Shown here piece by piece: positions 1 through 64,000 of a stretch of DNA of 64,000 nt. The notes beneath the pieces were generated by a model. The model had not been told where the DNA came from and ran no database searches. It worked only from the letters and a program-made list of their open reading frames with translations. How positions within the stretch are numbered: position 1 is the stretch's first letter; every line of letters starts with the position of its first letter. Where the stretch lies: the IMG/VR virus record IMGVR_UViG_3300029266_000805, positions 1 through 64,000 of that record, one strand, 5' to 3'. Source of the stretch: a virus. Both the position numbers and the translations under genes were made by a program.

Positions 1-350
1 ATTACTGTAGTAGCACCAGTTGCAACACTTAAAGCAGTAGAGTTTACAAATTCTTTGGTATCCTTACGGTCCATGTCTGCTGTAATAGCAGTACCTCCTA
101 CTCTAGTTAGAGTTAGTAAATCAGTGGCTCCATCATATGATGCTGCGTTAACATACTCATCTGAAGATCCTGCATTAAAAAATGTTTTTAGTGCTGTTAA
201 AGTAACTAGTTCCGTTTGTAATTTTGGAGCCGGTTTTAATCTTTCTTGCGGATTTGGATATCTTGCTACAGTTATATAGTTATCCGATTTAGGCGTTACC
301 GTTCCTTTTTGTCTTAACATGCCCATCATGTCTTGTAATATTGTACTCAT
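1..350 (-). CDS. Hypothetical protein, 3' part outside window
   Basis: An open frame starts with ATG at 348-350 and runs off the left edge, giving the first 116 residues (begins MSTILQDMMGMLRQKG). The start is preceded by an A-rich leader typical of this genome. The visible part is Thr/Ala/Val-rich and soluble, with no signal peptide or membrane segment. I do not recognise the family. Its place 15 nt downstream of the small gene at 366-674, and the leftward direction shared with virion-type genes, make a structural role possible but unproven. Confidence 0.7.
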   Translation of the reverse strand, partial: MSTILQDMMGMLRQKGTVTPKSDNYITVARYPNPQERLKPAPKLQTELVTLTALKTFFNAGSSDEYVNAASYDGATDLLTLTRVGGTAITADMDRKDTKEFVNSTALSVATGATTV

Positions 351-365
351 TTTTCTTATTTTAAA

Positions 366-674
366 TTAAACGTTTATGTTTGGATAAGTTTTTTCTAATA
401 TACTTTGAAGCTTAGCACATCTCTCATACTGTTCTTCATCAATATAAAACTCTATCATGTTTTGTAATTCATTTTCATTCGGCCCGTCTTCAGGATCAAA
501 TGCCATTATAAATTCTTTACCAGTTTTAAACTCATGTTGTAACAATTCATCAAAACTAAGTTGACCCGATAAAACCAGCCACGCATTGTTATATGCTTGC
601 TCCAATAAAATATCGTCCAATTGTTTTTGTTGTATTTTATTTAGTATATCATCTGTCTCACTAGATTCTGCCAT
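366..674 (-). CDS. Small acidic protein with UVR-like C-terminal motif
   Basis: This 102-residue acidic protein has a C-terminal helical pair reading NMIEFYIDEEQYERCAKL, which resembles the UVR motif of UvrB/UvrC and related proteins (a short helical hairpin used in protein-protein contacts). The first 40 residues are predicted helical and charged. It is the first leftward gene beside the divergent control region and lies just upstream of the partial gene at 1-350. The UVR resemblance is by eye only. The protein could equally be a small virion-assembly factor. Confidence 0.65.
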   Translation of the reverse strand: MAESSETDDILNKIQQKQLDDILLEQAYNNAWLVLSGQLSFDELLQHEFKTGKEFIMAFDPEDGPNENELQNMIEFYIDEEQYERCAKLQSILEKTYPNINV

Positions 675-909
675 ATCATTTAATTAAGATTGAAACTCTT
701 CTATAGTAACAATATACTAAATTTTAAATTTGTATAAAAATTTTTGAGTCAGAAGATGTCCCCCCTATCATGTAAATTTGTTTAACGCCCCTCCCAAAGT
801 TATGTATTTGGCGTGCTTAAGAGGTTCTACCAATCTGCTCCCCAGCTAAAAATTGTCTCGGGGATACCCCCCGTTGGCTTAACAAGTATTAATATTAAAT
901 AGAATTATT
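675..909. promoter_or_regulatory. Divergent intergenic control region
   Basis: This 235-nt gap separates the leftward genes (ending at 674) from the rightward early genes (starting at 910). It contains two copies of the -7-like octamer TAAATTTG (725-732 and 773-780), each fitting TAnnTTTG, but no TTG at ideal spacing. A copy of TGAGTCAGA lies at 745-753. Unusually GC-rich tracts follow (CCCCCC at 760-765; a CCCC...GGGG pairing near 840-862), in strong contrast to the A/T-rich surroundings. A two-way promoter is the natural reading; exact start sites cannot be assigned. Confidence 0.5.
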
Positions 910-1239
910 ATGAGCGTATTTTTTAGAAAATTAAGAATTAATGATAGCACAGGAACAGCAACTATCATATGCACAGACAAGCTTATCTCCAACAAAAAAG
1001 GGAAGCTTGCAGGAATGGACGTAGGAACTAGAACTAATGGTAACATAACCTTTGGTGTCTTATCTCTTATAGACCCAAGCACTAATCAAGTAATGCGTGC
1101 TACTCATCCAACAATTAAAGCTTTGCAAGATAAGCTTAATCAAGGAGATGAGATGCCTGGATTTCAAATGAGTGAGAATCCTGTAATTGATTTAAACACA
1201 GGAGAAGAAACAAACTTGCGTTGGGTTGAACAAGCCTAA
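910..1239 (+). CDS. Hypothetical early protein
   Basis: A 109-residue soluble protein, the first rightward gene after the divergent control region and therefore probably expressed early. It is rich in beta-prone segments (STGTATIICTDKLIS, GNITFGVLSLI), has no signal peptide, and ends in the acidic/aromatic stretch EETNLRWVEQA. No catalytic motif is visible and I do not recognise the family. A DNA- or RNA-binding role is possible from position only. A clear stem-loop terminator candidate follows 10 nt after the stop. Confidence 0.7.
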   Translation: MSVFFRKLRINDSTGTATIICTDKLISNKKGKLAGMDVGTRTNGNITFGVLSLIDPSTNQVMRATHPTIKALQDKLNQGDEMPGFQMSENPVIDLNTGEETNLRWVEQA

Positions 1240-1249
1240 TCCAAGAACA

Positions 1250-1274
1250 GGGTGTGTGTAACAGCACACCCTTT
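1250..1274 (+). terminator. Stem-loop terminator after the first early gene
   Basis: A perfect 7-bp stem pairs GGGTGTG (1250-1256) with CACACCC (1265-1271) around an 8-nt loop, followed by TTT. It sits 10 nt after the stop of the 910-1239 gene and fits an intrinsic terminator, although the T tract is short. It may instead be the first member of the stem-loop series that follows. Confidence 0.6.
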
Positions 1275-1470
1275 AATTAATAGTGGCAACGGATTAAATA
1301 CCACTCTAAATATGGTTGAGTCTATCCAATAAGCTGTTGGCGTAAGAGAGAACTTACAGTAATCTAAACTCATTTATAACACCGTGCCAAGGTTTGATTT
1401 AAGTAGTAACACTTGGCGGTATATCTTATGACTACAATGACACTAGGGATTGATCACTCTAGTGTCTATC
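1275..1470. ncRNA. Candidate structured RNA: series of stem-loops
   Basis: No gene is visible here. Successive non-overlapping inverted repeats fill the stretch. They are AGTGG (1282-1286) with CCACT (1301-1305); TGAGT (1317-1321) with ACTCA (1368-1372), enclosing GTAAG/CTTAC (1342-1346/1353-1357); ACC..GCCAAG (1381-1391) with CTTGGCGGT (1412-1420), with a 2-nt bulge; and an 8-bp stem GACACTAG (1439-1446) with CTAGTGTC (1459-1466). I looked for a tRNA cloverleaf and T-loop and found none. The strand is unknown; the neighbouring genes read rightward. Confidence 0.4.
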
Positions 1471-1500
1471 ACTAATTAAAGCTAAGAATAAAGCATGGCA

Positions 1501-1540
1501 TTGCAGTTACCAACTAATATATGCAGTTACTAACTGATAT
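1501..1540. repeat. Tandem 20-bp direct repeat with inner palindrome
   Basis: Two adjacent 20-nt units (1501-1520 and 1521-1540) differ at only three positions. The second contains CAGTTACTAACTG, a perfect inverted repeat with 6-nt arms around one base. A symmetric site repeated at two helical turns suggests a dimeric DNA-binding site upstream of the following small genes. Nothing else is visible in 1541-1610, which is A/T-rich with no clear promoter. Confidence 0.45.
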
Positions 1541-1610
1541 CTTATAACTTTTCCCACATTGTACTTAAATAGTATAGTAAAATACATTTTATACGTGTGT
1601 CACTCTAAAG

Positions 1611-1733
1611 ATGAGGTCTTATAAGCCTAAAAAACCACTTATTGTAATAACTAAAAAACTCAATGTGCGTATAATTATATATATAGCTAACGCTACAACA
1701 AGAGTAACTAATACACTTACTAAAACAACATAG
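1611..1733 (+). CDS. Possible small membrane-type peptide
   Basis: A 40-residue open frame starts MRSYKPKKPLIVITKK and continues with an apolar run RIIIYIANATT before ending in TAG. The basic N-terminus plus apolar middle could be a short membrane peptide. There is no family match and little independent support beyond its place in an early region full of very small genes. Confidence 0.25.
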   Translation: MRSYKPKKPLIVITKKLNVRIIIYIANATTRVTNTLTKTT

Positions 1734-1811
1734 GTAATGTTTGTCTCTTCCTCTATAGGATAAGAGCTATATTACCCGCAATATTGCAATCAACCACTAA
1801 TACTAAATCAA

Positions 1812-1922
1812 ATGAAATTTATATCACAAACAGCAGCAGATGCTAACGGTAAATATACTATGACTTGGAAAGAACAAGACGGTAGTACAGTAATAACAGA
1901 ACATAATCTATTTAATTGGTAG
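1812..1922 (+). CDS. Small hypothetical protein (36 aa)
   Basis: ATG at 1812 follows an A-rich leader containing CCACTAATACTAAAT, a variant of the leader motif seen before other genes here. The 36-residue product (begins MKFISQTAADANGKY) has a plausible soluble composition and ends at TAG, two bases before the next ATG. The tight spacing suggests co-expression with the cysteine-rich gene that follows. Family unknown. Confidence 0.5.
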   Translation: MKFISQTAADANGKYTMTWKEQDGSTVITEHNLFNW

Positions 1923-1923
1923 T

Positions 1924-2034
1924 ATGTTCTTTGAAGATGCACAATATGCTTGGGAGCTCTATAAGATATCTCCTGAGCTAACATGCACTTGTGATGAGGT
2001 TCATACCTGTCAACAATGCCATGAAGAAACTTGA
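1924..2034 (+). CDS. Small cysteine-rich (zinc-finger-like) protein
   Basis: A 36-residue product (begins MFFEDAQYAWELYKIS) with four cysteines in the order C-x-C-x5-C-x2-C (residues 21, 23, 29 and 32) and a histidine between them. This arrangement fits a small metal-binding knuckle. It begins one base after the stop of the preceding small gene. The spacing of cysteines supports a real protein; the function is unknown, with nucleic-acid or protein binding the usual roles for such microproteins. Confidence 0.5.
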   Translation: MFFEDAQYAWELYKISPELTCTCDEVHTCQQCHEET

Positions 2035-2068
2035 GGAAGTTAACTGCACATGGTTGCAAACATAGATG

Positions 2069-2330
2069 CAGAGGGTTAGGAGTAATTACTTAGCCTTCTG
2101 TCTTCCTCACATAAGATACGGATCTAGGTAATTCTAGGTTAGTGTGCCATACATGAATGAAATAGGATGATTACCTATAATGGATATAAAGGCTGTGATG
2201 ACTCCCAGATTGATTATCTGCTCAAGAAAAGGTAAGAGTTTGTAGTACCTTGATAATCTATTCCTAACTTTATACGGTGAAGTATAAAGGACAACCGTGC
2301 CAGTTGTAGTTGGATAAAACAGACTGGCTA
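2069..2330. ncRNA. Candidate structured RNA: five consecutive stem-loops
   Basis: No convincing gene is present. Five inverted repeats follow one another: about 10 bp with G-U pairs (2070-2101); perfect 8 bp TAGGTAAT/ATTACCTA (2125-2132/2170-2177); 7 bp GATTATC/GATAATC (2212-2218/2252-2258); perfect 8 bp CTTTATAC/GTATAAAG (2268-2275/2282-2289); and 6 bp GCCAGT/ACTGGC (2299-2304/2323-2328). The last is followed by TATTTT and could end the transcript. The regular, non-overlapping order is unlike chance pairing and suggests a folded RNA or leader upstream of the 2378 gene. Confidence 0.45.
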
Positions 2331-2377
2331 TTTTAAACCACTAAAACTTAATTAATTAATCTCTAAAATAAACAAGT

Positions 2378-2662
2378 ATGAAAATCAAAGTAATCAATCC
2401 AGAACAATTTGCTAGTTGGGGTAATGCCATAGGTATTGTCTTATATAGCAGAGAACAAGACTTATTCGTTAACTTCTTTACAGGAGATATGGAACATAGT
2501 CGTGTAAAACGTGAAGAGTTAGGCTCTCCATCGTTAGTAGAACTCTTAATAGAATTAGAGAATAACCCAGAACTTAGGTTCGTAGCAAAACAAAATCAAT
2601 TAATAACAGTGACTGAGCAACATACAATGGACTTTCTAAAGTATGCTAACAGTTACAACTAA
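2378..2662 (+). CDS. Hypothetical protein
   Basis: A 94-residue soluble protein (begins MKIKVINPEQFASWG) with a leader containing CCACTAAAACTTAATTAATT just upstream. It has mixed alpha/beta composition, no signal peptide and no recognisable catalytic motif. It opens the run of small genes that continues with lipoproteins and the DUF4846 gene, and directly follows the stem-loop region. Family unknown. Confidence 0.7.
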   Translation: MKIKVINPEQFASWGNAIGIVLYSREQDLFVNFFTGDMEHSRVKREELGSPSLVELLIELENNPELRFVAKQNQLITVTEQHTMDFLKYANSYN

Positions 2663-2675
2663 AATCCACTTAATT

Positions 2676-2822
2676 ATGAAAAAGAAAATTCTTTACCTAA
2701 TGCTCTTTATGTTTATAGGAGGGCCAGTATTACAGTCTTGTACATCAACTAGAAGCTGTAAAAGTAAACCAAGACCAGCTAAATGCTGGAATGCTAAGAA
2801 GCAAAAATATACAAGATGTTAA
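2676..2822 (+). CDS. Small lipoprotein with C-x5-C signature
   Basis: ATG at 2676 is embedded in CCACTTAATTATGA, the same 14 bases that surround the start at 3677. The 48-residue product has a lysine-rich start, a hydrophobic stretch (ILYLMLFMFIGGPVL) and a lipobox ending LQSC, so it should be a lipid-anchored envelope protein. After the lipid cysteine comes CTSTRSC, that is C-x5-C, then a very basic tail. The 3' end overlaps the next lipoprotein gene by 7 nt. The C-x5-C pattern recurs in the lipoprotein at 4715. Confidence 0.7.
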   Translation: MKKKILYLMLFMFIGGPVLQSCTSTRSCKSKPRPAKCWNAKKQKYTRC

Positions 2823-3286
2823 GATCATTAGTAATATTCCTGTTTGCAATATCAATTATGAGTTGTGAGCAGGAGCCTCTAATGGAGGTACAAAATAATG
2901 CTGATGATTATAAAATGTTCTCTGTAGTATATGCACCAACAACAGATACTACTAAATACTTATATATGTTATATAAGGCTGATGATGATGGTACAACCGC
3001 AGAAGACAAGTTAGTAATAGCTTGGTCAAACTTTGTAGTATGGGCTGAATCAGTTAATATGCCTATAACAGGTGAACAGTTTATGGCTTATGCCAGTGAG
3101 TATTGGGATAATAATGCTAATACACTCAACAGCTTTGCTGATGCGTTTGTTATATCATATGATCAATATGCCTCGCAAGAATTAAGAACAGACTATCAAG
3201 TAGATAATACTTGGAATAAATTCTTAATACCTTATGACATTAATCTGTTTATAAATGCAGGTGATGAAGTACAAATTATTAACTAA
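2816..3286 (+). CDS. Lipoprotein
   Basis: A 156-residue protein whose N-terminus (MLRSLVIFLFAISIMSC) is a typical lipoprotein signal with the modified cysteine at residue 17, followed by an acidic mature domain (EQEPLMEVQ and onward). The mature part is aromatic-rich and globular in composition, with no recognised motif. The gene overlaps the preceding small lipoprotein by 7 nt and is followed after 12 nt by a membrane protein, so the three are probably co-expressed. A role in modifying or shielding the host envelope is an inference from localisation only. Confidence 0.75.
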   Translation: MLRSLVIFLFAISIMSCEQEPLMEVQNNADDYKMFSVVYAPTTDTTKYLYMLYKADDDGTTAEDKLVIAWSNFVVWAESVNMPITGEQFMAYASEYWDNNANTLNSFADAFVISYDQYASQELRTDYQVDNTWNKFLIPYDINLFINAGDEVQIIN

Positions 3287-3298
3287 AACTATAACAAG

Positions 3299-3613
3299 AT
3301 GAAAAAGTTACTTAAAAAACTAGTTAAATTATTATATGTAGCAGTCTTACCATTACTAGGTATAGCTGTATCAATTATGTATTTTACACAATATGGATGG
3401 GGTTATACACCTGTATCTATAGCAATAGTGTTAATTACAGCATTATGTATATTAAATGCAATATTCTTTAATACATTTATGGATAAAGTAATATTGATGC
3501 CAAAGTTTAAGATTACATTTGAAGCCGTATTAGGCTTAGGATTAGCTTGGCAAAAAGGATCGTTAATGATAATACTACCATTTATTATAATAGAAATAAC
3601 AGGTGGAGTATAA
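3299..3613 (+). CDS. Small integral membrane protein
   Basis: A 104-residue protein with a strongly basic N-terminus (MKKLLKKLVKLL) and about three hydrophobic segments (roughly residues 10-30, 37-57 and 76-100), so it should sit in the inner membrane. It lies between the lipoprotein genes and the secreted DUF4846 gene. It could be a holin-like or exclusion protein. Since it lies far from the late genes, a host-membrane or superinfection role seems likelier than lysis, but nothing in the sequence settles this. Confidence 0.7.
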   Translation: MKKLLKKLVKLLYVAVLPLLGIAVSIMYFTQYGWGYTPVSIAIVLITALCILNAIFFNTFMDKVILMPKFKITFEAVLGLGLAWQKGSLMIILPFIIIEITGGV

Positions 3614-3676
3614 TAAAATAAATAATAATAACAGAGGCTCTACCTATGTAGGGCTTCTATATAAAACCACTTAATT

Positions 3677-4525
3677 ATGAGAGATATAAAATATAGTAAA
3701 AACGTATTAAGACTACAACTAATAACGTTAGCAATGATGTTATTCGTACTTGTAGCAAGTGCACAAACAACATATCAAGGTAAAGAAATGGATCATGAGT
3801 CAATCTCATCTGTATTCACAGTACCAGGAGGATATGAAAGAAACAATGCAGATGCATATTCTGAATTTCTAATAGCACATCCGCTTAAAGACAAAGCAGA
3901 AGTGAAATATTTTAATGGAGAAGTAAAACATAATAACTTTATCTATGCAGCAGTATTTGATTATGAAATTGGTAACAGAGATTTACATCACTGTGCTGAT
4001 GCTGCAATATATTTAAGAGCAAGCTATAATTATAAAAATGGTTTCTTAGATAGACTTAAATTTACCTATACTAATGGCTATGTAAGTAGTTATACAGAAT
4101 ATCTTAAAGGAGCTAACCCAACACCAGTTAATGCTGGTCGTGATATAGTTACCAAATGGGCCAAAGCTCGTAAAGATAACTGTAAAACATTTAGAAAATG
4201 GTTAGATTTAGTATGGAGCTATGCAGGTACATATTCTATTGAAAAATATGATACTGAATCAGTAAACTATTGGGATATGCAACCGGGTGATGTGTTTGTA
4301 ACTGGAGGATTTCCAGGACATGCTATCACTGTTGTAGATATGGCAGTAAATGAAGCCGGACATAAGATATTTATGTTAGCTCAAAGTTATATGCCAGCTC
4401 AAGAACAACACATATTATTAAATCCTCTTACATTAGATGTTTGGTATTCTATGGATGATATGAATTATATCAATACACCAGAGTTTACATTTGAACCAAC
4501 TGATTTACGTAGATTTATATTATAA
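3677..4525 (+). CDS. Secreted DUF4846 family protein
   Basis: This 282-residue protein has a signal peptide (hydrophobic LITLAMMLFVLVASAQ after a basic start, cleavage near residue 30). The mature part matches DUF4846, a Bacteroidota family of unknown function, by its characteristic blocks: GNRDLHHCADA (Cys106), GDVFVTGGFPGHA (His215) and MLAQSYMPAQE. Length and block order look complete. The Cys at a helix start and the His in a GHAITVV strand recall the NlpC/P60-like arrangement, so a papain-like hydrolase acting in the periplasm is possible; this is inference. The start shares 14 bases of leader with the 2676 gene. Such genes are normally chromosomal, so a past transfer from a host is likely. 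Confidence 0.85.
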   Translation: MRDIKYSKNVLRLQLITLAMMLFVLVASAQTTYQGKEMDHESISSVFTVPGGYERNNADAYSEFLIAHPLKDKAEVKYFNGEVKHNNFIYAAVFDYEIGNRDLHHCADAAIYLRASYNYKNGFLDRLKFTYTNGYVSSYTEYLKGANPTPVNAGRDIVTKWAKARKDNCKTFRKWLDLVWSYAGTYSIEKYDTESVNYWDMQPGDVFVTGGFPGHAITVVDMAVNEAGHKIFMLAQSYMPAQEQHILLNPLTLDVWYSMDDMNYINTPEFTFEPTDLRRFIL

Positions 4526-4526
4526 A

Positions 4527-4680
4527 ACGTTACGTGTAACGTACTAACAGTACCAGTAATTATATACTATATAATAATACTTGTACAGTAGGTCCTAATA
4601 GAAAGATTAATGGTTAAGTGGACCATCAATTAGATAGAAACCCTCTCTTTTTTCATACTTGTTAGAGAGGGACTGTCTAA
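4527..4680. other. Intergenic stem-loop cluster after DUF4846 gene
   Basis: Three hairpins lie between 4525 and 4715. ACGTTA/TAACGT (4527-4532/4537-4542) comes directly after the stop. A 7-of-8-bp stem spans 4608-4631. A long two-part hairpin follows: TTAGATAG (4630-4637) with CTGTCTAA (4673-4680), enclosing perfect CCCTCTC (4641-4647) with GAGAGGG (4665-4671). The long hairpin is probably a terminator or RNA-processing site; no T tract follows it on the + strand. Confidence 0.5.
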
Positions 4681-4714
4681 TTATAGTCTAGTAATTCACT
4701 TCTAAAATATAGAC

Positions 4715-4822
4715 ATGAAGAAAATAATAGCAGTAATAATAATAGTAATGATATTTCAAGCGTGTGGGACAACATCACACTGCACAACAAGAGCAGGTAA
4801 TTATAACACAGTAAATAGATAG
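4715..4822 (+). CDS. Very small lipoprotein with C-x5-C signature
   Basis: A 35-residue product with a start MKKIIAVIIIVMIFQAC that is a complete lipoprotein signal ending in the lipobox FQAC. The mature peptide begins CGTTSHC, again C-x5-C as in the lipoprotein at 2676, and is only about 20 residues long. The next gene starts two bases after its stop. Two such peptides in one early cluster suggest a shared envelope function; what it is cannot be read from the sequence. Confidence 0.65.
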   Translation: MKKIIAVIIIVMIFQACGTTSHCTTRAGNYNTVNR

Positions 4823-4824
4823 AT

Positions 4825-5361
4825 ATGCCAACACTACATATAAGAAAAGAAACAGTAAAGAATATTGTATCCAGTGTATTAACACCGGATATGGTAAAAG
4901 AAAAAATAAACTTTGATCATATTAAAAGTTTAATACTTGATACAATGAGTGATAGTACATTAGAAAATGTAGCAGAACTTATGTTAAAGGGAGAACCATA
5001 TATATTAATATATCCAGGTGACATAGTAAAAACAATATCACCTAATTATCATGAAGGTAGTGAATATGAAAAAGATATATTAATGGATAAAGATTTATTA
5101 TCTAAAGAAGGTATGGTATATGCAAAAGTAATAGGAGATAGCAACTGGTCAACATCAGCTGGATATAATCCTTTATATACCAATCTTAAAGTTCAATATA
5201 TATATCATGATGAAAACAGTGATATCAAATACAAAGAAGATACTATAAGTCCTTTTGAATTAATTAAAATTAAGGGTAAAGAGCTTAAATTAGTAGAAAA
5301 TCAATTAAATAAAACACAAGATGCCAAAATTATCACAGGAACTGATCAGATCACACTATAA
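4825..5361 (+). CDS. Hypothetical protein
   Basis: A 178-residue soluble acidic protein (begins MPTLHIRKETVKNIV) with alternating beta-prone and charged segments and no signal peptide. It lies 2 nt after the small lipoprotein gene and overlaps the following gene by 41 nt or less, depending on that gene's start. The internal stretch LMLKGEPYILIYPGDIVKTI could be a small beta-barrel fold, but I recognise no family. Confidence 0.65.
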   Translation: MPTLHIRKETVKNIVSSVLTPDMVKEKINFDHIKSLILDTMSDSTLENVAELMLKGEPYILIYPGDIVKTISPNYHEGSEYEKDILMDKDLLSKEGMVYAKVIGDSNWSTSAGYNPLYTNLKVQYIYHDENSDIKYKEDTISPFELIKIKGKELKLVENQLNKTQDAKIITGTDQITL

Positions 5362-5512
5362 CTCTTGGAAGAAAGGTGAGTCAATTAAATCAAGCTTTGG
5401 TTATACAATGAATGAACTGTATAAACTAAATGACATGGATTTAGCTAAGGAAAGGGATGATAATATGGCTCTTTTAAGATTATTAAAAGATCATGTATAC
5501 ACAGAAAAATAG
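5321..5512 (+). CDS. Small hypothetical protein
   Basis: A 63-residue helical, charged protein (begins MPKLSQELIRSHYNSW). The first ATG overlaps the preceding gene by 41 nt; a downstream ATG (MNELYKLND, at 5408) would remove the overlap but would lose a well-formed N-terminus. The 3' end overlaps the HTH gene at 5493 by 20 nt, so the three genes are tightly linked. Family unknown. Confidence 0.55.
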   Translation: MPKLSQELIRSHYNSWKKGESIKSSFGYTMNELYKLNDMDLAKERDDNMALLRLLKDHVYTEK

Positions 5513-5744
5513 ATTTGGAATAGTAAACCGTGAGGTTATGACTGATCCTAATTTATCAATTGCGGCTAAGGCATTATATGGCGTATTATCTTGTTATGCA
5601 AATAAACAGAGAACATGCTTTCCATCTATTAGCACATTAGCTGATGACACTGGCTCAAGTCAATCAAGCATAGACAGATGGATAAAAGAGCTAAAAAAAC
5701 ATAAATACATTAAAAGAACAGGTAGAAAGCTAACAATAAAATAG
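5493..5744 (+). CDS. HTH_36-type DNA-binding protein
   Basis: An 83-residue protein that is almost entirely one winged-helix-type helix-turn-helix domain of the HTH_36 class: NLSIAAKALYGVLSCYANK, then FPSISTLADDTGSSQSSIDRW and WIKELKKHKYIKRTGR. This class is found at the N-terminus of plasmid and phage replication initiators and in stand-alone phage regulators. Here nothing follows the HTH, so a transcriptional regulator of the early region is the best guess. The terminator candidate at 5728-5754 spans its stop codon. Confidence 0.8.
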   Translation: MYTQKNRFGIVNREVMTDPNLSIAAKALYGVLSCYANKQRTCFPSISTLADDTGSSQSSIDRWIKELKKHKYIKRTGRKLTIK

Positions 5745-5754
5745 AACGTTAGCT
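5728..5754 (+). terminator. Stem-loop across the stop codon of the HTH gene
   Basis: AGCTAAC (5728-5734) pairs perfectly with GTTAGCT (5748-5754), with the TAG stop (5742-5744) in the loop. There is no strong T tract afterwards (TATATAT follows), so this could be a weak terminator, an RNA-stability hairpin, or an operator recognised by the neighbouring HTH protein. Confidence 0.4.
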
Positions 5755-5852
5755 ATATATATGCTGTTTATTTTAAACACTGAGCTTAATTAAAATAGAT
5801 TATGTGAGTCAGAAGGAGTAATATTATTATCTTTATAGCAATAAATAAAAGA

Positions 5853-6122
5853 ATGATAGTCCAACTTCCTAATGGTCGTATAATTGAATGCTCTCTTGAG
5901 CAATACTTATCTTTAACAGATGAGGAATATAGAGACCTTAATGGTCTAAGCTCAGCTTATACTAAAGAAGTGGGTAATCCTTTTTATAGTAGATTTTCAA
6001 ATAACACAGGGAAAGCAGAAAAAACCGCAATAGATCATATTGAGGAACATGAACCAGCCCTAGATGAAATTGAAACCTATGAAAAATTAGATGACCCGTA
6101 TTTTCACTCAGATGACGTATAG
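5853..6122 (+). CDS. Small acidic hypothetical protein
   Basis: An 89-residue acidic protein (begins MIVQLPNGRIIECSLEQYL); the C-terminal half is dominated by Glu and Asp and is probably disordered. The upstream gap holds TGAGTCAGA (5805-5813) and the -7-like TATCTTTA (5828-5835), suggesting its own promoter. It lies 41 nt before the 6164 gene. Acidic early proteins of this size are often host-enzyme inhibitors or DNA mimics, but there is no direct evidence here. Confidence 0.65.
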   Translation: MIVQLPNGRIIECSLEQYLSLTDEEYRDLNGLSSAYTKEVGNPFYSRFSNNTGKAEKTAIDHIEEHEPALDEIETYEKLDDPYFHSDDV

Positions 6123-6163
6123 TCATTAAACATTTATTTATTAATCACTAAAATTTATTAAAA

Positions 6164-6742
6164 ATGCAAAACAAAGTCAACATTGTGGCTGATGATATGG
6201 GAAATATCATTCGTCAATCAAGTAACAACGCAGAATTTGGTCATATCAGACTAGAACAACAAAGAGTAACGTTTGGTAATGGAGGATGGGTTAAGAACTC
6301 AAATAGATCTACATTATTACACGGTAAGATGGATGACTTACAACAACTTGGGTTAACAGCAAATACTCCGTTAACAGGTAAGATAGTTGTAAAAGAAAGC
6401 CTTACACCATTTAGTAATAATGATCCAGACAGAGATCTTAAAATGGCCGGAGACACAGGAATATTTTGTGCAGTTGGTAGTGAACCTATTTATAGGAAAA
6501 CATTCTTTGTAGTAGATGCTACAACAGAGGATGTACTTATTGCTCATACTAATGGAGATGCAATACGTGAAGCAAATGGTACAAATACTAATGCTGTTAA
6601 AACAACAGTAACACCAGCTGAGGCATTTGGTTTAGAAAGTGCGGATGATAATACAACTGTAGATGACATAGATGATTTAGAAGAACCAGTTAGTGAAGTG
6701 GAAGAAACAGAAGTCTTAGAAGAAGAGACTTTTGAACTATAG
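6164..6742 (+). CDS. Hypothetical protein with acidic tail
   Basis: A 192-residue protein whose first 145 residues are globular and beta-rich (FGHIRLEQQRVTFGNGGWVK, LTGKIVVKESLTPF, KTFFVVDATTEDVLIAH). The last 35 residues are almost continuously acidic, ending VEETEVLEEETFEL. A beta domain plus acidic tail is the layout of single-stranded-DNA-binding proteins, so an SSB-like role is possible, but no OB-fold signature can be called by eye. It is followed by a strong stem-loop at 6766-6804, suggesting it ends a transcript and is abundantly expressed. Confidence 0.7.
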   Translation: MQNKVNIVADDMGNIIRQSSNNAEFGHIRLEQQRVTFGNGGWVKNSNRSTLLHGKMDDLQQLGLTANTPLTGKIVVKESLTPFSNNDPDRDLKMAGDTGIFCAVGSEPIYRKTFFVVDATTEDVLIAHTNGDAIREANGTNTNAVKTTVTPAEAFGLESADDNTTVDDIDDLEEPVSEVEETEVLEEETFEL

Positions 6743-6765
6743 TAAATAGTTTATTAAAAATGGAT

Positions 6766-6804
6766 AAGGGTAGTATAGGGGAATCAGGAACCTGTATTAC
6801 CCTT
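6766..6804 (+). terminator. Strong 14-bp stem-loop terminator
   Basis: AAGGGTAGTATAGG (6766-6779) pairs along its full length with CCTGTATTACCCTT (6791-6804), with only two G-U pairs and an 11-nt loop. It lies between the 6742 stop and the 6847 start. The T tract is short (TT then GAC), so it may be a partial terminator or RNase-resistant end separating the early region from the replication block. Confidence 0.6.
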
Positions 6805-6846
6805 TGACATTTAATATATTTCCACTTAATCACTAAAAAAACTCGT

Positions 6847-7398
6847 ATGCTATCTCAAGAACAAATATCACAGCTAAAACTTAATAAAGATCAACTAAAA
6901 CTCAGCAAGCGTAAAGAACGCTATCAATACTTAGGATTATTGACAGAGTATCAATTACATCCTCCATCAATAATAAATTCATTTGAATATAGTAAACTAA
7001 ACCCTTATCAACATTTTTTATTTAAACGTGTGCTTCATGGCTTAAAGGTTTATAAACCTGAAGAAGTTAGTAAGTTACATTGGGATAAAAAAAGACGTAT
7101 AACTAAAGTATGGAAAAGAGGACAAAGAGAGATAAATGCTTGGAAACAAATGCTTTGTAATAAGCAAGCAAATGCTTATCTTAGTAAAACTTTTAAAAGT
7201 TCTCGTCTAGCACAGTATATAGTAAATATACCTGCACAAGAAACATTAGATGATTACAAAAATACTTTTACGTTTAAGGAATTGGGAATAACCTATGAAG
7301 ATGTTGTATTAAAATTTCTATCTATAGGATTGTTACCTAAAAACTATTTTACTTTAAATCCAAATGAGCATCAAAAAAGTATCAAGCAAAATGGCTAA
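6847..7398 (+). CDS. Hypothetical protein of replication block
   Basis: A 183-residue, strongly basic, mostly helical protein (begins MLSQEQISQLKLNKDQ). Its middle is rich in Lys, Arg and Trp (KLHWDKKRRITKVWKRGQR), which suggests nucleic-acid binding. It is the first gene after the 6766 stem-loop and carries the leader motif CCACTTAAT (6822-6830). Its end overlaps the HNH gene by 8 nt. I do not recognise the family. Confidence 0.7.
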   Translation: MLSQEQISQLKLNKDQLKLSKRKERYQYLGLLTEYQLHPPSIINSFEYSKLNPYQHFLFKRVLHGLKVYKPEEVSKLHWDKKRRITKVWKRGQREINAWKQMLCNKQANAYLSKTFKSSRLAQYIVNIPAQETLDDYKNTFTFKELGITYEDVVLKFLSIGLLPKNYFTLNPNEHQKSIKQNG

Positions 7399-7633
7399 AC
7401 TAAATGCTGCCTATTCTAAACAGCGTAGGCAGTATTTATCAAATCATAACATCTGTCATGCAAAGATCCATAAGTGTTCTTTGCGTGCTACAGAAATACA
7501 TCATAAGAAAGGACGTGGAGAATATCATTTAGATGAATCTACTTGGTTACCAGTATGTAGAAGCTGTCACATGTGGATAGAAATACATCCAGAAGAATCT
7601 TATGAGTTAGGACTATCAGAAACCAGACATTAA
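7391..7633 (+). CDS. HNH-type endonuclease-like protein
   Basis: A small protein of 80 residues with an HNH-type metal-binding core: a first knuckle with cysteines in NICHAKIHKCSLRATEIHHKKG, the catalytic-type His pair (IHH), then LPVCRSCHMWIEIHPEES. Compact phage HNH nucleases have this layout (C-x5-C, IHHKKGR, C-x2-C-H). An upstream ATG at 7364 in the same frame would overlap the previous gene by 35 nt. I prefer 7391 because it gives an 8-nt overlap and an A-rich leader. It lies in a recombination/replication block, where such nucleases act in DNA processing or are free-standing homing-type enzymes. Confidence 0.8.
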   Translation: MAKLNAAYSKQRRQYLSNHNICHAKIHKCSLRATEIHHKKGRGEYHLDESTWLPVCRSCHMWIEIHPEESYELGLSETRH

Positions 7634-7637
7634 AACT

Positions 7638-7826
7638 ATGAGAAGAAAAAAAAGACATTTAAATTACGTAAGAAATTATCTATATAAATTAAAGTATGAA
7701 ACTCTCAATAAAACATTTGAAGCATCATTAAAAGACTTTAAGGATAAAGATGATAACAGAACCATAAAAAATAACACACTATTAATACAAAAGTATCAAC
7801 GTAGGTTATTTTTATTAAAATTTTAA
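7638..7826 (+). CDS. Small basic hypothetical protein
   Basis: A 62-residue, very basic, Lys/Asn-rich protein (begins MRRKKRHLNYVRNYLYKL), probably helical. It starts 4 nt after the HNH gene and ends 2 nt before a small membrane gene. The composition suggests nucleic-acid contact; the family is unknown. Confidence 0.6.
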   Translation: MRRKKRHLNYVRNYLYKLKYETLNKTFEASLKDFKDKDDNRTIKNNTLLIQKYQRRLFLLKF

Positions 7827-7828
7827 TC

Positions 7829-7939
7829 ATGGAACAAAATAACAAAAATAAATTAATAGTAACGGTAACTTATTTAGCTATCGTAGCAATAACAATATTT
7901 ATATGGCACAACTTATGGAGATTAATAGTAGGAGTGTAG
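7829..7939 (+). CDS. Single-pass membrane microprotein
   Basis: A 36-residue product (begins MEQNNKNKLIVTVTYL) with one clear hydrophobic helix of about 18 residues (LIVTVTYLAIVAITIFIW) and a short basic tail. It begins 2 nt after the previous stop and its end overlaps the helicase gene start by 37 nt. The tight packing and well-formed helix make it a likely real gene of unknown role. Confidence 0.55.
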   Translation: MEQNNKNKLIVTVTYLAIVAITIFIWHNLWRLIVGV

Positions 7940-9021
7940 TACAAGCAGATGCATTAGCAATAGCATCACAACATAAAAGATGTGGCTTAGGTATATCTAT
8001 GGGTGTTGGGAAAACAAGAATTGCAATACAACACTTACAGAAGAACTTTAACCAACTTATAGAAGTCTTAGTGGTTGTACCAAAGCATTCAGTTACTAAA
8101 TCTTGGATTGATGAACTAGGTAAAATGGGATTAGCTTCTCTAGTTAAACATATTACTTTCACTACTTACTTATCTCTTAAGAAGAAAGACCCTAATAACT
8201 ATGATATAGTATATTTAGATGAGTGTCATAGTTTAAAGGAATCACATGAAGTTTTTTTATCAAGTTTTAAAGGTAAAGTACTAGGATTAACCGGAACACC
8301 ACCAAGAGACAAAGATTCTGAAAAAGGAAGACTTGTTCAAAAGTATTGTCCAATAAAATATACATTTAAAGTTGATGATGCAACTGAGTCAAACATATTG
8401 AATGATTACAAGATTATCATACATGAGTTGGAACTTTCTAAATTACCTACTTTAAAGAAGAAAAACAAAGCAGGTGGATTTTGGTATACATCAGAACAAA
8501 AGGATTATAACTATGCAACGTCTAGATTAGCAGAAGCTCAAAGTGATAAGCAAATACAATTTGGTAGAATTATGAGAATGCGTGCTATAATGGACTATAC
8601 AAGTAAAGAGAGCTATGTCAAGAGTATAGTAAAAAATATTAATGCAAAATGCATTGTATTTGCTAATACTCAAAAACAAGCAGACAGAATATGTAAGCAT
8701 AGTTATCATTCTAAGAACTTAAAATCAGAAGAAAACTTAGAGTTATTTTCTGATGGAAGAATAGATAGACTATCCTGTGTGTTACAGTTATCAGAAGGTG
8801 TTACAATTCCTAAGCTTAAAGCCGGGATTATTATGCATGCATATGGTAATGAAAGAAAAACAGCGCAAAGAATAGGAAGATTATTAAGATTAAATCCAAC
8901 TGAGACAGCCACATGTCACATACTTATGTACAAAGGTACACAAGATGAAAAATGGGTGGCTAATGCAGTTAAAGGATTTGATAAATTAAAAGTTAAGTAT
9001 TTTAATCCTTTAGAAAGATAA
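7903..9021 (+). CDS. SF2 helicase, SNF2/DEAH-like
   Basis: A 372-residue helicase of superfamily 2. Motif I is GVGKT (34-38), motif II DECH (106-109), motif III is TGTPPR near residue 128, and motif VI is the arginine finger in AQRIGRLLR near residue 328. This is a minimal two-RecA-domain enzyme with no extra domains, the size usual for phage SNF2-like helicases. It should couple ATP hydrolysis to movement on double-stranded or branched DNA during replication or recombination. It overlaps the small membrane gene upstream and is followed after 4 nt by a zinc-ribbon gene. Confidence 0.9.
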   Translation: MAQLMEINSRSVVQADALAIASQHKRCGLGISMGVGKTRIAIQHLQKNFNQLIEVLVVVPKHSVTKSWIDELGKMGLASLVKHITFTTYLSLKKKDPNNYDIVYLDECHSLKESHEVFLSSFKGKVLGLTGTPPRDKDSEKGRLVQKYCPIKYTFKVDDATESNILNDYKIIIHELELSKLPTLKKKNKAGGFWYTSEQKDYNYATSRLAEAQSDKQIQFGRIMRMRAIMDYTSKESYVKSIVKNINAKCIVFANTQKQADRICKHSYHSKNLKSEENLELFSDGRIDRLSCVLQLSEGVTIPKLKAGIIMHAYGNERKTAQRIGRLLRLNPTETATCHILMYKGTQDEKWVANAVKGFDKLKVKYFNPLER

Positions 9022-9025
9022 AATT

Positions 9026-9289
9026 ATGGGAAGAATGAAAGAGCTCTTTATGGAGAGTCAACAAGAACAAGAAGCAGATAATACATTTTATAAAGGCGTA
9101 CATGATTCAATGATTCATGGATTAGCCAGAACATCAATAGAAGAATATATAAATGAATATTCAAATGAAGATACACCATGTCCAAATTGTTTTGGTCTAC
9201 ACCTTATAACAAATGAAGTTGAAACAAAATGTACTAGTTGTGGTCAAGAGTTTATATATATAGATAATAACACTTTAAGATTTAAATAA
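9026..9289 (+). CDS. Zinc-ribbon protein
   Basis: An 87-residue protein with an acidic helical N-terminus and a C-terminal zinc ribbon: CPNC then CTSC separated by 15 residues. It starts 4 nt after the helicase and overlaps the next start by one base (TAATG type). Zinc ribbons of this kind often accompany nucleic-acid enzymes, so a helicase accessory role is possible but unproven. Confidence 0.7.
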   Translation: MGRMKELFMESQQEQEADNTFYKGVHDSMIHGLARTSIEEYINEYSNEDTPCPNCFGLHLITNEVETKCTSCGQEFIYIDNNTLRFK

Positions 9290-9549
9290 TGGGAGAAAGA
9301 ATAAACATAGTACCAATGATGTTATTTGGTAATGAGGTAGAAGTAGAATACTACTATTATCCGGGAGAAGATGAAGTACATACAGAATCTAATGGAGATC
9401 CAGGAACACCTGGCTCACCTGCATCAGCAGAAATGGTTCACATATGGTGTGAATTAACTAATGATGAGGGATCTACAAGTATAGTAGATGTATTAGATTT
9501 AATTAATCCAACATATTTGTCAGATGATATTATTGAAAAGTTTCACTAA
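9289..9549 (+). CDS. Acidic hypothetical protein
   Basis: An 86-residue acidic protein (begins MGERINIVPMMLFG). It has a YYYYPGEDEVHTESNGDPG loop and a short proline/glycine repeat (GDPGTPGSP). It shares a one-base overlap with both neighbours, so it belongs to the same translational unit. No family recognised. Confidence 0.65.
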   Translation: MGERINIVPMMLFGNEVEVEYYYYPGEDEVHTESNGDPGTPGSPASAEMVHIWCELTNDEGSTSIVDVLDLINPTYLSDDIIEKFH

Positions 9550-9698
9550 TGAATACTGAAATAAAAATATTAAATGGAAAAACATATAAATATATAGAAG
9601 GTAAATGGTTTCGTCAAAGAGTCCATAGTACTGATGAAGTTGACCCACATGATCCTGATTACGGGATATTGTGGGATTTAAATAATTTAAGACCATAA
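9549..9698 (+). CDS. Small hypothetical protein
   Basis: A 49-residue product (begins MNTEIKILNGKTYKYIEG) with a start overlapping the previous stop by one base. The N-terminal half looks like a small beta hairpin ending in GKWFRQR; the C-terminal half is acidic (HDPDYGILWDLNN). Placement between two genes with no gap supports it as real. Confidence 0.6.
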   Translation: MNTEIKILNGKTYKYIEGKWFRQRVHSTDEVDPHDPDYGILWDLNNLRP

Positions 9699-9701
9699 AT
9701 C

Positions 9702-9890
9702 ATGAAAAATAATACTGAATTACATAGACAGGCTAAAGAATTAAAAGATAAAGAATCATTTAGACAATATAGAAGTAATCAAGGGAGATCTCCTGAAAGA
9801 GAAGAAAATATATATAAAGGATGTTTTTGGATAGTACTATTATTTGGTATTGTATTATCTTTATATGGGATATATAATATTATAACATAA
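9702..9890 (+). CDS. Tail-anchored membrane protein
   Basis: A 62-residue protein with a charged, helical N-terminal half (KELKDKESFRQYRSNQGRS) and one C-terminal membrane helix (residues about 41-60, FWIVLLFGIVLSLYGIY). It should be anchored in the inner membrane with its N-terminus in the cytoplasm. It overlaps the next gene by one base. Unknown role. Confidence 0.65.
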   Translation: MKNNTELHRQAKELKDKESFRQYRSNQGRSPEREENIYKGCFWIVLLFGIVLSLYGIYNIIT

Positions 9891-10273
9891 TGAGAAATCA
9901 ACTATTTGTACAAGCAGTAATAAAAGAAGGTAAATTGCACTTTCCTATAAAAGCATATGAAACAAAGTATAATAAATTTATATCTGAGCAACCTGATGGA
10001 GCACGTGTAGAGTTATTTATAGGTATTCAAGATGGTAAAGGTAGTAACCCACAACTAGCTAGAGTACATGCTATGATAAGAGAAATAGCTAGTGAAGTAG
10101 GTCATACTTTTGAAGAAATGAAATTACAAGTCAAACGTAAAGCTGGCCTTTGTTTTGTTAAAAATAATGTAGAGCACTGTAAGTCTTTTGGTAAGTGTGA
10201 TAAAGAAGAATTAAATCTAGCTATACAAGCTTGTCTTGAGATAGGGGATTTTGCAGGTATGCAATTAAGATAG
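9890..10273 (+). CDS. Hypothetical replication-block protein
   Basis: A 127-residue soluble protein (begins MRNQLFVQAVIKEGKL). The layout is a beta-rich N-terminal half (KFISEQPDGARVELFIGIQ) followed by a helical part beginning QLARVHAMIREIASEVG. This resembles in outline NinB/YbcN-type phage recombination proteins (beta domain, then a helix used for DNA), but the similarity is weak and by eye. It ends exactly where the reversed gene at 10274 ends, with no gap between the two stop codons. Confidence 0.6.
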   Translation: MRNQLFVQAVIKEGKLHFPIKAYETKYNKFISEQPDGARVELFIGIQDGKGSNPQLARVHAMIREIASEVGHTFEEMKLQVKRKAGLCFVKNNVEHCKSFGKCDKEELNLAIQACLEIGDFAGMQLR

Positions 10274-10702
10274 TTATTTTACTATTTTAAGCTTACTTTG
10301 AATTTCTTCTAGCTTAGATAATCCATCTGAGTCTCCATCAATTAATAATTTACCTAATTCTTTGATATCATCTACAGTTGCGGATGTTTCAGTAGTTTGA
10401 TTAAGTCCTTGTTTAATAGCTTTAAGTTTAAATGTCTGAAGAAGAGAAAATAATGTATATACTTTCTTCTCCCAGTTATCTAGCTTAACAGCAGGCACTT
10501 TATCTTTATCTTTAGATTCTATATGTTTTCTAATTTCATCAAACTTAAAAAAAGTTTCACCTACAGTATCTATTCTAGTTTCATCATAGATCATATCAGT
10601 AATGATATTTTGTAAAGATGTTATATATACAGTAGATACTTCTATATCTTTAATAATATCATTTGGATCAAAAGTATCAAATGTTTGTAGTTCCTTGGCC
10701 AT
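10274..10702 (-). CDS. Reversed hypothetical protein within replication block
   Basis: A 142-residue, acidic, helical protein (begins MAKELQTFDTFDPNDI) on the opposite strand to all neighbours. Its stop abuts the stop of the 9890 gene and its start faces the ung start across 45 nt of A/T-rich DNA, which must hold two divergent promoters. The composition is protein-like (helices with Leu/Ile spacing, Asp/Lys-rich surface), so it is not a shadow of another gene; no + strand frame is open here. Function unknown. A separately expressed early or regulatory protein is a reasonable guess. Confidence 0.7.
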   Translation of the reverse strand: MAKELQTFDTFDPNDIIKDIEVSTVYITSLQNIITDMIYDETRIDTVGETFFKFDEIRKHIESKDKDKVPAVKLDNWEKKVYTLFSLLQTFKLKAIKQGLNQTTETSATVDDIKELGKLLIDGDSDGLSKLEEIQSKLKIVK

Positions 10703-10747
10703 AGCATGTAATTTAATAAGTAAATATACTAATAATATAATAAAATA

Positions 10748-11458
10748 ATGGAAATCAATATAACTAATTTAAGAGATAATCTTAATGAAAAATTAAAAGA
10801 TAGTGGATGGGATCGTATGTTATCCCCATATATAAATGGTTTAAGCTTTGATTATATAATGAATACGCTAGTAGATAATGTAACTGCTGGTAGAAGATTT
10901 ACACCAAAATTCAAAGATATCTTTAATGCATTCTATGAGTGCCCTTATAAAGATATTAAAGTAGTAATAGTAGGACAAGATCCATATCCTCAATTAGGAT
11001 CAGCTGATGGTTTAGCATTTAGTTGTAGTAAAAAAGGTAAAGCAGAAAAATCCCTGCAGTACATACTTAAACAAACTATAGGTGATTTTACTGAGACAGG
11101 TAGAGCTATATATACACCAGAAGAGTGTGATTTAAGACGTTGGGCCAATCAAGGCGTATTATTAATTAATACAGCAATGACAGTTGAAATAAACAAAATT
11201 GGGTCACATTATAATATTTGGAAATCATTCACAGAATATTTATTTGATAATTTAAATAGACATAATAAAGACGTGATATTTATATTAATGGGTAGAAAAG
11301 CTGAAGAATGGAAACCATTGCTATCTGATGTCAAAACATTTAAGGTAGCACACCCTGCATCAGCAGCATACAGAGGTGGTCAATGGGATTGTAAGGACGT
11401 GTTTAATAACGTAAATGAAGAACTGACTAAGCTAGATAAAACTTGCATAGAATGGTAA
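10748..11458 (+). CDS. ung: Uracil-DNA glycosylase, family 1
   Basis: A 236-residue protein of normal Ung length. The water-activating loop GQDPYP contains the catalytic Asp at residue 78, followed by the uracil-binding GLAFS motif (about 89-93), and the DNA-intercalating loop is HPAS (His202). The enzyme removes uracil from DNA to start base-excision repair. The second loop reads HPASAAYRGG rather than the more common HPSPLSAYRGF, with the key His retained. It starts 45 nt from the divergent gene at 10702. Its last bases overlap the promoter of the DnaA-like gene. Confidence 0.95.
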   Translation: MEINITNLRDNLNEKLKDSGWDRMLSPYINGLSFDYIMNTLVDNVTAGRRFTPKFKDIFNAFYECPYKDIKVVIVGQDPYPQLGSADGLAFSCSKKGKAEKSLQYILKQTIGDFTETGRAIYTPEECDLRRWANQGVLLINTAMTVEINKIGSHYNIWKSFTEYLFDNLNRHNKDVIFILMGRKAEEWKPLLSDVKTFKVAHPASAAYRGGQWDCKDVFNNVNEELTKLDKTCIEW

Positions 11459-11473
11459 GATTTACTATATTTG
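11443..11473 (+). promoter_or_regulatory. Bacteroidota-type promoter
   Basis: TTG at 11443-11445 and TATATTTG (fits TAnnTTTG) at 11466-11473 are separated by 20 nt, the arrangement described for the primary sigma factor of Bacteroidota. The predicted start lies about 15 nt before the ATG of the DnaA-like gene at 11495. The -33 element lies inside the end of ung. This is the clearest promoter I can see in the window and supports a Bacteroidota host. Confidence 0.7.
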
Positions 11474-11494
11474 TATAACTTAATTTTTATTTAA

Positions 11495-12013
11495 ATGACT
11501 GAAAACCAACTAGTTGAACAGAAAATAGACATACGTGACTTCAAGAGACATTTTTATGAAAAGTATGGAAGAAAGCTTCATATATTCATACCTCCTGTAG
11601 ACTCAAGCAAAATAACATTAGATACTTTACATGTATGTACTTTAGCAGCACTTTATAGTGATGTTCCAGAGTACTCACATATCACTACTTTGTTAGATAG
11701 ATCAAGACGTAAAGAATATATGATATATGTACATAACTTTTGTTTTATAGCCTGGAAAATGGGTTATACTAAAAGCAGGATAGGAATATATCTAAAAAGA
11801 AACCATGCCACAGTTATAAACTCATGTGTAAGAGTTAGCAATGGTATTGATACTAAAGATATGTTTACAATAGATGTATATAATAAAATAATTAATGAAT
11901 TAAAAAATTATGTGGGAACTGTTCCAGAAAATATTAAAATCAAAGATGACCCCAAACCAGCTGCAGATACTATTTGGGATCAAGCTAGGCGTCTCCTTGC
12001 CATATATGAGTAA
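11495..12013 (+). CDS. DnaA C-terminal (HTH)-like protein
   Basis: A 172-residue protein whose middle (about residues 75-130) resembles the DNA-binding domain IV of DnaA: a helix ending in AWKMGYTKSRIGIYLKRN, then the signature-like HATVINSCVRV, where DnaA has a GRDHTTVLHA-type sequence. There is no AAA+ domain. Such stand-alone DnaA-HTH proteins occur in crAss-like phages and could recognise an origin or act as a regulator. It has its own promoter (11443-11473). Its last 68 nt are also read in another frame by the next gene. Confidence 0.75.
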   Translation: MTENQLVEQKIDIRDFKRHFYEKYGRKLHIFIPPVDSSKITLDTLHVCTLAALYSDVPEYSHITTLLDRSRRKEYMIYVHNFCFIAWKMGYTKSRIGIYLKRNHATVINSCVRVSNGIDTKDMFTIDVYNKIINELKNYVGTVPENIKIKDDPKPAADTIWDQARRLLAIYE

Positions 12014-12500
12014 ACAAGATGTTCTTGACTTAATTGATGAAGAATATCTAGAAAAAAAAGATAGTAAGTTTGTTCTAACATCTAAGGCAAAGCTCTTTAT
12101 AGTTAGAATGGATAATTACTTTATAAAAGCAAAGAAGAAAACTGACATTGCACTAATGGGTAAAAACTCTATAGATAATATAAATACTTATAGAGAAATA
12201 TTTCCTGCTAAAAAACTACCAAGTGGTAAACCAGCAAGGAATAATGTTAAAGCATTAAGTGATGCATTTAGATGGTTCTTTGAGACATATGATCATACAT
12301 GGGATGATGTTATAAAAGCAACACGCATGTATGTTAATGAGTATAGAGACAAAGAGTATATGTATATGCAAACAAGTCAATACTTTATATGTAAACAAGA
12401 TAAACACAGAGTTAAACATTCTACACTGGCAGATTACTGTGATATGAGTATTGAAGGTATATCTACAGAAGATGAACATTTTAAAGAAAACGTAGTATGA
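11946..12500 (+). CDS. Hypothetical replication protein, overlapping start
   Basis: I take ATG at 11946 (protein begins MTPNQLQILFGIKLGV, 184 residues). An earlier in-frame ATG exists at 11910 and a later one at 12006 that would overlap the previous stop by only a few bases. The stretch encoded inside the overlap reads as a well-formed helix-turn-helix start leading into DVLDLIDEEYLEKKDSKFVL, a winged-helix-like pattern, so the long overlap seems real. The C-terminal half is helical and basic-aromatic. The family is not identified; a loader or primosome role next to the DnaB-type helicase is plausible. Confidence 0.7.
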   Translation: MTPNQLQILFGIKLGVSLPYMSKQDVLDLIDEEYLEKKDSKFVLTSKAKLFIVRMDNYFIKAKKKTDIALMGKNSIDNINTYREIFPAKKLPSGKPARNNVKALSDAFRWFFETYDHTWDDVIKATRMYVNEYRDKEYMYMQTSQYFICKQDKHRVKHSTLADYCDMSIEGISTEDEHFKENVV

Positions 12501-12655
12501 CAGAGAATCAAGTAACAGAAGTATTAAATAAATTAAATCTTGTACTTGAAGATTTTCAAATGCTAAGAGATGGAACTTGGGTTCCAGATAAAAAGTCATG
12601 TAATGATAGCATTGATAATATAGAAAGTATTATATACATAATAGACAATGGGTAA
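12497..12655 (+). CDS. Small helical protein
   Basis: A 52-residue acidic helical protein (begins MTENQVTEVLNKLNLVL). Its start overlaps the previous stop in an ATGA arrangement and its end overlaps the helicase start by 8 nt, so all three are translationally coupled. Two predicted amphipathic helices flank a short GTWVPD turn. A small partner of the adjacent helicase is a reasonable inference. Confidence 0.65.
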   Translation: MTENQVTEVLNKLNLVLEDFQMLRDGTWVPDKKSCNDSIDNIESIIYIIDNG

Positions 12656-13604
12656 AACAGAAAACGCTTGGGTAGGACAATATTCCGCATTTAATGAAGC
12701 ATTAAAATATATGCTAGCTAGATCTAATGGTGAAGAGAAATCTATATATACACCATGGCCTAAGTTTAATGATGCTGCTACTGATGGTTTAGAATGGAAT
12801 ACTCTAACTGTAATTGGTGGTAGACCTGGATCAGGTAAAACATTAATTAAAGATCAAATCATAAGAGAATCTTTTGCTCTAAACCCTAATGATAATTTTA
12901 GAGTATTAGAGTTTCAATTTGAAATGGTAGGTAGAACCTCAGCTATTAGAGAATTTAGTTCTTTAACTGGAAAGACCTATAAAGAATTATGTAGTGCTGG
13001 ATCAATATTAACTAATGAAACATTAAATACATGTCATCAATATGCTAAAGAAAGGGTCAAGAACCCTGTAGACATAATTAGTACACCTTTAACTGTGAAT
13101 CAAATGCGTGAGCAAGTAGATGCTTACATGACATTACATAAAGGCGCAAAGACTATGATTACTTTAGATCATACTATGCTTGTAAAGAGAGCACCATATC
13201 AAAATAATACATTAGATATGATGTTTGAGTTAGGTGAATTCTTTACACAATGTAAACGTGATTATCCTTGTTTATTTATTGCACTATCACAATTGAATAG
13301 AAATATAGATAACCCGGATAGAGCTATAGATGGTAAGTATGGTAACTATATACTTGAGTCAGATATATTTGGCTCAGATGCAATGCTACAGCATGCAGAT
13401 ATGTTAATAGGTATAAATAGACCAGCTAAACAAAAGATTAGGTTCTATGGTCCTGATAGATACATAATAGAAGATGATAGAACATTAGTTTTACATTTTT
13501 TGAAAGCCAGAAATGGTGATGCACGTATGAGTTTCTTTAAAGCAAAGTTTGAACAAATGAAAATTGAAGAAATGAATACACCAGGACAACAAGAACGCAG
13601 ATGA
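12648..13604 (+). CDS. DnaB-family replicative helicase (RecA core)
   Basis: A 318-residue protein matching the C-terminal RecA-like domain of DnaB-family helicases. Walker A is GGRPGSGKT (57-65), Walker B lies in TMITLDHT (169-176), and the family motif LSQLNR is at 213-218. The N-terminal DnaG-interacting domain of bacterial DnaB is absent, which is usual for small phage versions. It should form a hexamer and unwind the fork 5' to 3'. It is coupled to the small genes on both sides (ATGA overlap with 13601) and lies close to the primase at 15621, consistent with a phage-encoded primosome. Confidence 0.88.
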   Translation: MGKTENAWVGQYSAFNEALKYMLARSNGEEKSIYTPWPKFNDAATDGLEWNTLTVIGGRPGSGKTLIKDQIIRESFALNPNDNFRVLEFQFEMVGRTSAIREFSSLTGKTYKELCSAGSILTNETLNTCHQYAKERVKNPVDIISTPLTVNQMREQVDAYMTLHKGAKTMITLDHTMLVKRAPYQNNTLDMMFELGEFFTQCKRDYPCLFIALSQLNRNIDNPDRAIDGKYGNYILESDIFGSDAMLQHADMLIGINRPAKQKIRFYGPDRYIIEDDRTLVLHFLKARNGDARMSFFKAKFEQMKIEEMNTPGQQERR

Positions 13605-14161
13605 TAAATACAAAAAATATTAATAAAAATGAAAAAATGGGACTAACACCAGAGCAACGTAAGAAAAAAGTTGCAACATTAAGAGAAGAGCATGATGATT
13701 ATTTTCAAACAGAAAGTATAACCAATGCACTATATATACCTAAAATGGCATACAGGCCTAAAGGAAAGGATGACTTACATGTTAGCTTTTTTCCTAGTGA
13801 ACTTGAAAAAGATGAAAATATATATACAGAATTTGTAAGTATTGATTATGATACAGAAGATCCTAAAAGAACATTATATTTACATAAATACAATCCTCAT
13901 TGGAAATCAGAATATGAATTAATTACTAGCAACTCAGGATTCCAGAGACATTTGATTCCAGTAAGTGAATTAAAAGTTATTAAGGATGTTACGTCTAAAG
14001 ATATGCCGGGTCAAAAGTTTGTTGATTTAGGTAAAGTTACAGATCTATTTAACTTACCTAATCCTGATGAGACACCATCGTCTGCATTAGTAAATAAATT
14101 AGAAGACATTAATCAATCAATAATAACATTAACTAAAGTAATCAATAAATTAATTAAATAA
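13601..14161 (+). CDS. Hypothetical replication-block protein
   Basis: A 186-residue protein starting in an ATGA overlap with the helicase stop. A second ATG at 13637 (MGLTPEQRKKK) is a possible alternative start. The N-terminus is basic-helical; the core contains beta-prone segments (LHVSFFPSELEKDENIY, TLYLHKYNPHWKSEY); the C-terminus is a coiled-coil-like helix (LEDINQSIITLTKVINKL). No known motif. Location between DnaB-type helicase and Sak4-like ATPase suggests a replication or recombination accessory. Confidence 0.65.
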   Translation: MINTKNINKNEKMGLTPEQRKKKVATLREEHDDYFQTESITNALYIPKMAYRPKGKDDLHVSFFPSELEKDENIYTEFVSIDYDTEDPKRTLYLHKYNPHWKSEYELITSNSGFQRHLIPVSELKVIKDVTSKDMPGQKFVDLGKVTDLFNLPNPDETPSSALVNKLEDINQSIITLTKVINKLIK

Positions 14162-14163
14162 AC

Positions 14164-14847
14164 ATGGCAAACAGCGTATTAGTAATTGCAGATTCAGGTA
14201 CAGGAAAGTCTACCTCAATCAGGACACTAGATCCTAAAGAGACTTTCATTATAAACATAGCAAATAAACCTTTACCATTTAAGGGGTACAAGAGTTTGTA
14301 TACTCAAATTAGTAAAGATAACCCAAAAGGTAACTTAACTTCTACAGCTACTGCTGCAGGGATTATGAAAGCTATTAATCATGTAGATCAAAAGATGGAT
14401 CACATAAAAACTATTGTAGTTGATGACTGGCAATATATGAGCTCCTTTGAATATTTTGATAGAGCAAATGAAAAAGGTTATGATAAATTTACTCAGATTG
14501 CAGCTAACTTAGCCATGGTGGCTAAAATGCCTAAAGATCTAAGAGATAATTTAACTGTTATCTTTTTGACACACTCAGAAGATTCAACTGATATAAATGG
14601 AAATAGAAAAATCAAGGCTAAAACAATTGGTAAAATGATTGATAATACTTTAACTTTGGAAGGCCTCTTTTCTATAGTGTTATTTGGAAAAGTAAATAAA
14701 AATGATGATGGTGAACTTGAATATGGTTTTGAGACTCAAAACAATGGAGAGAACACATGTAAATCACCAATGGGTATGTTTGAGGATAACTTCATTCCTA
14801 ATGACCTACAGTATGTTAAAGAGAGCATGCAAAAATATGAAGAATAA
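14164..14847 (+). CDS. RecA-like P-loop ATPase, Sak4-like
   Basis: A 227-residue single-domain ATPase with Walker A SGTGKST (11-17), Walker B IKTIVVDDWQ (81-90) and a sensor-like VIFLTHSED near residue 133. Size, motif placement and a neighbouring SSB-like gene match phage Sak4/AAA_24 proteins, which act as RecA-like recombinases or annealing factors with their cognate SSB. It starts 2 nt after the previous stop. A pure ATPase of another AAA_24 subgroup cannot be excluded. Confidence 0.8.
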   Translation: MANSVLVIADSGTGKSTSIRTLDPKETFIINIANKPLPFKGYKSLYTQISKDNPKGNLTSTATAAGIMKAINHVDQKMDHIKTIVVDDWQYMSSFEYFDRANEKGYDKFTQIAANLAMVAKMPKDLRDNLTVIFLTHSEDSTDINGNRKIKAKTIGKMIDNTLTLEGLFSIVLFGKVNKNDDGELEYGFETQNNGENTCKSPMGMFEDNFIPNDLQYVKESMQKYEE

Positions 14848-14879
14848 ATAATAAATTAATAATTAAAAAAAAGTAAATT

Positions 14880-15557
14880 ATGTTAAGTACTAAAGACATG
14901 TCTGCCGGATCAGGTGGAACAAAACCAGTAATTGAACCAGGTAATCAAGTTATCAAAATCAATTCAATATCATTTGATGTAACGCCATATGATACAGATG
15001 CATATAATATTGTATTACATGTAGAATCTGAGCCAATTACAGGAGAATTTAATGGATTTCTAAAAGATATGGATAATCCAAATGGCCCAAAATATGAAGG
15101 TCAAGTGGGTAGAGTTAGATTTAGCCCTTACCCATATAAAGATACTACTTTACAAAGTGGTACAGAAATATCTAGAGATACAGAAGTATTAAAATCTATG
15201 GTATTTTTATCTGAAGCACTTGGTAAAAGAGCTGAACTAGATAAAATAGAAGCAAACACAATAGAAACATTTATGGTAGAGTGTAATAAATTATTCTCTA
15301 ACACTGGATTTTTCAATGCTTGTCTTGGTGCACGTGAATGGGAGAACAGAGATGGTTACATAAACAATGATCTGTTTTTACCTAAAAGAAGTAAAGATGG
15401 TGTACCTCTTGAAGCTTTAAATAGTGAAGCTAATAGAATCTTAAAGTTTGATGCTAATAACAACAATCATTTAAGAAAATTAGTAAAAAATGATACACCT
15501 CCAGCAAACAATAGCTTTGAACCAGCTACTGTTGTAGGTGATGATTTTGACCTATAA
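14880..15557 (+). CDS. Single-stranded-DNA-binding-like protein
   Basis: A 225-residue protein (begins MLSTKDMSAGSGGTKPV). The N-terminal part is beta-rich (VIKINSISFDVTPYDT, AYNIVLHVESEPI, GQVGRVRFSPYPY), as in an OB-type fold. The C-terminus is a flexible Asn/Pro-rich linker ending in VVGDDFDL, which resembles the acidic DDDIPF-like tip by which SSB recruits partners. It lies directly after the Sak4-like ATPase and before a strong terminator, consistent with high expression. Assignment rests on layout and tail rather than a signature motif. Confidence 0.7.
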   Translation: MLSTKDMSAGSGGTKPVIEPGNQVIKINSISFDVTPYDTDAYNIVLHVESEPITGEFNGFLKDMDNPNGPKYEGQVGRVRFSPYPYKDTTLQSGTEISRDTEVLKSMVFLSEALGKRAELDKIEANTIETFMVECNKLFSNTGFFNACLGAREWENRDGYINNDLFLPKRSKDGVPLEALNSEANRILKFDANNNNHLRKLVKNDTPPANNSFEPATVVGDDFDL

Positions 15558-15572
15558 TATAAATCAAAAGAT

Positions 15573-15606
15573 TGGGCTTAGTATAATGCTGAGCCCATTT
15601 CTTTTT
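15573..15606 (+). terminator. Intrinsic terminator after SSB-like gene
   Basis: TGGGCTTAG (15573-15581) pairs with CTGAGCCCA (15589-15597), nine pairs with one G-U, loop of 7 nt, followed by TTTCTTTTT. This is a textbook intrinsic terminator between the SSB-like gene and the primase gene. A -7-like TACTTTTG at 15609-15616 follows immediately but lacks a TTG at the right distance. Confidence 0.85.
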
Positions 15607-15620
15607 AATACTTTTGAATT

Positions 15621-16598
15621 ATGTTCAGCACTAAAAATTTAGTATTAGAAGGATCAGATGTACCAAGCACATGGGTATTTCAGTATTATTTAAATTTATC
15701 AGAAACTTTAACGGGACAAGATGTAAAGATTAAATCAGTCTTTAATCCATCAGAGAAAACACCAAGCTTTTGTATATATGTTGATAAGAACATAATGCAA
15801 TATAAGTTTAAAGATTTCTCAACTGGTAAAAACGGTAATAAAGTAGATCTAATAAAATTACTATTTGAAATAGAATATCCTGATGCAATGAGAAAAATAG
15901 TATCAGACTATAATAAATACATAAAAACATCTGAATATAAAAACTTAACTATAGTACCAGAACCTAAGTGGTCTCTAGACTTTGTTAAGATAAAAGCTTG
16001 GAGTATAGAAGATCAAGAATATTGGTTGAGTTATAGAATTGGTAAAACTATATTGGAAAAATATAATGTAAAGCCAATAGAATATTATAATTTAATCAAG
16101 ACTAATGGGTCAGATATAAAGAGCTTAAAGATAAATGGTACAATGTGTTTTGGATACTTTGATAAAGATGATAAACCATTTAAGTTTTATCAACCAAAAA
16201 GTAAATCACATAAGTTTTATAAAGTAAAACAATACTTACAAGGTCTTGATCAATTAGAATATAATCAACCTTACTTAGTTATATGTTCATCTTTAAAAGA
16301 CGCAATGTGTTTAAAAGGTATGGGTTATAATATAGAAGTTATAGCACCTGACTCAGAGAATACAATGATAAAACCACATGTAATACAGTACCTAAAGAAG
16401 AAATATAAAAGAGTAATAACCTTATTTGATAATGATGAAGCTGGCCTTAAAGCTATGGAAAGATATGCTGATGCATATAAAATCAATGGTTTTGTACCAA
16501 CTATATGTAAAGACATATCAGATGCTATGAAGTTACATGGTTTTGATAAAGTCCACGCAATGCTAAAACCATTATTAAAACAAACATTAAATAAATAA
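15621..16598 (+). CDS. DnaG-type primase with Toprim domain
   Basis: A 325-residue protein. The N-terminal 100 residues resemble the CHC2-type primase start (SVFNPSEKTPSFCIYV, then FKDFSTGKNGNKVDLIKLL) but lack the zinc-binding cysteine/histidine set. The C-terminal Toprim domain contains LFDNDEAG (268-275) and the later KDISDAM motif. The usual Toprim glutamate position reads ICSSLKDAM, with Ser-Ser in place of Glu-Gly, a variant I associate with phage primases of this type. It should make RNA primers for the fork together with the DnaB-type helicase. RusA follows after 1 nt. Confidence 0.85.
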   Translation: MFSTKNLVLEGSDVPSTWVFQYYLNLSETLTGQDVKIKSVFNPSEKTPSFCIYVDKNIMQYKFKDFSTGKNGNKVDLIKLLFEIEYPDAMRKIVSDYNKYIKTSEYKNLTIVPEPKWSLDFVKIKAWSIEDQEYWLSYRIGKTILEKYNVKPIEYYNLIKTNGSDIKSLKINGTMCFGYFDKDDKPFKFYQPKSKSHKFYKVKQYLQGLDQLEYNQPYLVICSSLKDAMCLKGMGYNIEVIAPDSENTMIKPHVIQYLKKKYKRVITLFDNDEAGLKAMERYADAYKINGFVPTICKDISDAMKLHGFDKVHAMLKPLLKQTLNK

Positions 16599-16599
16599 C

Positions 16600-16992
16600 A
16601 TGGGTAAAATAAAAGAAGTAATGCGTTGGTGGATTCCTGGCAATGTACCTTCAAGTAAAAACGGAAGACGTTGGACAGGTAAATACTTTATAGCTAGTAA
16701 AGCAACTATGAATTATAGAAAAGCTACAAAAGATATTTATTTAAGTTACACTAAAGATTTTAAAGAAGCATTAAAAACACGTGAACTACCAGTAAAGATA
16801 TCTTTTGAATTTATCAGAGGTAGCCGTCATAAGTTTGATTATATAAATCCTGCGCAAACAGTGCAAGATGATATGGTTAAATATGGATGGATTGAAGATG
16901 ATAATGCTGAATTTATAATACCGGCATTTGAAAAATATAAATATGATAAACAAAATCCAGGTGTCTGGATAGAAATAGTTGATTTTGAATGA
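16600..16992 (+). CDS. rusA: RusA-type Holliday junction resolvase
   Basis: A 130-residue protein of typical RusA length. The N-terminal strand motif GNVPSSKNGRRW corresponds to the conserved substrate loop. The central block KFDYINPAQTVQDDMV...IEDDNAE contains the acidic residues that bind catalytic metal in RusA (D-x-D-N-type and the DD pair). RusA dimers cut Holliday junctions symmetrically, here resolving recombination or replication intermediates. It follows the primase by 1 nt and overlaps the next gene by 4 nt. Confidence 0.85.
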   Translation: MGKIKEVMRWWIPGNVPSSKNGRRWTGKYFIASKATMNYRKATKDIYLSYTKDFKEALKTRELPVKISFEFIRGSRHKFDYINPAQTVQDDMVKYGWIEDDNAEFIIPAFEKYKYDKQNPGVWIEIVDFE

Positions 16993-17291
16993 ATATTATA
17001 ACCTCAGAAGAGTTTTTTAAGTTGGTAAACATGTTTAATGGCTTACCAGATGATCAAGCTATGGCATGCGAGGTCTATAACAATAGTAATTTTGAAGACA
17101 AAGATGTCTTAGATTTATTAATGTGTAAAGCACTTATGTTTAGTAGCAGAAAATATTTTATAGATGCTATAAAAATGAAAATAAATATAGATAGTCTATA
17201 TACTAAAAACATATATACTTTTATTAAACCCAGTGTTGCACAAAATATATATATTAATATATTGGAAACAATAATAAATAATAAAGAATGA
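16989..17291 (+). CDS. Hypothetical protein
   Basis: A 100-residue helical protein (begins MNIITSEEFFKLVNMF) with ATGA overlaps at both ends (RusA upstream, the peptidase/VWA gene downstream). Its composition, with repeated acidic-aromatic helices, suggests a small all-alpha repeat fold. Family not recognised; tight coupling to the VWA/MoxR genes hints at a partner for that module. Confidence 0.65.
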   Translation: MNIITSEEFFKLVNMFNGLPDDQAMACEVYNNSNFEDKDVLDLLMCKALMFSSRKYFIDAIKMKINIDSLYTKNIYTFIKPSVAQNIYINILETIINNKE

Positions 17292-18451
17292 TAAATATAC
17301 AAGACCAGGTTGCAAGGACAACCAAAAGTTTAATATTTACAGAGCCCTTTTACGGGCTCTTTTTAATTGGTATCAATAAGCAATACACAGATACTGTTCC
17401 TACAGCAGGAGTAAGTAAACATGGTATTGGCATACAATTGAGTATAAACCCTGATTTTTATATAAACCTCAGTGAAGATCATAGATTTGGATTAATAAAA
17501 CATGAGCTTTTACATATTGCATTTGGCCATCTTATTTTAAGAGATCTATATTCAGATCATAAGTTATTTAATATAGCTGCAGATCTAGAGATAAACCAGT
17601 ACATACTGGAAAGCAAGCTACCCACGGGTGGATTGTTGTTAAGTAGTTTTCCTGAATTAAATCTTCCAACAAAAGCAGGTACTAAAAAGTATTATGAGCT
17701 TTTAGAACAAGCACAACAAAGTGGGAGCTGTCCTGCATTAGATAATTTAATGCAAAATATGGATGGAAATTCACAGTATTGTCATAGTACATGGGATGAG
17801 TTAAATGATATGCCGGAAGCAGATAAAAAACTAATGCAAAAACAAATTGAGCATCAGTTAAAAGATACTGCAGAACAGACAGAGAAAAGATGTGGCTCTA
17901 TCCCGGGTGAACTAGCTGAGCTTATCCATAGGCTAACTCATATTGAACCACCTAAATTTGATTGGAAAAGTTATTTAAAAAGGTTTGTGGGTAATTCTAG
18001 TATAGTATATACCAAGAAACTTAGACGTAAATATAACAAACGGTATGCTGCTAATCCTGGCCTTAAAATCAAGTTTAAGAATCATATCCTTGTTGGTGTT
18101 GATACAAGTGGATCTGTAAATAATGAAGAGCTAAAAGAATTCTTTAATGAATTAGCACATATGGTTAAGACTGGCCATAAAATTACAGTAGCACAGTGTG
18201 ATACTAGTTTGAGAACAGTAGAAGAATTCAATCCTAAAAAAGATTGGGAAATACATGGTCGTGGTGGGACATCGTTCCAACCAGTTATTGACCACTTTAA
18301 TAAAAAGAAAGGGGCTTATACAGCTCTTGTATATTTAACAGATGGTGAAGCATATCCTCCAGAAGATTGCCCAAAGAACACCCTATGGTGTTTAAGCAGT
18401 ATATCTGATATGAATGATGAGTTACCAGGACAAGTAATTAAATTAAATTAA
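17288..18451 (+). CDS. Zincin plus VWA-domain protein (DUF2201 type)
   Basis: A 387-residue protein with two domains. The N-terminal metallopeptidase-like domain carries HELLHIAFGH (72-81), an HExxH zinc site with a further His five residues on. The C-terminal half is a VWA domain with MIDAS motif DTSGS (272-276) and later GRGGTSFQPV. This is the DUF2201_N/DUF2201 layout, usually encoded next to a MoxR AAA+ ATPase, as here (18458). Such pairs are thought to remodel protein complexes. The conserved family start (FTEPFYGLFL, residues 17-26) is encoded by the terminator-like hairpin at 17341-17364. Confidence 0.88.
   Translation: MINIQDQVARTTKSLIFTEPFYGLFLIGINKQYTDTVPTAGVSKHGIGIQLSINPDFYINLSEDHRFGLIKHELLHIAFGHLILRDLYSDHKLFNIAADLEINQYILESKLPTGGLLLSSFPELNLPTKAGTKKYYELLEQAQQSGSCPALDNLMQNMDGNSQYCHSTWDELNDMPEADKKLMQKQIEHQLKDTAEQTEKRCGSIPGELAELIHRLTHIEPPKFDWKSYLKRFVGNSSIVYTKKLRRKYNKRYAANPGLKIKFKNHILVGVDTSGSVNNEELKEFFNELAHMVKTGHKITVAQCDTSLRTVEEFNPKKDWEIHGRGGTSFQPVIDHFNKKKGAYTALVYLTDGEAYPPEDCPKNTLWCLSSISDMNDELPGQVIKLN
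17341..17364 (+). terminator. Intrinsic terminator sequence inside the VWA gene
   Basis: AGAGCCC (17341-17347) pairs perfectly with GGGCTCT (17354-17360) around TTTTAC, followed by a T tract (17360-17364). All features of an intrinsic terminator are present, but it lies 53 nt inside the 17288-18451 coding region and encodes conserved family residues. It could attenuate transcription of the VWA/MoxR module. Confidence 0.65.
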
Positions 18452-18457
18452 TAGAAA

Positions 18458-19729
18458 ATGGCACAAGTAAATTTAAATGTAACAGAGTTAAAAGGTTTTG
18501 TAAATCATATAATAAAGAACAATAGATTTCTACAAGATCAGGGTAAAAACTCTGTATCAGTAGAAGTTGTAGGTGAATCAGGTATTGGTAAAACATCTAC
18601 CATAGTTGAATTAGCACAAGATAATAATTTAAAATTTGTAAAACTAAACTTAGCACAGATAGAAGAGTTGGGTGATTTAGTTGGTTTTCCTGTACGTCAA
18701 TTTCAGATGTATAAAGAAAAAACTATACCAGCAAAAAGTATAGATGATTTGTCTATGGTAAGTGCAGTGCAAAGAGCAGGTAGCTCAAGTCTTGCTAATA
18801 TGCCTACTACAACTACCAAAAAAGTTGGTATGTGGGTAGATGAACTGGCTGTACAAGAATATCTAAAGAATGGATATAAGATGACCGGTAAGAATAGAAT
18901 GTCTTATTGTGCACCTGAATGGATTGCTGATGCAAAGGCCGGTGGTATCTTATTACTAGATGACTGGAACCGTGCTGATACAAGATTTATCCAAGCAGTT
19001 ATGGAATTGATAGATAGACAAACGTATATCTCTTGGACTCTTCCTAAAGACTGGCATATTATATTAACAGCTAACCCGGATAATGGTGACTATATGGTTA
19101 ACAGTGTAGATAGTGCACAGAAGACTAGATATGTAACTGCTAATCTTAAGTTTGATGTTAATGTATGGGCTGAGTGGGCAGAAGGTGCAGGTATAGATTC
19201 AAGATGTATTAACTTCTTGTTACTACACCCAGAACTAGTAACTCAACAAACTAATGCAAGATCAATTACAACTTTCTTTAATGCAATATCAAGCTATGAT
19301 AACTTTGAAGATAACCTTAGTATGATTCAGATGATTGGTGAAGGTAGTGTAGGTGATGAATTTGCATCTATGTTTACAACCTTCATTAATAATAAGCTAG
19401 ATAAATTAGTAAGTCCAAAGGATTTATTGACACATGATAATGAGTCATATATTCTTGGTGAACTTAGATCTTGTATTGGTCAAGATGACACATACCGTGC
19501 AGATATTGCTGCTACATTAGCAACAAGGCTTGGTAACTATGCTATAGTATATTCTAAAGAAAATACTATTGGACAGAAGCAAACTGATAGACTTACTTCT
19601 CTATGTACAAAAGATTATTTTACAAATGATCTTAAGTATTTAATAGTAAGAACAATCTTCAATGGTAATAAAAAGAAGTTTAACAAACTAATGATGATTC
19701 CAGATATCATTAAAATGACAATGAAATAA
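18458..19729 (+). CDS. MoxR-type AAA+ ATPase
   Basis: A 423-residue AAA+ protein with Walker A GESGIGKT (39-46), Walker B GILLLDDWNRAD (163-174) in the variant typical of MoxR/AAA_5 proteins, and sensor 1 LTANP near 203-207. MoxR ATPases act as chaperones that insert metal ions or remodel complexes, recognising clients through a VWA partner. The zincin-VWA gene is 6 nt upstream, forming the classic pair. What a phage uses this pair for is not established; remodelling of replication, transcription or host complexes is possible. Confidence 0.88.
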   Translation: MAQVNLNVTELKGFVNHIIKNNRFLQDQGKNSVSVEVVGESGIGKTSTIVELAQDNNLKFVKLNLAQIEELGDLVGFPVRQFQMYKEKTIPAKSIDDLSMVSAVQRAGSSSLANMPTTTTKKVGMWVDELAVQEYLKNGYKMTGKNRMSYCAPEWIADAKAGGILLLDDWNRADTRFIQAVMELIDRQTYISWTLPKDWHIILTANPDNGDYMVNSVDSAQKTRYVTANLKFDVNVWAEWAEGAGIDSRCINFLLLHPELVTQQTNARSITTFFNAISSYDNFEDNLSMIQMIGEGSVGDEFASMFTTFINNKLDKLVSPKDLLTHDNESYILGELRSCIGQDDTYRADIAATLATRLGNYAIVYSKENTIGQKQTDRLTSLCTKDYFTNDLKYLIVRTIFNGNKKKFNKLMMIPDIIKMTMK

Positions 19730-19733
19730 GATT

Positions 19734-20774
19734 ATGGCAAATAAATCAGTATATAGTGGTTTTAACAATGATGCTATTACATACTTTGGATTGGAAGCTG
19801 ACCCGTATTACGGGTTGGTTTCTTCTTCAAATAGTATTGATGTAGTATTATGTACTCAAGACCAAACAACTTATGATAAAATCAACAGCATATTAACTGT
19901 TCCTACAGAAGATGAACAGACTTTTAAAACTAAAAAGAAAGCTTTTATATTACCTAGATGTGACGTATCACAAGATAGATTAAAAGCTGCTCTTAAAGAG
20001 CACGGTATAACTGTAACTAATAACTATGAATTAGCAGATTTAATAGTAGGTCATGATAATATTGAACCAGAATCTAGATGTGCTGATGGTGATAATATTC
20101 CCAGTACTCTTATGATGTCAAAATTATGGAATTATGAAACTACTATAGGAGAATCAGCAGGCAGTAGTCACATTTTAAATCGTATTGATGCTTCAAAAAT
20201 AGAATGTATTGTAACACCTAAAATTACAGATCAAGTAAGATATTATGATATTACCATGAATGATAGTTTATATGATGTGTGGATGCTTACTGGTATGGCT
20301 GTTAATCTTTCTCATTTAATTGAAACTACAGATCTTAGTGTAGTTGGTGTTGAGGCAGTTCTTCATTCGTCTGCTAATAAAATAGTCATGGATGAAGAAT
20401 TATTATTAACTCTAAAGAGTCAACTTGCTGCATATGGTGATGATAAAGCTTTAGCACTTAAAGTTATCCCAACTATATGTTATAAATCAAACTATCATTT
20501 ACTATGGCAGTTTGCACATGATTGTGATCAAATAACATATGCAGACAATAGAGATAAAGATCTACAGTACTGGATTCAAACTTCTAATTTTAGTTGCTTT
20601 AGCAGAAGAAATGCTCAGGAGATGATACTATGGTTAGAAGAAAATGAAAAATTGTGTAAAACAACATTCAGATATCTAGAACCTATAGTAAGACAAGAGA
20701 TTAGTATACATAACAGAGACCTTTATACATTTAAAGTGTCTGTGAAGAAAGAATACCAACAATATTTAAAATAA
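19734..20774 (+). CDS. Hypothetical protein, first of a paralogous pair
   Basis: A 346-residue soluble protein 4 nt after the MoxR gene. An N-terminal segment reads like a Rossmann or BRCT-like unit (FILPRCDVSQDRLKAALKEHG then TVTNNYELADLIV). The same pattern occurs in the next gene (LPTQKVDLLKEKYNLKVT, then DADYRVV). The C-terminal halves also align in outline (LLLTLKSQLAAYGDDKALAL against KNIKEMLTSADVGTRSLAV). I do not recognise the family. Its place suggests it works with or is a client of the VWA/MoxR pair. Confidence 0.7.
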   Translation: MANKSVYSGFNNDAITYFGLEADPYYGLVSSSNSIDVVLCTQDQTTYDKINSILTVPTEDEQTFKTKKKAFILPRCDVSQDRLKAALKEHGITVTNNYELADLIVGHDNIEPESRCADGDNIPSTLMMSKLWNYETTIGESAGSSHILNRIDASKIECIVTPKITDQVRYYDITMNDSLYDVWMLTGMAVNLSHLIETTDLSVVGVEAVLHSSANKIVMDEELLLTLKSQLAAYGDDKALALKVIPTICYKSNYHLLWQFAHDCDQITYADNRDKDLQYWIQTSNFSCFSRRNAQEMILWLEENEKLCKTTFRYLEPIVRQEISIHNRDLYTFKVSVKKEYQQYLK

Positions 20775-20778
20775 AGAA

Positions 20779-21882
20779 ATGAAAAAAATATATAAAATAG
20801 CATTAAGTGCAGATCCAGAGAATGTTTCTAATGGAAAGTTTACTAGTACAGCTTTTACTGTAACAGAATTAGGAAATTTTGTTGGAGAAAGTACAGGATG
20901 GAGTATAAATAAATCTTTTATTAGAGAATATTTATTACCAGAAACAGGTCACAAAATAGATCTTCAAGATAAAAAAATATATAGATATCCTAAGTTAACA
21001 TTACCAACACAAAAAGTTGACTTATTAAAAGAAAAGTATAATTTAAAAGTTACAAGAAAAATAAATGATGCTGACTATAGAGTTGTATCAACAAAATTTT
21101 TAGAAAGTCAATTTGATATGAGTTGGGATACATCTCATGAATTTCCAATTGTTTTTAAATTCTTTAAACATCTTGTAGATAAACAATATTTATCAGAAAG
21201 TGGGTATACCAGAGTAAAAGAAATAGTAGAAGGATTACCTAAAGACTGTAGAATAATAATAAAAAAGCCCTGGCATTATAATACACAAACTAGACTTCAA
21301 TTAACAGATTTTACATTTCCTGATGACAAAGGAAGATTAGTATATATAAAAAAAGAAATGGTTGCTGAAATAGATTCTATTATAGAACATACAGACAAAA
21401 TTATTTTTGATACTGATGTATCTGATATTATAGATCAAGATCTTGCTATAATAAATGATGATCAATTTAAAAATATAAAAGAAATGCTTACATCAGCAGA
21501 TGTAGGTACTAGATCATTAGCAGTAGAGATGCTTGCAAATTGTAATATAAGCAAATCATACAATGTAGTAAGCTACTTATACTATTGGTATTATGAATGG
21601 TTTAAGGATTCCTCTAATTGGCAATCGGTTAATATTAAAACATTCAGAAAAAGAATGAAAAAATATGAAGGCGGTATAAGTGAAGGGATATTTTCATATA
21701 ATAGATATATACAATTCTTGATAGAAGATGGAAAATTAACTACCTTTGTTTTGAATAAAACAAGAGAACGTTTATATAATAATATACTAGGTAGTATTAT
21801 TGGAGATAGTTCAGATGTATTTAAAATGCCAATTGATTGTTTAAATATAAAAGAAGAAATGCAACAACATATAGATGAATAG
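20779..21882 (+). CDS. Hypothetical protein, second of a paralogous pair
   Basis: A 367-residue soluble protein that appears to be a diverged tandem copy of the 19734 gene product: the same order of an N-terminal L-K-E-x-x-x-V-T-x(5)-A-D unit and a C-terminal helical region with a Cys-x4-Ser-Tyr motif (NCNISKSYNVV here, ICYKSNYHLL there). It starts 4 nt after its paralogue and overlaps the nuclease gene by 8 nt. Function unknown. Confidence 0.7.
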   Translation: MKKIYKIALSADPENVSNGKFTSTAFTVTELGNFVGESTGWSINKSFIREYLLPETGHKIDLQDKKIYRYPKLTLPTQKVDLLKEKYNLKVTRKINDADYRVVSTKFLESQFDMSWDTSHEFPIVFKFFKHLVDKQYLSESGYTRVKEIVEGLPKDCRIIIKKPWHYNTQTRLQLTDFTFPDDKGRLVYIKKEMVAEIDSIIEHTDKIIFDTDVSDIIDQDLAIINDDQFKNIKEMLTSADVGTRSLAVEMLANCNISKSYNVVSYLYYWYYEWFKDSSNWQSVNIKTFRKRMKKYEGGISEGIFSYNRYIQFLIEDGKLTTFVLNKTRERLYNNILGSIIGDSSDVFKMPIDCLNIKEEMQQHIDE

Positions 21883-22861
21883 AGACACACAAAAAGAAAG
21901 AGAATTTTATGCTAAGCCCTTTAGGTTTAGCTATTCTTCTCTTAATAAATTATTATTTTCACCATCCTTGTTTTACAAGGACTATATATTATTAGACAAA
22001 GAGATTAGAACAGATAAACATTTAGTAGAAGGTAAGCTTGTACATTGTTTAGTGTTTGAACCTGAGAACTTAGATAAAAAGTTTAACATTGTACCCGGTA
22101 AAGCACCATCAGATAGTGTTAGAAAGGTATTAAAAGTCATGTCTTTAAATACAAATAAAAGAAAGTTAGCAGATGTAGAAGATGATGTGGTGCTAGATTC
22201 TCTTAGAGATATGAACTTATATCAATCTCTTAAAGCAGATGAGGCAAGAATAGCTAAGATTATAAAAGAAGATCATGCACCTTACTGGGAATTCTTAAGC
22301 AATAGTAACGTTGATGTTATTGATCAAGACACATTAAGAAAATGTGAAGATAAAGCATCTGTTATAAAGGAAAATAAAGATGTAATGAATTTATTTGAAC
22401 AAGTTCAAACAGATTTTGATCTAGATCCTTTTGAATCATTTAGTGAAAAGTATTTAAAAACTGAACTTGATGATTATCCTTTTGGTTTACATGGCTACGT
22501 AGATCATTATACAATAGATACAGACAAAAAACAAGTTGTAATATGTGATTTAAAAACCACAGGGAAAACTGTTGCGGATTTTAGAGAGACAGTTGACTTT
22601 TATAATTATTGGTTACAAGCAGCTATATATTCTAAATTAGTATATGATTCTCTAGGGGATGATAAAGATGAATATAGCATTACTTTTAATTTTGTTGTTA
22701 TAGATGTTTATAAACAAGTCTATGTATTTGAGGTATCTACTGAATCTCTATCCGCCTGGGCTTCTGGCCTTAGTGGTGCTTTAAAAACAGCCAAACACCA
22801 TTGGGATTCTGAAGATTACAGCTTACCCTATGATTTCTTAGTTAATAAGATTAAATTATAG
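21875..22861 (+). CDS. PD-(D/E)XK exonuclease (Cas4/RecE-like)
   Basis: A 328-residue nuclease. The start FSYSSLNKLLFSP is the typical entry to phage PD-(D/E)XK proteins. A conserved GKLVHCLVFEP segment supplies the helix-1 motif, and the core reads GYVDH (Asp210) then VICDLKTTG (Asp225, Lys227), followed by a YWLQAAIYSKL helix (QxxxY motif). These are the features of the Cas4/RecB/RecE superfamily, so it probably digests double-stranded DNA ends, supplying single strands for the Sak4-like/SSB pair. Confidence 0.85.
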   Translation: MNRDTQKEREFYAKPFRFSYSSLNKLLFSPSLFYKDYILLDKEIRTDKHLVEGKLVHCLVFEPENLDKKFNIVPGKAPSDSVRKVLKVMSLNTNKRKLADVEDDVVLDSLRDMNLYQSLKADEARIAKIIKEDHAPYWEFLSNSNVDVIDQDTLRKCEDKASVIKENKDVMNLFEQVQTDFDLDPFESFSEKYLKTELDDYPFGLHGYVDHYTIDTDKKQVVICDLKTTGKTVADFRETVDFYNYWLQAAIYSKLVYDSLGDDKDEYSITFNFVVIDVYKQVYVFEVSTESLSAWASGLSGALKTAKHHWDSEDYSLPYDFLVNKIKL

Positions 22862-22862
22862 T

Positions 22863-23438
22863 ATGGGTGTATACACTGAATATTTTCAAAAGAGTAAGGT
22901 CTTTCTATATCCTTTATTAAAGATTAGGAAAGGCGTAACACATGTTCCTGTGCAAACTTATATTGCATGGGAAAATGTTTACTCAATAGAACATAATAAA
23001 TTCTTTTGTGAATACAGTACTAAAATGACTTCAGATTTTAAAAAATTTGCTTATAATTATTTGCATAGTCATAAATTATTTGAAGATTATATTGAGTTAA
23101 ATAAAAATAAACATTTATTTATATTTGATTTTTCTCCTATTATGTCTGACTTTAGTAGATTTATAGTAGGTAGTTATTCAAAATTCTCATTAAACAGTAA
23201 GATTGATATATTAGACTTCTTCTCTACACAAGAAAAGATATCTTCATATGTTGATGGGTTTTTATCACCAGAAAATGTGCATGATAAATATGCAAACGTT
23301 TTAGGTGTTGACATAGAACTAATTAAAAACATATATGAAGTATGTGACCCACCTAATATTGAAAAGGAAACTTTAATTAATAATAGTCAAATTATTTATG
23401 AACTATTAAAAAAAAGTTCCATATCTTTGATTAAATAA
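22863..23438 (+). CDS. Hypothetical protein
   Basis: A 191-residue protein rich in Phe, Tyr, Lys and Ile (begins MGVYTEYFQKSKVFLY). It contains the beta-type run LFIFDFSPIMSDFSRFIVG and a helical C-terminus. No recognised motif. It starts 1 nt after the nuclease stop, so it belongs to the same unit. Confidence 0.65.
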   Translation: MGVYTEYFQKSKVFLYPLLKIRKGVTHVPVQTYIAWENVYSIEHNKFFCEYSTKMTSDFKKFAYNYLHSHKLFEDYIELNKNKHLFIFDFSPIMSDFSRFIVGSYSKFSLNSKIDILDFFSTQEKISSYVDGFLSPENVHDKYANVLGVDIELIKNIYEVCDPPNIEKETLINNSQIIYELLKKSSISLIK

Positions 23439-23451
23439 ATATACAAAACCA

Positions 23452-23871
23452 ATGGCACAAATAGGACAGAATATGATGCTGGTAAACTCAGCATTCAGAA
23501 ATGCAAAATCATTTACACTTATCCCAGTGAGCAGTGACTCACCATATGTAGAAGCTATGTTTGATCCATCATCAAGCGTGTTAGCAGTTATCAGTAAGGT
23601 TATGAAACAATCATACCACATGGTACCAAAACTAGATGAATCAGGTCAACCTGTAAGATTAAAAACTCCTAATCAACAAACAGGTAAAACTGTTAAAGAG
23701 GAGAGAAGACTTGTTGATACTTTTTCAGAGTTTTACTTACAAGACAAAAATGATATTGAATTGTTTATTAATATGTTTGCAGTGAATGCAGAACAATTTG
23801 ATTATAATTCATTCTTAAGCGTTGATGTAAAAGAAACCAAAACTTCCAAAATTATATTACCTGGTCAATAG
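23452..23871 (+). CDS. Hypothetical protein before a terminator
   Basis: A 139-residue protein (begins MAQIGQNMMLVNSAFR) with a beta-rich N-terminal half (AKSFTLIPVSSDSPYVEAMF) and a charged middle. Base composition is a little less A/T-rich than its neighbours, which in this genome may mark a well-expressed gene. It is followed by a strong terminator (23901-23927). Family unknown. Confidence 0.7.
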   Translation: MAQIGQNMMLVNSAFRNAKSFTLIPVSSDSPYVEAMFDPSSSVLAVISKVMKQSYHMVPKLDESGQPVRLKTPNQQTGKTVKEERRLVDTFSEFYLQDKNDIELFINMFAVNAEQFDYNSFLSVDVKETKTSKIILPGQ

Positions 23872-23900
23872 TTCTTGGTTGACTCTATTGACTTAAAAGG

Positions 23901-23927
23901 AAAGCCCATTGATTTGGGCTTTTTTTG
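23901..23927 (+). terminator. Intrinsic terminator
   Basis: AAAGCCCA (23901-23908) pairs with TGGGCTTT (23915-23922) around TTGATT, followed by further T residues. It ends the transcript after the 23452 gene. The TTG that opens a longer version of the next reading frame lies within this T tract, which argues against that start. Confidence 0.88.
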
Positions 23928-23945
23928 GCACTAATAAATAATAAT

Positions 23946-24275
23946 ATGGCTGAACTAAGCGCAGAAGAATCATTAGAAGTAAATATATTATTTGCATTAA
24001 ATAAATGCATGGCTGAAACTGCACATAATTTGCAATTTCTACATAAACATAAAGCTAAATACAGAGCTAAACAAGTAATTCAAGCTATTGATAGATATGA
24101 TAAAGAGATTAATAAATCTTTAGACACAGACCAAATAAAAGCTGTAGAAAGTATCTATGATTGTATCATGGACTTACTAGTGGATGCTAAAGAAGTAGCA
24201 ATTAAAAACTATAATGATGGAAACAATACTTCAAATGAGGGAGAGGATAATGTCCAAAGCTCTCAAAAAACATAA
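23946..24275 (+). CDS. Small helical hypothetical protein
   Basis: Start ATG at 23946 (begins MAELSAEESLEVNILF, 109 residues); a TTG start 21 nt earlier would lie in the terminator T tract. The product is all-helical with amphipathic Leu/Ile spacing and an acidic, disordered tail (NNTSNEGEDNVQSSQ). The tail coding region overlaps the small HTH gene at 24250. Possible small partner of the DNA polymerase operon; function unknown. Confidence 0.65.
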   Translation: MAELSAEESLEVNILFALNKCMAETAHNLQFLHKHKAKYRAKQVIQAIDRYDKEINKSLDTDQIKAVESIYDCIMDLLVDAKEVAIKNYNDGNNTSNEGEDNVQSSQKT

Positions 24276-24363
24276 AACTTTTAAAGAAGCGGCTAAAGCT
24301 TTAGGAATAACACCCAGAACATTATGGGCATTTACAGAAAAACTTAAAAAAGAAAAAGAATGA
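24250..24363 (+). CDS. Fis-type HTH microprotein
   Basis: A 37-residue product (begins MSKALKKHKTFKEAAK) that is essentially one helix-turn-helix of the Fis/sigma-54-activator type: TFKEAAKALGITPRTLWAF, where such proteins typically read AA-x-x-LGISRRTLYRK. An in-frame ATG exists 15 nt upstream. Its TGA overlaps the polymerase ATG (ATGA) and its start lies inside the previous gene's end, so it is translationally coupled. It would bind DNA only as a dimer or with partners. Confidence 0.65.
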   Translation: MSKALKKHKTFKEAAKALGITPRTLWAFTEKLKKEKE

Positions 24364-26351
24364 AACATTGGGTAATGGATTATGAAACTTTATCTAATTG
24401 CTTTACCGGGGTGTTTGAACACTATAAGACTACAGAAACTAAAATCTTTGTTGTTCATGACCTACGTAATGATTTAGATAGTTTTATAAATTTCTTAGAA
24501 GATAACTGCAAAAACAAAGAGTGGCATATATCCTATAACGGATTAGCTTTTGATGGCCAAGTCACTCATTATATGTTAGATAACCATAAAAATTGGTCAA
24601 ATCTTAGTGGTTGTGAAATTGCTAATATTGTTTATAAGTATGCTCAACGTTGTATTCAAAAATCTAATGCTAAAGAGTTTAGTGATTACCCACAATGGAA
24701 AATGAAGATTGGACAAATTGATGTTTTTAAACTTCATCACTGGGATAACCCTGCTAAGCGCTCAAGTCTAAAGTGGATACAGTATAGTATGGATTGGGAA
24801 AACATTCTTGATATGCCTATTCATCATGAGACAGAGATAAATACACAAGAAGAGATTGATATTATCCTTGAGTATTGTATTAATGATGTTAAGTCTACTA
24901 AAGAGATATACAATAGATCCAAATCTCAGATAGGTTTAAGAAAAGAACTTACAAAAACATATAATATAAATATGTTTAGTGCTTCTGAACCTAGAATTAG
25001 TAAAGAAATATTTGGTTATTATTTATCTAAAAACTTAAATATTCCTAAGAGAGATTTAAGAAAGATGAGAACATATAGAGATACAATTAAAGTTAATGAT
25101 ATCATATTGCCTTATGTATCGTTTACCTCAGAAGAATTTAAAACTTTACATAAAAGATTTAAGACTTTAGAGATAGACTCTGCTAGTTTAAAAGGTAGCT
25201 TTAAATATAATGTAAACTATAAAGGTGTTACTACTTACTTTGGTACAGGTGGTGTTCATGGTGCAGCTAAGAAAGGTGTATATGAGAGTACAGAAGATAT
25301 GGTTATAATGTCGTCAGATGTTACTAGTTATTATCCTAACCTAGCTATAAAGAATCAATGGTCACCAGGACACTTCCCTATAGATGAATTCTGTAATCAA
25401 TATGAATGGTTCTTTACAGAGCGTAAGAAGATCCCTAAGAGCAATCCAATGAATTATGTATATAAGATTATACTTAACTCAACGTTTGGCCTTAGTAATG
25501 ATGAAAACAGTTTCTTTTATGATCCTGAATTGTTTTGTAAAATAACTATTAATGGTCAGTTGACTCTTATGATGTTATATGAGCAAATTATGGAAAGAAT
25601 ACCAAATGCTGTAGCCTTATTACAAAATACTGACGGTGTGGAAACTATAATACCTAGAGAGTATATTGGTCTTTATATGGAAATATGTGAAGAGTGGGAA
25701 CAAAAAACAAATCTAAATCTAGAACATGATGAATACCAAAAATTGGTACTTGCTGATGTAAATAATTATATTGGTGTAAATAACTTCATTGATGTAAACA
25801 TAACTAAATGGAGAGAGCTGAAAGAAAAACAGCCTCATTATATATTTAAAGTAGATAAAGATAAATTTAGCTTTGCACCTGTTAAGTTAAAAGGACGTTT
25901 TGATTTTCATGAATTACAATTACATAAAAACAAATCTAAATTAGTTATACCAAAAGCTATATATTATTATTTTGTACACAATATGTTACCAGAAGACTAC
26001 CTGGATAAAAATAAAAACATATTAGATTACTGTATAGGTAGTAAATCAAAAGGTGATTGGAAACAAGTAGCTAGATATTTGGATGATGGGACTCTTGTAG
26101 AAGATGAATTACAAAAGATAAATAGATATTTTATTTCTACAAAAGGTAAGAAGGTTATAAAAGTTAATAAAACTGATAGTAGAGAAATACAATTAGAATC
26201 AGGTAAATGGTTACAAACAATATTTAATAAGATGAACGTAGAGCCCAAATGGGAAAGCTATGATTTAAATAAATCTTATTATTTAAAAGCTATTGAATCT
26301 GAAATTAACAGTATAATTACAATTAATAATAATCAATTAAAATTATTTTAA
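24360..26351 (+). CDS. Family B DNA polymerase
   Basis: A 663-residue replicative polymerase with an N-terminal 3'-5' exonuclease and a C-terminal polymerase domain. Exonuclease motifs are MDYETL (Exo I), SYNGLAFDGQ (Exo II) and YCINDVKS (Exo III). Polymerase motif A is DVTSYYPNL (Asp320), motif B KIILNSTFG (Lys369) and motif C QNTDG (Asp425). In motif C the first acidic residue of the usual DTD is Asn; the metal-binding second Asp is kept. It is shorter than T4-like enzymes. It opens with an ATGA overlap and is followed by a strong hairpin. Confidence 0.9.
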   Translation: MKHWVMDYETLSNCFTGVFEHYKTTETKIFVVHDLRNDLDSFINFLEDNCKNKEWHISYNGLAFDGQVTHYMLDNHKNWSNLSGCEIANIVYKYAQRCIQKSNAKEFSDYPQWKMKIGQIDVFKLHHWDNPAKRSSLKWIQYSMDWENILDMPIHHETEINTQEEIDIILEYCINDVKSTKEIYNRSKSQIGLRKELTKTYNINMFSASEPRISKEIFGYYLSKNLNIPKRDLRKMRTYRDTIKVNDIILPYVSFTSEEFKTLHKRFKTLEIDSASLKGSFKYNVNYKGVTTYFGTGGVHGAAKKGVYESTEDMVIMSSDVTSYYPNLAIKNQWSPGHFPIDEFCNQYEWFFTERKKIPKSNPMNYVYKIILNSTFGLSNDENSFFYDPELFCKITINGQLTLMMLYEQIMERIPNAVALLQNTDGVETIIPREYIGLYMEICEEWEQKTNLNLEHDEYQKLVLADVNNYIGVNNFIDVNITKWRELKEKQPHYIFKVDKDKFSFAPVKLKGRFDFHELQLHKNKSKLVIPKAIYYYFVHNMLPEDYLDKNKNILDYCIGSKSKGDWKQVARYLDDGTLVEDELQKINRYFISTKGKKVIKVNKTDSREIQLESGKWLQTIFNKMNVEPKWESYDLNKSYYLKAIESEINSIITINNNQLKLF

Positions 26352-26384
26352 CAGGAGTGTCTTGTATAAAGAGACTCTCCTGTT
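26350..26384 (+). terminator. Stem-loop terminator after DNA polymerase
   Basis: AACAGGAG-T-GTCT (26350-26362) pairs with AGAC-T-CTCCTGTT (26372-26384), twelve pairs around one T-T mismatch and a 9-nt loop. It overlaps the polymerase stop by the first two bases. No T tract follows, so termination may be partial or the hairpin may protect the mRNA end. Confidence 0.65.
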
Positions 26385-26398
26385 GAATATACAATGAT

Positions 26399-26734
26399 AT
26401 GATAAGCATAATAGAATGGAAAAGCAGACAACAGTTTGAGTCTAAAAAACTGGCGTCAGAATATTTCAAAGTACCAATTTCTAAAGTTAATAAATCTATA
26501 AAAGAAAAAATTACTATCTCTCATGATGATAGGAAGTTTACATTTAGATCCGCTTGGAATCAAAATGGAACAACTAAAACACTGAAAGAGGATAATAAAC
26601 CAACATTAAGTTTTGGTAAGTATAAAGGTAAAAGACCTAAAAATATACCTATCAATTATTTGATATGGATAAGGAAAAATGTTACACCTTGTCCCTATTG
26701 TGTCAGAAAATTTCTAAAAGAAAAAGGACATTAG
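26399..26734 (+). CDS. DUF3820-like protein with zinc knuckle
   Basis: A 111-residue protein. The C-terminal half carries LSFGKYKGKRPKNIPINYLIW, close to the FGKYKG...P.YL.W signature of DUF3820, a small domain often attached to exonucleases and replication proteins, followed by a CPYC half-knuckle. The N-terminal half (SKKLASEYFKVPISKVNKSI) resembles a NUMOD-like helix-turn-helix. This looks like a two-part DNA-binding accessory of the polymerase. Confidence 0.7.
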   Translation: MISIIEWKSRQQFESKKLASEYFKVPISKVNKSIKEKITISHDDRKFTFRSAWNQNGTTKTLKEDNKPTLSFGKYKGKRPKNIPINYLIWIRKNVTPCPYCVRKFLKEKGH

Positions 26735-26735
26735 T

Positions 26736-26765
26736 TTGTTGAGTCAGATTAATTAACTATATTTA
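26736..26765 (+). promoter_or_regulatory. Probable Bacteroidota-type promoter for DUF932 gene
   Basis: TTG (26736-26738), 19 nt, then TATATTTA (26758-26765), which differs from TAnnTTTG in the last base. It lies 20 nt before the ATG at 26786. A copy of TGAGTCAGA (26740-26748) lies in the spacer, where an activator or repressor could act. Confidence 0.55.
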
Positions 26766-26785
26766 CACTTTAAAAGTTTAAAACT

Positions 26786-27685
26786 ATGGGTTACAAAAAA
26801 CCAATTAATACATCTAGATCTTATCTAGAAAATGCACCCTTACCTAACCATGGTAAGAGCTATACAGTAATATCACATAAAACAGTGATAGACAATACTT
26901 TAAATCTACTTGAGAATAGTGGATTTACTGTTACAGAACAATTATACACATGTAATATTAATGCTAATGTTGCACGTGGTATATATTATATAATGCCTAA
27001 TTCTACGGATGATTCTATTAATAATGAAAAAGAATTAGGAATGATGTTTACTTGGACAAATTCATATGATAAAAGTACAAGATTTCAGTGTTCTATTGGC
27101 GCCTATGTAAAAGTATGTTCTAATGGAATGGTAGCTGGAGATATGTATAATTTTAAAAGAAAGCATACAGGTTCAGCAGATATGGATGTTAGAAATCAAA
27201 TTGCAAGCCAAATTAAAAATGGTGAAAAATATTATAAAAGATTAATATCAGACAAAGATGCTTTTAAATCAATAAATTTAAATTGCAAGCAACAGTCAGA
27301 ACTTGCGGGAAGATTGTTTATTGAGGAAGATTTATTAGATACTCAACAAATGACATGTCTTAAAAAAGAAATGGATAAACCATCTTTTGATTATGGTGAA
27401 ACAGAAATCAATGCAAGTGCATGGGCTTTTTATAATCATGTTACCAATTCATTAAAGAAGGCCCATCCTAGAGATTGGTTAAATGATCAACAAAACTTTC
27501 ATGATTTTATGACATCAGAATGCTTAAACAATAGTTTGTTAAATCCAAACAATATTAAAGGTTATGAATTAAATCAAAGCAATATTGAATTAGATATTAC
27601 TATGGCAGATACTGATTTTGCTGTAGAAATAGATGAGGATATTACAGAAAAAAGATTGATTCAAGATATATTTATGGGAAGATAA
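26786..27685 (+). CDS. DUF932 family protein
   Basis: A 299-residue protein with the conserved blocks of DUF932 (phage/plasmid-related family): VISHKTVIDNTLNLLENSG, GMMFTWTNSYDKSTRF, and SIGAYVKVCSNGMVAGD. The family is common on phages and plasmids and is linked to DNA metabolism, but its activity is unknown. It has its own likely promoter and closes the rightward replication block before the two-way terminator. Confidence 0.85.
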   Translation: MGYKKPINTSRSYLENAPLPNHGKSYTVISHKTVIDNTLNLLENSGFTVTEQLYTCNINANVARGIYYIMPNSTDDSINNEKELGMMFTWTNSYDKSTRFQCSIGAYVKVCSNGMVAGDMYNFKRKHTGSADMDVRNQIASQIKNGEKYYKRLISDKDAFKSINLNCKQQSELAGRLFIEEDLLDTQQMTCLKKEMDKPSFDYGETEINASAWAFYNHVTNSLKKAHPRDWLNDQQNFHDFMTSECLNNSLLNPNNIKGYELNQSNIELDITMADTDFAVEIDEDITEKRLIQDIFMGR

Positions 27686-27687
27686 AT

Positions 27688-27765
27688 ATGATTTGGACCT
27701 TTATAATTATTCTAACAATATATTGTTTTTATATCACGCATAATAATGATATGGATAAATTTTAA
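27688..27765 (+). CDS. Possible single-pass membrane peptide
   Basis: A 25-residue product (begins MIWTFIIILTIYCFY) that is mostly one membrane helix with a short polar tail. It starts 2 nt after the DUF932 stop and ends before the terminator. Too short for family assignment; position and helix support translation. Confidence 0.4.
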   Translation: MIWTFIIILTIYCFYITHNNDMDKF

Positions 27766-27792
27766 CATGGGAGATAAAACCAACAAAAAAAA

Positions 27793-27817
27793 GGGATAAG
27801 TTTTGCATTCTTATCCC
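27793..27817. terminator. Two-way intrinsic terminator
   Basis: GGGATAAG (27793-27800) pairs perfectly with CTTATCCC (27810-27817). An A tract lies to the left (27784-27792) and TTTT is in the loop, so it can end leftward transcription from the adhesin gene (A tract becomes a T tract). It may also end rightward transcription. It separates two convergent blocks. Confidence 0.85.
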
Positions 27818-27826
27818 GTCTCCTAG

Positions 27827-30800
27827 TTATGTTAAAGTTGTAAAGCCACTATCTTGTAGTTTAGCAAGCACTACCCCTCTATAATACCCTGCAGTATTAT
27901 TAGCAACAGCAATACCTGTTGGATAGTTTGCATCTCCAGTTTGTCCTGCATATTGTATTCTTGTAGGGGCACCGCTTGATTCTGCAACTAATAGATCAGC
28001 ATTTGTCCAATTACCACTAAATTGTGAGCTTGGACTTATACCATTTTGTAAACCTTGCCCTATCTGCCTGTATGTAGTAATATCACCAACATTAAACCAA
28101 ATACCTCTGTATATAGAATTGTTTCCTGCAGCTGTTTCTGTAGTTGAAATAAAAGATTTTACTTCTGATACATCATTTGCAACTCTCAGACCTGGATCTA
28201 TTGTATCGTTACTAAATGGTAAACCACCTTGGTGATACCAATTATCTGATTCATCACCCCATCCCATAACAACAACTGTAGATGCATTAGCAAATTTAGC
28301 ACCTGCTCCTGTTGTAATTGGATTACCTAAGTTTGCTAAGTATTGTATTTGTCTTTCCCCATTACCTTCGGTTTGATATGCATCCCATCCAAAAAATACA
28401 TGAGAATCATATCTATCAGCACCATTAGTTGCTGAAGTTGTATTACCCGAAGCTTCAGTTCCTCCTGTAGCATAAAAATCTTGAAGTAAATTTCTAAATG
28501 TATTTATATCTGCATAATCTGTAGATTTTTGGGCTGTAGTTCTTGCAAAAGTAATTACGGCATTTGCTGCTGCAGTATGTGTAGCACTTAAAGTAACCGT
28601 AGTACTACTGATTGAAGAAACTGTAGTTCCTGCTGTTATGCCAGTACCGGAAACTGTCATTCCAGCTACTATTAATCTATAAGCATTGTAACCATCTCCT
28701 CCAGAATCATCTATATATTTTCCTTGATCAGCTAAGTTATCTCCAGCTAGCAGGGTCATAAAAGTTGTTCCTGTACCTCCACCATTACTTTGAGCTCTAA
28801 TAGTTGGCACACTTGAATTTGCAGCAAGTATATCACCCGTAGTGTTCATGGATCCTGAAGCATCAAACCAAGTAACAAAATATGTATCATTATTTACTGC
28901 TAAACCACCAATATTAAAATTCTGTGATGCAGTATCTGTTCCGTCACTTACATTTAGTTGTACTGCAAAATTACCACCTGCATTAGGATATGTTCCTGTT
29001 AAAGTTCCTGTACAATCACCATTATTAGTAAAGGTTAACCATGCTGGTATTGTTTGACTTGGAAAAGTTAAACTACCACAAGGTGTGTCATCATCTGCTA
29101 CAGTCCAATTATAAGTCCATACATCACCACCTGTTAAGGATGGATATGTATTTGCAGCTACAGGATCAGTGGACGTCCATATTGGTTTATCATCCACTGC
29201 ATTAATCGTGAAAACAAAATTATAATTAACACTAAAACAATATCCATCAAATACTCTCCATACCACGGTATCAGTACCAAAGTAATTAGAATTAGGTGTA
29301 TATGAAAAAGCGCCTGTACTAGCATTAGTAATAACTAAAGTACCGTTTGTTGGTGGAGTTACAATTGAATATGTCAATCCATAACCTCCATATCCATCAT
29401 CAATACCATTAAAAGTTCCAAAGAAGACAGTATCTTCAGCAAGTGTTCCGGATCCATTTGATCCTGATGGACATTCATTAGATGAATATATTTTACAACA
29501 CGCATCCCAATTTAATTGACTTTTTGTAGTAGATGGTACATCATACATTTCTGCCTTAAACTTAAGTTTTTCTCCGTATAAAACGGAAGCGGTAGGATAT
29601 GCTAGATCAGATGCAGATGCAACCCATGAACCAAAATTGTTTACTGTTCTACCACCTGCTCCTGGATATACCCAGTCTTTAAATTTAATAACACTATTAC
29701 CTAATACTGTACCAGTTTTATTATTTGTTGCAATAACAACCACTCTGTCACCATCAACAAGCCATGACATATTATTTATGTTCTTAAATGGTGTAGTTGT
29801 ATCATCTAGATTTACAAAAGCATTAAAGTTTCCATCAGCAGATGCCCAACCATCAGGTGTCATAGCTAATGTATCAAAACCAACCTGTGGTTTTATTGAA
29901 GACGCATCTCTAAATTTAATTAGATTATCATTTGCAGTGTCTCTTACAAGTACTTGTACAAGAGTATCATCATTAACTAGTGTATCTAGTTTTGTTGTAC
30001 CATTTACTTCAATATTTCCTTTAACTAAAGCATTAACTTCTGCTGTTAAATCACCTTCAACTATAGCTATACCATTTACTGTAACTTTTGTAGCAGGTGT
30101 TGATGAATCACCATCTTGTATTAAAATAGAGTCTCCTAATGAATCACCATCTGGTGTCCATAAAGGTAACCTATATAGTGTACCACTACCATCTACATAT
30201 GGGTCATCTTGCCATGAAAATGTAGTTCCGTCAGATATAAGAATCTGATTAACTGTACCAATTGGTAATTCTACTTTATAGTTAGTTGCATCTCCTTGCC
30301 ATAGTGATCCATATGTTAATGCTTCTACAACATCATCATCTTGCCACTTTACTCTACCATCTGCTAAACCAACAAGAACTTTGTTTAAACTACCTATGGC
30401 GCCCAATGAATCATATACAGGTCCCTCTAATTTAAGATTAGAGTTAATTGTAGTTGTCTCAGCTGGTGTTCCAGCTGGTACATCAGTGCCATGTACTACA
30501 TTTACGTTTGCTGTAAAAGTAGTTCCATCCATTGTAAAGTTAACATCATCTTCTAGCTCACCATCTGTGCCCACTATAACTATACGGTTATCAGTAAGGT
30601 CTAATATATTTGCTGAGCCAGCAGTTAATTGTAAATCTATAACACCATTACCATCAACATTTAAATTATTATCTACATCTAAATCTCCTGCAATATTAAT
30701 TTCATCTCCAGCAGCGTTTTGAGATATTATTGTTTTAGTTATAGTTGCAGTATTACAATCTCCTTGAAAAACAGGATCTGTCCACATTGTAACATAACGT

Positions 30801-31030
30801 TCTTGAGTGCCGGTAGGATCTTGTCTTACCATTCCTTCTTCCGTAGCACATTTAAAGTCTCCCCATTTAATTACAAATGGTTCCATAGTTGGCTGATAAA
30901 CAGCACCCGTATTTAAGGTACTGTTTTGATAAAGTTTACCAAACTCAAAGTGATCTCTGATTTTGTCTAACTTTTTCTTTTTCTTATTTCTTCTAAGTAA
31001 GCCTAAAACTTCTTGTGTATATACACTCAT
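27827..31030 (-). CDS. Tail fibre/adhesin with VWA-type MIDAS motif
   Basis: A 1067-residue virion protein. Residues 1-110 form a likely attachment domain (KKKKLDKIRDHFEFGKL); 110-400 are Asp/Asn/Thr-rich beta repeats typical of phage fibres. About 530-610 is a cadherin-like or Big_9-type Ig domain (TGAFSYTPNSNYFGTDTVVW), and 610-710 is a second Ig-type domain (IPAWLTF). From about 715 a VWA-like domain carries FDASGSMN (723-727 is DASGS), a metal-ion-dependent adhesion site. It is probably the receptor-binding protein. It lies at the end of the leftward block just before the two-way terminator. Confidence 0.8.
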   Translation of the reverse strand: MSVYTQEVLGLLRRNKKKKKLDKIRDHFEFGKLYQNSTLNTGAVYQPTMEPFVIKWGDFKCATEEGMVRQDPTGTQERYVTMWTDPVFQGDCNTATITKTIISQNAAGDEINIAGDLDVDNNLNVDGNGVIDLQLTAGSANILDLTDNRIVIVGTDGELEDDVNFTMDGTTFTANVNVVHGTDVPAGTPAETTTINSNLKLEGPVYDSLGAIGSLNKVLVGLADGRVKWQDDDVVEALTYGSLWQGDATNYKVELPIGTVNQILISDGTTFSWQDDPYVDGSGTLYRLPLWTPDGDSLGDSILIQDGDSSTPATKVTVNGIAIVEGDLTAEVNALVKGNIEVNGTTKLDTLVNDDTLVQVLVRDTANDNLIKFRDASSIKPQVGFDTLAMTPDGWASADGNFNAFVNLDDTTTPFKNINNMSWLVDGDRVVVIATNNKTGTVLGNSVIKFKDWVYPGAGGRTVNNFGSWVASASDLAYPTASVLYGEKLKFKAEMYDVPSTTKSQLNWDACCKIYSSNECPSGSNGSGTLAEDTVFFGTFNGIDDGYGGYGLTYSIVTPPTNGTLVITNASTGAFSYTPNSNYFGTDTVVWRVFDGYCFSVNYNFVFTINAVDDKPIWTSTDPVAANTYPSLTGGDVWTYNWTVADDDTPCGSLTFPSQTIPAWLTFTNNGDCTGTLTGTYPNAGGNFAVQLNVSDGTDTASQNFNIGGLAVNNDTYFVTWFDASGSMNTTGDILAANSSVPTIRAQSNGGGTGTTFMTLLAGDNLADQGKYIDDSGGDGYNAYRLIVAGMTVSGTGITAGTTVSSISSTTVTLSATHTAAANAVITFARTTAQKSTDYADINTFRNLLQDFYATGGTEASGNTTSATNGADRYDSHVFFGWDAYQTEGNGERQIQYLANLGNPITTGAGAKFANASTVVVMGWGDESDNWYHQGGLPFSNDTIDPGLRVANDVSEVKSFISTTETAAGNNSIYRGIWFNVGDITTYRQIGQGLQNGISPSSQFSGNWTNADLLVAESSGAPTRIQYAGQTGDANYPTGIAVANNTAGYYRGVVLAKLQDSGFTTLT

Positions 31031-31041
31031 GATTTAATTAT

Positions 31042-31386
31042 TTATAAATACAAAGCTGCAAGTTTTACACTTGTCTGAGCTGAGCATGTTATTGTTATAT
31101 TACCTTCAGTGCTACTAAAAGCTGCTATTTCAAAAGGACCCAAGAATCCTTCTTCACCAGCTGCCAGATTTAATACCGCACTCTCTTTAACTAATTGTCC
31201 TAATGAAGCATCTTCATATGTAGTAACATAAGGTACTAAAGTTGCAGTCATTGCAACAGCTCCTTCATTTCTTACATGAAAAAATTCTATACTTGTATTA
31301 GCTAATTGATCACCCCCTGCTGTAGGAGTTGAATATACTGGCTCTAGACCAGCTTGTGATATTTGTTGTGCGGTTAGTAGTGCCAT
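31042..31386 (-). CDS. Small beta-rich virion-type protein
   Basis: A 114-residue protein (begins MALLTAQQISQAGLEP), Ala/Thr-rich, beta-type, with no charge clusters or signal peptide. Such composition suits a capsid decoration, head-fibre or fibre-associated protein. It lies 11 nt upstream of the adhesin gene in the same direction. The family is not identified. Confidence 0.65.
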   Translation of the reverse strand: MALLTAQQISQAGLEPVYSTPTAGGDQLANTSIEFFHVRNEGAVAMTATLVPYVTTYEDASLGQLVKESAVLNLAAGEEGFLGPFEIAAFSSTEGNITITCSAQTSVKLAALYL

Positions 31387-31391
31387 ATTTC

Positions 31392-31628
31392 TTAACTGTT
31401 TCTATATCCTGATTTAAAAGCTGCTGATTGAACAGGTTCTGCTGCTCTAGTAGACATTTGTGGCGGATTTACATTAGTTTTTTTTGCAAGTTTTATTCTT
31501 GCTGCAACCTCTTTTTTGTTCTTAGCACTTTGTAATGCTTGTTGAACAGTAGTTGGGTTATAATACCCATTGGTTGTTTCTCTTTTGAATACTTCTCCCT
31601 GCATAGGGAATGATGCATTTTTGCCCAT
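31392..31628 (-). CDS. Small basic hypothetical protein
   Basis: A 78-residue, lysine- and alanine-rich protein (begins MGKNASFPMQGEVFKR). It is polar, probably partly disordered and helical in the middle (ALQSAKNKKEVAARIKLAKK). It lies 5 nt before the 31042 gene start. A DNA-binding or assembly role inside the virion is possible. Confidence 0.6.
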   Translation of the reverse strand: MGKNASFPMQGEVFKRETTNGYYNPTTVQQALQSAKNKKEVAARIKLAKKTNVNPPQMSTRAAEPVQSAAFKSGYRNS

Positions 31629-31657
31629 AACTTTAAATTTTAAGTTTTATTAATTAA

Positions 31658-31996
31658 TCAATCATATGCTAATCTAGATCCAGGTTTTTTACCCTTCCTC
31701 TTATTACCTCTCTTAGTGCTTCCACCATTACCATAAGTTGATTTTTCCATTACATCTCCTCCTTCTCCAAAGCCCATAAGACCTCCACCTGCAGCATATG
31801 AATTCATTCTTTCTTTACCTAATGTTGCTACATCCATTCCAGTACGGTAGGGAGTCATATCTCCATCACCTGCACCCATAGTTGGTGGAATAAAACTACC
31901 TCCACCCATATTCATTTTTTTTACTACTTTCTTTTTTTTCATGGAACCACCGTTAGCTCCATACTTAATTCCTGCTTTTGTCATATTATTTGGCAT
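31658..31996 (-). CDS. Gly/Met/Lys-rich disordered protein
   Basis: A 112-residue low-complexity protein: a KKKKVVKKMNMGGGS stretch, glycine-rich runs (AAGGGLMGFGEGGD), and a basic end (KRGNKRKGKKPG). No folded domain is visible. Similar short basic glycine-rich proteins are common in this block and may neutralise packaged DNA or act as flexible virion glue; this is inference. Confidence 0.6.
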   Translation of the reverse strand: MPNNMTKAGIKYGANGGSMKKKKVVKKMNMGGGSFIPPTMGAGDGDMTPYRTGMDVATLGKERMNSYAAGGGLMGFGEGGDVMEKSTYGNGGSTKRGNKRKGKKPGSRLAYD

Positions 31997-32008
31997 AATT
32001 TCTAATTT

Positions 32009-32419
32009 TTATTTGTTATTATTTGTTTTTTTTACTTTTTCAAGAGACCTTCCCCCAAAATAAGCTCCTATTACTGTGATTAAAACTAATTGTAAAAGGT
32101 CAACCCAGCTAGCCTTTACTTCAAATGCAATTACTCCTGCATCTATAAATACTAGTAGTACTGTTGACACAACTAAAAATATAAGAACCAAAGGCCTTAC
32201 ATTCTTACTGAGCCAACTATCACTAGTCATGTCTGCGGACCACCTAGAAGAGATTTCTTTTTCCATCTCAACTTCATGTTTTGCAACTAGTTCTTTTATT
32301 TTTAATTCAGCTGCAAGTTTTTCATCTTTGGAAGTAATAAGATCATCTAAGATCCCACCTATTCCATCAACTAGTTTACTAGCTCCTCCTGAAAATATTT
32401 TACTTAATATATTACTCAT
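32009..32419 (-). CDS. Holin candidate (GTA_holin_3TM-like)
   Basis: A 136-residue protein. The N-terminal 65 residues are a charged helix (KDEKLAAELKIKELVAKHE). The C-terminal half has two or three membrane helices (RPLVLIFLVVSTVLLVFIDA and WVDLLQLVLITVIGAYFGG) and a basic tail. This layout, including the NVRPLVLIFL block, matches the 3TM holin family of gene transfer agents and Bacteroidota phages. It would open the inner membrane for lysis. No endolysin is recognisable next to it. Confidence 0.7.
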   Translation of the reverse strand: MSNILSKIFSGGASKLVDGIGGILDDLITSKDEKLAAELKIKELVAKHEVEMEKEISSRWSADMTSDSWLSKNVRPLVLIFLVVSTVLLVFIDAGVIAFEVKASWVDLLQLVLITVIGAYFGGRSLEKVKKTNNNK

Positions 32420-32422
32420 AAC

Positions 32423-33052
32423 TTATGCTACTGCTGTTGCTGTTATTACTCCTGCATTAGATACATCTAATCTAAATTGATTTCCATTAGGAGCTGTTAA
32501 TATGGGCCCAAACCCACTATTATATATAATATTTTTACCTCCACCTGCATTTACTACTATATCATTCGTACCTTCAGTAATAGTAACCCCACCACCGCTG
32601 GTTAAAGTTCTAAAGTTAAGTGTCTCACCTACTTTATCTTTCCATACTTTTGAACCTGTGCCTAAATTGGCAGCTGTATTAGGTTCACCAGATGTTGCAA
32701 ATTCCACATAGTCATTATCAGAGGATATAGCAAGAGTAAGATTACTACTTAAAGACTTTAAAGATCTAAAATATACAGTACACTTTTCTGTGGTTGCATC
32801 AACTTCTGTCTTTTGATAGACTTGTCCTTTAGTTGATGGAACCTCTGGAGTATTTGCATGAGCACAATGTTCAGCAGCAATCTTAAAATCTTTTACTTTA
32901 ATAACCTTTATGCTTTTATAAGGAATTGGTGAAGCAACACCTGTCATGTCTGGTTGTTCGTTTACACCCAGAACCAATACATCATCAAGTTCTGCCTTCT
33001 TAGCAAAGACCCCTCTCCTTATTAAACTTAATACATCCGTTAAGATATTCAT
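32423..33052 (-). CDS. Virion-type protein, beta-rich C-terminus
   Basis: A 209-residue protein (begins MNILTDVLSLIRRGVF). The C-terminal part (SGGGVTITEGTNDIVVNAGGG) resembles the beta segments of fibre and baseplate proteins. It starts with a 4-nt overlap with the small basic gene upstream and ends 3 nt before the holin candidate. A fibre-base or adaptor role fits the location. Family unknown. Confidence 0.65.
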   Translation of the reverse strand: MNILTDVLSLIRRGVFAKKAELDDVLVLGVNEQPDMTGVASPIPYKSIKVIKVKDFKIAAEHCAHANTPEVPSTKGQVYQKTEVDATTEKCTVYFRSLKSLSSNLTLAISSDNDYVEFATSGEPNTAANLGTGSKVWKDKVGETLNFRTLTSGGGVTITEGTNDIVVNAGGGKNIIYNSGFGPILTAPNGNQFRLDVSNAGVITATAVA

Positions 33053-33231
33053 TTTCTTTTCTTTTTACTTTTTTTAGATTTAGACGGTCCACTATATGTA
33101 TTGTGAGTTCCACCTCCTAATTTATATTGTTGTAAAACAGCATCACTTATTTCACCACCTTTAACTGTAAGCAGTTTACCTGCGCTCTTAGGTGCTTTTT
33201 GCATTGGTAAACAAGATTTATCTTTTCTCAT
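33049..33231 (-). CDS. Small basic protein
   Basis: A 60-residue protein ending in a lysine/serine tract (GPSKSKKSKKKRK), with a short globular-looking middle (LLTVKGGEISDAVLQQYKLGGG). Overlaps the next gene by 4 nt. Probably nucleic-acid binding or structural; unknown family. Confidence 0.6.
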   Translation of the reverse strand: MRKDKSCLPMQKAPKSAGKLLTVKGGEISDAVLQQYKLGGGTHNTYSGPSKSKKSKKKRK

Positions 33232-33240
33232 TTTTTTAAT

Positions 33241-33384
33241 TTAAAAGTCTAATGTTAATGTAACAAAAAACATATATAATTTTATCGTACTATAATCAAA
33301 CTCTTTATCTGGTCTAATTATATCCCATCCAAAAGCCAATCTATCGTGAGGCCAGTGAAATGCTATTTCTAATTCCCAATTCAT
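33241..33384 (-). CDS. Small aromatic-rich protein
   Basis: A 47-residue product (begins MNWELEIAFHWPHDRL) with alternating aromatic and acidic residues and a hydrophobic C-terminus (IKLYMFFVTLTLDF). The start overlaps the upstream stop by one base (TAATG), as do its neighbours. The well-formed sequence and tight packing support a real gene; role unknown. Confidence 0.6.
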   Translation of the reverse strand: MNWELEIAFHWPHDRLAFGWDIIRPDKEFDYSTIKLYMFFVTLTLDF

Positions 33385-33485
33385 TATACACGGCTTTTAG
33401 TCTTGTGACATAAACCTTGACGGCAATGACCTAAACAAATTTTACCATTGCTAACCCATTGTAAAAATAAACATATTTGTCTCAT
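33384..33485 (-). CDS. Cysteine-containing microprotein
   Basis: A 33-residue product (begins MRQICLFLQWVSNGKI) with four cysteines (residues 5, 18, 22 and 27) and a basic end. The start overlaps the upstream stop in an ATGA arrangement. The spacing C-x12-C-x3-C-x4-C could bind a metal or form disulfides. Family unknown. Confidence 0.5.
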   Translation of the reverse strand: MRQICLFLQWVSNGKICLGHCRQGLCHKTKSRV

Positions 33486-33604
33486 CTTCCTTGCCCTTTA
33501 TATTGTTGTTTATATCCGTTTTGACCTTTTGATGCATTCTTACTATGTACACCGGGTCTTCTTTTACCAGATATTCTTTTATACGTACCAATTATAAGTT
33601 TCAT
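33482..33604 (-). CDS. Small basic microprotein
   Basis: A 40-residue, Lys/Arg/Gly/Gln-rich product (begins MKLIIGTYKRISGKRR), probably unstructured beyond the first strand. Its start overlaps the upstream gene's stop by one base (TAATG). With the next two small genes it forms a run of coupled tiny genes upstream of the basic protein at 33049. Confidence 0.5.
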   Translation of the reverse strand: MKLIIGTYKRISGKRRPGVHSKNASKGQNGYKQQYKGQGR

Positions 33605-33870
33605 TACTTAACTTGTTTCTTCTTTCTGCCTTTTCTAGCTTTACCTTTTATAGCATCATCTATGTCACCTAACTGATTACCAACTTGTTTGATTGCATCT
33701 GCAACATCCGCAAGCTCAGCAGCTGTTAATTTAAATCTTTTTTTAACTTCTTTAACAGTAGCAATAGCTTTTTCATCTACAGAAGTCTTTGACCATAAAC
33801 CCTTCCAATAATCTTTAGGCCCATATGTCCAGACAACATGAATTAATTTTTTAAAAAATCTTTTTATCAT
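33604..33870 (-). CDS. Basic helical protein, first of leftward block
   Basis: An 88-residue protein (begins MIKRFFKKLIHVVWTY). The N-terminus is amphipathic and basic; a helical middle (LTAAELADVADAIKQVGNQL) is followed by a lysine/arginine tail (KGKARKGRKKKQ). It is the first gene of the leftward fibre/lysis block, next to the divergent control region. It may contact membrane or DNA; no family recognised. Confidence 0.6.
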   Translation of the reverse strand: MIKRFFKKLIHVVWTYGPKDYWKGLWSKTSVDEKAIATVKEVKKRFKLTAAELADVADAIKQVGNQLGDIDDAIKGKARKGRKKKQVK

Positions 33871-34036
33871 AACAAAGTATTTTTAGAGTACTATATAAAT
33901 AATATACAAATTTTGTGTCAATATAACAACTCAAAGAGATAAAGATGTTCTATCTTTGTTAATCTGAAAGTTAATATATTATGTATATAATATACAAAAT
34001 ATGTATTAATTTTTAACAACCAAGTAAATTTAAATT
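33871..34036. promoter_or_regulatory. Divergent promoter region (fibre/lysis block vs RNR island)
   Basis: A 166-nt, very A/T-rich gap between divergent genes. On the + strand TATCTTTG (33951-33958) fits the Bacteroidota -7 element TAnnTTTG, without a TTG at ideal distance. On the - strand TTGACA is present near 33918-33923, followed by A/T-rich DNA. Two opposing promoters are expected; their exact positions are uncertain. Confidence 0.5.
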
Positions 34037-34225
34037 ATGCAAGAAGTAAATCCTTTACAATTTAAAAACAAATTTAGTATAGAGTTTCTGCCTACTGAAA
34101 CTCTTTTTGGCATCAAACTCATCAACTGTGAGGTGTTATGTACAGATAAAAAATACCGTCCTGTGATGGGTATAGAAGTAGGTTTAATTTTTTTAACAGT
34201 AAGTTATGTAAATTTAGTAGATTAG
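34037..34225 (+). CDS. Small hypothetical protein
   Basis: A 62-residue product (begins MQEVNPLQFKNKFSIE) with beta-type segments and a hydrophobic C-terminus (VGLIFLTVSYVNLVD). It opens the short rightward island with the RNR genes. The following 120 nt contain the palindrome CCTATAGG (34306-34313) within a longer imperfect inverted repeat (about 34301-34320), possibly a regulatory site for nrdB. Family unknown. Confidence 0.6.
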   Translation: MQEVNPLQFKNKFSIEFLPTETLFGIKLINCEVLCTDKKYRPVMGIEVGLIFLTVSYVNLVD

Positions 34226-34345
34226 ATTTTTAAGTCTCATAAATATTTCATACTTTATAATTACTTAATAGCTGCATTTTCTACCAGGAGATGTGGCTTT
34301 TATATCCTATAGGGAATATATAATCATCACATAAATTAATTTCAT

Positions 34346-35326
34346 ATGAATAAAAACATTTTTAAAAGCAGAACAAACATATTACCTTATGAATATCCAC
34401 AATTATTAGCCTATAAAGATGCCATTAGACATTCGTATTGGATTGATACAGAATTTAATTTTACAGAGGACGTACAGGATTTTAAAGTAACTATTACGCC
34501 AGCTGAGCGGGATGTTATTAAAAAAACTATGCTTGCTATTGCACAAATAGAAGTGAATGTAAAAACATTCTGGGCTGATATGTATAAACGTATGCCCATT
34601 ACTGAAATTGGTGATGTAGGAATGACATTTGCTGAATCAGAAGTAAGACATAAAGATGCTTATGCAAGATTGCTTAGGATACTTGGGCTTGAAAAAGAAT
34701 TTCAAAGTGTTATAGAAGTACCCGCTATTGCAGGTAGACTTAAGTACCTAAAGAAGTACCTAGATGGTACAAGATCTAGGGATGATAAAATGTATACTAA
34801 ATCTGTTCTATTATTCTCTTTATTTATAGAACATGTAAGTCTATTTAGTCAGTTCTTAATTATGATGAGCTTCAATAAAGAAAAGAATGTATTAAAAGGT
34901 ATTTCTAATGTTGTAGAAGCTACTAGTAAAGAAGAAGAGATTCATGGTAACTTTGGTGCTGAAATCATTAACATTATTAAGAAAGAAAATCCTGAGTGGT
35001 TTGATAAAGAATTTGAAGATCTGATTTACTCTGCATGTATGAAAGCTTATAGTGCTGAGTGTGATATACTAGATTGGATCTTTGAAAAAGGTGAGCTTAG
35101 TTTTTTACCTAAAGAAACTATACAACATTTTATAAGAAACAGATTTAATAACTCTCTAGAAAAGATAGGTATGAAACCAATCTTTGATGTTGATGAGGAC
35201 TTGTTAGAGGCAGTAGAATGGTTTGATATAGAAATAACAGGAACCAAAGAAGGAGATTTCTTTTACAAAAAAAGTGTAGATTACAATAAAAAGAGTAAAA
35301 GTATAACAATTGATGACATATTTTAA
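34346..35326 (+). CDS. nrdB: Ribonucleotide reductase class I, beta subunit
   Basis: A 326-residue diiron (or dimetal) subunit of class I RNR. The second-helix motif is ESEVRHKDAY, with metal ligands Glu99 and His102 and the radical tyrosine at 106, spaced as Glu115/His118/Tyr122 in E. coli R2. A later EEEIHGNFG block provides the C-terminal Glu/His ligands. It generates the radical used by the alpha subunit to make deoxynucleotides for phage replication. It is followed by a 46-residue gene and then nrdA, the reverse of the common nrdA-nrdB order. Confidence 0.93.
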   Translation: MNKNIFKSRTNILPYEYPQLLAYKDAIRHSYWIDTEFNFTEDVQDFKVTITPAERDVIKKTMLAIAQIEVNVKTFWADMYKRMPITEIGDVGMTFAESEVRHKDAYARLLRILGLEKEFQSVIEVPAIAGRLKYLKKYLDGTRSRDDKMYTKSVLLFSLFIEHVSLFSQFLIMMSFNKEKNVLKGISNVVEATSKEEEIHGNFGAEIINIIKKENPEWFDKEFEDLIYSACMKAYSAECDILDWIFEKGELSFLPKETIQHFIRNRFNNSLEKIGMKPIFDVDEDLLEAVEWFDIEITGTKEGDFFYKKSVDYNKKSKSITIDDIF

Positions 35327-35327
35327 A

Positions 35328-35468
35328 ATGAGTACAGAACAATCAAACGGAAACACCCAGTTAAATACAGAAAGAAATAAACTTAATAGTAGAGTCTCTA
35401 GATATAGAATGCTAGGGCAATCTAAAAAAGTAGTATGGGATGGTGCAAGAAGAAACAGAACAATTTAA
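35328..35468 (+). CDS. Small polar protein between RNR genes
   Basis: A 46-residue product (begins MSTEQSNGNTQLNTER), polar and basic at the C-terminus (KKVVWDGARRNRTI). It starts 1 nt after nrdB and ends 10 nt before nrdA, so it is translated from the same mRNA. It may be a small RNR accessory or a filler; no family recognised. Confidence 0.6.
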   Translation: MSTEQSNGNTQLNTERNKLNSRVSRYRMLGQSKKVVWDGARRNRTI

Positions 35469-35478
35469 ATAAACCAAT

Positions 35479-37104
35479 ATGGAGTATAAAAAGTATTACT
35501 GGCTCAATGATGATAGCAGACAATTTTTATCAAGAGGGTATATAACAGAATTACCGGAACAAAGAATAAAAGATATAGCAAACACTGCTGAAAAATATTT
35601 ACATATGCCAGGCTTTGCGCAGAAGTTTGAAATGTATATGTCCAAAGGATTTTATAGTTTATCTACACCCGTATGGATTAACTTTGGTAAACAAAAGGGT
35701 TTACCAATTAGTTGTTATGGATCTAATGTAGATGATAACCTAGATAGTATACTAAATGCTGGACGTGAAATAGGTATGATGTCTAAGTATGGTGGAGGTA
35801 CTAGTGTATACTTAGGTAATATAAGACCCAGAGGTACAGAGATTTCTACAGGAGGATTAGCTGATGGTCCTATTCATTATGCTAGAATATATGATACTGT
35901 TGTAGATGTATGTAAACAATCAGAAGCAAGACGTGGAGCATGTGCAGGATACTTACCAATAGAACATGCAGACATAGAAGAGTTCTTAGATATAGGAACT
36001 GAGGGAAACCCAATACAAAACTTGCAGTATGGAGTTACAGTTACAGATAATTGGTTGGAACAAATGCGTTCTGGGGACAAAGCTAAACGTAAAATATGGG
36101 CCAAAGTAATACAAAGGAGAAGTGAATTTGGATATCCTTACATTATGTTCAAAGACAACTCTAATAACAATACACCATATAAAGAACTAGGAATGGATAT
36201 TAATGCTTCTAACCTATGTTCTGAGATACAATTACCTACTGACACATATAACTCGTTTGTGTGTTGTTTAGGGTCTATAAACTTGTTGCACTGGGATGAA
36301 ATCATAAAAACAGATGCAATAGAAACATATGTATTCTTTTTGAATGCGGTAATGGATGAGTTTATTAAAAAAGCTGAAGTTAAGGCCGGTCTTAAAAGAG
36401 CATATAACTTTGCTAGCAAACACAGAGCAATTGGTCTTGGTGTATTAGGATATCATAGTCTATTACAGTCAAAACTAATAGAGTTTGAATCTCTTGCGGC
36501 TAAATCTTTAAACAATAATATATTTAAAACTTTAAAAGAACTTTCAAATGAAGCATCAAGATGGTTACACCAACACAGAGGATACAGATCCTTACGTGAA
36601 GGATATGCAAACACGACTCTTATGGCTATTGCTCCTACTAAATCTAGTTCATTTATCCACGGTGCTGTGTCTATGGGAATTGAACCAATAAAATCTAATT
36701 ACTTTATTAAGGACCTTGCTAAGTCTAAGACTATATATAAGAACCCCTTTCTTATTGATGAGTTAGATAAATATGGGTTGAACACAAAGAAAACTTGGAC
36801 AAGTATATTAAAGAAAGACGGATCTGTCCAACACTTAGACTTTCCTACCAAAGCTGTATTTAAATCTTTTGTTGAGATTACACCTAAAGAGTTAGTTCTG
36901 CAGGCAGCACAAAGACAAAAGTATATTGATCAGTCACAGTCATTAAACTTAATGATACATCCATCAGTTCCGGCTAAGGATATAAATGCATTATATTTAT
37001 ATGCACATGATGAAGGAGTCAAGACTTTATATTATCAATTTAGTCAAAGTAGTGCTCAAGATTTTGCACGTAATATATTAGAGTGTTCTAGTTGTGAAGG
37101 TTAA
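35479..37104 (+). CDS. nrdA: Ribonucleotide reductase class I, alpha subunit
   Basis: A 541-residue catalytic subunit, shorter than bacterial NrdA and without the N-terminal ATP cone, as in many phage enzymes. Active-site features are SCYGSN (redox Cys), NLCSEI with the thiyl-radical Cys247, CCLGSINL (second redox Cys), the tyrosine pair in TLYYQF, and the C-terminal CSSCEG (Cys536/Cys539) that passes electrons from thioredoxin or glutaredoxin. Without an ATP cone, overall activity control by dATP is probably lost. Its stop overlaps the stop of a small reading frame on the other strand. Confidence 0.93.
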   Translation: MEYKKYYWLNDDSRQFLSRGYITELPEQRIKDIANTAEKYLHMPGFAQKFEMYMSKGFYSLSTPVWINFGKQKGLPISCYGSNVDDNLDSILNAGREIGMMSKYGGGTSVYLGNIRPRGTEISTGGLADGPIHYARIYDTVVDVCKQSEARRGACAGYLPIEHADIEEFLDIGTEGNPIQNLQYGVTVTDNWLEQMRSGDKAKRKIWAKVIQRRSEFGYPYIMFKDNSNNNTPYKELGMDINASNLCSEIQLPTDTYNSFVCCLGSINLLHWDEIIKTDAIETYVFFLNAVMDEFIKKAEVKAGLKRAYNFASKHRAIGLGVLGYHSLLQSKLIEFESLAAKSLNNNIFKTLKELSNEASRWLHQHRGYRSLREGYANTTLMAIAPTKSSSFIHGAVSMGIEPIKSNYFIKDLAKSKTIYKNPFLIDELDKYGLNTKKTWTSILKKDGSVQHLDFPTKAVFKSFVEITPKELVLQAAQRQKYIDQSQSLNLMIHPSVPAKDINALYLYAHDEGVKTLYYQFSQSSAQDFARNILECSSCEG

Positions 37105-37235
37105 ATTTTTATTCTTGACAAATGAATAAAATGTACAGAATCACATGATGTACAAAAGAAAAAGGGGCCATCTTCAATGGTCCCTTCATAGTATGTCATG
37201 GGTTTACCACAACTACATGTTTGTGAAGAATTAAT
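37101..37235 (-). CDS. Possible zinc-ribbon microprotein with ATT start
   Basis: A reading frame of 44 residues on the - strand has four cysteines placed as a zinc ribbon: TCSCGK (residues 7 and 9) and FFCTSC (28 and 31). The only start that keeps all four is ATT at 37235, overlapping the previous gene's TAA (ATTAA). An ATG at 37199 gives 32 residues with only the second pair. Its stop overlaps the nrdA stop on the other strand. The terminator hairpin at 37162-37186 lies inside it. Ordered cysteines argue for a real gene; the start is unproven. Confidence 0.45.
   Translation of the reverse strand: MNSSQTCSCGKPMTYYEGTIEDGPFFFCTSCDSVHFIHLSRIKI
37162..37186 (-). terminator. Terminator hairpin of the leftward late block
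   Basis: A 10-bp stem (37162-37171 with 37177-37186, one G-T pair) and 5-nt loop. Read leftward it is followed by CTTTTTCTTTT-type sequence, an intrinsic terminator at the end of the long leftward unit that converges on nrdA. It lies within the small zinc-ribbon frame. Confidence 0.7.
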
Positions 37236-37620
37236 AACTGTTGGCTTTAGTTACTGCTTCCTGTAGTTCAGGAAGATCTATTGGGCATACTAGATTAAGA
37301 CCTGCTCTATAGTCTTTGTACGCAAAACCTTCTGTAAAAATTATTATAGTAGGAGCCATCCTAACTTTGTAACTTTTTTTTGCTACAGGTGCTTTTTTAA
37401 TATCACATTTATAATATTTAACCCCTGTAAGTTTATCCCATTCTTTAAACTCATTATCTTTATTAAAATCTGCATAAAACTCTACTATTACAACAGCATA
37501 TGATTCTCCATAGGCATTTGCACCACTAATCTTACTATCAAAATCATCATCTGTTATCCATTCTTGTGCATGTATTGTATAACAAGAAATATATAATAGT
37601 AATAGTATTAAGTTTTTCAT
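37231..37620 (-). CDS. Secreted thioredoxin-fold protein lacking CxxC
   Basis: A 129-residue protein with a signal peptide (MKNLILLLLYISCYTIHAQ). The mature part follows the thioredoxin pattern: a beta strand and motif VVIVEFYADFNKDNE where active thioredoxins have WC-x-x-C, and the cis-proline region VRMAPTIIIF. Both catalytic cysteines are missing (FNKDNE), so it cannot be a normal disulfide reductase. It should act in the periplasm as a binding or chaperone-like protein. It lies 2 nt after the 37623 gene in the late block. Confidence 0.75.
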   Translation of the reverse strand: MKNLILLLLYISCYTIHAQEWITDDDFDSKISGANAYGESYAVVIVEFYADFNKDNEFKEWDKLTGVKYYKCDIKKAPVAKKSYKVRMAPTIIIFTEGFAYKDYRAGLNLVCPIDLPELQEAVTKANSY

Positions 37621-37622
37621 GA

Positions 37623-37913
37623 CTATTTTCTACTTAGTTCATATAAACGCTCTTCTAATCTTGCTAAGGTTTGTTTAATTTCTTCAACATCCTCTTGGGT
37701 GGTCATTATAGTTTCTCTAATTAATTCATCTTTTAAATCATACTCTACCCGTTCAATGGGTGGTTCAGGTAATACCATTGCTTGTGCAATATCTGCTTTA
37801 AGTGTAAACCACATGGTTGAAAGAGATACCACGAAGCCTACTATCATACCAATTGTTTTTAAATCTAAAACCACTTTAGTTTGTTCCCCAATCTGAGGTG
37901 TTTGTTGTGCCAT
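37623..37913 (-). CDS. Membrane-anchored coiled-coil protein
   Basis: A 96-residue protein with one membrane helix (about residues 18-40, LKTIGMIVGFVVSLSTMWF) and a C-terminal heptad-rich coiled coil (EEIKQTLARLEERLYELSR). The layout fits small phage spanin- or Rz-like and holin-associated proteins, and it lies beside two exported proteins, so a lysis role is plausible. There is no diagnostic motif. Confidence 0.65.
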   Translation of the reverse strand: MAQQTPQIGEQTKVVLDLKTIGMIVGFVVSLSTMWFTLKADIAQAMVLPEPPIERVEYDLKDELIRETIMTTQEDVEEIKQTLARLEERLYELSRK

Positions 37914-37919
37914 TATTTA

Positions 37920-39179
37920 CTATTTAAATGAAAAGTTTAATCCTACTGAAGTATTATATAATTCACTATCCCACATTTTTGCATACTCCCCTTCAAAAAA
38001 TATACCTAAATTTTTATTTATTTTCCAACCAAAATTAGCTCCAAAAGAATAGTCTGCCCATTGTTCTGGATCATTATCTAATATTAATCCACCGTTACCC
38101 CAGTTGTTTCTATTCAAATAAGAAACTACCTCATCACCTTTTAGATATCTATGGTATGGTAATATATAATTAGCATATGCATGCAGCCAAAAGTTTCTTT
38201 TATAATGATAAAAGTCTATTCCTACTATTGGTGCTACCTCACCAAATGCAGGTATCTCTGCCAATGCTTCTCTATTGAAGCGGTTCATCAATTCTGTAAA
38301 CACACCTTCTCTAAAATCAATATCAGAATAAGCTACTATATTTCCATCAGCATCTTTCCAAATCCAATCTTGTCTTTCTTCTCCTGTTACTGCATCTGTA
38401 TAAGTTGTGAAGTGATCTGTGTATCCATATTCAAATCCTAAAGTATACCATGGGTGTGATGGAAATTCAACTGGGTTACCATCTTGATCTAAAAAAGGAT
38501 TACCATTTTCATCATAAAATTGTTCAGTTTCATTAAGCCATATCTCAATTGGGTTGTAACCATAAGCACGGTCATGAGTTCTATAGATTGCTCCTGCAGA
38601 AATACTAAACTTCTCTCCTATAGGTAATCTTAATCTTGCTTCAGCAGACTGGTAAGCTAAGTTTATCTTTCCTACTTCTCTTGACTCAACTTTAACTATG
38701 TGATATTTACCTGTATGTTTTATAAAGAACCTGTGATTTTTAAAGTTTTCACCTCTCCAGCGTTCTTTCTCCCAATGTAGCTGATACTCTAAACCTTTCA
38801 ATGCAGAAGTAGGAGCACTAAATGCTAGCTGTTCTTCTGTACCATCATAAAAGTTTCTAGGTTTTCTTTCATAACTAAACCTTGCTAGTTTTCTAATACC
38901 AAAACCAATTCTATAATCATGTGGATAGTCAGGTGTATTATCTACAACAACAGGTATATCATAGAGTCCATCTCCATCCCCTGTTCTAACAAAGTAGGTT
39001 GACTCTTCAGCTTCTATTGAGTTGTTTATGTCACCTGCACCGTAGATAGTACCATACTGTAAAAAGTCTTGATATAATACTTTAAAAAATTTACCTTTTT
39101 CTTTTGCTTCTTGTGAGTAAGAAGCATTAGGTAAATTAAGAAGTACAACAAAAACCAACAGACTTAAATAATTTTTCAT
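37920..39179 (-). CDS. Predicted outer-membrane beta-barrel protein
   Basis: A 419-residue exported protein: signal peptide (LSLLVFVVLLNLPNASYS) followed by alternating aromatic/polar strands through to the C-terminal strand ending SVGLNFSFK, as expected for an outer-membrane barrel. Periplasm- or surface-facing segments include an Asp/Asn-rich loop (DENGNPFLDQDGNPVEF). It sits in the late block next to other exported proteins. A role in release, receptor masking or superinfection exclusion is possible; no close family recognised. Confidence 0.7.
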   Translation of the reverse strand: MKNYLSLLVFVVLLNLPNASYSQEAKEKGKFFKVLYQDFLQYGTIYGAGDINNSIEAEESTYFVRTGDGDGLYDIPVVVDNTPDYPHDYRIGFGIRKLARFSYERKPRNFYDGTEEQLAFSAPTSALKGLEYQLHWEKERWRGENFKNHRFFIKHTGKYHIVKVESREVGKINLAYQSAEARLRLPIGEKFSISAGAIYRTHDRAYGYNPIEIWLNETEQFYDENGNPFLDQDGNPVEFPSHPWYTLGFEYGYTDHFTTYTDAVTGEERQDWIWKDADGNIVAYSDIDFREGVFTELMNRFNREALAEIPAFGEVAPIVGIDFYHYKRNFWLHAYANYILPYHRYLKGDEVVSYLNRNNWGNGGLILDNDPEQWADYSFGANFGWKINKNLGIFFEGEYAKMWDSELYNTSVGLNFSFK

Positions 39180-39274
39180 ATTTAAATATTAAAGTTATTT
39201 TAAATTCCTTTGGTTTATACTATAATATATATAATATCTCTTAAGTATTAAAATATTTTGTCTGCAAATTTGTC
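39180..39274. promoter_or_regulatory. A/T-rich gap in late block
   Basis: A 95-nt, almost purely A/T gap between the 1890-residue protein gene and the barrel gene. It is the largest gap in the leftward block apart from the one at 62533-62591. Neither TAnnTTTG nor a clear hairpin is visible; an internal promoter for the exported genes is possible. Confidence 0.3.
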
Positions 39275-42200
39275 TTATTTTATAAAGTAATTGTTCATTC
39301 TTAAATACGCATCATACTTTTGTATAGAATAAAGAACAGGGATTACATCTTTCCAGTTTTTATAGACTTTAAGTTGCCCTTTTCTAGGTTTTTGTTGATA
39401 TACAAAACTAGAGTTAGATTTAAATTCTTCATCACTATAATATAAATAACCAAGTGGTGTTGTTAAACTCATTGAAAGAGCTTCACCTAATTCACCCATT
39501 GTTCTTGTTGCTGCTATTGGAGATTTAAACATTTGATATTGTTGTGTCAAACCATCAGGCAGTAGTGTAAACATAACAAGTTCTTTATATGTTCTATCTG
39601 CTTGATACTTTAAGATATTTTTAAATCTTTTAGTTGTATCACTATCATCATCGTCACCAGCAAGTAAACCTTGTAATACTTGAGATAGAACAAATGTAGA
39701 TAACATAATACCTATCTCACCCATAGTTCTATAGAACCCATATAATTTATTAGTGGCTCTTTGATCTAGGTTTCCACCTTCACCTGTATAACCATAAGCA
39801 TCTAAAAAGCCTTTATTATATGTAGAAAATTCTTTATTTCCTTTTACTATTTCACTTTTAACATAAGCTAAAAATTTAAATGCAGATATATATCTTCCTT
39901 CCATCCAACCTAAGTTCTGATCAAAATATTCTCTTTGATACCTTGCTCTAATTGCTGGAGCAACCCACTTGTGAAACTGAAAAGCTAACTTACCTATAGT
40001 AGTACTTTGCATAACTACTCTATCTTCTTTAGCATAGTTACCGTGTATTTGTTTATTTACTTCTCTTATTTCATTTCTTAAACTATATCTAAACTCATCA
40101 GTATATGCTATCTCTGTACCATTCTTTTTAACTACAGTATCAAAACCTTCTTTTAATTCATTTTTATGTGTTGTAGAATTATATTGAAAAGCATCATATA
40201 AAGATAATGTTTCACCAGTTACTTTATTTTTAATTTGTGTATCCATCAAAATTGCCATGCCCACTTTAGTTTGAACATTATATTCTGCAGCATCTTGAAG
40301 TATATAACCCCATTCAGTTGCCTTAGCAAACCAACTTTTACCACTACTTGTGTCAGATGTTTGTTCACGTAAATCAGACATCTTATCCATCATTCTAAAT
40401 AGATCTACAAATGCCTCATACTTACTATTAGGTTTTTTTGCATCATATGTTGAAGCTGCAGCACCTTTTACTAAACCAAAAGTTAAGACGTCTCCTAAAT
40501 CACCTACAACATATGAAGATCTTTGAACTAAATCTGGGACTGCCCTCTTATTAAATTCCCAAGTTGCTCTTCTATATGCTTTTTTACTAAAGAATCTTGA
40601 GCCAAGCATTTCTATATTATTGTTAATTCTACCAATAACGTAGTTATTAAAGTTACCAAAAGGGTTAAATGCCACATAAGATAATGAAGACAATTGAATC
40701 AAACCATCTGATATCTTATCTACTGCTCCTTTACTCATAGTATCTTCTTCATAGAATGTCATAGACATCCACTTATTTGCTTTTCTTAATATATTAGAAT
40801 CTTTACCTTTTATTATACCTCTTTTCTGGAAAGCACCATCTATTCTTGTACCTGTGGTTATAGTTGGGTCAGCCGGTTGATACTCACGTTTCTCAATTAC
40901 TTTTACAAAAGCATTAAGAGTATCTTCAATAGTACCCATGACTTCATAATTTTCTGCCATAGCACTAAACTTCATCAATGAGTCACCTAAGTCTCTACTT
41001 ATCTCACCAGTAGTTGGTTGACTTACTAATTTTGCTCTGTCTCCTCTTAATTCAGCAAGTTGTGTATTATATACTGAAATATTAATTAAACCTTTTTTCT
41101 TTTGATCTTTTAAAGTTGAAATTCTTTTATCTAACTCTTCTATTGCACCTTCCCTTCTTGCACTACCCACATAATAAATTGGCAATTGACTAACTAGATT
41201 TCCATTTTCATCTAATGCAACACCTCTTTGTTGTGATGTACTTTGAAACATTTTCCATGCTTCAGCACCTACAGTTTTTGCATATGCCCTTGAAAACCAA
41301 CTAGGTTTCTCTTTTAGGTTATTAATAAAATTACCTTTTACTAAAGGTGTTTTTCCTAACATCTGTGTAAGATAATCAAGCGGTAACTTTTTTAATAAAT
41401 CATTTTCAAATACATCTACATACATCTCATAGAATTCCTTTTGGGCCTGACCTAATGCGTCTGTAGGATTCATTATTGCTCTATACTTTGCACTAGTCAT
41501 GTCTCTACCATCTGCTGTGACTTCACGTGTTTCTATAAATTGTTCTTTAACAGCTTTAAAGTCTTGACCACGAACAACTGCACCAGTTGGATTACCTTGT
41601 CCATCACGTTGAGCTTTTGTATAACTAATTGATTCATAATATTTAGCTACATATATAGAATATTCTTTATCTGATACTGCTCTAGAGTCTTTACGTCTCC
41701 ATGTTCCAAAAGGATTTTTATCAGTGCCAGGAACCCAATATTCATACCTTCTTCTTTCTTCTATAAAATCAGATGTATATCTATGATACATTCCATCAAC
41801 TAATTCACCACTCTCATCTTTAATTTCTGCTCTAAAAAAGTCACTAAAGGCACGTTTTTTATTTGCTACGTCTATATTATAATCTATGTCTGCTTGAGAT
41901 GCAGAATCTAAATCAGTTACATCTCTATATAAATAAGGTTTGCCATCATTATCATAAAGGACGTTTCTTATTTCTTCTTGTATTTTTCTATATTGTTTAC
42001 CAATAACTTTTACATATTCACCATCACCTTCATGCATAAAATCATAAATCTTTTGTCTATCATTTGTAGGAGAAAGTCTTAAAACTTTATTGGCTAATTT
42101 TGTAATTATTTCATTTCTCTGCCCAATATTATCTAATAACCTTTGTTTTTTATTTTTAAACAACTTATCCATTACAGCAAGCAAAACCTTTGGGGATGTT

Positions 42201-44947
42201 GCCATATCTTTAGTTTGTAAATCCATAGTGTCAATATCTTGAACACCATTACCTTCTATGATATCTATTAAATCTTGTTCACTAAATGCACTACCTACTC
42301 CACCAAAATCATTATTTGCATTTAGTCTTACTTGTTCAGTTACATAATTAGAAATTGCCTGATCAATAACACCAGATCCATCAGTAGTACTACCTGCAAG
42401 TTTATTTAAAGCAAGTTGTAGTGATAATAATAAAGATCTTTGTGTTGCATTAAGCTCTGATGTTTCTTCAACCGAATACAGACCCTGAAAGGTTTTTATA
42501 AACCTATCAAAATTATTTGCATATGTTATATACTCAGGTTTAGAAAAATTAGCGGGATCTTCAATATATTTTGTAAATTCTTTAATTTGTTTTATTGCAT
42601 CCATCATTAATGCTGAGTATGCTTGAGATCTAGATATAGGTCCTTCGCTAATAGCTATACCTATATAAGCCAAGTTACTTGCAATATCTTCTTTCATATC
42701 CTTCACACTACGGTCCATGAACACACTGCTGCGTACAGTATCCATAGCATCTCTTTTAGAAATTAAGCCTATTCTGTATGTCTCAAGTGCAGTAAGCACA
42801 GTATTATATTCAGGATAATTATTTAAATCTATATTATCTGCTTGTTCTTGATCATTTTCAAATTGTTCTTCTGCAACAAAAGGTGCATCATATTGATCCG
42901 CAACAGCTTCTTCAAGCTTTCTTGTTTTGTTTTCAGCACTTAATGACTCAGGTACAATCATATTTACCATGTCTTCGTTTTGCATAGGAGGATGATCAAC
43001 AAGACCATCTTCTTTTATGTTACCACCAAACTTTTGATCTTTACCTTTACCTGTAATATCTGCTACAAAGTGTACAGTTGCAGCTGCATAGTCACCTTGA
43101 TATACTTGATAACCCATGTTTTCAGCCATCCTTCTATAGATGTTTACCTGTAAATTATGTTGTTCTCTAGTAGATAATGCTTGAATTCCTAGTTGAAATA
43201 GTATACTGTCTGTACTTAAATCCCAAGATTTATCATATTTTTTAAGTGTTAGTGATCCACCCTTTGTAGGTCTAAAGTATCTAGATGAAATTGAGTTTTT
43301 ACTTGTCTTTAAATCTAATATTCTAACCTTACCGGTTTTGTCAATGATCATTAAATCAACTGTGCCTGCTGTTTTAGTTGCATCATCAAATAGAACTACC
43401 TGTGATAATGCTATAGAATCTTCAGGCATTAGAAATTTTAGAGCAGATTGTAATTGATTATATACTTGATTTGCAATTTCAGGAGTAAGTAAGTTTAAAC
43501 TAACTGTATCTAAAGATTCGCCAGCAATAAGAGCATCTAATAAAGCATCTACATCATTACCTACATCAAGATTCATCTGTACATCTTCTTGATTTTTTAG
43601 TTTACCTTTTATCTGTGTTGTGACAGAGTTATATTGCTCCCCCGTATTTATATTATAATATGTATGATCTTTTTCATTAAGAATAACAATTGATCCATCA
43701 GATGTATCTTTTAAATTTGCTGATAAAAAATCAACATCTGTTTCTGTTGTCTGTGCAACATGAAACATTTTATCTAGTATAATTTTTTGTACACCATTTG
43801 CTGAATTCCTTTGTATATCTAAAGCCTTTTTCTTTTGTGGAGAAAGGTTATATCTAATTTTACCATTTACCCTACTCTCTAATTTAAATTGTATACCTTC
43901 TGTATTTAAGAGTTTAGCAAGATCAGTAAAGTTAGTATCTGAGTTTATTGCAGATACTGGTACTTCTCTTCCTGTAAGATATTCATTTAAGTTATTTATG
44001 ACATTCATAAACCACTCTAATGCGTCCTTTATTAAATCTGAAAATCTACGTGTGGGTGTAGTTTCATATTCTTCTCTAAAATGTCTAGCTAATGCTTGTG
44101 TAACTATCTCTAAATCTCTATCTGTTTCACTAAAGCGTCTTTCTTTATTATATGAATCAGTGATTTCTTGTACCATCTCTGGAAAATTGATCCTAGCTTC
44201 AGCTAATAAATTATTAAACAAAGTATTATTATCTACTTTAATAGCATCTATAAATGGGTGTAGCATTTCCTCTATTGCTACTTCATTTGTTACTCTTCCT
44301 TTTATTAAGTATGCTGTACCATCCACATAAAAAGAGTTCATTTTATCAAAAGGAACATTGCTTTTTTTCCATGATGGCATTTCATTATACATAGCTTTAG
44401 CATCAGATATAGATAACATTTCAACATTAACTTGAGGAAACATTCTTTTAAGATGCATTACTACTGCTCTAGCTCTAGGAGTATCCCAAGCTCTTGATGA
44501 TTCAATCATATCTTTTGTTGTAAACATGTCTTCATTTACAGTTACTCTATATGATTGCGTTGTTCTTTCAATTGTTACTCTATTCTCTGGAATATTATTT
44601 ATAGATAAATACCTTTTAAGTCTTTTTAAATTACTGTTTAAATAAAACTCATCATACTGTTGAGTATTAGGATTTGAATTATTTATATAAAATTTATTTT
44701 GGAAACTATGCCCTATCCTTTCTCTTCGTAAATTATTTAATAAACTATCTGAAAAGTTTCTTTGTTTTAAAGAAAATAATAATTTCTGATTACTTACAAA
44801 TTCACTTGCTTCTAAAGCAGTAGGGAACGTATCTACATTATTAAGATCTTGCCATTGATTAATAACATTATTAGTGGCAATTTCTGTTTTATATACACCT
44901 TGCAATGCTTTATATTCAGCAGTATTTTTATTAGGACATCTAGCCAT
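39275..44947 (-). CDS. Giant virion-type protein with PD-(D/E)XK domain
   Basis: A 1890-residue soluble protein in the block that carries RNA polymerase in crAss-like phages. Near residues 200-320 is a zincin-like helical region with EEMLHPFIDAI where active peptidases have HExxH, so the first His is replaced by Glu and the site is probably inactive. A PD-(D/E)XK nuclease core follows: GTVDLMIID (Asp531) and ILDLKTSK (Asp545, Lys547). The rest is mostly helical with coiled-coil stretches. It is probably packaged and delivered with the DNA. It starts 3 nt after the 4775-residue gene, implying co-expression. Confidence 0.8.
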   Translation of the reverse strand: MARCPNKNTAEYKALQGVYKTEIATNNVINQWQDLNNVDTFPTALEASEFVSNQKLLFSLKQRNFSDSLLNNLRRERIGHSFQNKFYINNSNPNTQQYDEFYLNSNLKRLKRYLSINNIPENRVTIERTTQSYRVTVNEDMFTTKDMIESSRAWDTPRARAVVMHLKRMFPQVNVEMLSISDAKAMYNEMPSWKKSNVPFDKMNSFYVDGTAYLIKGRVTNEVAIEEMLHPFIDAIKVDNNTLFNNLLAEARINFPEMVQEITDSYNKERRFSETDRDLEIVTQALARHFREEYETTPTRRFSDLIKDALEWFMNVINNLNEYLTGREVPVSAINSDTNFTDLAKLLNTEGIQFKLESRVNGKIRYNLSPQKKKALDIQRNSANGVQKIILDKMFHVAQTTETDVDFLSANLKDTSDGSIVILNEKDHTYYNINTGEQYNSVTTQIKGKLKNQEDVQMNLDVGNDVDALLDALIAGESLDTVSLNLLTPEIANQVYNQLQSALKFLMPEDSIALSQVVLFDDATKTAGTVDLMIIDKTGKVRILDLKTSKNSISSRYFRPTKGGSLTLKKYDKSWDLSTDSILFQLGIQALSTREQHNLQVNIYRRMAENMGYQVYQGDYAAATVHFVADITGKGKDQKFGGNIKEDGLVDHPPMQNEDMVNMIVPESLSAENKTRKLEEAVADQYDAPFVAEEQFENDQEQADNIDLNNYPEYNTVLTALETYRIGLISKRDAMDTVRSSVFMDRSVKDMKEDIASNLAYIGIAISEGPISRSQAYSALMMDAIKQIKEFTKYIEDPANFSKPEYITYANNFDRFIKTFQGLYSVEETSELNATQRSLLLSLQLALNKLAGSTTDGSGVIDQAISNYVTEQVRLNANNDFGGVGSAFSEQDLIDIIEGNGVQDIDTMDLQTKDMATSPKVLLAVMDKLFKNKKQRLLDNIGQRNEIITKLANKVLRLSPTNDRQKIYDFMHEGDGEYVKVIGKQYRKIQEEIRNVLYDNDGKPYLYRDVTDLDSASQADIDYNIDVANKKRAFSDFFRAEIKDESGELVDGMYHRYTSDFIEERRRYEYWVPGTDKNPFGTWRRKDSRAVSDKEYSIYVAKYYESISYTKAQRDGQGNPTGAVVRGQDFKAVKEQFIETREVTADGRDMTSAKYRAIMNPTDALGQAQKEFYEMYVDVFENDLLKKLPLDYLTQMLGKTPLVKGNFINNLKEKPSWFSRAYAKTVGAEAWKMFQSTSQQRGVALDENGNLVSQLPIYYVGSARREGAIEELDKRISTLKDQKKKGLINISVYNTQLAELRGDRAKLVSQPTTGEISRDLGDSLMKFSAMAENYEVMGTIEDTLNAFVKVIEKREYQPADPTITTGTRIDGAFQKRGIIKGKDSNILRKANKWMSMTFYEEDTMSKGAVDKISDGLIQLSSLSYVAFNPFGNFNNYVIGRINNNIEMLGSRFFSKKAYRRATWEFNKRAVPDLVQRSSYVVGDLGDVLTFGLVKGAAASTYDAKKPNSKYEAFVDLFRMMDKMSDLREQTSDTSSGKSWFAKATEWGYILQDAAEYNVQTKVGMAILMDTQIKNKVTGETLSLYDAFQYNSTTHKNELKEGFDTVVKKNGTEIAYTDEFRYSLRNEIREVNKQIHGNYAKEDRVVMQSTTIGKLAFQFHKWVAPAIRARYQREYFDQNLGWMEGRYISAFKFLAYVKSEIVKGNKEFSTYNKGFLDAYGYTGEGGNLDQRATNKLYGFYRTMGEIGIMLSTFVLSQVLQGLLAGDDDDSDTTKRFKNILKYQADRTYKELVMFTLLPDGLTQQYQMFKSPIAATRTMGELGEALSMSLTTPLGYLYYSDEEFKSNSSFVYQQKPRKGQLKVYKNWKDVIPVLYSIQKYDAYLRMNNYFIK

Positions 44948-44950
44948 GAT

Positions 44951-47900
44951 TTATAAATTACATTTTTTAATTTGGTCTATAAAACCTTCTTCATTTTCAT
45001 AGATACCATTATTATATTCTTCAATAAAGTCTTCCAAAGATAGGATATTATTTTCTCTGAGAGACGCCATTGCTTCTTTATTTCCTTGTATATTAGAATC
45101 CCAAAAATCTGTAAGCATAGGAAACTGCTCATCTAACTCCATTCCAAAATCTAAAGTTAACTGACTTTCAACTTCATCTACTTCAGGCAATGATGTGTCT
45201 ACATCATCAATAACGTTTGCTTCAAGTTCACTTTGATCTTGTGCTTCTTGATTTAAACCAAGCTGCTCCAATAGAAATGCTGTGTCAGCAACATTAGTCA
45301 TGGTTGCTTCAGGATCAAGTTGTACATCAATACTATTTTCAGTTGCTTCAATATTTACATTATCAGATTGTAATACCTCTTGTTGTACTGCAAAATCTGA
45401 TGGATCCATTGCAAAATCCATATATGGATCTTCTTGATTTTTTCCATTTTTAGAATTTACAAAAGCTCTTATTTCTTTATATGTAGGTCTAGGGCCAAAC
45501 ATAAAACCAATATGCGTTTGTTGATTAGAACCAAATGGATCTATTTCCTTATATGTTTTAGATTCTGAATCTAACTTATATGTTTTGATGACACCTTGTA
45601 CATCAACAACTCTAACATAGTTTGGTGTAGCATCTCTATCTAAAACAATTGAATTCCAATTTACTGTTACTTCATTGTCTTTTACCTGAACACCTGGTTG
45701 TAAACTTCCGGTTGTTAAAGATCTTTTAAAAGTCCAAAGTTTAGATCCATTAATATTAGACTCAAGAAAACCTTCTGTAAATTCTTTTGTTAACTCTTCT
45801 TTAGATAATCCAAATACAGACTCAAAAGAAACATCTCCTCTCACTGCTTTTTCAACAGTATTAATATGAGATAAAAATTTATTCATTGTAAATGGAGCAA
45901 TTGCTTCTAACAAACTACCATACCTCAATTGTAATCCATCTTTAACCATCATATAGTTAATTATTGTCTGAGCTTGATTTTTAGTATCTAAAGACCCATA
46001 TAGTTGTGCAAAACTATTTTGTAAATCTACTTTTTGAGGAGCGGATAAATTTCTAAATGTATTTGCCATTGCTATGTTAAGACCTGAATCATTACCTACA
46101 TCTGTTGCAGATTCTGGTATAACAAAATTATCAATAAAGAAATTTGATTCACCTTTTGATTCTAATACTTCTTTTATTTCATTTATAACATCTACAATAG
46201 ATCTATCTGAGTTTGGATATATTAAATCATTACTTAAGACTTTTTCATTTAATGTACCGTTTTGTAAAAGATTATACTGATAACCTTTTATATTTAAATA
46301 AGATAAAAGATCTAGTGCAATATTTTGAACATCTTCTGTTTTTAATGTTGTAGCCCTTGTGTCTATATTATCTACTACATTGTTTAATATATCTTGAAAA
46401 ACCGGAGCAGCAGATAAAAATGTTGCTGGTAATAAATAATCAGTAACTTGCTTAAACAATTTTAAATATGTACTATACCAAGTATTGCTATTATAAATTT
46501 TATTTAAATCTAATGGAGCATCTTCGCTAAGCAAATCTTGTATATCTTTTTTCTTATCTAATACAGTTGCAACATCTTTACCTAGACCTTTGGTAAGGCT
46601 AGTTGGTGCACCCATCTTATCTGTAAATTGTTTTAAATCCGCTAGTTGTTTAAAATCTTGTAGGATACTAATATTTACTTCATCAGTTACTTCACCTGGA
46701 AAATTAATAGCATCTAATAAAACTGCATTTGTTACTGATATTCCTCGTGGTAATGTACCTGTCTCTTTTTTTACTTTATCAATTAATCTGAAATATTCCT
46801 TTTCTACTAATGTATCAATACCCGGATCAAATTTATCTTTTTTGTTTAATGCTTGAGAATATAAATCTTGTATAACCGGATTATTTATTAATAATATAGA
46901 TGTTTTAATAGGTATACTTAATGAAGTCATCATTGATACTAAACCTAATGCATGTCTATTTAAACCTAACTTTGCAAACAAACGCTCCTTGGCATTATCT
47001 GTAGCCATAGTAATAAGAGAGGATATTGTATCTTGATTTCTTTGATCACCCTCATTCTTTTTCTCTGTAGTATATTTAAATGAATCATATGTTACCCCAT
47101 CTATGATAATTGGAGATTTCAAATCAATCTTATATTCAGTAAGCAAACTAAGATATAAGTTAGGTAATACAGCAGCTCCAATAGAAGCTCCTTTATTTGC
47201 TTTAAAAGCAAGTATTTTACCAACCAAGTCATCTACATCATTGTTTTCTTCTAACATTCTATTTTTAAATATATCAGAAACTTCTGCTAAATCTGCCAGT
47301 GTACTATTAAGTATATCCAAAGCAGCAGGAGAATAAGAAATAGGATTTTCACCAGATGCTACACTATCATTTCCAAGCAATGCATATTTATAATCTAGTA
47401 TTTTATTATTTAAAGGAGCAGCATATGGTTCTCCAAACTTAGCAACATATTCACCATACTGAGCTTTAGTAATAGGCAGGCCAAGTAATTGTAATGCTTT
47501 TACACCTGCCTCTTTTAATCCTGCATCTGTAACAATATTTTGTTTTGTTAAAAATTGATAGTATGCTTTTTCTTCAGATTCTGTAAGGCTATTTTCAATT
47601 TTAGCAGCATCTAAATTTTCATCATAAGTCAAATAGGCTTCAGAGTATATTGTTCCAGATTTATTTACATTAGCATTTATATATCTAATGTAATCTGAAT
47701 AATTTTCTTCAAGCTTATTTTTATTACCATACTCAAAAAACTCTCCATCTTTTACATAAAAGTCCTTAAACTGTGCAAAAACTTTATCAATATCAAAATC
47801 TGCACCAGATACCTCAACTAACTCTCTAGCAAACATTGCTGAAGAACCATAAAACACCGGCATGAAATCAACCCATTTAATATTCATTGCAGAATGATTA

Positions 47901-50900
47901 TCTTGAGATGGTATTCTTACACCAAACATTTTTGATATTGCTTCAGGCATAGTTGCTGAAGGTGTATTTTCAATTAAATCCATTACAGATTTATGGTGTG
48001 CTGGCATCATCATCTCAGTATACCTTTGACCTGTAGGTTCACCATTAGAGTCATATTCCATTATACCATGTCTCAATCTATCTAATACAACAACTCCTGC
48101 TGGGCCAATATTTTCTTGTGTTAATGAATCAATGTTAAATAAGTCATTTTCAGTTCCTTGCCAAGCAGCTCTTCTTATAATTTCAGATCTAATTGGTACT
48201 CCATCTTTAATTTCAAATACTCTTCTATAAACTTTATTTCCAAAGTCTGATACTAAAGTAAGTCCTAATCCAGGAGTTCTTTCTGAGAAAACCCCTTTAC
48301 TAAAATAAGATAAAAACAACTGTTCAAATTTTCTTACTATTATTTGATTGTTCAGATTATAATTTGGTATTCCTTCAGTCATAGAAAAGAACTCTAGTAT
48401 TTGACTGCTAGACTGAGAAGCCTTAAGACCACTTAATGCAAACTGTAAAAATGCAGCAAGTTTAGGTGTAATTTTACCAGAAGCTTGAGATATACTTAAC
48501 TCATCCATTGCATTTTCAAAACTAAATATCAAGTTCGTTTTATCATTAAATTTTAAAGTAACTCTTTGTGATATAGCTTTATTATATTCTGTTCTAATTT
48601 CCTTAACAGACATATTTAATGCTGGAACAAATTGTTTATCATTTTGTTCAGAAGTTAGTATCTGTTTTATTTGTGTAGGATCAATCTGCTCTAATTTATT
48701 AGATGGGTTTAATTGCTGAAGACCCATAAATCTTGCATCCAATGTAGTAACACCGTTAGTGAATGGATCTGTATTATCTAATTCTTCAAGTAAATTAACA
48801 CGTTGTTTCTTCATTTTAACTGCACTTAATGGCGCAGCAATTGCAATTGTTTCTTTTTCTTTCTCAATAGCTTCTAACTTCAATCTTAAATTATGAAGTG
48901 TTTCTTTTCCTGGTAGAGCAACCCAAGATTTTATATCATCATTCCATTCAGACGTATATTGCGGTGTTAATGTAAATGCAGACATTTTAAGAAATGTACT
49001 ACCATCACCATAAACAAGTTTTTTTGAATTTAATAAAGCTTGCATCTTAGCATACCCTTCTGGTGTAGCCTCATTTCCAAATACTGAATCAGAGGTTATT
49101 GTTTGACCAGCTTCAATTCTATTAATAAATTCTGCTTGAGCTGCAGATAACTTTCCAAAACCAAACCACATGTACCTAAATGCTTTTGTTGTAATATACA
49201 TTTGAGCATCAGCAAAATCAATCCCACTGTCTTGAGGCTCTGTTAATGTAACTAAGCTTATATCATCTACAGGATGTATTACTCCATGCTCTGGTGCTGT
49301 TATTGCTGAGTATGCGCTATAGTATGCACCATTCTGCATTTTAGCTCTTTTAATTTGATCTACTGAATCTTTTAAAGAAACAGCCTGATCACCTAAGAGA
49401 ATCTCATTTATAGAGTATGAATTTATAGCATCATTAAAGAATATCTGTTTAAGGTTGTGCCTAAAGTTATTATTAAGATTCAGTAATGAAGCTGATTGTA
49501 CAAGAGCTCCTCTACTAACTCCAGCTGCTATAACGGGACCATTCTTAACTTGATTAGATATTTGATCTTCTATTTTTAATTCATCTATTAACTGTTCAAA
49601 TACTTGAAAACGGCTTTCTAAATTATCAACTAAATTATTTCGTAATGCTGTCATTCCTGATACTTCATCAGTAACCTCACTAGTTTGTTGTGTAACTGTT
49701 CCTGCTAAAGCATCATCAAGAGTTATAATATTACCTGCTTTACCAGCTTTGATTGCTGCGTTAATAAGAAAGGTCTGTTGTTCCACAGACATTAATGTCT
49801 TAGTATTAAAGAATGTAAGTGCTCTTCCGTCTGTATATCCTAATATATCTTCTTGAGTCTTTGTTATATCATTTGCTTCTCTGTTTATTCTAGCAAACTC
49901 AGTTCTAATTTTATCTATATATATATCTACAGCCTCTTCAGTTAAAACAGCTTCACCATTAACCATTTCTACAGTCTTAATTACAGGTAATGCAGCCATA
50001 TCACCTGTATTAGATGCTTCCATTACTCTTATAAGTATTGGTGCTAATGCTGAAATAATTTTATTACCTTCTCTATCTAAACTCTCTACTCTAGATACCT
50101 TATAACTTTTAGAATTTAAAAGAGCCCCATAATTATTTATTAAGTTAAGAGCAAACTCTTGTGGAGTAAAGTCACCATATGTTGAGGTTTGTTTAATACC
50201 CTGTAAACCATCATTTAATTCTTCTTCTGTAGATATTAAATCTCCTATCTTATTTCCTGCTACTCTTATTACTTGCAATCTTGATTCTAATGATAACTGT
50301 TTGAAAGCAGAACTATTCAATAAATAGTTATTTGCTAAATATGGATCAGACTCAAGAAGGTCTACTAAAGCTTCAGGGTTGTTTAACTGAGCAATCTTTT
50401 TTAAATGATATGTAGGTAATTGATGTGCATAAATTAAATCCCCATTAGGATTTTTAAATACAGATGCTCCAATTGTTTCATCAAATGGTGCATTAGCTAT
50501 AGACATATTTTTTAATCTACTGTCCATACCATCTTTACCAACAGAAAATATATCTTCATTAGATTGTATCAACTGATTCATTAAAGCTATAGAGCTTTCT
50601 TTGTAAGCTGATCCATCTAAATCATGTGTCAGTGCTGCACTTTCATTTTTATTTAATTTTAGAAAAACGCTTTGGTCTTCCTTTAAATTAGTTCTGTTAT
50701 ACAGCATACTATACTGAAGAAATAATGGGCTAATCTTAATACCAGAAAGCTCAAATAATTCTTGTGAATATTTCTTAGAATCTTTTTTAAGTTTAGCACT
50801 TGTAATTGCTTTATCTGTAGGTAAAATATCCTTTTGTATTTGTGAAAGTAAATTTATTAGTAAATCCTTTCTCTTAGGATCAATGATTAATTGTTTTCTT

Positions 50901-53900
50901 TTACTTATAAAACCTTGGTTCCATCTATCCAATTGAGAATTTACATCATCTCTTTCAGATGCAGAGTATACTATAGTATTACCAGCATTATCTCTTTCAT
51001 TAAATAAATAATCTACCCTAAAGTTTTCAAAACCTTTAAGTATAGATTGAAATAAAAGAGGAGATTGTATTTCAGTAGGTATACCATTATCTTTTAATAA
51101 CTGTTCTTTGGTTATTCCAACATCATTTAAAATTCTTTGTACTATAGCTCCAGTTTCTGAATTGTCTTGCCCAAAGAAATACATACTTTGAAGTATCTGT
51201 TTAGGGTCAGTTAAATTCTTTACAGCTTTTAATAAACCATTATATGCTTCTACAAAATCAACAGCTATTATTAATGGCTCACCATTTGTTAATTCTACAT
51301 TTCCAAAGTAATCTGTTGCTTCTACAGAAGTTGTTGCAATATAAGCTCTAAGTTGACTAGATAGAGATCTAAAACCACCAATCATTGATGCATCCTTTTC
51401 ATACTCTGTTGTAGATCTTATACCCGTTGCGTCTTCAAATTCTTCTACTTCATATCGTTCATTATCTGATTTGTCACTTATTTGATTTATGTATGCTATA
51501 CTTTGTTCTCTTATTGTGGCACTATAATTATCAAACGCTGATTGTATTTCATTTAACTTCACCTTCTGCAGATCAGTCTTATTTTCATTAATTGGATTAT
51601 CAATACTGTATAACCATTCAAAGTCATCCAATACAGAATCCATTTGATTTTTAGGGTTATAAGATTCTGTTAATTTAGATACACGTTGTAAAAACATAGC
51701 TGATATATTTCTGACTAATGGATCTGCTATATCACTTTCTAAATAAATAAATCCTAAATTTCCTTTCTCAGTTATTGAGTTATAAGGTATTAATGCATTT
51801 GCTTCTATTGTAGCTCCAACGTTTAATGCTGTAGTAAATTCATTATTTGCTATTTGTGCTCCTTTAAATTTACCACTATCAATATTTTCAAATAGAGTAC
51901 GCAATTCATTTTTTGAATATGAATTAAATACAGACTGAATCCAATCTAGAATTCTAGTAAATAAAGATTTAACACTTGCATCAGTATTGGTATTCTTAGG
52001 GTTTATTTTAAACTTGTTAAATTCATCTGCTAGATATTCTTCATAGTATTGATTCTCTAGTTCTTGCCTAGTCATGTTACTATATGTATCTGCAGAGTTT
52101 TTAAATTTCTGTAGTTCTTTCTCAAAGCTTTTTCCTTCAGCTCTAAGTTTAGCTCTTACTTCTTTTCTAGCAATATTTCTATATCTTTTTATTTCTTCAT
52201 CACTAAGTAGCATTCTAAATACACCGTGAAAAGCTTCATGATATTTATAAGGAGAAAGTGCACCAGTATAAATAGTTCCAGATACCTTTTGTCCACCAGC
52301 CACATGATTTAACCCTAATACAAAGGCACCAACACGTACACCCCCTGCTTTTAAATTATTACCTAATGTAGTTATATCAGATATATTCATATAACCAGGT
52401 AAGTTGTTTGCAGCCCAATCAGTAAAGACATCTATATCCTCTACATCTGTCAAACTAAAATCAGAAGAAGACATAATTTTATTAGCTTCTTTTTCAATTG
52501 CTTTTCTTTGAGCTAATAATTTTTGATACTCTTCACTTGTTCTAAGAGTCTTACCTCTATCTTTAGGTGCTACACCCTCTAATAGCTGCGTCTTAACAGT
52601 TTCAAGTTGTTGTTTTATATCTTCAAGATTATTGATTTGTTGTGTTGCTGGCTGCTTACCGTCTCTAAACATTTGCCAGCTAGATTTATTATTTCCAACT
52701 TGTGGAATACTATCATCTAATCTATCTTGAATATAGTCAACTATGATACCCATTTTGTCCATAGTAAAATCATAGTTCTTGTTTATTCTATTCAGAACCA
52801 TTTGTCTACCTACTTCTTGTGTTATCTTTCCGTTCTTTATGCTTTTCTCTATTATCTTTATGTAATTCTCTATAGAGTTATCTTCTTCAGCTTTTGCTTC
52901 TTTACCATAATATATGGTACTACCATCCACGTCTTTATTTTTAGTCTTAGTTCCAAGAGGTTGTGTACTATTACCTCTACTTGCAGCACGTTTTGCTTCA
53001 TATAACTTAGTAATAAGACTCTGGAATTTAGCTCTATCTTTATCAGCAACCTCTGATGTAACAGGATCTCTTAAAGCTTGAATCTGTTCCTCAATAGTAG
53101 ATACAGCATCATCAAACTTTTGATTTGGATTAGATGTTGAAACTTGCTCACTAGTGTTAAGTCCTAAGAAATTTTGAGCTTTAACTCCTAATTGATTTAA
53201 TACAGCGTCTATTTCCTTCTGAGAAGTAGCAAGACCATTCATTTGGTTAGGTACTCCTTCAAACTTACCAATTAAAAAGAATTTTACAGATCCATCTGGA
53301 CTTGTTGCTTTTATTATCTCGGATCCATTTTCATTGTTTTTAATTATTTGATTTACAATACCTCCTTTTATGTTCTTTTGTTCAAAAGTATAAATACCTT
53401 CTACCCTAGAAAAAGCTTCAACCCCACTAGTTTGTTGTAAACCTTCTCCACCTCTTTGAGATACCATTACATTAATAGTAGCAGCTCTCATATTATAAAC
53501 TTCTACTTCTCTTGATGTTAAATTATCTACACCCTCTTTAACAATTTTATTTGCTATATGGTTAATAAATTCAGAAGGGAGTGTAAGGAAATCTTTAGCT
53601 GCAAATTCAGCAAATGCGAGATCACTTAAGTCTAATAAACTAAACTCTGCTTCTTCTGAAGTAAAATTAGATTCATCTATTTCAGTATTTTCTACTACAT
53701 CTTCTTTTATATTACCCTTATCTATTTCAGCTTGAATAGCAGAAGACTCACCTGTAGCTCTAGCAGAACTATTTAATACTACTTCAGGTCTTACATTAGT
53801 TGTTGTTAAATCAATAATTTCATTAGCAGATGTTGCTGTAGGAAAAGATTCTCTAAAGTTCTTATTTGATAAAGTAACTTTTGTTGCTTTAATGTCGGCA

Positions 53901-56900
53901 TCATTATTAAAATCTTTTATTAATGACTGTATAAATCCAGTAGCAGAATTTTGATTTACAAAAGATGTACTATTTGCAGCAGGTATATCTATTGTAATGG
54001 TTTGACCTACTTGTTTAGAAGTATTTTTATCAAATAATTGTAACTGCAATTTACCCCACGGAGAAACTTGCAATGAAATATTATAATCAGAATTACTTGA
54101 AATAAAAACTTTATCTGGTACAGTAGTATCATTGAAATCTCTATTATAAGCTTCATCTTTTACTTTACCATCTTTATCTAGATTTTCCTTTTTTGTTTTC
54201 TGTGCACGCTCTACAAGATCAACAGCTAAAGAACCTCTTTGATCTTTAGTTAATGAACGTGCTTTTAAATTAATAGGTCTGTAAGATCCATCTGGTAATT
54301 GAACTATAGCCACATACCTATCTGAACCAGTTATTATATTATCCCACATCAAATCCTTTTGTAATCTGGACTTTATTTTATTATATAGTTTAACATTTTC
54401 TTCTGCTGTAGTAATATATTCTATTGTTCTTGACCCTTTTTTTCTCTTTAAATCAAATATAAAGTAGCTTCCATTTTCATCAGCATGCTCATAACGTAAA
54501 TCTTTTAAAGATCTTGTATTACTATTATCAATAGATCTACCACCCTTTTGTGTTATAAAGTTTAAACCAAAAGGTAATTGATTTATTCCAATCACAGATT
54601 TTGGATTACTATCTGCATAAGCAAGTAACAATGCATTAAGTGCAAAATTATTTCTTACTAATTCTAAAGTTTGTTTTTGATCTAATGTAGCCTTAAGTTC
54701 AGGGCTTACAAAAATACTATTAAGAGCTTGTTCTCTTGACATATTAGCTAAAGAAGTAACGTCTTTTATTTGTATGTTACCATTAGGAATATATGCAAAT
54801 ATCCCATCTGCATTATCTGTGATAGGTACACCATTATCTTTTAATATTTTATTAATTCTATTTTTTATCTTCCCGTTAGGAATAGAAAGCCCTATGCTAT
54901 ACTTAGATTGTACTATAGTAACATATGGGTTTTGTTCTTTACCTTTTATAACATAATTTCCAATATTGTTACCACCCTCATTATTAACATTTATAACAAG
55001 TTCTAAAGTATTAATCTCTTCTTGAGTTAAATTATCTAGTATAATATTTAATCTATCATCCGCACCTTCATAATCTCTTTTACCATTTTCATCTGTATTA
55101 GCATGTGGATATACTTTATTAATATCAGTTATATTTACTCTAGCTACATTTGACGGTAGCAGATCAAATTTTATTTCTTGTGTAGTATATGAATTTTTAA
55201 ATTGACCAGATTGTAATGTTACAGGTTTGCCCTCAAAATTATTAGGAACTAAACGCAGGTTTCCTCCTTGTACAAATTTTGGTGTACTTATAACTCTATA
55301 TTCTTTACCATCACTATCATAAACCAATTGTCCCTGAAATAACATTACTCCATCAAAAGGAAAAGGAGTACTATCTGGAGCACGCTTATCTAACTTTCTC
55401 ATACTTGCAATAGCAGTACCAGAATTATTAAATGCATTACGGGTAATTCCTATTTGTAATAATAATTCTGGAGATACATTATTTCCATTTTTATCAACTA
55501 ATTTAAAAAATGCTTCAACTTCACCCTGAGAATTGAATGTTGTTATTTTTAATACATCTACTATAGTCCCCTCCTGAAAAACTCTAGGTTTTGGTGGATT
55601 AGCAGGATCTATATTATCTTCATCATCTTCATTTGCAACTTTAGGTGTAACAAGAGTAGGATCAGATTTAACTGGCTCAGTATAATACATTTCATTTAAT
55701 GGAATACCCGCTGCTTGAAGTATATCTCTTACTAAAGGATTTTCTAAAACCTCTCTGCTTCTCAACCATTGATCAAAACCTGCTTCTGCTTTTATGTCTG
55801 CATCTGATAACTCAGTAAATATAGGATTACCTTTAGCATCCATAACAGGTAGCTTACCAGATATCCATAGTTTCTTTAATGCATTAAATGAATTTTGCCA
55901 GTTTAGACCTTCTGTATTTCTCCATTCCTCAAAAGTCTTAACTGTCTCACCAAGTACTGTCTGTGTTCCTGAATACTTTCTGTATTGTCTGTCCAATAAT
56001 TTTTGTAATAATATACTATTATTTGCATCAGGTAATATAACATCTATATTTGCGTCTTCTAAAATTTCATCTTGATTATTTTTTGTCTCCTTTACTTCAA
56101 CATCTTTACCCTTTTCTTCAGTTGTGTCTGTTGACTCATCAGTTTTTTCTGACATACTTCTGTACGTCTCAAGAAGTCTTTGGATTTGATCATACTTTAC
56201 TTTATCTAAGTTAGGATCTATATCTCCCTGGTCATCATAAAAATTCTTTAATTCATTTACATTACCAGAAATTAGAAACTTCTTAACTTGTTCAGGATCA
56301 CCAACATAACCAGCTTCAAATAACTTATTCATTAATACATTAGCTTCTTTTATATTAATGTATTTTTCTATTTGTTGTTTATGTATTTTACTAAGGTTCT
56401 TATATATATTTTTATTAACCTCTATCTGTCTATCTACAATATCACTAAGCCTTTGTGGATTATTTAAATACTCAATAGCTTTATCATATACTTTAGCTCT
56501 ACCATTTAATGCTTTGTAATCTACTATTTCTTTAAGCGCATCTTGCATTTTTGATCTATCAACAAATGAATTAGTTGAATTTGCCATAAACTGCACATAC
56601 TTTTCAAAAGCAGATGTTAATTTATTTATTTTTCTTCTATCAAATGAACCATCCTTAGTTAGGTTTTTTGGATCATTTAATATTTTTTCAATAGCACTAA
56701 GATTTTTTATTTTGTTTGTTGCTTTTTCTATAGCTTTTTTTCCTTCACTTGTTTCTTTATCTTGAACTGCAATATCTTGTAGTAATAATCCTATTTCATT
56801 ATTTATAGAGTCTATATCTAATAATACTGTAATATCATTAGCTGCCATTCCTTCAAATAATGGCTCATTACTCAACTTAGTATAAATACCAAGTTGTCTT

Positions 56901-59278
56901 TCTGTTGCACGTTTAAACCCGTCTTCAGTAAACATTTGAAGATATGTAATATGTTCAAAAGCTTTTTCTTTAATAGCTTCAAGAATATATGCTCTAGAAC
57001 CCTTATCATATTGTGTTCTATCATAAGGATTTGTAAATTTATCTTTATTTTTCTCAAAACTAAGTTCAAATTTATCTAGGTTATTGATCATCTTCTGAAG
57101 TCTTTCCCTAGCTTTACCATTTTTAATATCACTTTTTGGACCAGGAAACGCTTGTCCTAATTCTTCATCACTCATTTGCATAAAATCTGTAAGCTGAGTT
57201 CTAAAATAATTAGATGTTCCGTTTGAAAAAATTGTATAAAGCTGTTGAAACTTTCCAAAATCTTTTTCATCTGTAAAACCAAATCTATCTTGAGCAAAAG
57301 CATTTTCCTTCATTGCTCCAGCAACTTGTTTTTGAATTTTAAAGTTTAATTCATTTAGGTCAAACAAAGAAGAAGGATTATCAACTGAACTATTCCATGC
57401 TTCATTATGTACTTTAACTAAATCCTTTACATAATTCTTCTTTGTTTCTTGATATTCTTTAAATGCCTTTGGATCACTAATTCTATTATATAAAGCCGGC
57501 ATTCCTTGAAATACTAGTTTTTGAGGTCCTTGTACAATTCCCCCCATTAAAAATCCAGATAGGAATGTCTCTACACCTTGTCCACTAAATTGAGAGCCCA
57601 TACCAGCACGTATCATATCATTTTGTAATGCTATTCCACCTGATAACGGATCTTCCATTACAGTAGTATAGTAACCTTTAGTACCTACAGCAATAGCTTC
57701 TTGTCCTATTTCTTGTAAACCCTCAGCTACATTCGCTGCAAAGTATCTTGCTGTTGCTGATATAGCCATTCCGGTATTACCTTTAATTCCACCAGCTTTT
57801 ACTTTAGTCCACCAACCTCTAATCCCAGGTCCCGCATCTTCAAATACATCTTTGATTTTACCAGTAACAGCATCTTTTACACCTTTACCTTTAAACAATC
57901 TTCCGTTTAAACCTTTTTTAAATGTATCATTAAAAACTCTACCTAATGATCTATTAAATCCACCCATTGCATTTCCTAATACAATCTGATTACTTAGAAA
58001 AATTAATGGAGCATTAGTCATTGTAGTATAAAAAGCACCTTCTCCTGCTTGAGATTGTATAAGTGCCATTTGTTCAGGTGTAACATTACCTGTTTTTTTC
58101 TTTTGTATATCTACCCCTTCTCTTACAAGTTCATTGTAGACCATACCACCTTCAAGCTTACTTTCAGCTAATGCTAAATTTACTGCTCTAAAGTCTCTAT
58201 AAAATCCACCAAATCCTGCTTTTGCTTTTGCTAAATTGTTTGCATTTTGTGTAGCATTTTTAGCAGTCTTAAAGTTTTTAAGTGCAGAATAAGTTTGTGG
58301 TGTTAATATATTACCAACTACTTTAGTACCAGACTTTGCTGCTGCCCAGAAAGATTTAGCTGCATCATAATTTTTTAATTGATTAAGCAATGCTCTTGTG
58401 CTAGCCTGCATATTTTTTATATTAAAAAAGTTTTTTGCACCTTTTACAATTCTACCAGCATTTTGTGCTGTTCTTACTGCAGCAAGCCCACTTGTAGCAC
58501 CACCAGAAAGATATGTTGCACCAGCAAGTATCAATTCTTCTACAGCAATAGATCCAATTATACCAAATGTATAACCACTATTTAAAAGTAAATTATTTGT
58601 AAAAGCTAATGCACCGCCTCTTGTTGAATTACCAATAGCCATAGCATCTTCAAACTCCATTGCAGAATCAATATCTGGTGCAGAAAAATATGCATCATCA
58701 TCAAACATGTCTCCTAAAGATCTATATACACTTGAAAATCCAGAACCTACTAAACTACTAAACTCACCACGCATTCTAGACATATCATCCCAAATTGTAG
58801 AGTTTGCATTATAGTATCCTTCCATATCAGCATAGGGTGTAAAACCTAGCTGAGCAAAATCAGGATGCTCATAGTATCTCATAAAATTACTTTGTCTAAT
58901 ATTTGCAAAACGTTTATCTACAACGTCTGCAGCAGGTCCTTTAGACTCAGCCTTTAAAATTTTAGAAACAGTATTATATGTATCTTGAGGAGGATTTTGT
59001 TGAGCAACTGGATCAAATGTACCAGTAGCTAAAGTTGGTCTTGCTACACCTAAACTTGCCATAGCAGGTATACCATATCTATCTATAGCTGATTTATATG
59101 CACCAACATTAGCAATTGCACCAGGATCAGTAGCTAATACATCAGCTATCTGAGTTTCTGGCCCATCAAACATTTCTTCAATAGGTATAAAGTTAAATCC
59201 ATCAGTTGGAATTACAGATTCTTGTCTTTGATTACTATTTACAGCATTTGTCAAAGATGTATTCGCTTGATTCTCCAT
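44951..59278 (-). CDS. Giant multi-domain virion RNA polymerase
   Basis: A 4775-residue protein. N-terminal third: helical with apolar stretches (about 225-275 and 415-435) and VAEGLQEIGQEAIAVG, typical of large polyvalent phage proteins. Middle: zincin YHEAFHGVF (HEAFH 2347-2351) with a downstream EEYLADEF (2413-2420) as third-ligand region. C-terminal third: RNA polymerase with KGVFSERTPG (about 3665), VRIPSQDNHS (about 3785) and the catalytic DFDID (Asp 3827, 3829, 3831), in the order R-x-P then DFDGD of beta-prime subunits. Homologous crAss-like RNA polymerases are virion-packaged single-chain enzymes that transcribe early genes. The peptidase could free the polymerase. Its size is exceptional. 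Confidence 0.9.
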   Translation of the reverse strand: MENQANTSLTNAVNSNQRQESVIPTDGFNFIPIEEMFDGPETQIADVLATDPGAIANVGAYKSAIDRYGIPAMASLGVARPTLATGTFDPVAQQNPPQDTYNTVSKILKAESKGPAADVVDKRFANIRQSNFMRYYEHPDFAQLGFTPYADMEGYYNANSTIWDDMSRMRGEFSSLVGSGFSSVYRSLGDMFDDDAYFSAPDIDSAMEFEDAMAIGNSTRGGALAFTNNLLLNSGYTFGIIGSIAVEELILAGATYLSGGATSGLAAVRTAQNAGRIVKGAKNFFNIKNMQASTRALLNQLKNYDAAKSFWAAAKSGTKVVGNILTPQTYSALKNFKTAKNATQNANNLAKAKAGFGGFYRDFRAVNLALAESKLEGGMVYNELVREGVDIQKKKTGNVTPEQMALIQSQAGEGAFYTTMTNAPLIFLSNQIVLGNAMGGFNRSLGRVFNDTFKKGLNGRLFKGKGVKDAVTGKIKDVFEDAGPGIRGWWTKVKAGGIKGNTGMAISATARYFAANVAEGLQEIGQEAIAVGTKGYYTTVMEDPLSGGIALQNDMIRAGMGSQFSGQGVETFLSGFLMGGIVQGPQKLVFQGMPALYNRISDPKAFKEYQETKKNYVKDLVKVHNEAWNSSVDNPSSLFDLNELNFKIQKQVAGAMKENAFAQDRFGFTDEKDFGKFQQLYTIFSNGTSNYFRTQLTDFMQMSDEELGQAFPGPKSDIKNGKARERLQKMINNLDKFELSFEKNKDKFTNPYDRTQYDKGSRAYILEAIKEKAFEHITYLQMFTEDGFKRATERQLGIYTKLSNEPLFEGMAANDITVLLDIDSINNEIGLLLQDIAVQDKETSEGKKAIEKATNKIKNLSAIEKILNDPKNLTKDGSFDRRKINKLTSAFEKYVQFMANSTNSFVDRSKMQDALKEIVDYKALNGRAKVYDKAIEYLNNPQRLSDIVDRQIEVNKNIYKNLSKIHKQQIEKYINIKEANVLMNKLFEAGYVGDPEQVKKFLISGNVNELKNFYDDQGDIDPNLDKVKYDQIQRLLETYRSMSEKTDESTDTTEEKGKDVEVKETKNNQDEILEDANIDVILPDANNSILLQKLLDRQYRKYSGTQTVLGETVKTFEEWRNTEGLNWQNSFNALKKLWISGKLPVMDAKGNPIFTELSDADIKAEAGFDQWLRSREVLENPLVRDILQAAGIPLNEMYYTEPVKSDPTLVTPKVANEDDEDNIDPANPPKPRVFQEGTIVDVLKITTFNSQGEVEAFFKLVDKNGNNVSPELLLQIGITRNAFNNSGTAIASMRKLDKRAPDSTPFPFDGVMLFQGQLVYDSDGKEYRVISTPKFVQGGNLRLVPNNFEGKPVTLQSGQFKNSYTTQEIKFDLLPSNVARVNITDINKVYPHANTDENGKRDYEGADDRLNIILDNLTQEEINTLELVINVNNEGGNNIGNYVIKGKEQNPYVTIVQSKYSIGLSIPNGKIKNRINKILKDNGVPITDNADGIFAYIPNGNIQIKDVTSLANMSREQALNSIFVSPELKATLDQKQTLELVRNNFALNALLLAYADSNPKSVIGINQLPFGLNFITQKGGRSIDNSNTRSLKDLRYEHADENGSYFIFDLKRKKGSRTIEYITTAEENVKLYNKIKSRLQKDLMWDNIITGSDRYVAIVQLPDGSYRPINLKARSLTKDQRGSLAVDLVERAQKTKKENLDKDGKVKDEAYNRDFNDTTVPDKVFISSNSDYNISLQVSPWGKLQLQLFDKNTSKQVGQTITIDIPAANSTSFVNQNSATGFIQSLIKDFNNDADIKATKVTLSNKNFRESFPTATSANEIIDLTTTNVRPEVVLNSSARATGESSAIQAEIDKGNIKEDVVENTEIDESNFTSEEAEFSLLDLSDLAFAEFAAKDFLTLPSEFINHIANKIVKEGVDNLTSREVEVYNMRAATINVMVSQRGGEGLQQTSGVEAFSRVEGIYTFEQKNIKGGIVNQIIKNNENGSEIIKATSPDGSVKFFLIGKFEGVPNQMNGLATSQKEIDAVLNQLGVKAQNFLGLNTSEQVSTSNPNQKFDDAVSTIEEQIQALRDPVTSEVADKDRAKFQSLITKLYEAKRAASRGNSTQPLGTKTKNKDVDGSTIYYGKEAKAEEDNSIENYIKIIEKSIKNGKITQEVGRQMVLNRINKNYDFTMDKMGIIVDYIQDRLDDSIPQVGNNKSSWQMFRDGKQPATQQINNLEDIKQQLETVKTQLLEGVAPKDRGKTLRTSEEYQKLLAQRKAIEKEANKIMSSSDFSLTDVEDIDVFTDWAANNLPGYMNISDITTLGNNLKAGGVRVGAFVLGLNHVAGGQKVSGTIYTGALSPYKYHEAFHGVFRMLLSDEEIKRYRNIARKEVRAKLRAEGKSFEKELQKFKNSADTYSNMTRQELENQYYEEYLADEFNKFKINPKNTNTDASVKSLFTRILDWIQSVFNSYSKNELRTLFENIDSGKFKGAQIANNEFTTALNVGATIEANALIPYNSITEKGNLGFIYLESDIADPLVRNISAMFLQRVSKLTESYNPKNQMDSVLDDFEWLYSIDNPINENKTDLQKVKLNEIQSAFDNYSATIREQSIAYINQISDKSDNERYEVEEFEDATGIRSTTEYEKDASMIGGFRSLSSQLRAYIATTSVEATDYFGNVELTNGEPLIIAVDFVEAYNGLLKAVKNLTDPKQILQSMYFFGQDNSETGAIVQRILNDVGITKEQLLKDNGIPTEIQSPLLFQSILKGFENFRVDYLFNERDNAGNTIVYSASERDDVNSQLDRWNQGFISKRKQLIIDPKRKDLLINLLSQIQKDILPTDKAITSAKLKKDSKKYSQELFELSGIKISPLFLQYSMLYNRTNLKEDQSVFLKLNKNESAALTHDLDGSAYKESSIALMNQLIQSNEDIFSVGKDGMDSRLKNMSIANAPFDETIGASVFKNPNGDLIYAHQLPTYHLKKIAQLNNPEALVDLLESDPYLANNYLLNSSAFKQLSLESRLQVIRVAGNKIGDLISTEEELNDGLQGIKQTSTYGDFTPQEFALNLINNYGALLNSKSYKVSRVESLDREGNKIISALAPILIRVMEASNTGDMAALPVIKTVEMVNGEAVLTEEAVDIYIDKIRTEFARINREANDITKTQEDILGYTDGRALTFFNTKTLMSVEQQTFLINAAIKAGKAGNIITLDDALAGTVTQQTSEVTDEVSGMTALRNNLVDNLESRFQVFEQLIDELKIEDQISNQVKNGPVIAAGVSRGALVQSASLLNLNNNFRHNLKQIFFNDAINSYSINEILLGDQAVSLKDSVDQIKRAKMQNGAYYSAYSAITAPEHGVIHPVDDISLVTLTEPQDSGIDFADAQMYITTKAFRYMWFGFGKLSAAQAEFINRIEAGQTITSDSVFGNEATPEGYAKMQALLNSKKLVYGDGSTFLKMSAFTLTPQYTSEWNDDIKSWVALPGKETLHNLRLKLEAIEKEKETIAIAAPLSAVKMKKQRVNLLEELDNTDPFTNGVTTLDARFMGLQQLNPSNKLEQIDPTQIKQILTSEQNDKQFVPALNMSVKEIRTEYNKAISQRVTLKFNDKTNLIFSFENAMDELSISQASGKITPKLAAFLQFALSGLKASQSSSQILEFFSMTEGIPNYNLNNQIIVRKFEQLFLSYFSKGVFSERTPGLGLTLVSDFGNKVYRRVFEIKDGVPIRSEIIRRAAWQGTENDLFNIDSLTQENIGPAGVVVLDRLRHGIMEYDSNGEPTGQRYTEMMMPAHHKSVMDLIENTPSATMPEAISKMFGVRIPSQDNHSAMNIKWVDFMPVFYGSSAMFARELVEVSGADFDIDKVFAQFKDFYVKDGEFFEYGNKNKLEENYSDYIRYINANVNKSGTIYSEAYLTYDENLDAAKIENSLTESEEKAYYQFLTKQNIVTDAGLKEAGVKALQLLGLPITKAQYGEYVAKFGEPYAAPLNNKILDYKYALLGNDSVASGENPISYSPAALDILNSTLADLAEVSDIFKNRMLEENNDVDDLVGKILAFKANKGASIGAAVLPNLYLSLLTEYKIDLKSPIIIDGVTYDSFKYTTEKKNEGDQRNQDTISSLITMATDNAKERLFAKLGLNRHALGLVSMMTSLSIPIKTSILLINNPVIQDLYSQALNKKDKFDPGIDTLVEKEYFRLIDKVKKETGTLPRGISVTNAVLLDAINFPGEVTDEVNISILQDFKQLADLKQFTDKMGAPTSLTKGLGKDVATVLDKKKDIQDLLSEDAPLDLNKIYNSNTWYSTYLKLFKQVTDYLLPATFLSAAPVFQDILNNVVDNIDTRATTLKTEDVQNIALDLLSYLNIKGYQYNLLQNGTLNEKVLSNDLIYPNSDRSIVDVINEIKEVLESKGESNFFIDNFVIPESATDVGNDSGLNIAMANTFRNLSAPQKVDLQNSFAQLYGSLDTKNQAQTIINYMMVKDGLQLRYGSLLEAIAPFTMNKFLSHINTVEKAVRGDVSFESVFGLSKEELTKEFTEGFLESNINGSKLWTFKRSLTTGSLQPGVQVKDNEVTVNWNSIVLDRDATPNYVRVVDVQGVIKTYKLDSESKTYKEIDPFGSNQQTHIGFMFGPRPTYKEIRAFVNSKNGKNQEDPYMDFAMDPSDFAVQQEVLQSDNVNIEATENSIDVQLDPEATMTNVADTAFLLEQLGLNQEAQDQSELEANVIDDVDTSLPEVDEVESQLTLDFGMELDEQFPMLTDFWDSNIQGNKEAMASLRENNILSLEDFIEEYNNGIYENEEGFIDQIKKCNL

Positions 59279-59286
59279 TTAGTTTT

Positions 59287-62200
59287 TTATTTTATACCGT
59301 ATTCCTTTTGATCTTTATCTCTAGCTAATCTGTTTTGTGTTCTTATACTTACAAAGTAATTATGTAATGAATTTATTTGAGAATCCATACCTCTTACTCC
59401 CAACTCCATATCTACAGGTTGTGTAAACTCAGAAGATGTGTATGTACCTCCTAATTTAGTTTCCGGATTATAAGGAACATATGTATTAACTGTATAATTA
59501 ACCATATATTTATTATTATTTACTCTTGAAACTCTATAGTTAGCTGTAGGTGTTATCATATCAGGAACTGTATAATCTGCATATCCATTTTCACTAGTTA
59601 TTATATCTGTATTAATAGCAGAATAATAAGAATTCCTTTCTGCCTTAACATTTATATCTTCTGATTGATTAAATAAAAATGTTATACCATCAGTACTCAT
59701 TTTTGCAATATCATCTGTAGTTAATGCACCATATTGATCACTTACATCTGCACCTCCTTTTTTCTTTGAAGCTCCCCATTCTTTATTTGGCATAATTTTA
59801 TATCCAAATGTTACTTTATTACCATCTTGAGATCTACCAAGTATAGGTTTGTATTCAAATCTGCTTTTAGGTGTAGTTGCATTTGAATTAGATCTTTTAG
59901 GATTATTATAAGCAGTGTTTAAATCTTCTCTATAAAGATTCCATATTTTTGTAGCAATAGGATCATCCTTAAATAATTCATCACTGTCTAAGTTATCTAT
60001 AGAACCTGTAAAAAGACCATAAGGTTTTCCAGATAAATCCATTTCTTTAATTTGATCTAATAAATTACCTAGCTCTGCATCTGCTTGTGGATTATTTACT
60101 AATGGATTAAGAGTATAACTATATGTAGGTGACATTTGTAATCCATCTGAACTATCACCATAACCAGCTAATAAAGAATCTACTGTACCGGTAGCTAGAT
60201 CTCCCTGTGTTCCTATTAATCCCTGTTGAAATAAAGTATACAATTTATCATAGTATTCATTAGCTTCAGATCTAATTTCGTCTTCATCAAATCCTATCAT
60301 GTGATTACCCTGAGCATCCGTTAGAGGAACTGTTAAAGTTGAAGTACTATAATTACTACCTGTATAATTTGGATTAGGTACTTCTTTATATAAATACTTT
60401 TTATATTTTTCATTTTCATTTCCATCCCATCCCCATAGATCTGGATTTTTTATTTCTCCAGCATCTATTCTTTCTTTTACTAATTCATAGTATTCTGCTT
60501 TGGGTATAATCTGATTTTGATCATTCATAATAGTTGGAAAACCAGCATCAGCAAGAATTTTAGCATTTTTATCAAATCCTGATTCACCTCTGCTTTCTAA
60601 ATTAGCTTTCATAAGATCATATGTCTCCCTATGATTTCCAAGTACTGTAGTCATTGCTGCATTTAATCCTAACATTTGAGTATTAGTACTATTTTCAGGA
60701 CCAACCATATTATTATATAAATCTTGATATGGTGCAAATGATGCATCATTACCTGTTAAATTTGCATTTTGCTTAGTTTGGTTATATGTATTAATAAAAG
60801 CATCTCTAGTTTTAGTATATAAACCTGATACTAAAGATCTGTTTGCATACCCAGCAATTTTAGCATCTTCACCTTCACCTTCTATTATAGGTGCCATGAG
60901 TTTTTCTCTAATTTTCTCAATGGTTCCTCTAAACTCCACTTCTTTACCATCTTGCATTATAGTAACACCCCATTTACCATCTTGAGCAGCATCATCACCT
61001 CTAGGGTTTATTATCATTTTAGCATCTAAAATATTATTTACTTGTCTTTCAAATAAACTATTATCTCTACGTAAAAATGCATCATTATTCATTATAGTAA
61101 CATCAGTATCTGGATCAATTTCTCCTTTGCTATCTACTGCTACCTGAAGTGAATCACTATCACCAAAACGTGTACTTGTTCCTTTTAATTTATTACCTAT
61201 TGAGTTTGGATCTCCATCTACTATTTCTCCTTTTGCTGCTGCTAAAGCTCTAGCATCCTTAGCTTTTTGAGCTTGTAAGATCAATCCATTTCTTGCATTA
61301 GCTCTTATCTTAGCCATGTCATACATCTGTTGCTTTTCTTGTTTAGCATATTCATTGACCCTCATAGTATACTCTTGATCACGTGCACCAAAATTAACAG
61401 CTGCTTTTTTCATGTCACCACTTATATTGTAGTTCATTAACATGTTATATGCTTTATTAAGTGTTCCCTGTGAACTCTTTGATGGCGTATTACCAATACT
61501 TTGTAAATTTACCTTAGCATCTAATGCAGCTTGCATTGCTTCAGCAGCACTTAATTGTTCTTCCATTGCTTGTTCTAACTCAGAACCAGGAACAATACCA
61601 TTATTTGCTTTATAATTTTGCCAATTTACATTAGCATTCTCTGCTTTTTTTAATTCTTTAGTTGCCTGTTGAATTAAAGGTTCATTTAATGTATTAATTC
61701 TTTCAATAGTTTCTTGTGCCCAGGTATCTTGTCCTTGTTGAACTGATGAAAATTGACCTGCTTGCATACCTTGTGCTGCAAAATTTCTACTTTTAACAAA
61801 TGCATCTTCTTGATATGCTCTTTGAACTGTAGGATTATCTAATAATGCTGATTGTACAGCTTGTAATGCTGCTCCTGTAATTAATCTACCATTTTGTTCA
61901 GTTATAATCCAATCTGTATTTGCAGTACCATCTGCATTTTCCCCATAATGATCTACTTTCATTTTAAGAGGGGGATCCATACCTTCTAAATATTCGGTTG
62001 CTAACTCAAATAAGTCTGCATCTTGTATATACTTTGGTAATTGTGCTTGTAAAGCTTGCTGCTCAGACCCATTTATAAAATCATTCATTCTATATTGCAT
62101 TCCTTGTATACCAGTTTCCCAGTATTTTTCATGCATTGCTGTGTCTGTAGAATCAAGCAATCTATTGGCATAAGCCATTTCATCTCTATATTTAGATGTA

Positions 62201-62532
62201 AACACAATATCCTTAACAGTTAAATCATCTTGATAAAAAGGTGCAAATACACTTTGTGCACTAGCAGCATTTTGCTGTAATGATAAATCCATCCCTGATA
62301 TCTTTTCTATTTGTGGTCCTATCTGATCTGCAAATTGATCTCTTCGTTCTTTTGTATCTTCTCTAGATAAATCTGCATATACAACTTTATTGTATATATC
62401 ATTTGTTGCTTTAAAATTAGCATCATACTTATCAGTTCTGGTTTCTAAAACAGCTGATAAAAATTTATAGTCTGGAGTAAACGGTTTAATATCCGGTACG
62501 TAAGATTTGCTTCCTTTAATGTATGTTGCCAT
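59287..62532 (-). CDS. Large virion cargo-type protein
   Basis: A 1081-residue soluble, helix-rich protein (begins MATYIKGSKSYVPDIK) with many Gln/Asn/Ala-rich coiled-coil segments (for instance AKDARALAAAKGEIVDG, and a basic KQEKQQMYDMAKIRAN). There is no signal peptide or enzyme motif. It lies 8 nt upstream of the giant RNA polymerase gene in the block that encodes ejected cargo proteins in crAss-like phages. Likely an internal virion protein. Confidence 0.7.
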   Translation of the reverse strand: MATYIKGSKSYVPDIKPFTPDYKFLSAVLETRTDKYDANFKATNDIYNKVVYADLSREDTKERRDQFADQIGPQIEKISGMDLSLQQNAASAQSVFAPFYQDDLTVKDIVFTSKYRDEMAYANRLLDSTDTAMHEKYWETGIQGMQYRMNDFINGSEQQALQAQLPKYIQDADLFELATEYLEGMDPPLKMKVDHYGENADGTANTDWIITEQNGRLITGAALQAVQSALLDNPTVQRAYQEDAFVKSRNFAAQGMQAGQFSSVQQGQDTWAQETIERINTLNEPLIQQATKELKKAENANVNWQNYKANNGIVPGSELEQAMEEQLSAAEAMQAALDAKVNLQSIGNTPSKSSQGTLNKAYNMLMNYNISGDMKKAAVNFGARDQEYTMRVNEYAKQEKQQMYDMAKIRANARNGLILQAQKAKDARALAAAKGEIVDGDPNSIGNKLKGTSTRFGDSDSLQVAVDSKGEIDPDTDVTIMNNDAFLRRDNSLFERQVNNILDAKMIINPRGDDAAQDGKWGVTIMQDGKEVEFRGTIEKIREKLMAPIIEGEGEDAKIAGYANRSLVSGLYTKTRDAFINTYNQTKQNANLTGNDASFAPYQDLYNNMVGPENSTNTQMLGLNAAMTTVLGNHRETYDLMKANLESRGESGFDKNAKILADAGFPTIMNDQNQIIPKAEYYELVKERIDAGEIKNPDLWGWDGNENEKYKKYLYKEVPNPNYTGSNYSTSTLTVPLTDAQGNHMIGFDEDEIRSEANEYYDKLYTLFQQGLIGTQGDLATGTVDSLLAGYGDSSDGLQMSPTYSYTLNPLVNNPQADAELGNLLDQIKEMDLSGKPYGLFTGSIDNLDSDELFKDDPIATKIWNLYREDLNTAYNNPKRSNSNATTPKSRFEYKPILGRSQDGNKVTFGYKIMPNKEWGASKKKGGADVSDQYGALTTDDIAKMSTDGITFLFNQSEDINVKAERNSYYSAINTDIITSENGYADYTVPDMITPTANYRVSRVNNNKYMVNYTVNTYVPYNPETKLGGTYTSSEFTQPVDMELGVRGMDSQINSLHNYFVSIRTQNRLARDKDQKEYGIK

Positions 62533-62591
62533 AATTCAAAATTAATATAATTTAATAAGTTTACAAAGTATTCATTATAAACTGTTTAAGT

Positions 62592-64000
62592 TTACATACC
62601 CATCTTTCCACTATAAAATGGAAATGATTTTGGTAACTTTTTTATTTCTTTTCCTTTTTTAAGCTGTACATTTGATCCAGGATATCCAGGAATACCACGT
62701 TGTTGCATATCAGCTTGACCCTTTGTAGTTCCAATAGCAGGTATACTACTATTACCTAAAGATAAATACCTATCTAAAAAAGCAGCATCTATCTTTTGAT
62801 CTGCCGGTAAATTCTTTCTTAGCTTAGTATATGCATTTAAAAAAGCTTCTTGTTGATCTACCTGATTTGATTTGTATAATTGCTGACCATTTTCAGTAAA
62901 CTCTACATCACCATCCTCTTGTGGGTTAATATTATAATAAGGATATAATGTGTTTAAATTATTAGTAGTTGATGCATTAGTTATCATTGCATTAAAGAGT
63001 TCATTGTTTTTAGCAATTTTTTCATTGTCAAAATTTGTTTTATTTTGCAATGCTAACACTGTATCATCATATAAACCTTTGTCAATAGCCTTATTTCTCA
63101 TATCTGTTTGTGCTTTCATTTGAGCATCCATAGATGCAGCACGGTTCATGAATTGAAGGTTTGTTCTGTTTGTTGTCTCCTGTGCTTGTGTTATAGCATT
63201 TAAACTTTTTCCTTGAACATTATTTCTTGCTATTGCTTGAGGACCACCATAAGCGCCTAATGCATTTACCATAGTGTTTTGTGCTCCCATGATTGCATTA
63301 ACTTTACCAGTATAATCATCTAATACATAATCAATTTTCTGTTCATCAAGTTTAGGTGACCAAGGTAAATACAAATCATCTTGTATAGCTGCTAAAGCCA
63401 TTAAGTTATTTTGATCTTGTCTCCATACTTCTTTTACAGGACCAGGTGTATTTTCTATCTCTGTAGTTGTAATCTTTTCTGGTTCTTTAGGTAAATCAAT
63501 AAAGCCTTCTTGTTCTGCTACAAAGTCTACATCAAATCCAGGAGCATTAAATACTTTTGTTCCCGCTTTTCCATCAGCCTTAGATGCAGTTTCCCCACTT
63601 CCAAAATAAGATCTATACGGTGCACCTACTTTTTTATAGAATTTCTTTCTTTCTTCTTCATATAAATTTTGAAACTTTAACCATTGAGGGTCTTTCTTTC
63701 CTTTATTATAATCAAAGCCTTCTATTTTTGCAGCTATCTTACCATTCCTTCTCATCCAATCTTCCTTGGCTGCATCTGATGCATATGCGTCTGAACCATA
63801 CCAACTATCCTGATTACCTGTAGAATATTGTTTTACAGGTATTTTACCATCAGCGTACATCCCATAATCAAAATAACCTATATCTGATGAATTAATTACA
63901 TCACCAGCACCCCTTTCATCATCACTATATATTGGATCTCCTATTTCAGATGAACCAATTATATCTATTGATGTAGTATCTTCATTACCTTTTTTACCTT
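62592..64000 (-). CDS. Virion protein, 5' end outside window
   Basis: The frame ending at 62592 stays open to the right edge of the window; the ATG at 63860 is internal. The visible 468 residues begin within an acidic low-complexity stretch (GSSEIGDPIYSDDERGAGD) and continue with helical, Asn/Gln/Thr-rich sequence (ITQAQETTNRTNLQFMNR), ending with a basic segment (KKGKEIKKLPKSFPFYS). It looks like a capsid-internal or neck-associated protein of the late block. Family unknown. Confidence 0.7.
   Translation of the reverse strand, partial: GKKGNEDTTSIDIIGSSEIGDPIYSDDERGAGDVINSSDIGYFDYGMYADGKIPVKQYSTGNQDSWYGSDAYASDAAKEDWMRRNGKIAAKIEGFDYNKGKKDPQWLKFQNLYEEERKKFYKKVGAPYRSYFGSGETASKADGKAGTKVFNAPGFDVDFVAEQEGFIDLPKEPEKITTTEIENTPGPVKEVWRQDQNNLMALAAIQDDLYLPWSPKLDEQKIDYVLDDYTGKVNAIMGAQNTMVNALGAYGGPQAIARNNVQGKSLNAITQAQETTNRTNLQFMNRAASMDAQMKAQTDMRNKAIDKGLYDDTVLALQNKTNFDNEKIAKNNELFNAMITNASTTNNLNTLYPYYNINPQEDGDVEFTENGQQLYKSNQVDQQEAFLNAYTKLRKNLPADQKIDAAFLDRYLSLGNSSIPAIGTTKGQADMQQRGIPGYPGSNVQLKKGKEIKKLPKSFPFYSGKMGM

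Follow-up and report, generated by a model that had tools for sequence, protein, structure and literature searches.

A single open reading frame of more than 14 kb that joins a peptidase-like site to an RNA polymerase centre raises the question of what the peptidase is doing there, and in particular whether it cuts its own chain to release the polymerase, as an earlier note on this DNA proposed. The frame lies in a window of 64,000 nucleotides (the whole stretch of DNA analysed here) that comes from an IMG/VR contig of 68,905 bp. It is a real open reading frame, and it runs on the minus strand, from 59278 to 44951; the earlier note had given no strand. It has an ATG start, a TAA stop and no internal stop in 4775 codons, and the plus strand across the same span is full of stops. 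Close relatives (79-100% identity) and dozens of others at 30-60% keep this frame open, which puts it far beyond chance. The features of the locus are listed in Table 1. We use Z for the zincin-bearing RNAP-associated protein, R for the RNAP catalytic subunit and C for the third subunit, with joined letters for fused chains and a stroke for a break between chains.

Table 1. Coordinates, in the window, of the features of the polymerase locus. Residue numbers are those of the chain in which the feature lies.
Feature	Position	Strand	Remarks
ZR chain (zincin-bearing RNAP-associated protein + catalytic subunit, crAss-type virion RNA polymerase)	44951..59278	(-)	4775 aa
N-terminal module, residues 1-1950	53429..59278	(-)	collinear, low-probability HHalign matches to the crAssphage gp45 N-terminus
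Weak hydrophobic stretch, residues about 235-258	58505..58576	(-)	the only one of the N-terminal module
Insert, residues 1951-2205	52664..53428	(-)	part up to 2175 found in 3-13% of relatives
Zincin-like (HExxH...E) domain, residues 2280-2480	51839..52441	(-)	homologue: crAss001 gp47 (C-terminal part)
HEAFH, residues 2347-2351	52226..52240	(-)	both His predicted to bind zinc; Glu catalytic
Glu 2414, predicted third zinc ligand	52037..52039	(-)	invariant in 93 sequences
Insertion-tolerant linker, residues about 3165-3202	49673..49786	(-)	before the RNAP core
RNAP core, residues 3200-4775	44954..49681	(-)	homologous to phi14:2 gp66, crAss001 gp50, crAssphage gp44
DFDID catalytic motif, residues 3827-3831	47786..47800	(-)	
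Cys 4773 codon	44960..44962	(-)	sole cysteine of the 4775-aa ZR chain
C subunit, 1890 aa	39275..44947	(-)	crAss001 gp49 (E 9e-30), phi14:2 g65, C-terminal part of crAssphage gp44
Cys 4 codon	44936..44938	(-)	no other cysteine in the C subunit; would pair with Cys 4773 in a disulfide
Exonuclease-like domain in C subunit, residues 414-613	43109..43708	(-)	phrog_298, E 1e-12
Upstream neighbour, 1081 aa	59287..62532	(-)	zero cysteine

Sequence searches of Pfam, PHROGs and the PDB with the whole chain gave chance-level matches only. Judged from the homology of its parts, the chain is two crAss-phage virion proteins joined, Z (crAss001 gp47) and R (crAss001 gp50, phi14:2 gp66). Residues 2320-2475 align with the zincin region at the C-terminus of crAss001 gp47 (BLASTP E 6e-6; HHalign 1e-8, 96%), and residues 3578-3887 match crAssphage gp44, a Rudgehvirus RNAP, crAss001 gp50 and phi14:2 gp66 (BLASTP, E 1e-10 to 1e-12). 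The polymerase centre was correctly recognised from the motif at 3827: in a comparison with the phi14:2 virion RNAP the two proved homologous, the family profile matching the phi14:2 polymerase (PDB 6VR4) at E 2.4e-6 over a region that spans DFDID, so that the DxDxD catalytic motif lies inside homologous sequence, as in the phi14:2 gp66 RNAP family. Both phi14:2 gp66 and crAss001 gp50 share the RNAP core and its DFDID with the chain described here and have the same neighbour subunits. However, in those two phages the RNAP is a separate chain and Z, R and C are three genes, whereas here the polymerase is fused behind the zincin protein. The crAssphage counterpart of Z, gp45, is an HExxH protein that occupies the same genomic position before R, is weakly similar in its N-terminal part, and is annotated as a "putative RNAP associated protein fused to zincin protease". 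The exonuclease-like domain resides in the C subunit here and in the zincin protein gp47 of crAss001, indicating that this domain changed chains.

The homologues of this polymerase in crAss phages are virion proteins (PMC6235969, PMC10172136; phi14:2 record), and by analogy we infer that the ZR protein is packed in the capsid and injected as part of a crAss-type virion RNA polymerase. The window record itself has no structural block, and the assignment of the group to crAss-like phages comes from its relatives: in the near-identical contig L008 (G001), TerL, portal and major capsid protein match those of phi14:2 (E 4.9e-14, 5.5e-19 and 6e-8, respectively) within about 7.5 kb, and the same three proteins of most other relatives also match phi14:2 and are clustered.

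To see how widely the fusion occurs, IMG/VR was scanned with three query families and iterated profiles, which yielded at least 204 loci with an R segment; as the best 80 matches were kept per scan, the sample leans toward the clade of the window. The earlier note had stated that these functions are often spread over separate genes in crAss-like phages, which holds for many of them, but the fused form is also common: HExxH and DFDID stand on one chain in at least 111 measured chains, with a median spacing of 1485 aa. These chains, together with deposited Suoliviridae sequences, rule out that the fusion is unique to this phage. The commonest state is that of the window, ZR|C (at least 96 loci); RC with Z upstream and R|C with Z separate or on the opposite strand also occur, as does a rare single ZRC chain. 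In crAss001, Z ends 185 aa past HExxH and R starts 1482 aa before DFDID, which shows that ZR is close to a plain concatenation of the two. The Suoliviridae (delta group) phages cr1_1 and cr4_1, although very divergent in sequence and deposited as hypothetical proteins, have the same fusion state, with HEAFH and DFD(I/V)D in one chain and C separate; in cr1_1 a chain of 4551 aa carries HEAFH at 2001 and DFDVD at 3445 and is followed by a C of 2007 aa. A tree built from 134 R segments places the window, with full support, inside a clade of 48 rows that are all ZR, and the ZR state changes about 5-7 times in all. One further candidate, L014, which looked like a polymerase core swapped onto another N-terminal half, was rejected as a probable assembly chimera and excluded from all counts, since two further assemblies of the phage behind it (L107/L109 and L108) agree with L014/L106 (IMGVR_UViG_3300024221_000011) at more than 99.9% up to L106:14672 and depart from it beyond that point. 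In L223 (cr4_1, Suoliviridae; 453-19341), the ZR and C frames contain 38 and 18 in-frame stops, respectively, under table 11, which is consistent with stop-codon reassignment.

The peptidase site reported in the earlier note stood up well. An alignment of 93 sequences, fused and split forms alike, has just four invariant columns: H2347, E2348, H2351 and E2414. These are the residues that an HExxH...E zincin would use to bind zinc and for catalysis, which is strong evidence from sequence for a conserved zincin active site in Z. A peptidase fold around 2347 was not confirmed: two AlphaFold models of the region (pLDDT 74.9 and 70.4, the second made from an alignment without the L027 row) found no match at E <= 0.001 in three Foldseek searches of the PDB and BFVD, and the region has no significant match to the zincin families of Pfam. 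If the internal zincin cut the 4775-aa chain, whether inside the virion or once injected, and so freed the polymerase, then the invariance of its active site and the presence of an insertion-tolerant linker directly before the RNAP core would both make sense, and there is precedent in that phage P1 DdrB, which has a similar domain, is processed; processing has been proposed for giant injected proteins, and self-processing was already discussed for the giant injected RNAP of N4 by Iyer et al. 2017 (PMC5512222). We nonetheless consider self-cleavage distinctly improbable. The ligands H, H and E are just as well preserved in phages that encode Z and R separately (crAss001 and its relatives), and split forms such as crAss001 gp47 have nothing in cis to cut. 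Conversely, HExxH is absent from the proteins at the Z position in phi14:2 (g67) and DAC17 (DAC17_56), although the phi14:2 RNAP is functional (PMC10136315). A zincin that is kept outside the polymerase chain and lost elsewhere is hard to reconcile with self-cleavage as its chief function, though some cutting once the chain is injected may still occur. Nor does the protein look like a self-processing polyprotein, given that the peptidase is retained in a separate Z and that no conserved cleavage site was found in the variable linkers. Finally, the N4 vRNAP, which has such a metallopeptidase domain, is packaged unprocessed (PMC5512222).

The zincin is probably an active peptidase with a separate task. 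One candidate task, which we put forward tentatively, is that of an effector, injected to cleave a host protein or to aid passage through the envelope and unrelated to processing of its own chain. In favour of this, the active-site residues are conserved in fused and free Z alike; on the other hand, we know of no substrate, the zincin has been lost in some lineages (phi14:2, DAC17), and the models are without a fold match. An effector role is among the options listed for such domains (PMC5512222), and metallopeptidase domains recur in giant injected proteins of unrelated phages. The N4 vRNAP (Schitoviridae) resembles the present chain in being an injected RNAP of giant size that carries a metallopeptidase domain (PMC5512222) but is of the T7-like single-subunit type and forms one chain, and P23-45 gp96 is a 5,002-aa virion protein with a two-barrel RNAP, a metallopeptidase and membrane parts (PMC10770324) that differs in having its RNAP at the N-terminus and in being the tape measure of a long tail.

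A feature that sets the polymerase chains apart is the position of their cysteines. The sole cysteine of ZR and the sole cysteine of C face each other across the break between the two chains (Table 1). The same arrangement is found at the breaks of the split forms. In phi14:2 the only cysteines are residue 1797 of 1797 in g67 (Z), residues 3 and 2179 of 2180 in g66 (R), which therefore has one at each end, and residue 3 in g65 (C). In crAss001 they are residue 2339 of 2341 in gp47 (Z), residues 5, 1334 and 2404 of 2412 in gp50 (R), and residue 5 in gp49 (C). Separate Z proteins such as crAssphage gp45 and crAss001 gp47 end in a terminal cysteine, whereas the fused ZR chain has none at that point. 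In cr1_1 and cr4_1 the cysteines are at the same two ends as in the window phage.

We scored this pattern over non-redundant chains, counting a cysteine as terminal when it lay within the last or first 12 residues and taking the first Met of each open reading frame as its start. A C-terminal cysteine was present in 12/13 Z, 43/46 R and 84/86 ZR chains, so that C-termini upstream of a break carry one in 139/145 cases as compared with 0/148 for outer C-termini (Fisher p about 2e-77, with rows treated as independent and kinship ignored). An N-terminal cysteine was found in 114/117 C, 28/32 RC and 31/38 R chains (173/187 N-termini that follow a break), as opposed to 0/3 Z and 3/29 ZR chains, outer N-termini being mostly without one. 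The cysteine typically stands a few residues from the upstream C-terminus and within about 3-8 residues of the downstream N-terminus. Both partners have it in all 73 ZR|C and all 36 R|C neighbour pairs, and neither has it in the 8 pairs formed by ZR and the gene upstream. At the Z/R junction, 69/70 fused chains lack a cysteine and 55/59 broken ones have it. The three ZR chains with an N-terminal cysteine (L111, L120 and L178) led the rule to predict a further break upstream, and each of them has an extra chain directly upstream whose sole cysteine is residue 1371/1371, 1257/1257 or 668/669, respectively. By the same logic the 1081-aa upstream neighbour in the window, being without cysteine, would lie outside the stapled chain. 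Cysteines therefore occupy both sides of each break and are absent from fused junctions and outer ends, with few exceptions. These are L146, L067/L215 and L183, in which the upstream cysteine lies 31 residues before the chain end; several others come from wrong start codons (L024, L081) or frameshifts (L029, L187). L067 (14028-15875) and L215 (15561-17774), which belong to different clades, have a gene starting M...IE.EGGE between R and C, and the end of R is altered in both.

The rule also applies in Suoliviridae, Crevaviridae (Z ending ...KIC, RC starting MNYC), DAC17 and a Leptolyngbya cyanophage. Three well-supported independent changes of fusion state were identified, all of them accompanied by a change in cysteine; a tree-based test alone is not significant because independent fusion and fission events are few (3-5). 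Elsewhere in the chains cysteine is scarce. ZR chains of the window clade have 0.04 Cys per 1000 aa, as opposed to 3.6 in other open reading frames of the loci, and 66/72 of them have no internal cysteine at all; the replication proteins of the window mostly have 4-23. In several lineages, R and RC chains contain about 2 internal cysteines per 1000 aa. The cysteine rule is well supported at the level of sequence and seems undescribed in the literature consulted. No mention of terminal cysteines or disulfides of crAss RNAPs was found in the literature searched, which did not include key structural and genomic papers from 2018-2021, and an earlier mention is possible.

What could account for such a pattern? 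A by-product of features of gene ends at the DNA level, such as overlapping start and stop signals or recoding, or the scars of old inteins, might be considered, as many of these genes are neighbours separated by short spacers. This appears very improbable. In crAss001-type phages Z is encoded on the opposite strand and still keeps its C-terminal cysteine, as R keeps its N-terminal one, which rules out recoding or frameshifting as the cause. In addition, spacers and flanking residues vary while the cysteines are conserved across families at about 20-25% identity, and unrelated neighbouring genes carry both cysteines in only 3/107 control pairs. It is also unlikely, though less so, that the cysteines are unpaired and that each end docks to another partner (a portal or cargo protein, a shared zinc or a lipid-like modification) as a tag for packaging or assembly. 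That they lie near rather than at the ends, with variable flanks, would suit a docking tag, and we know of no packaging signals for crassvirus cargo. However, a tag would be expected on outer ends and on single chains too, and the C-termini of C (0/113), RC (0/33) and ZRC (0/2) lack it, while neither L218 (4982 aa) nor L137 (5646 aa), in which the chain is unbroken, contains a cysteine. Moreover, the cysteines occur on both sides of each break, including the new breaks upstream of ZR.

Given the homologies, the fusion states and the cysteine rule, we think it likely that Z, R and C make up a single thread of about 5,000-6,700 aa whose segments are joined either by a peptide bond or by a disulfide between a pair of cysteines, injected together and freed by reduction. 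In the window phage, the partners would be Cys 4773 of ZR and Cys 4 of the 1890-aa C subunit, and such a pair most likely forms an end-to-end inter-chain disulfide in the virion in place of the peptide bond of the fused forms. The subunits would then be drawn through the narrow tail as a single thread in a fixed order, the reducing cytoplasm of the host would open the disulfides, and the polymerase would refold and transcribe early genes; Z and R of ZR forms would remain joined unless cut by the zincin or a host protease. Loss of the other cysteines would avoid wrong bonds. Cysteine pairs that flank the chain breaks look like tethers, as if selection keeps Z, R and C together, which is a further point against self-cleavage; an effector role for the zincin, by contrast, is compatible with a disulfide-linked thread and does not compete with it.

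Several properties of crAss001 bear on this proposal. Its tail narrows to less than 50 angstrom, such that the cargo must pass partly unfolded, and the order in which the cargo exits has been proposed to be set by how the proteins are packed and by their interactions with one another (PMC10172136). Inter-subunit disulfides are seen by cryo-EM in the tail and in the gp57 dimer (PMC10172136), indicating that disulfides do form in such virions, and the cargo proteins are unresolved in that structure (PMC10172136). The crAss001 gel of 2018 was run under reducing conditions and so has no bearing either way on inter-chain disulfides. The hosts of the gut relatives are anaerobes, which counts against the model as far as the timing of bond formation is concerned. 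No phage thioredoxin was recognised in the window. In L019, L020, L026 and L027, genes annotated as thioredoxin-like or as thiol-disulfide isomerases are close to the polymerase block.

On balance we lean toward viewing the polymerase as a disulfide-coupled polypeptide train, in which inter-chain disulfides at the exact ends replace peptide bonds, so that subunits translated separately would enter the capsid, and later the host cell, as one thread and be released there by reduction. If this is true, gene fusion and gene fission would be interchangeable, with cysteine purged from the rest of the chains. In crAss-like phages, the most abundant phages of the gut, the conserved feature to which attention shifts is then the linkage of the chains rather than the zincin. 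How very large polymerase subunits pass a channel of less than 50 angstrom in order and in equal number is an open question (PMC10172136). The cysteine rule offers a concrete answer in that it names the peptides expected to be cross-linked, fused relatives needing none. It also provides a sequence signature for finding and ordering chains in unannotated genomes, as with the three extra chains predicted here. If the same device operates in a cyanophage block as well, it would be a general one not limited to crAss-like phages. In L225 (PP438436, Leptolyngbya phage Lbo-JY46; 6084-18990), a 1552-aa chain has Cys 1552 only and the 2748-aa chain that follows it has Cys 4 only; Lbo-JY46 is a cyanophage that has not been placed in Crassvirales and carries a homologue of the C domain.

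The long helical, partly apolar N-terminal part described in the earlier note was weakly borne out, in that the module has one hydrophobic stretch with a peak Kyte-Doolittle value of 1.47. Downstream of it, the part of the insert that covers residues 1951-2175 (52754-53428) looks mobile from its sequence, because it is rare in relatives and because L108, which belongs to a different crAss-like lineage, has a segment with 72% identity to residues 1948-2040. The linker before the RNAP core is an insertion hot spot, at which L018 (about 4654-8345) has about 1230 extra aa with two additional HExxH motifs.
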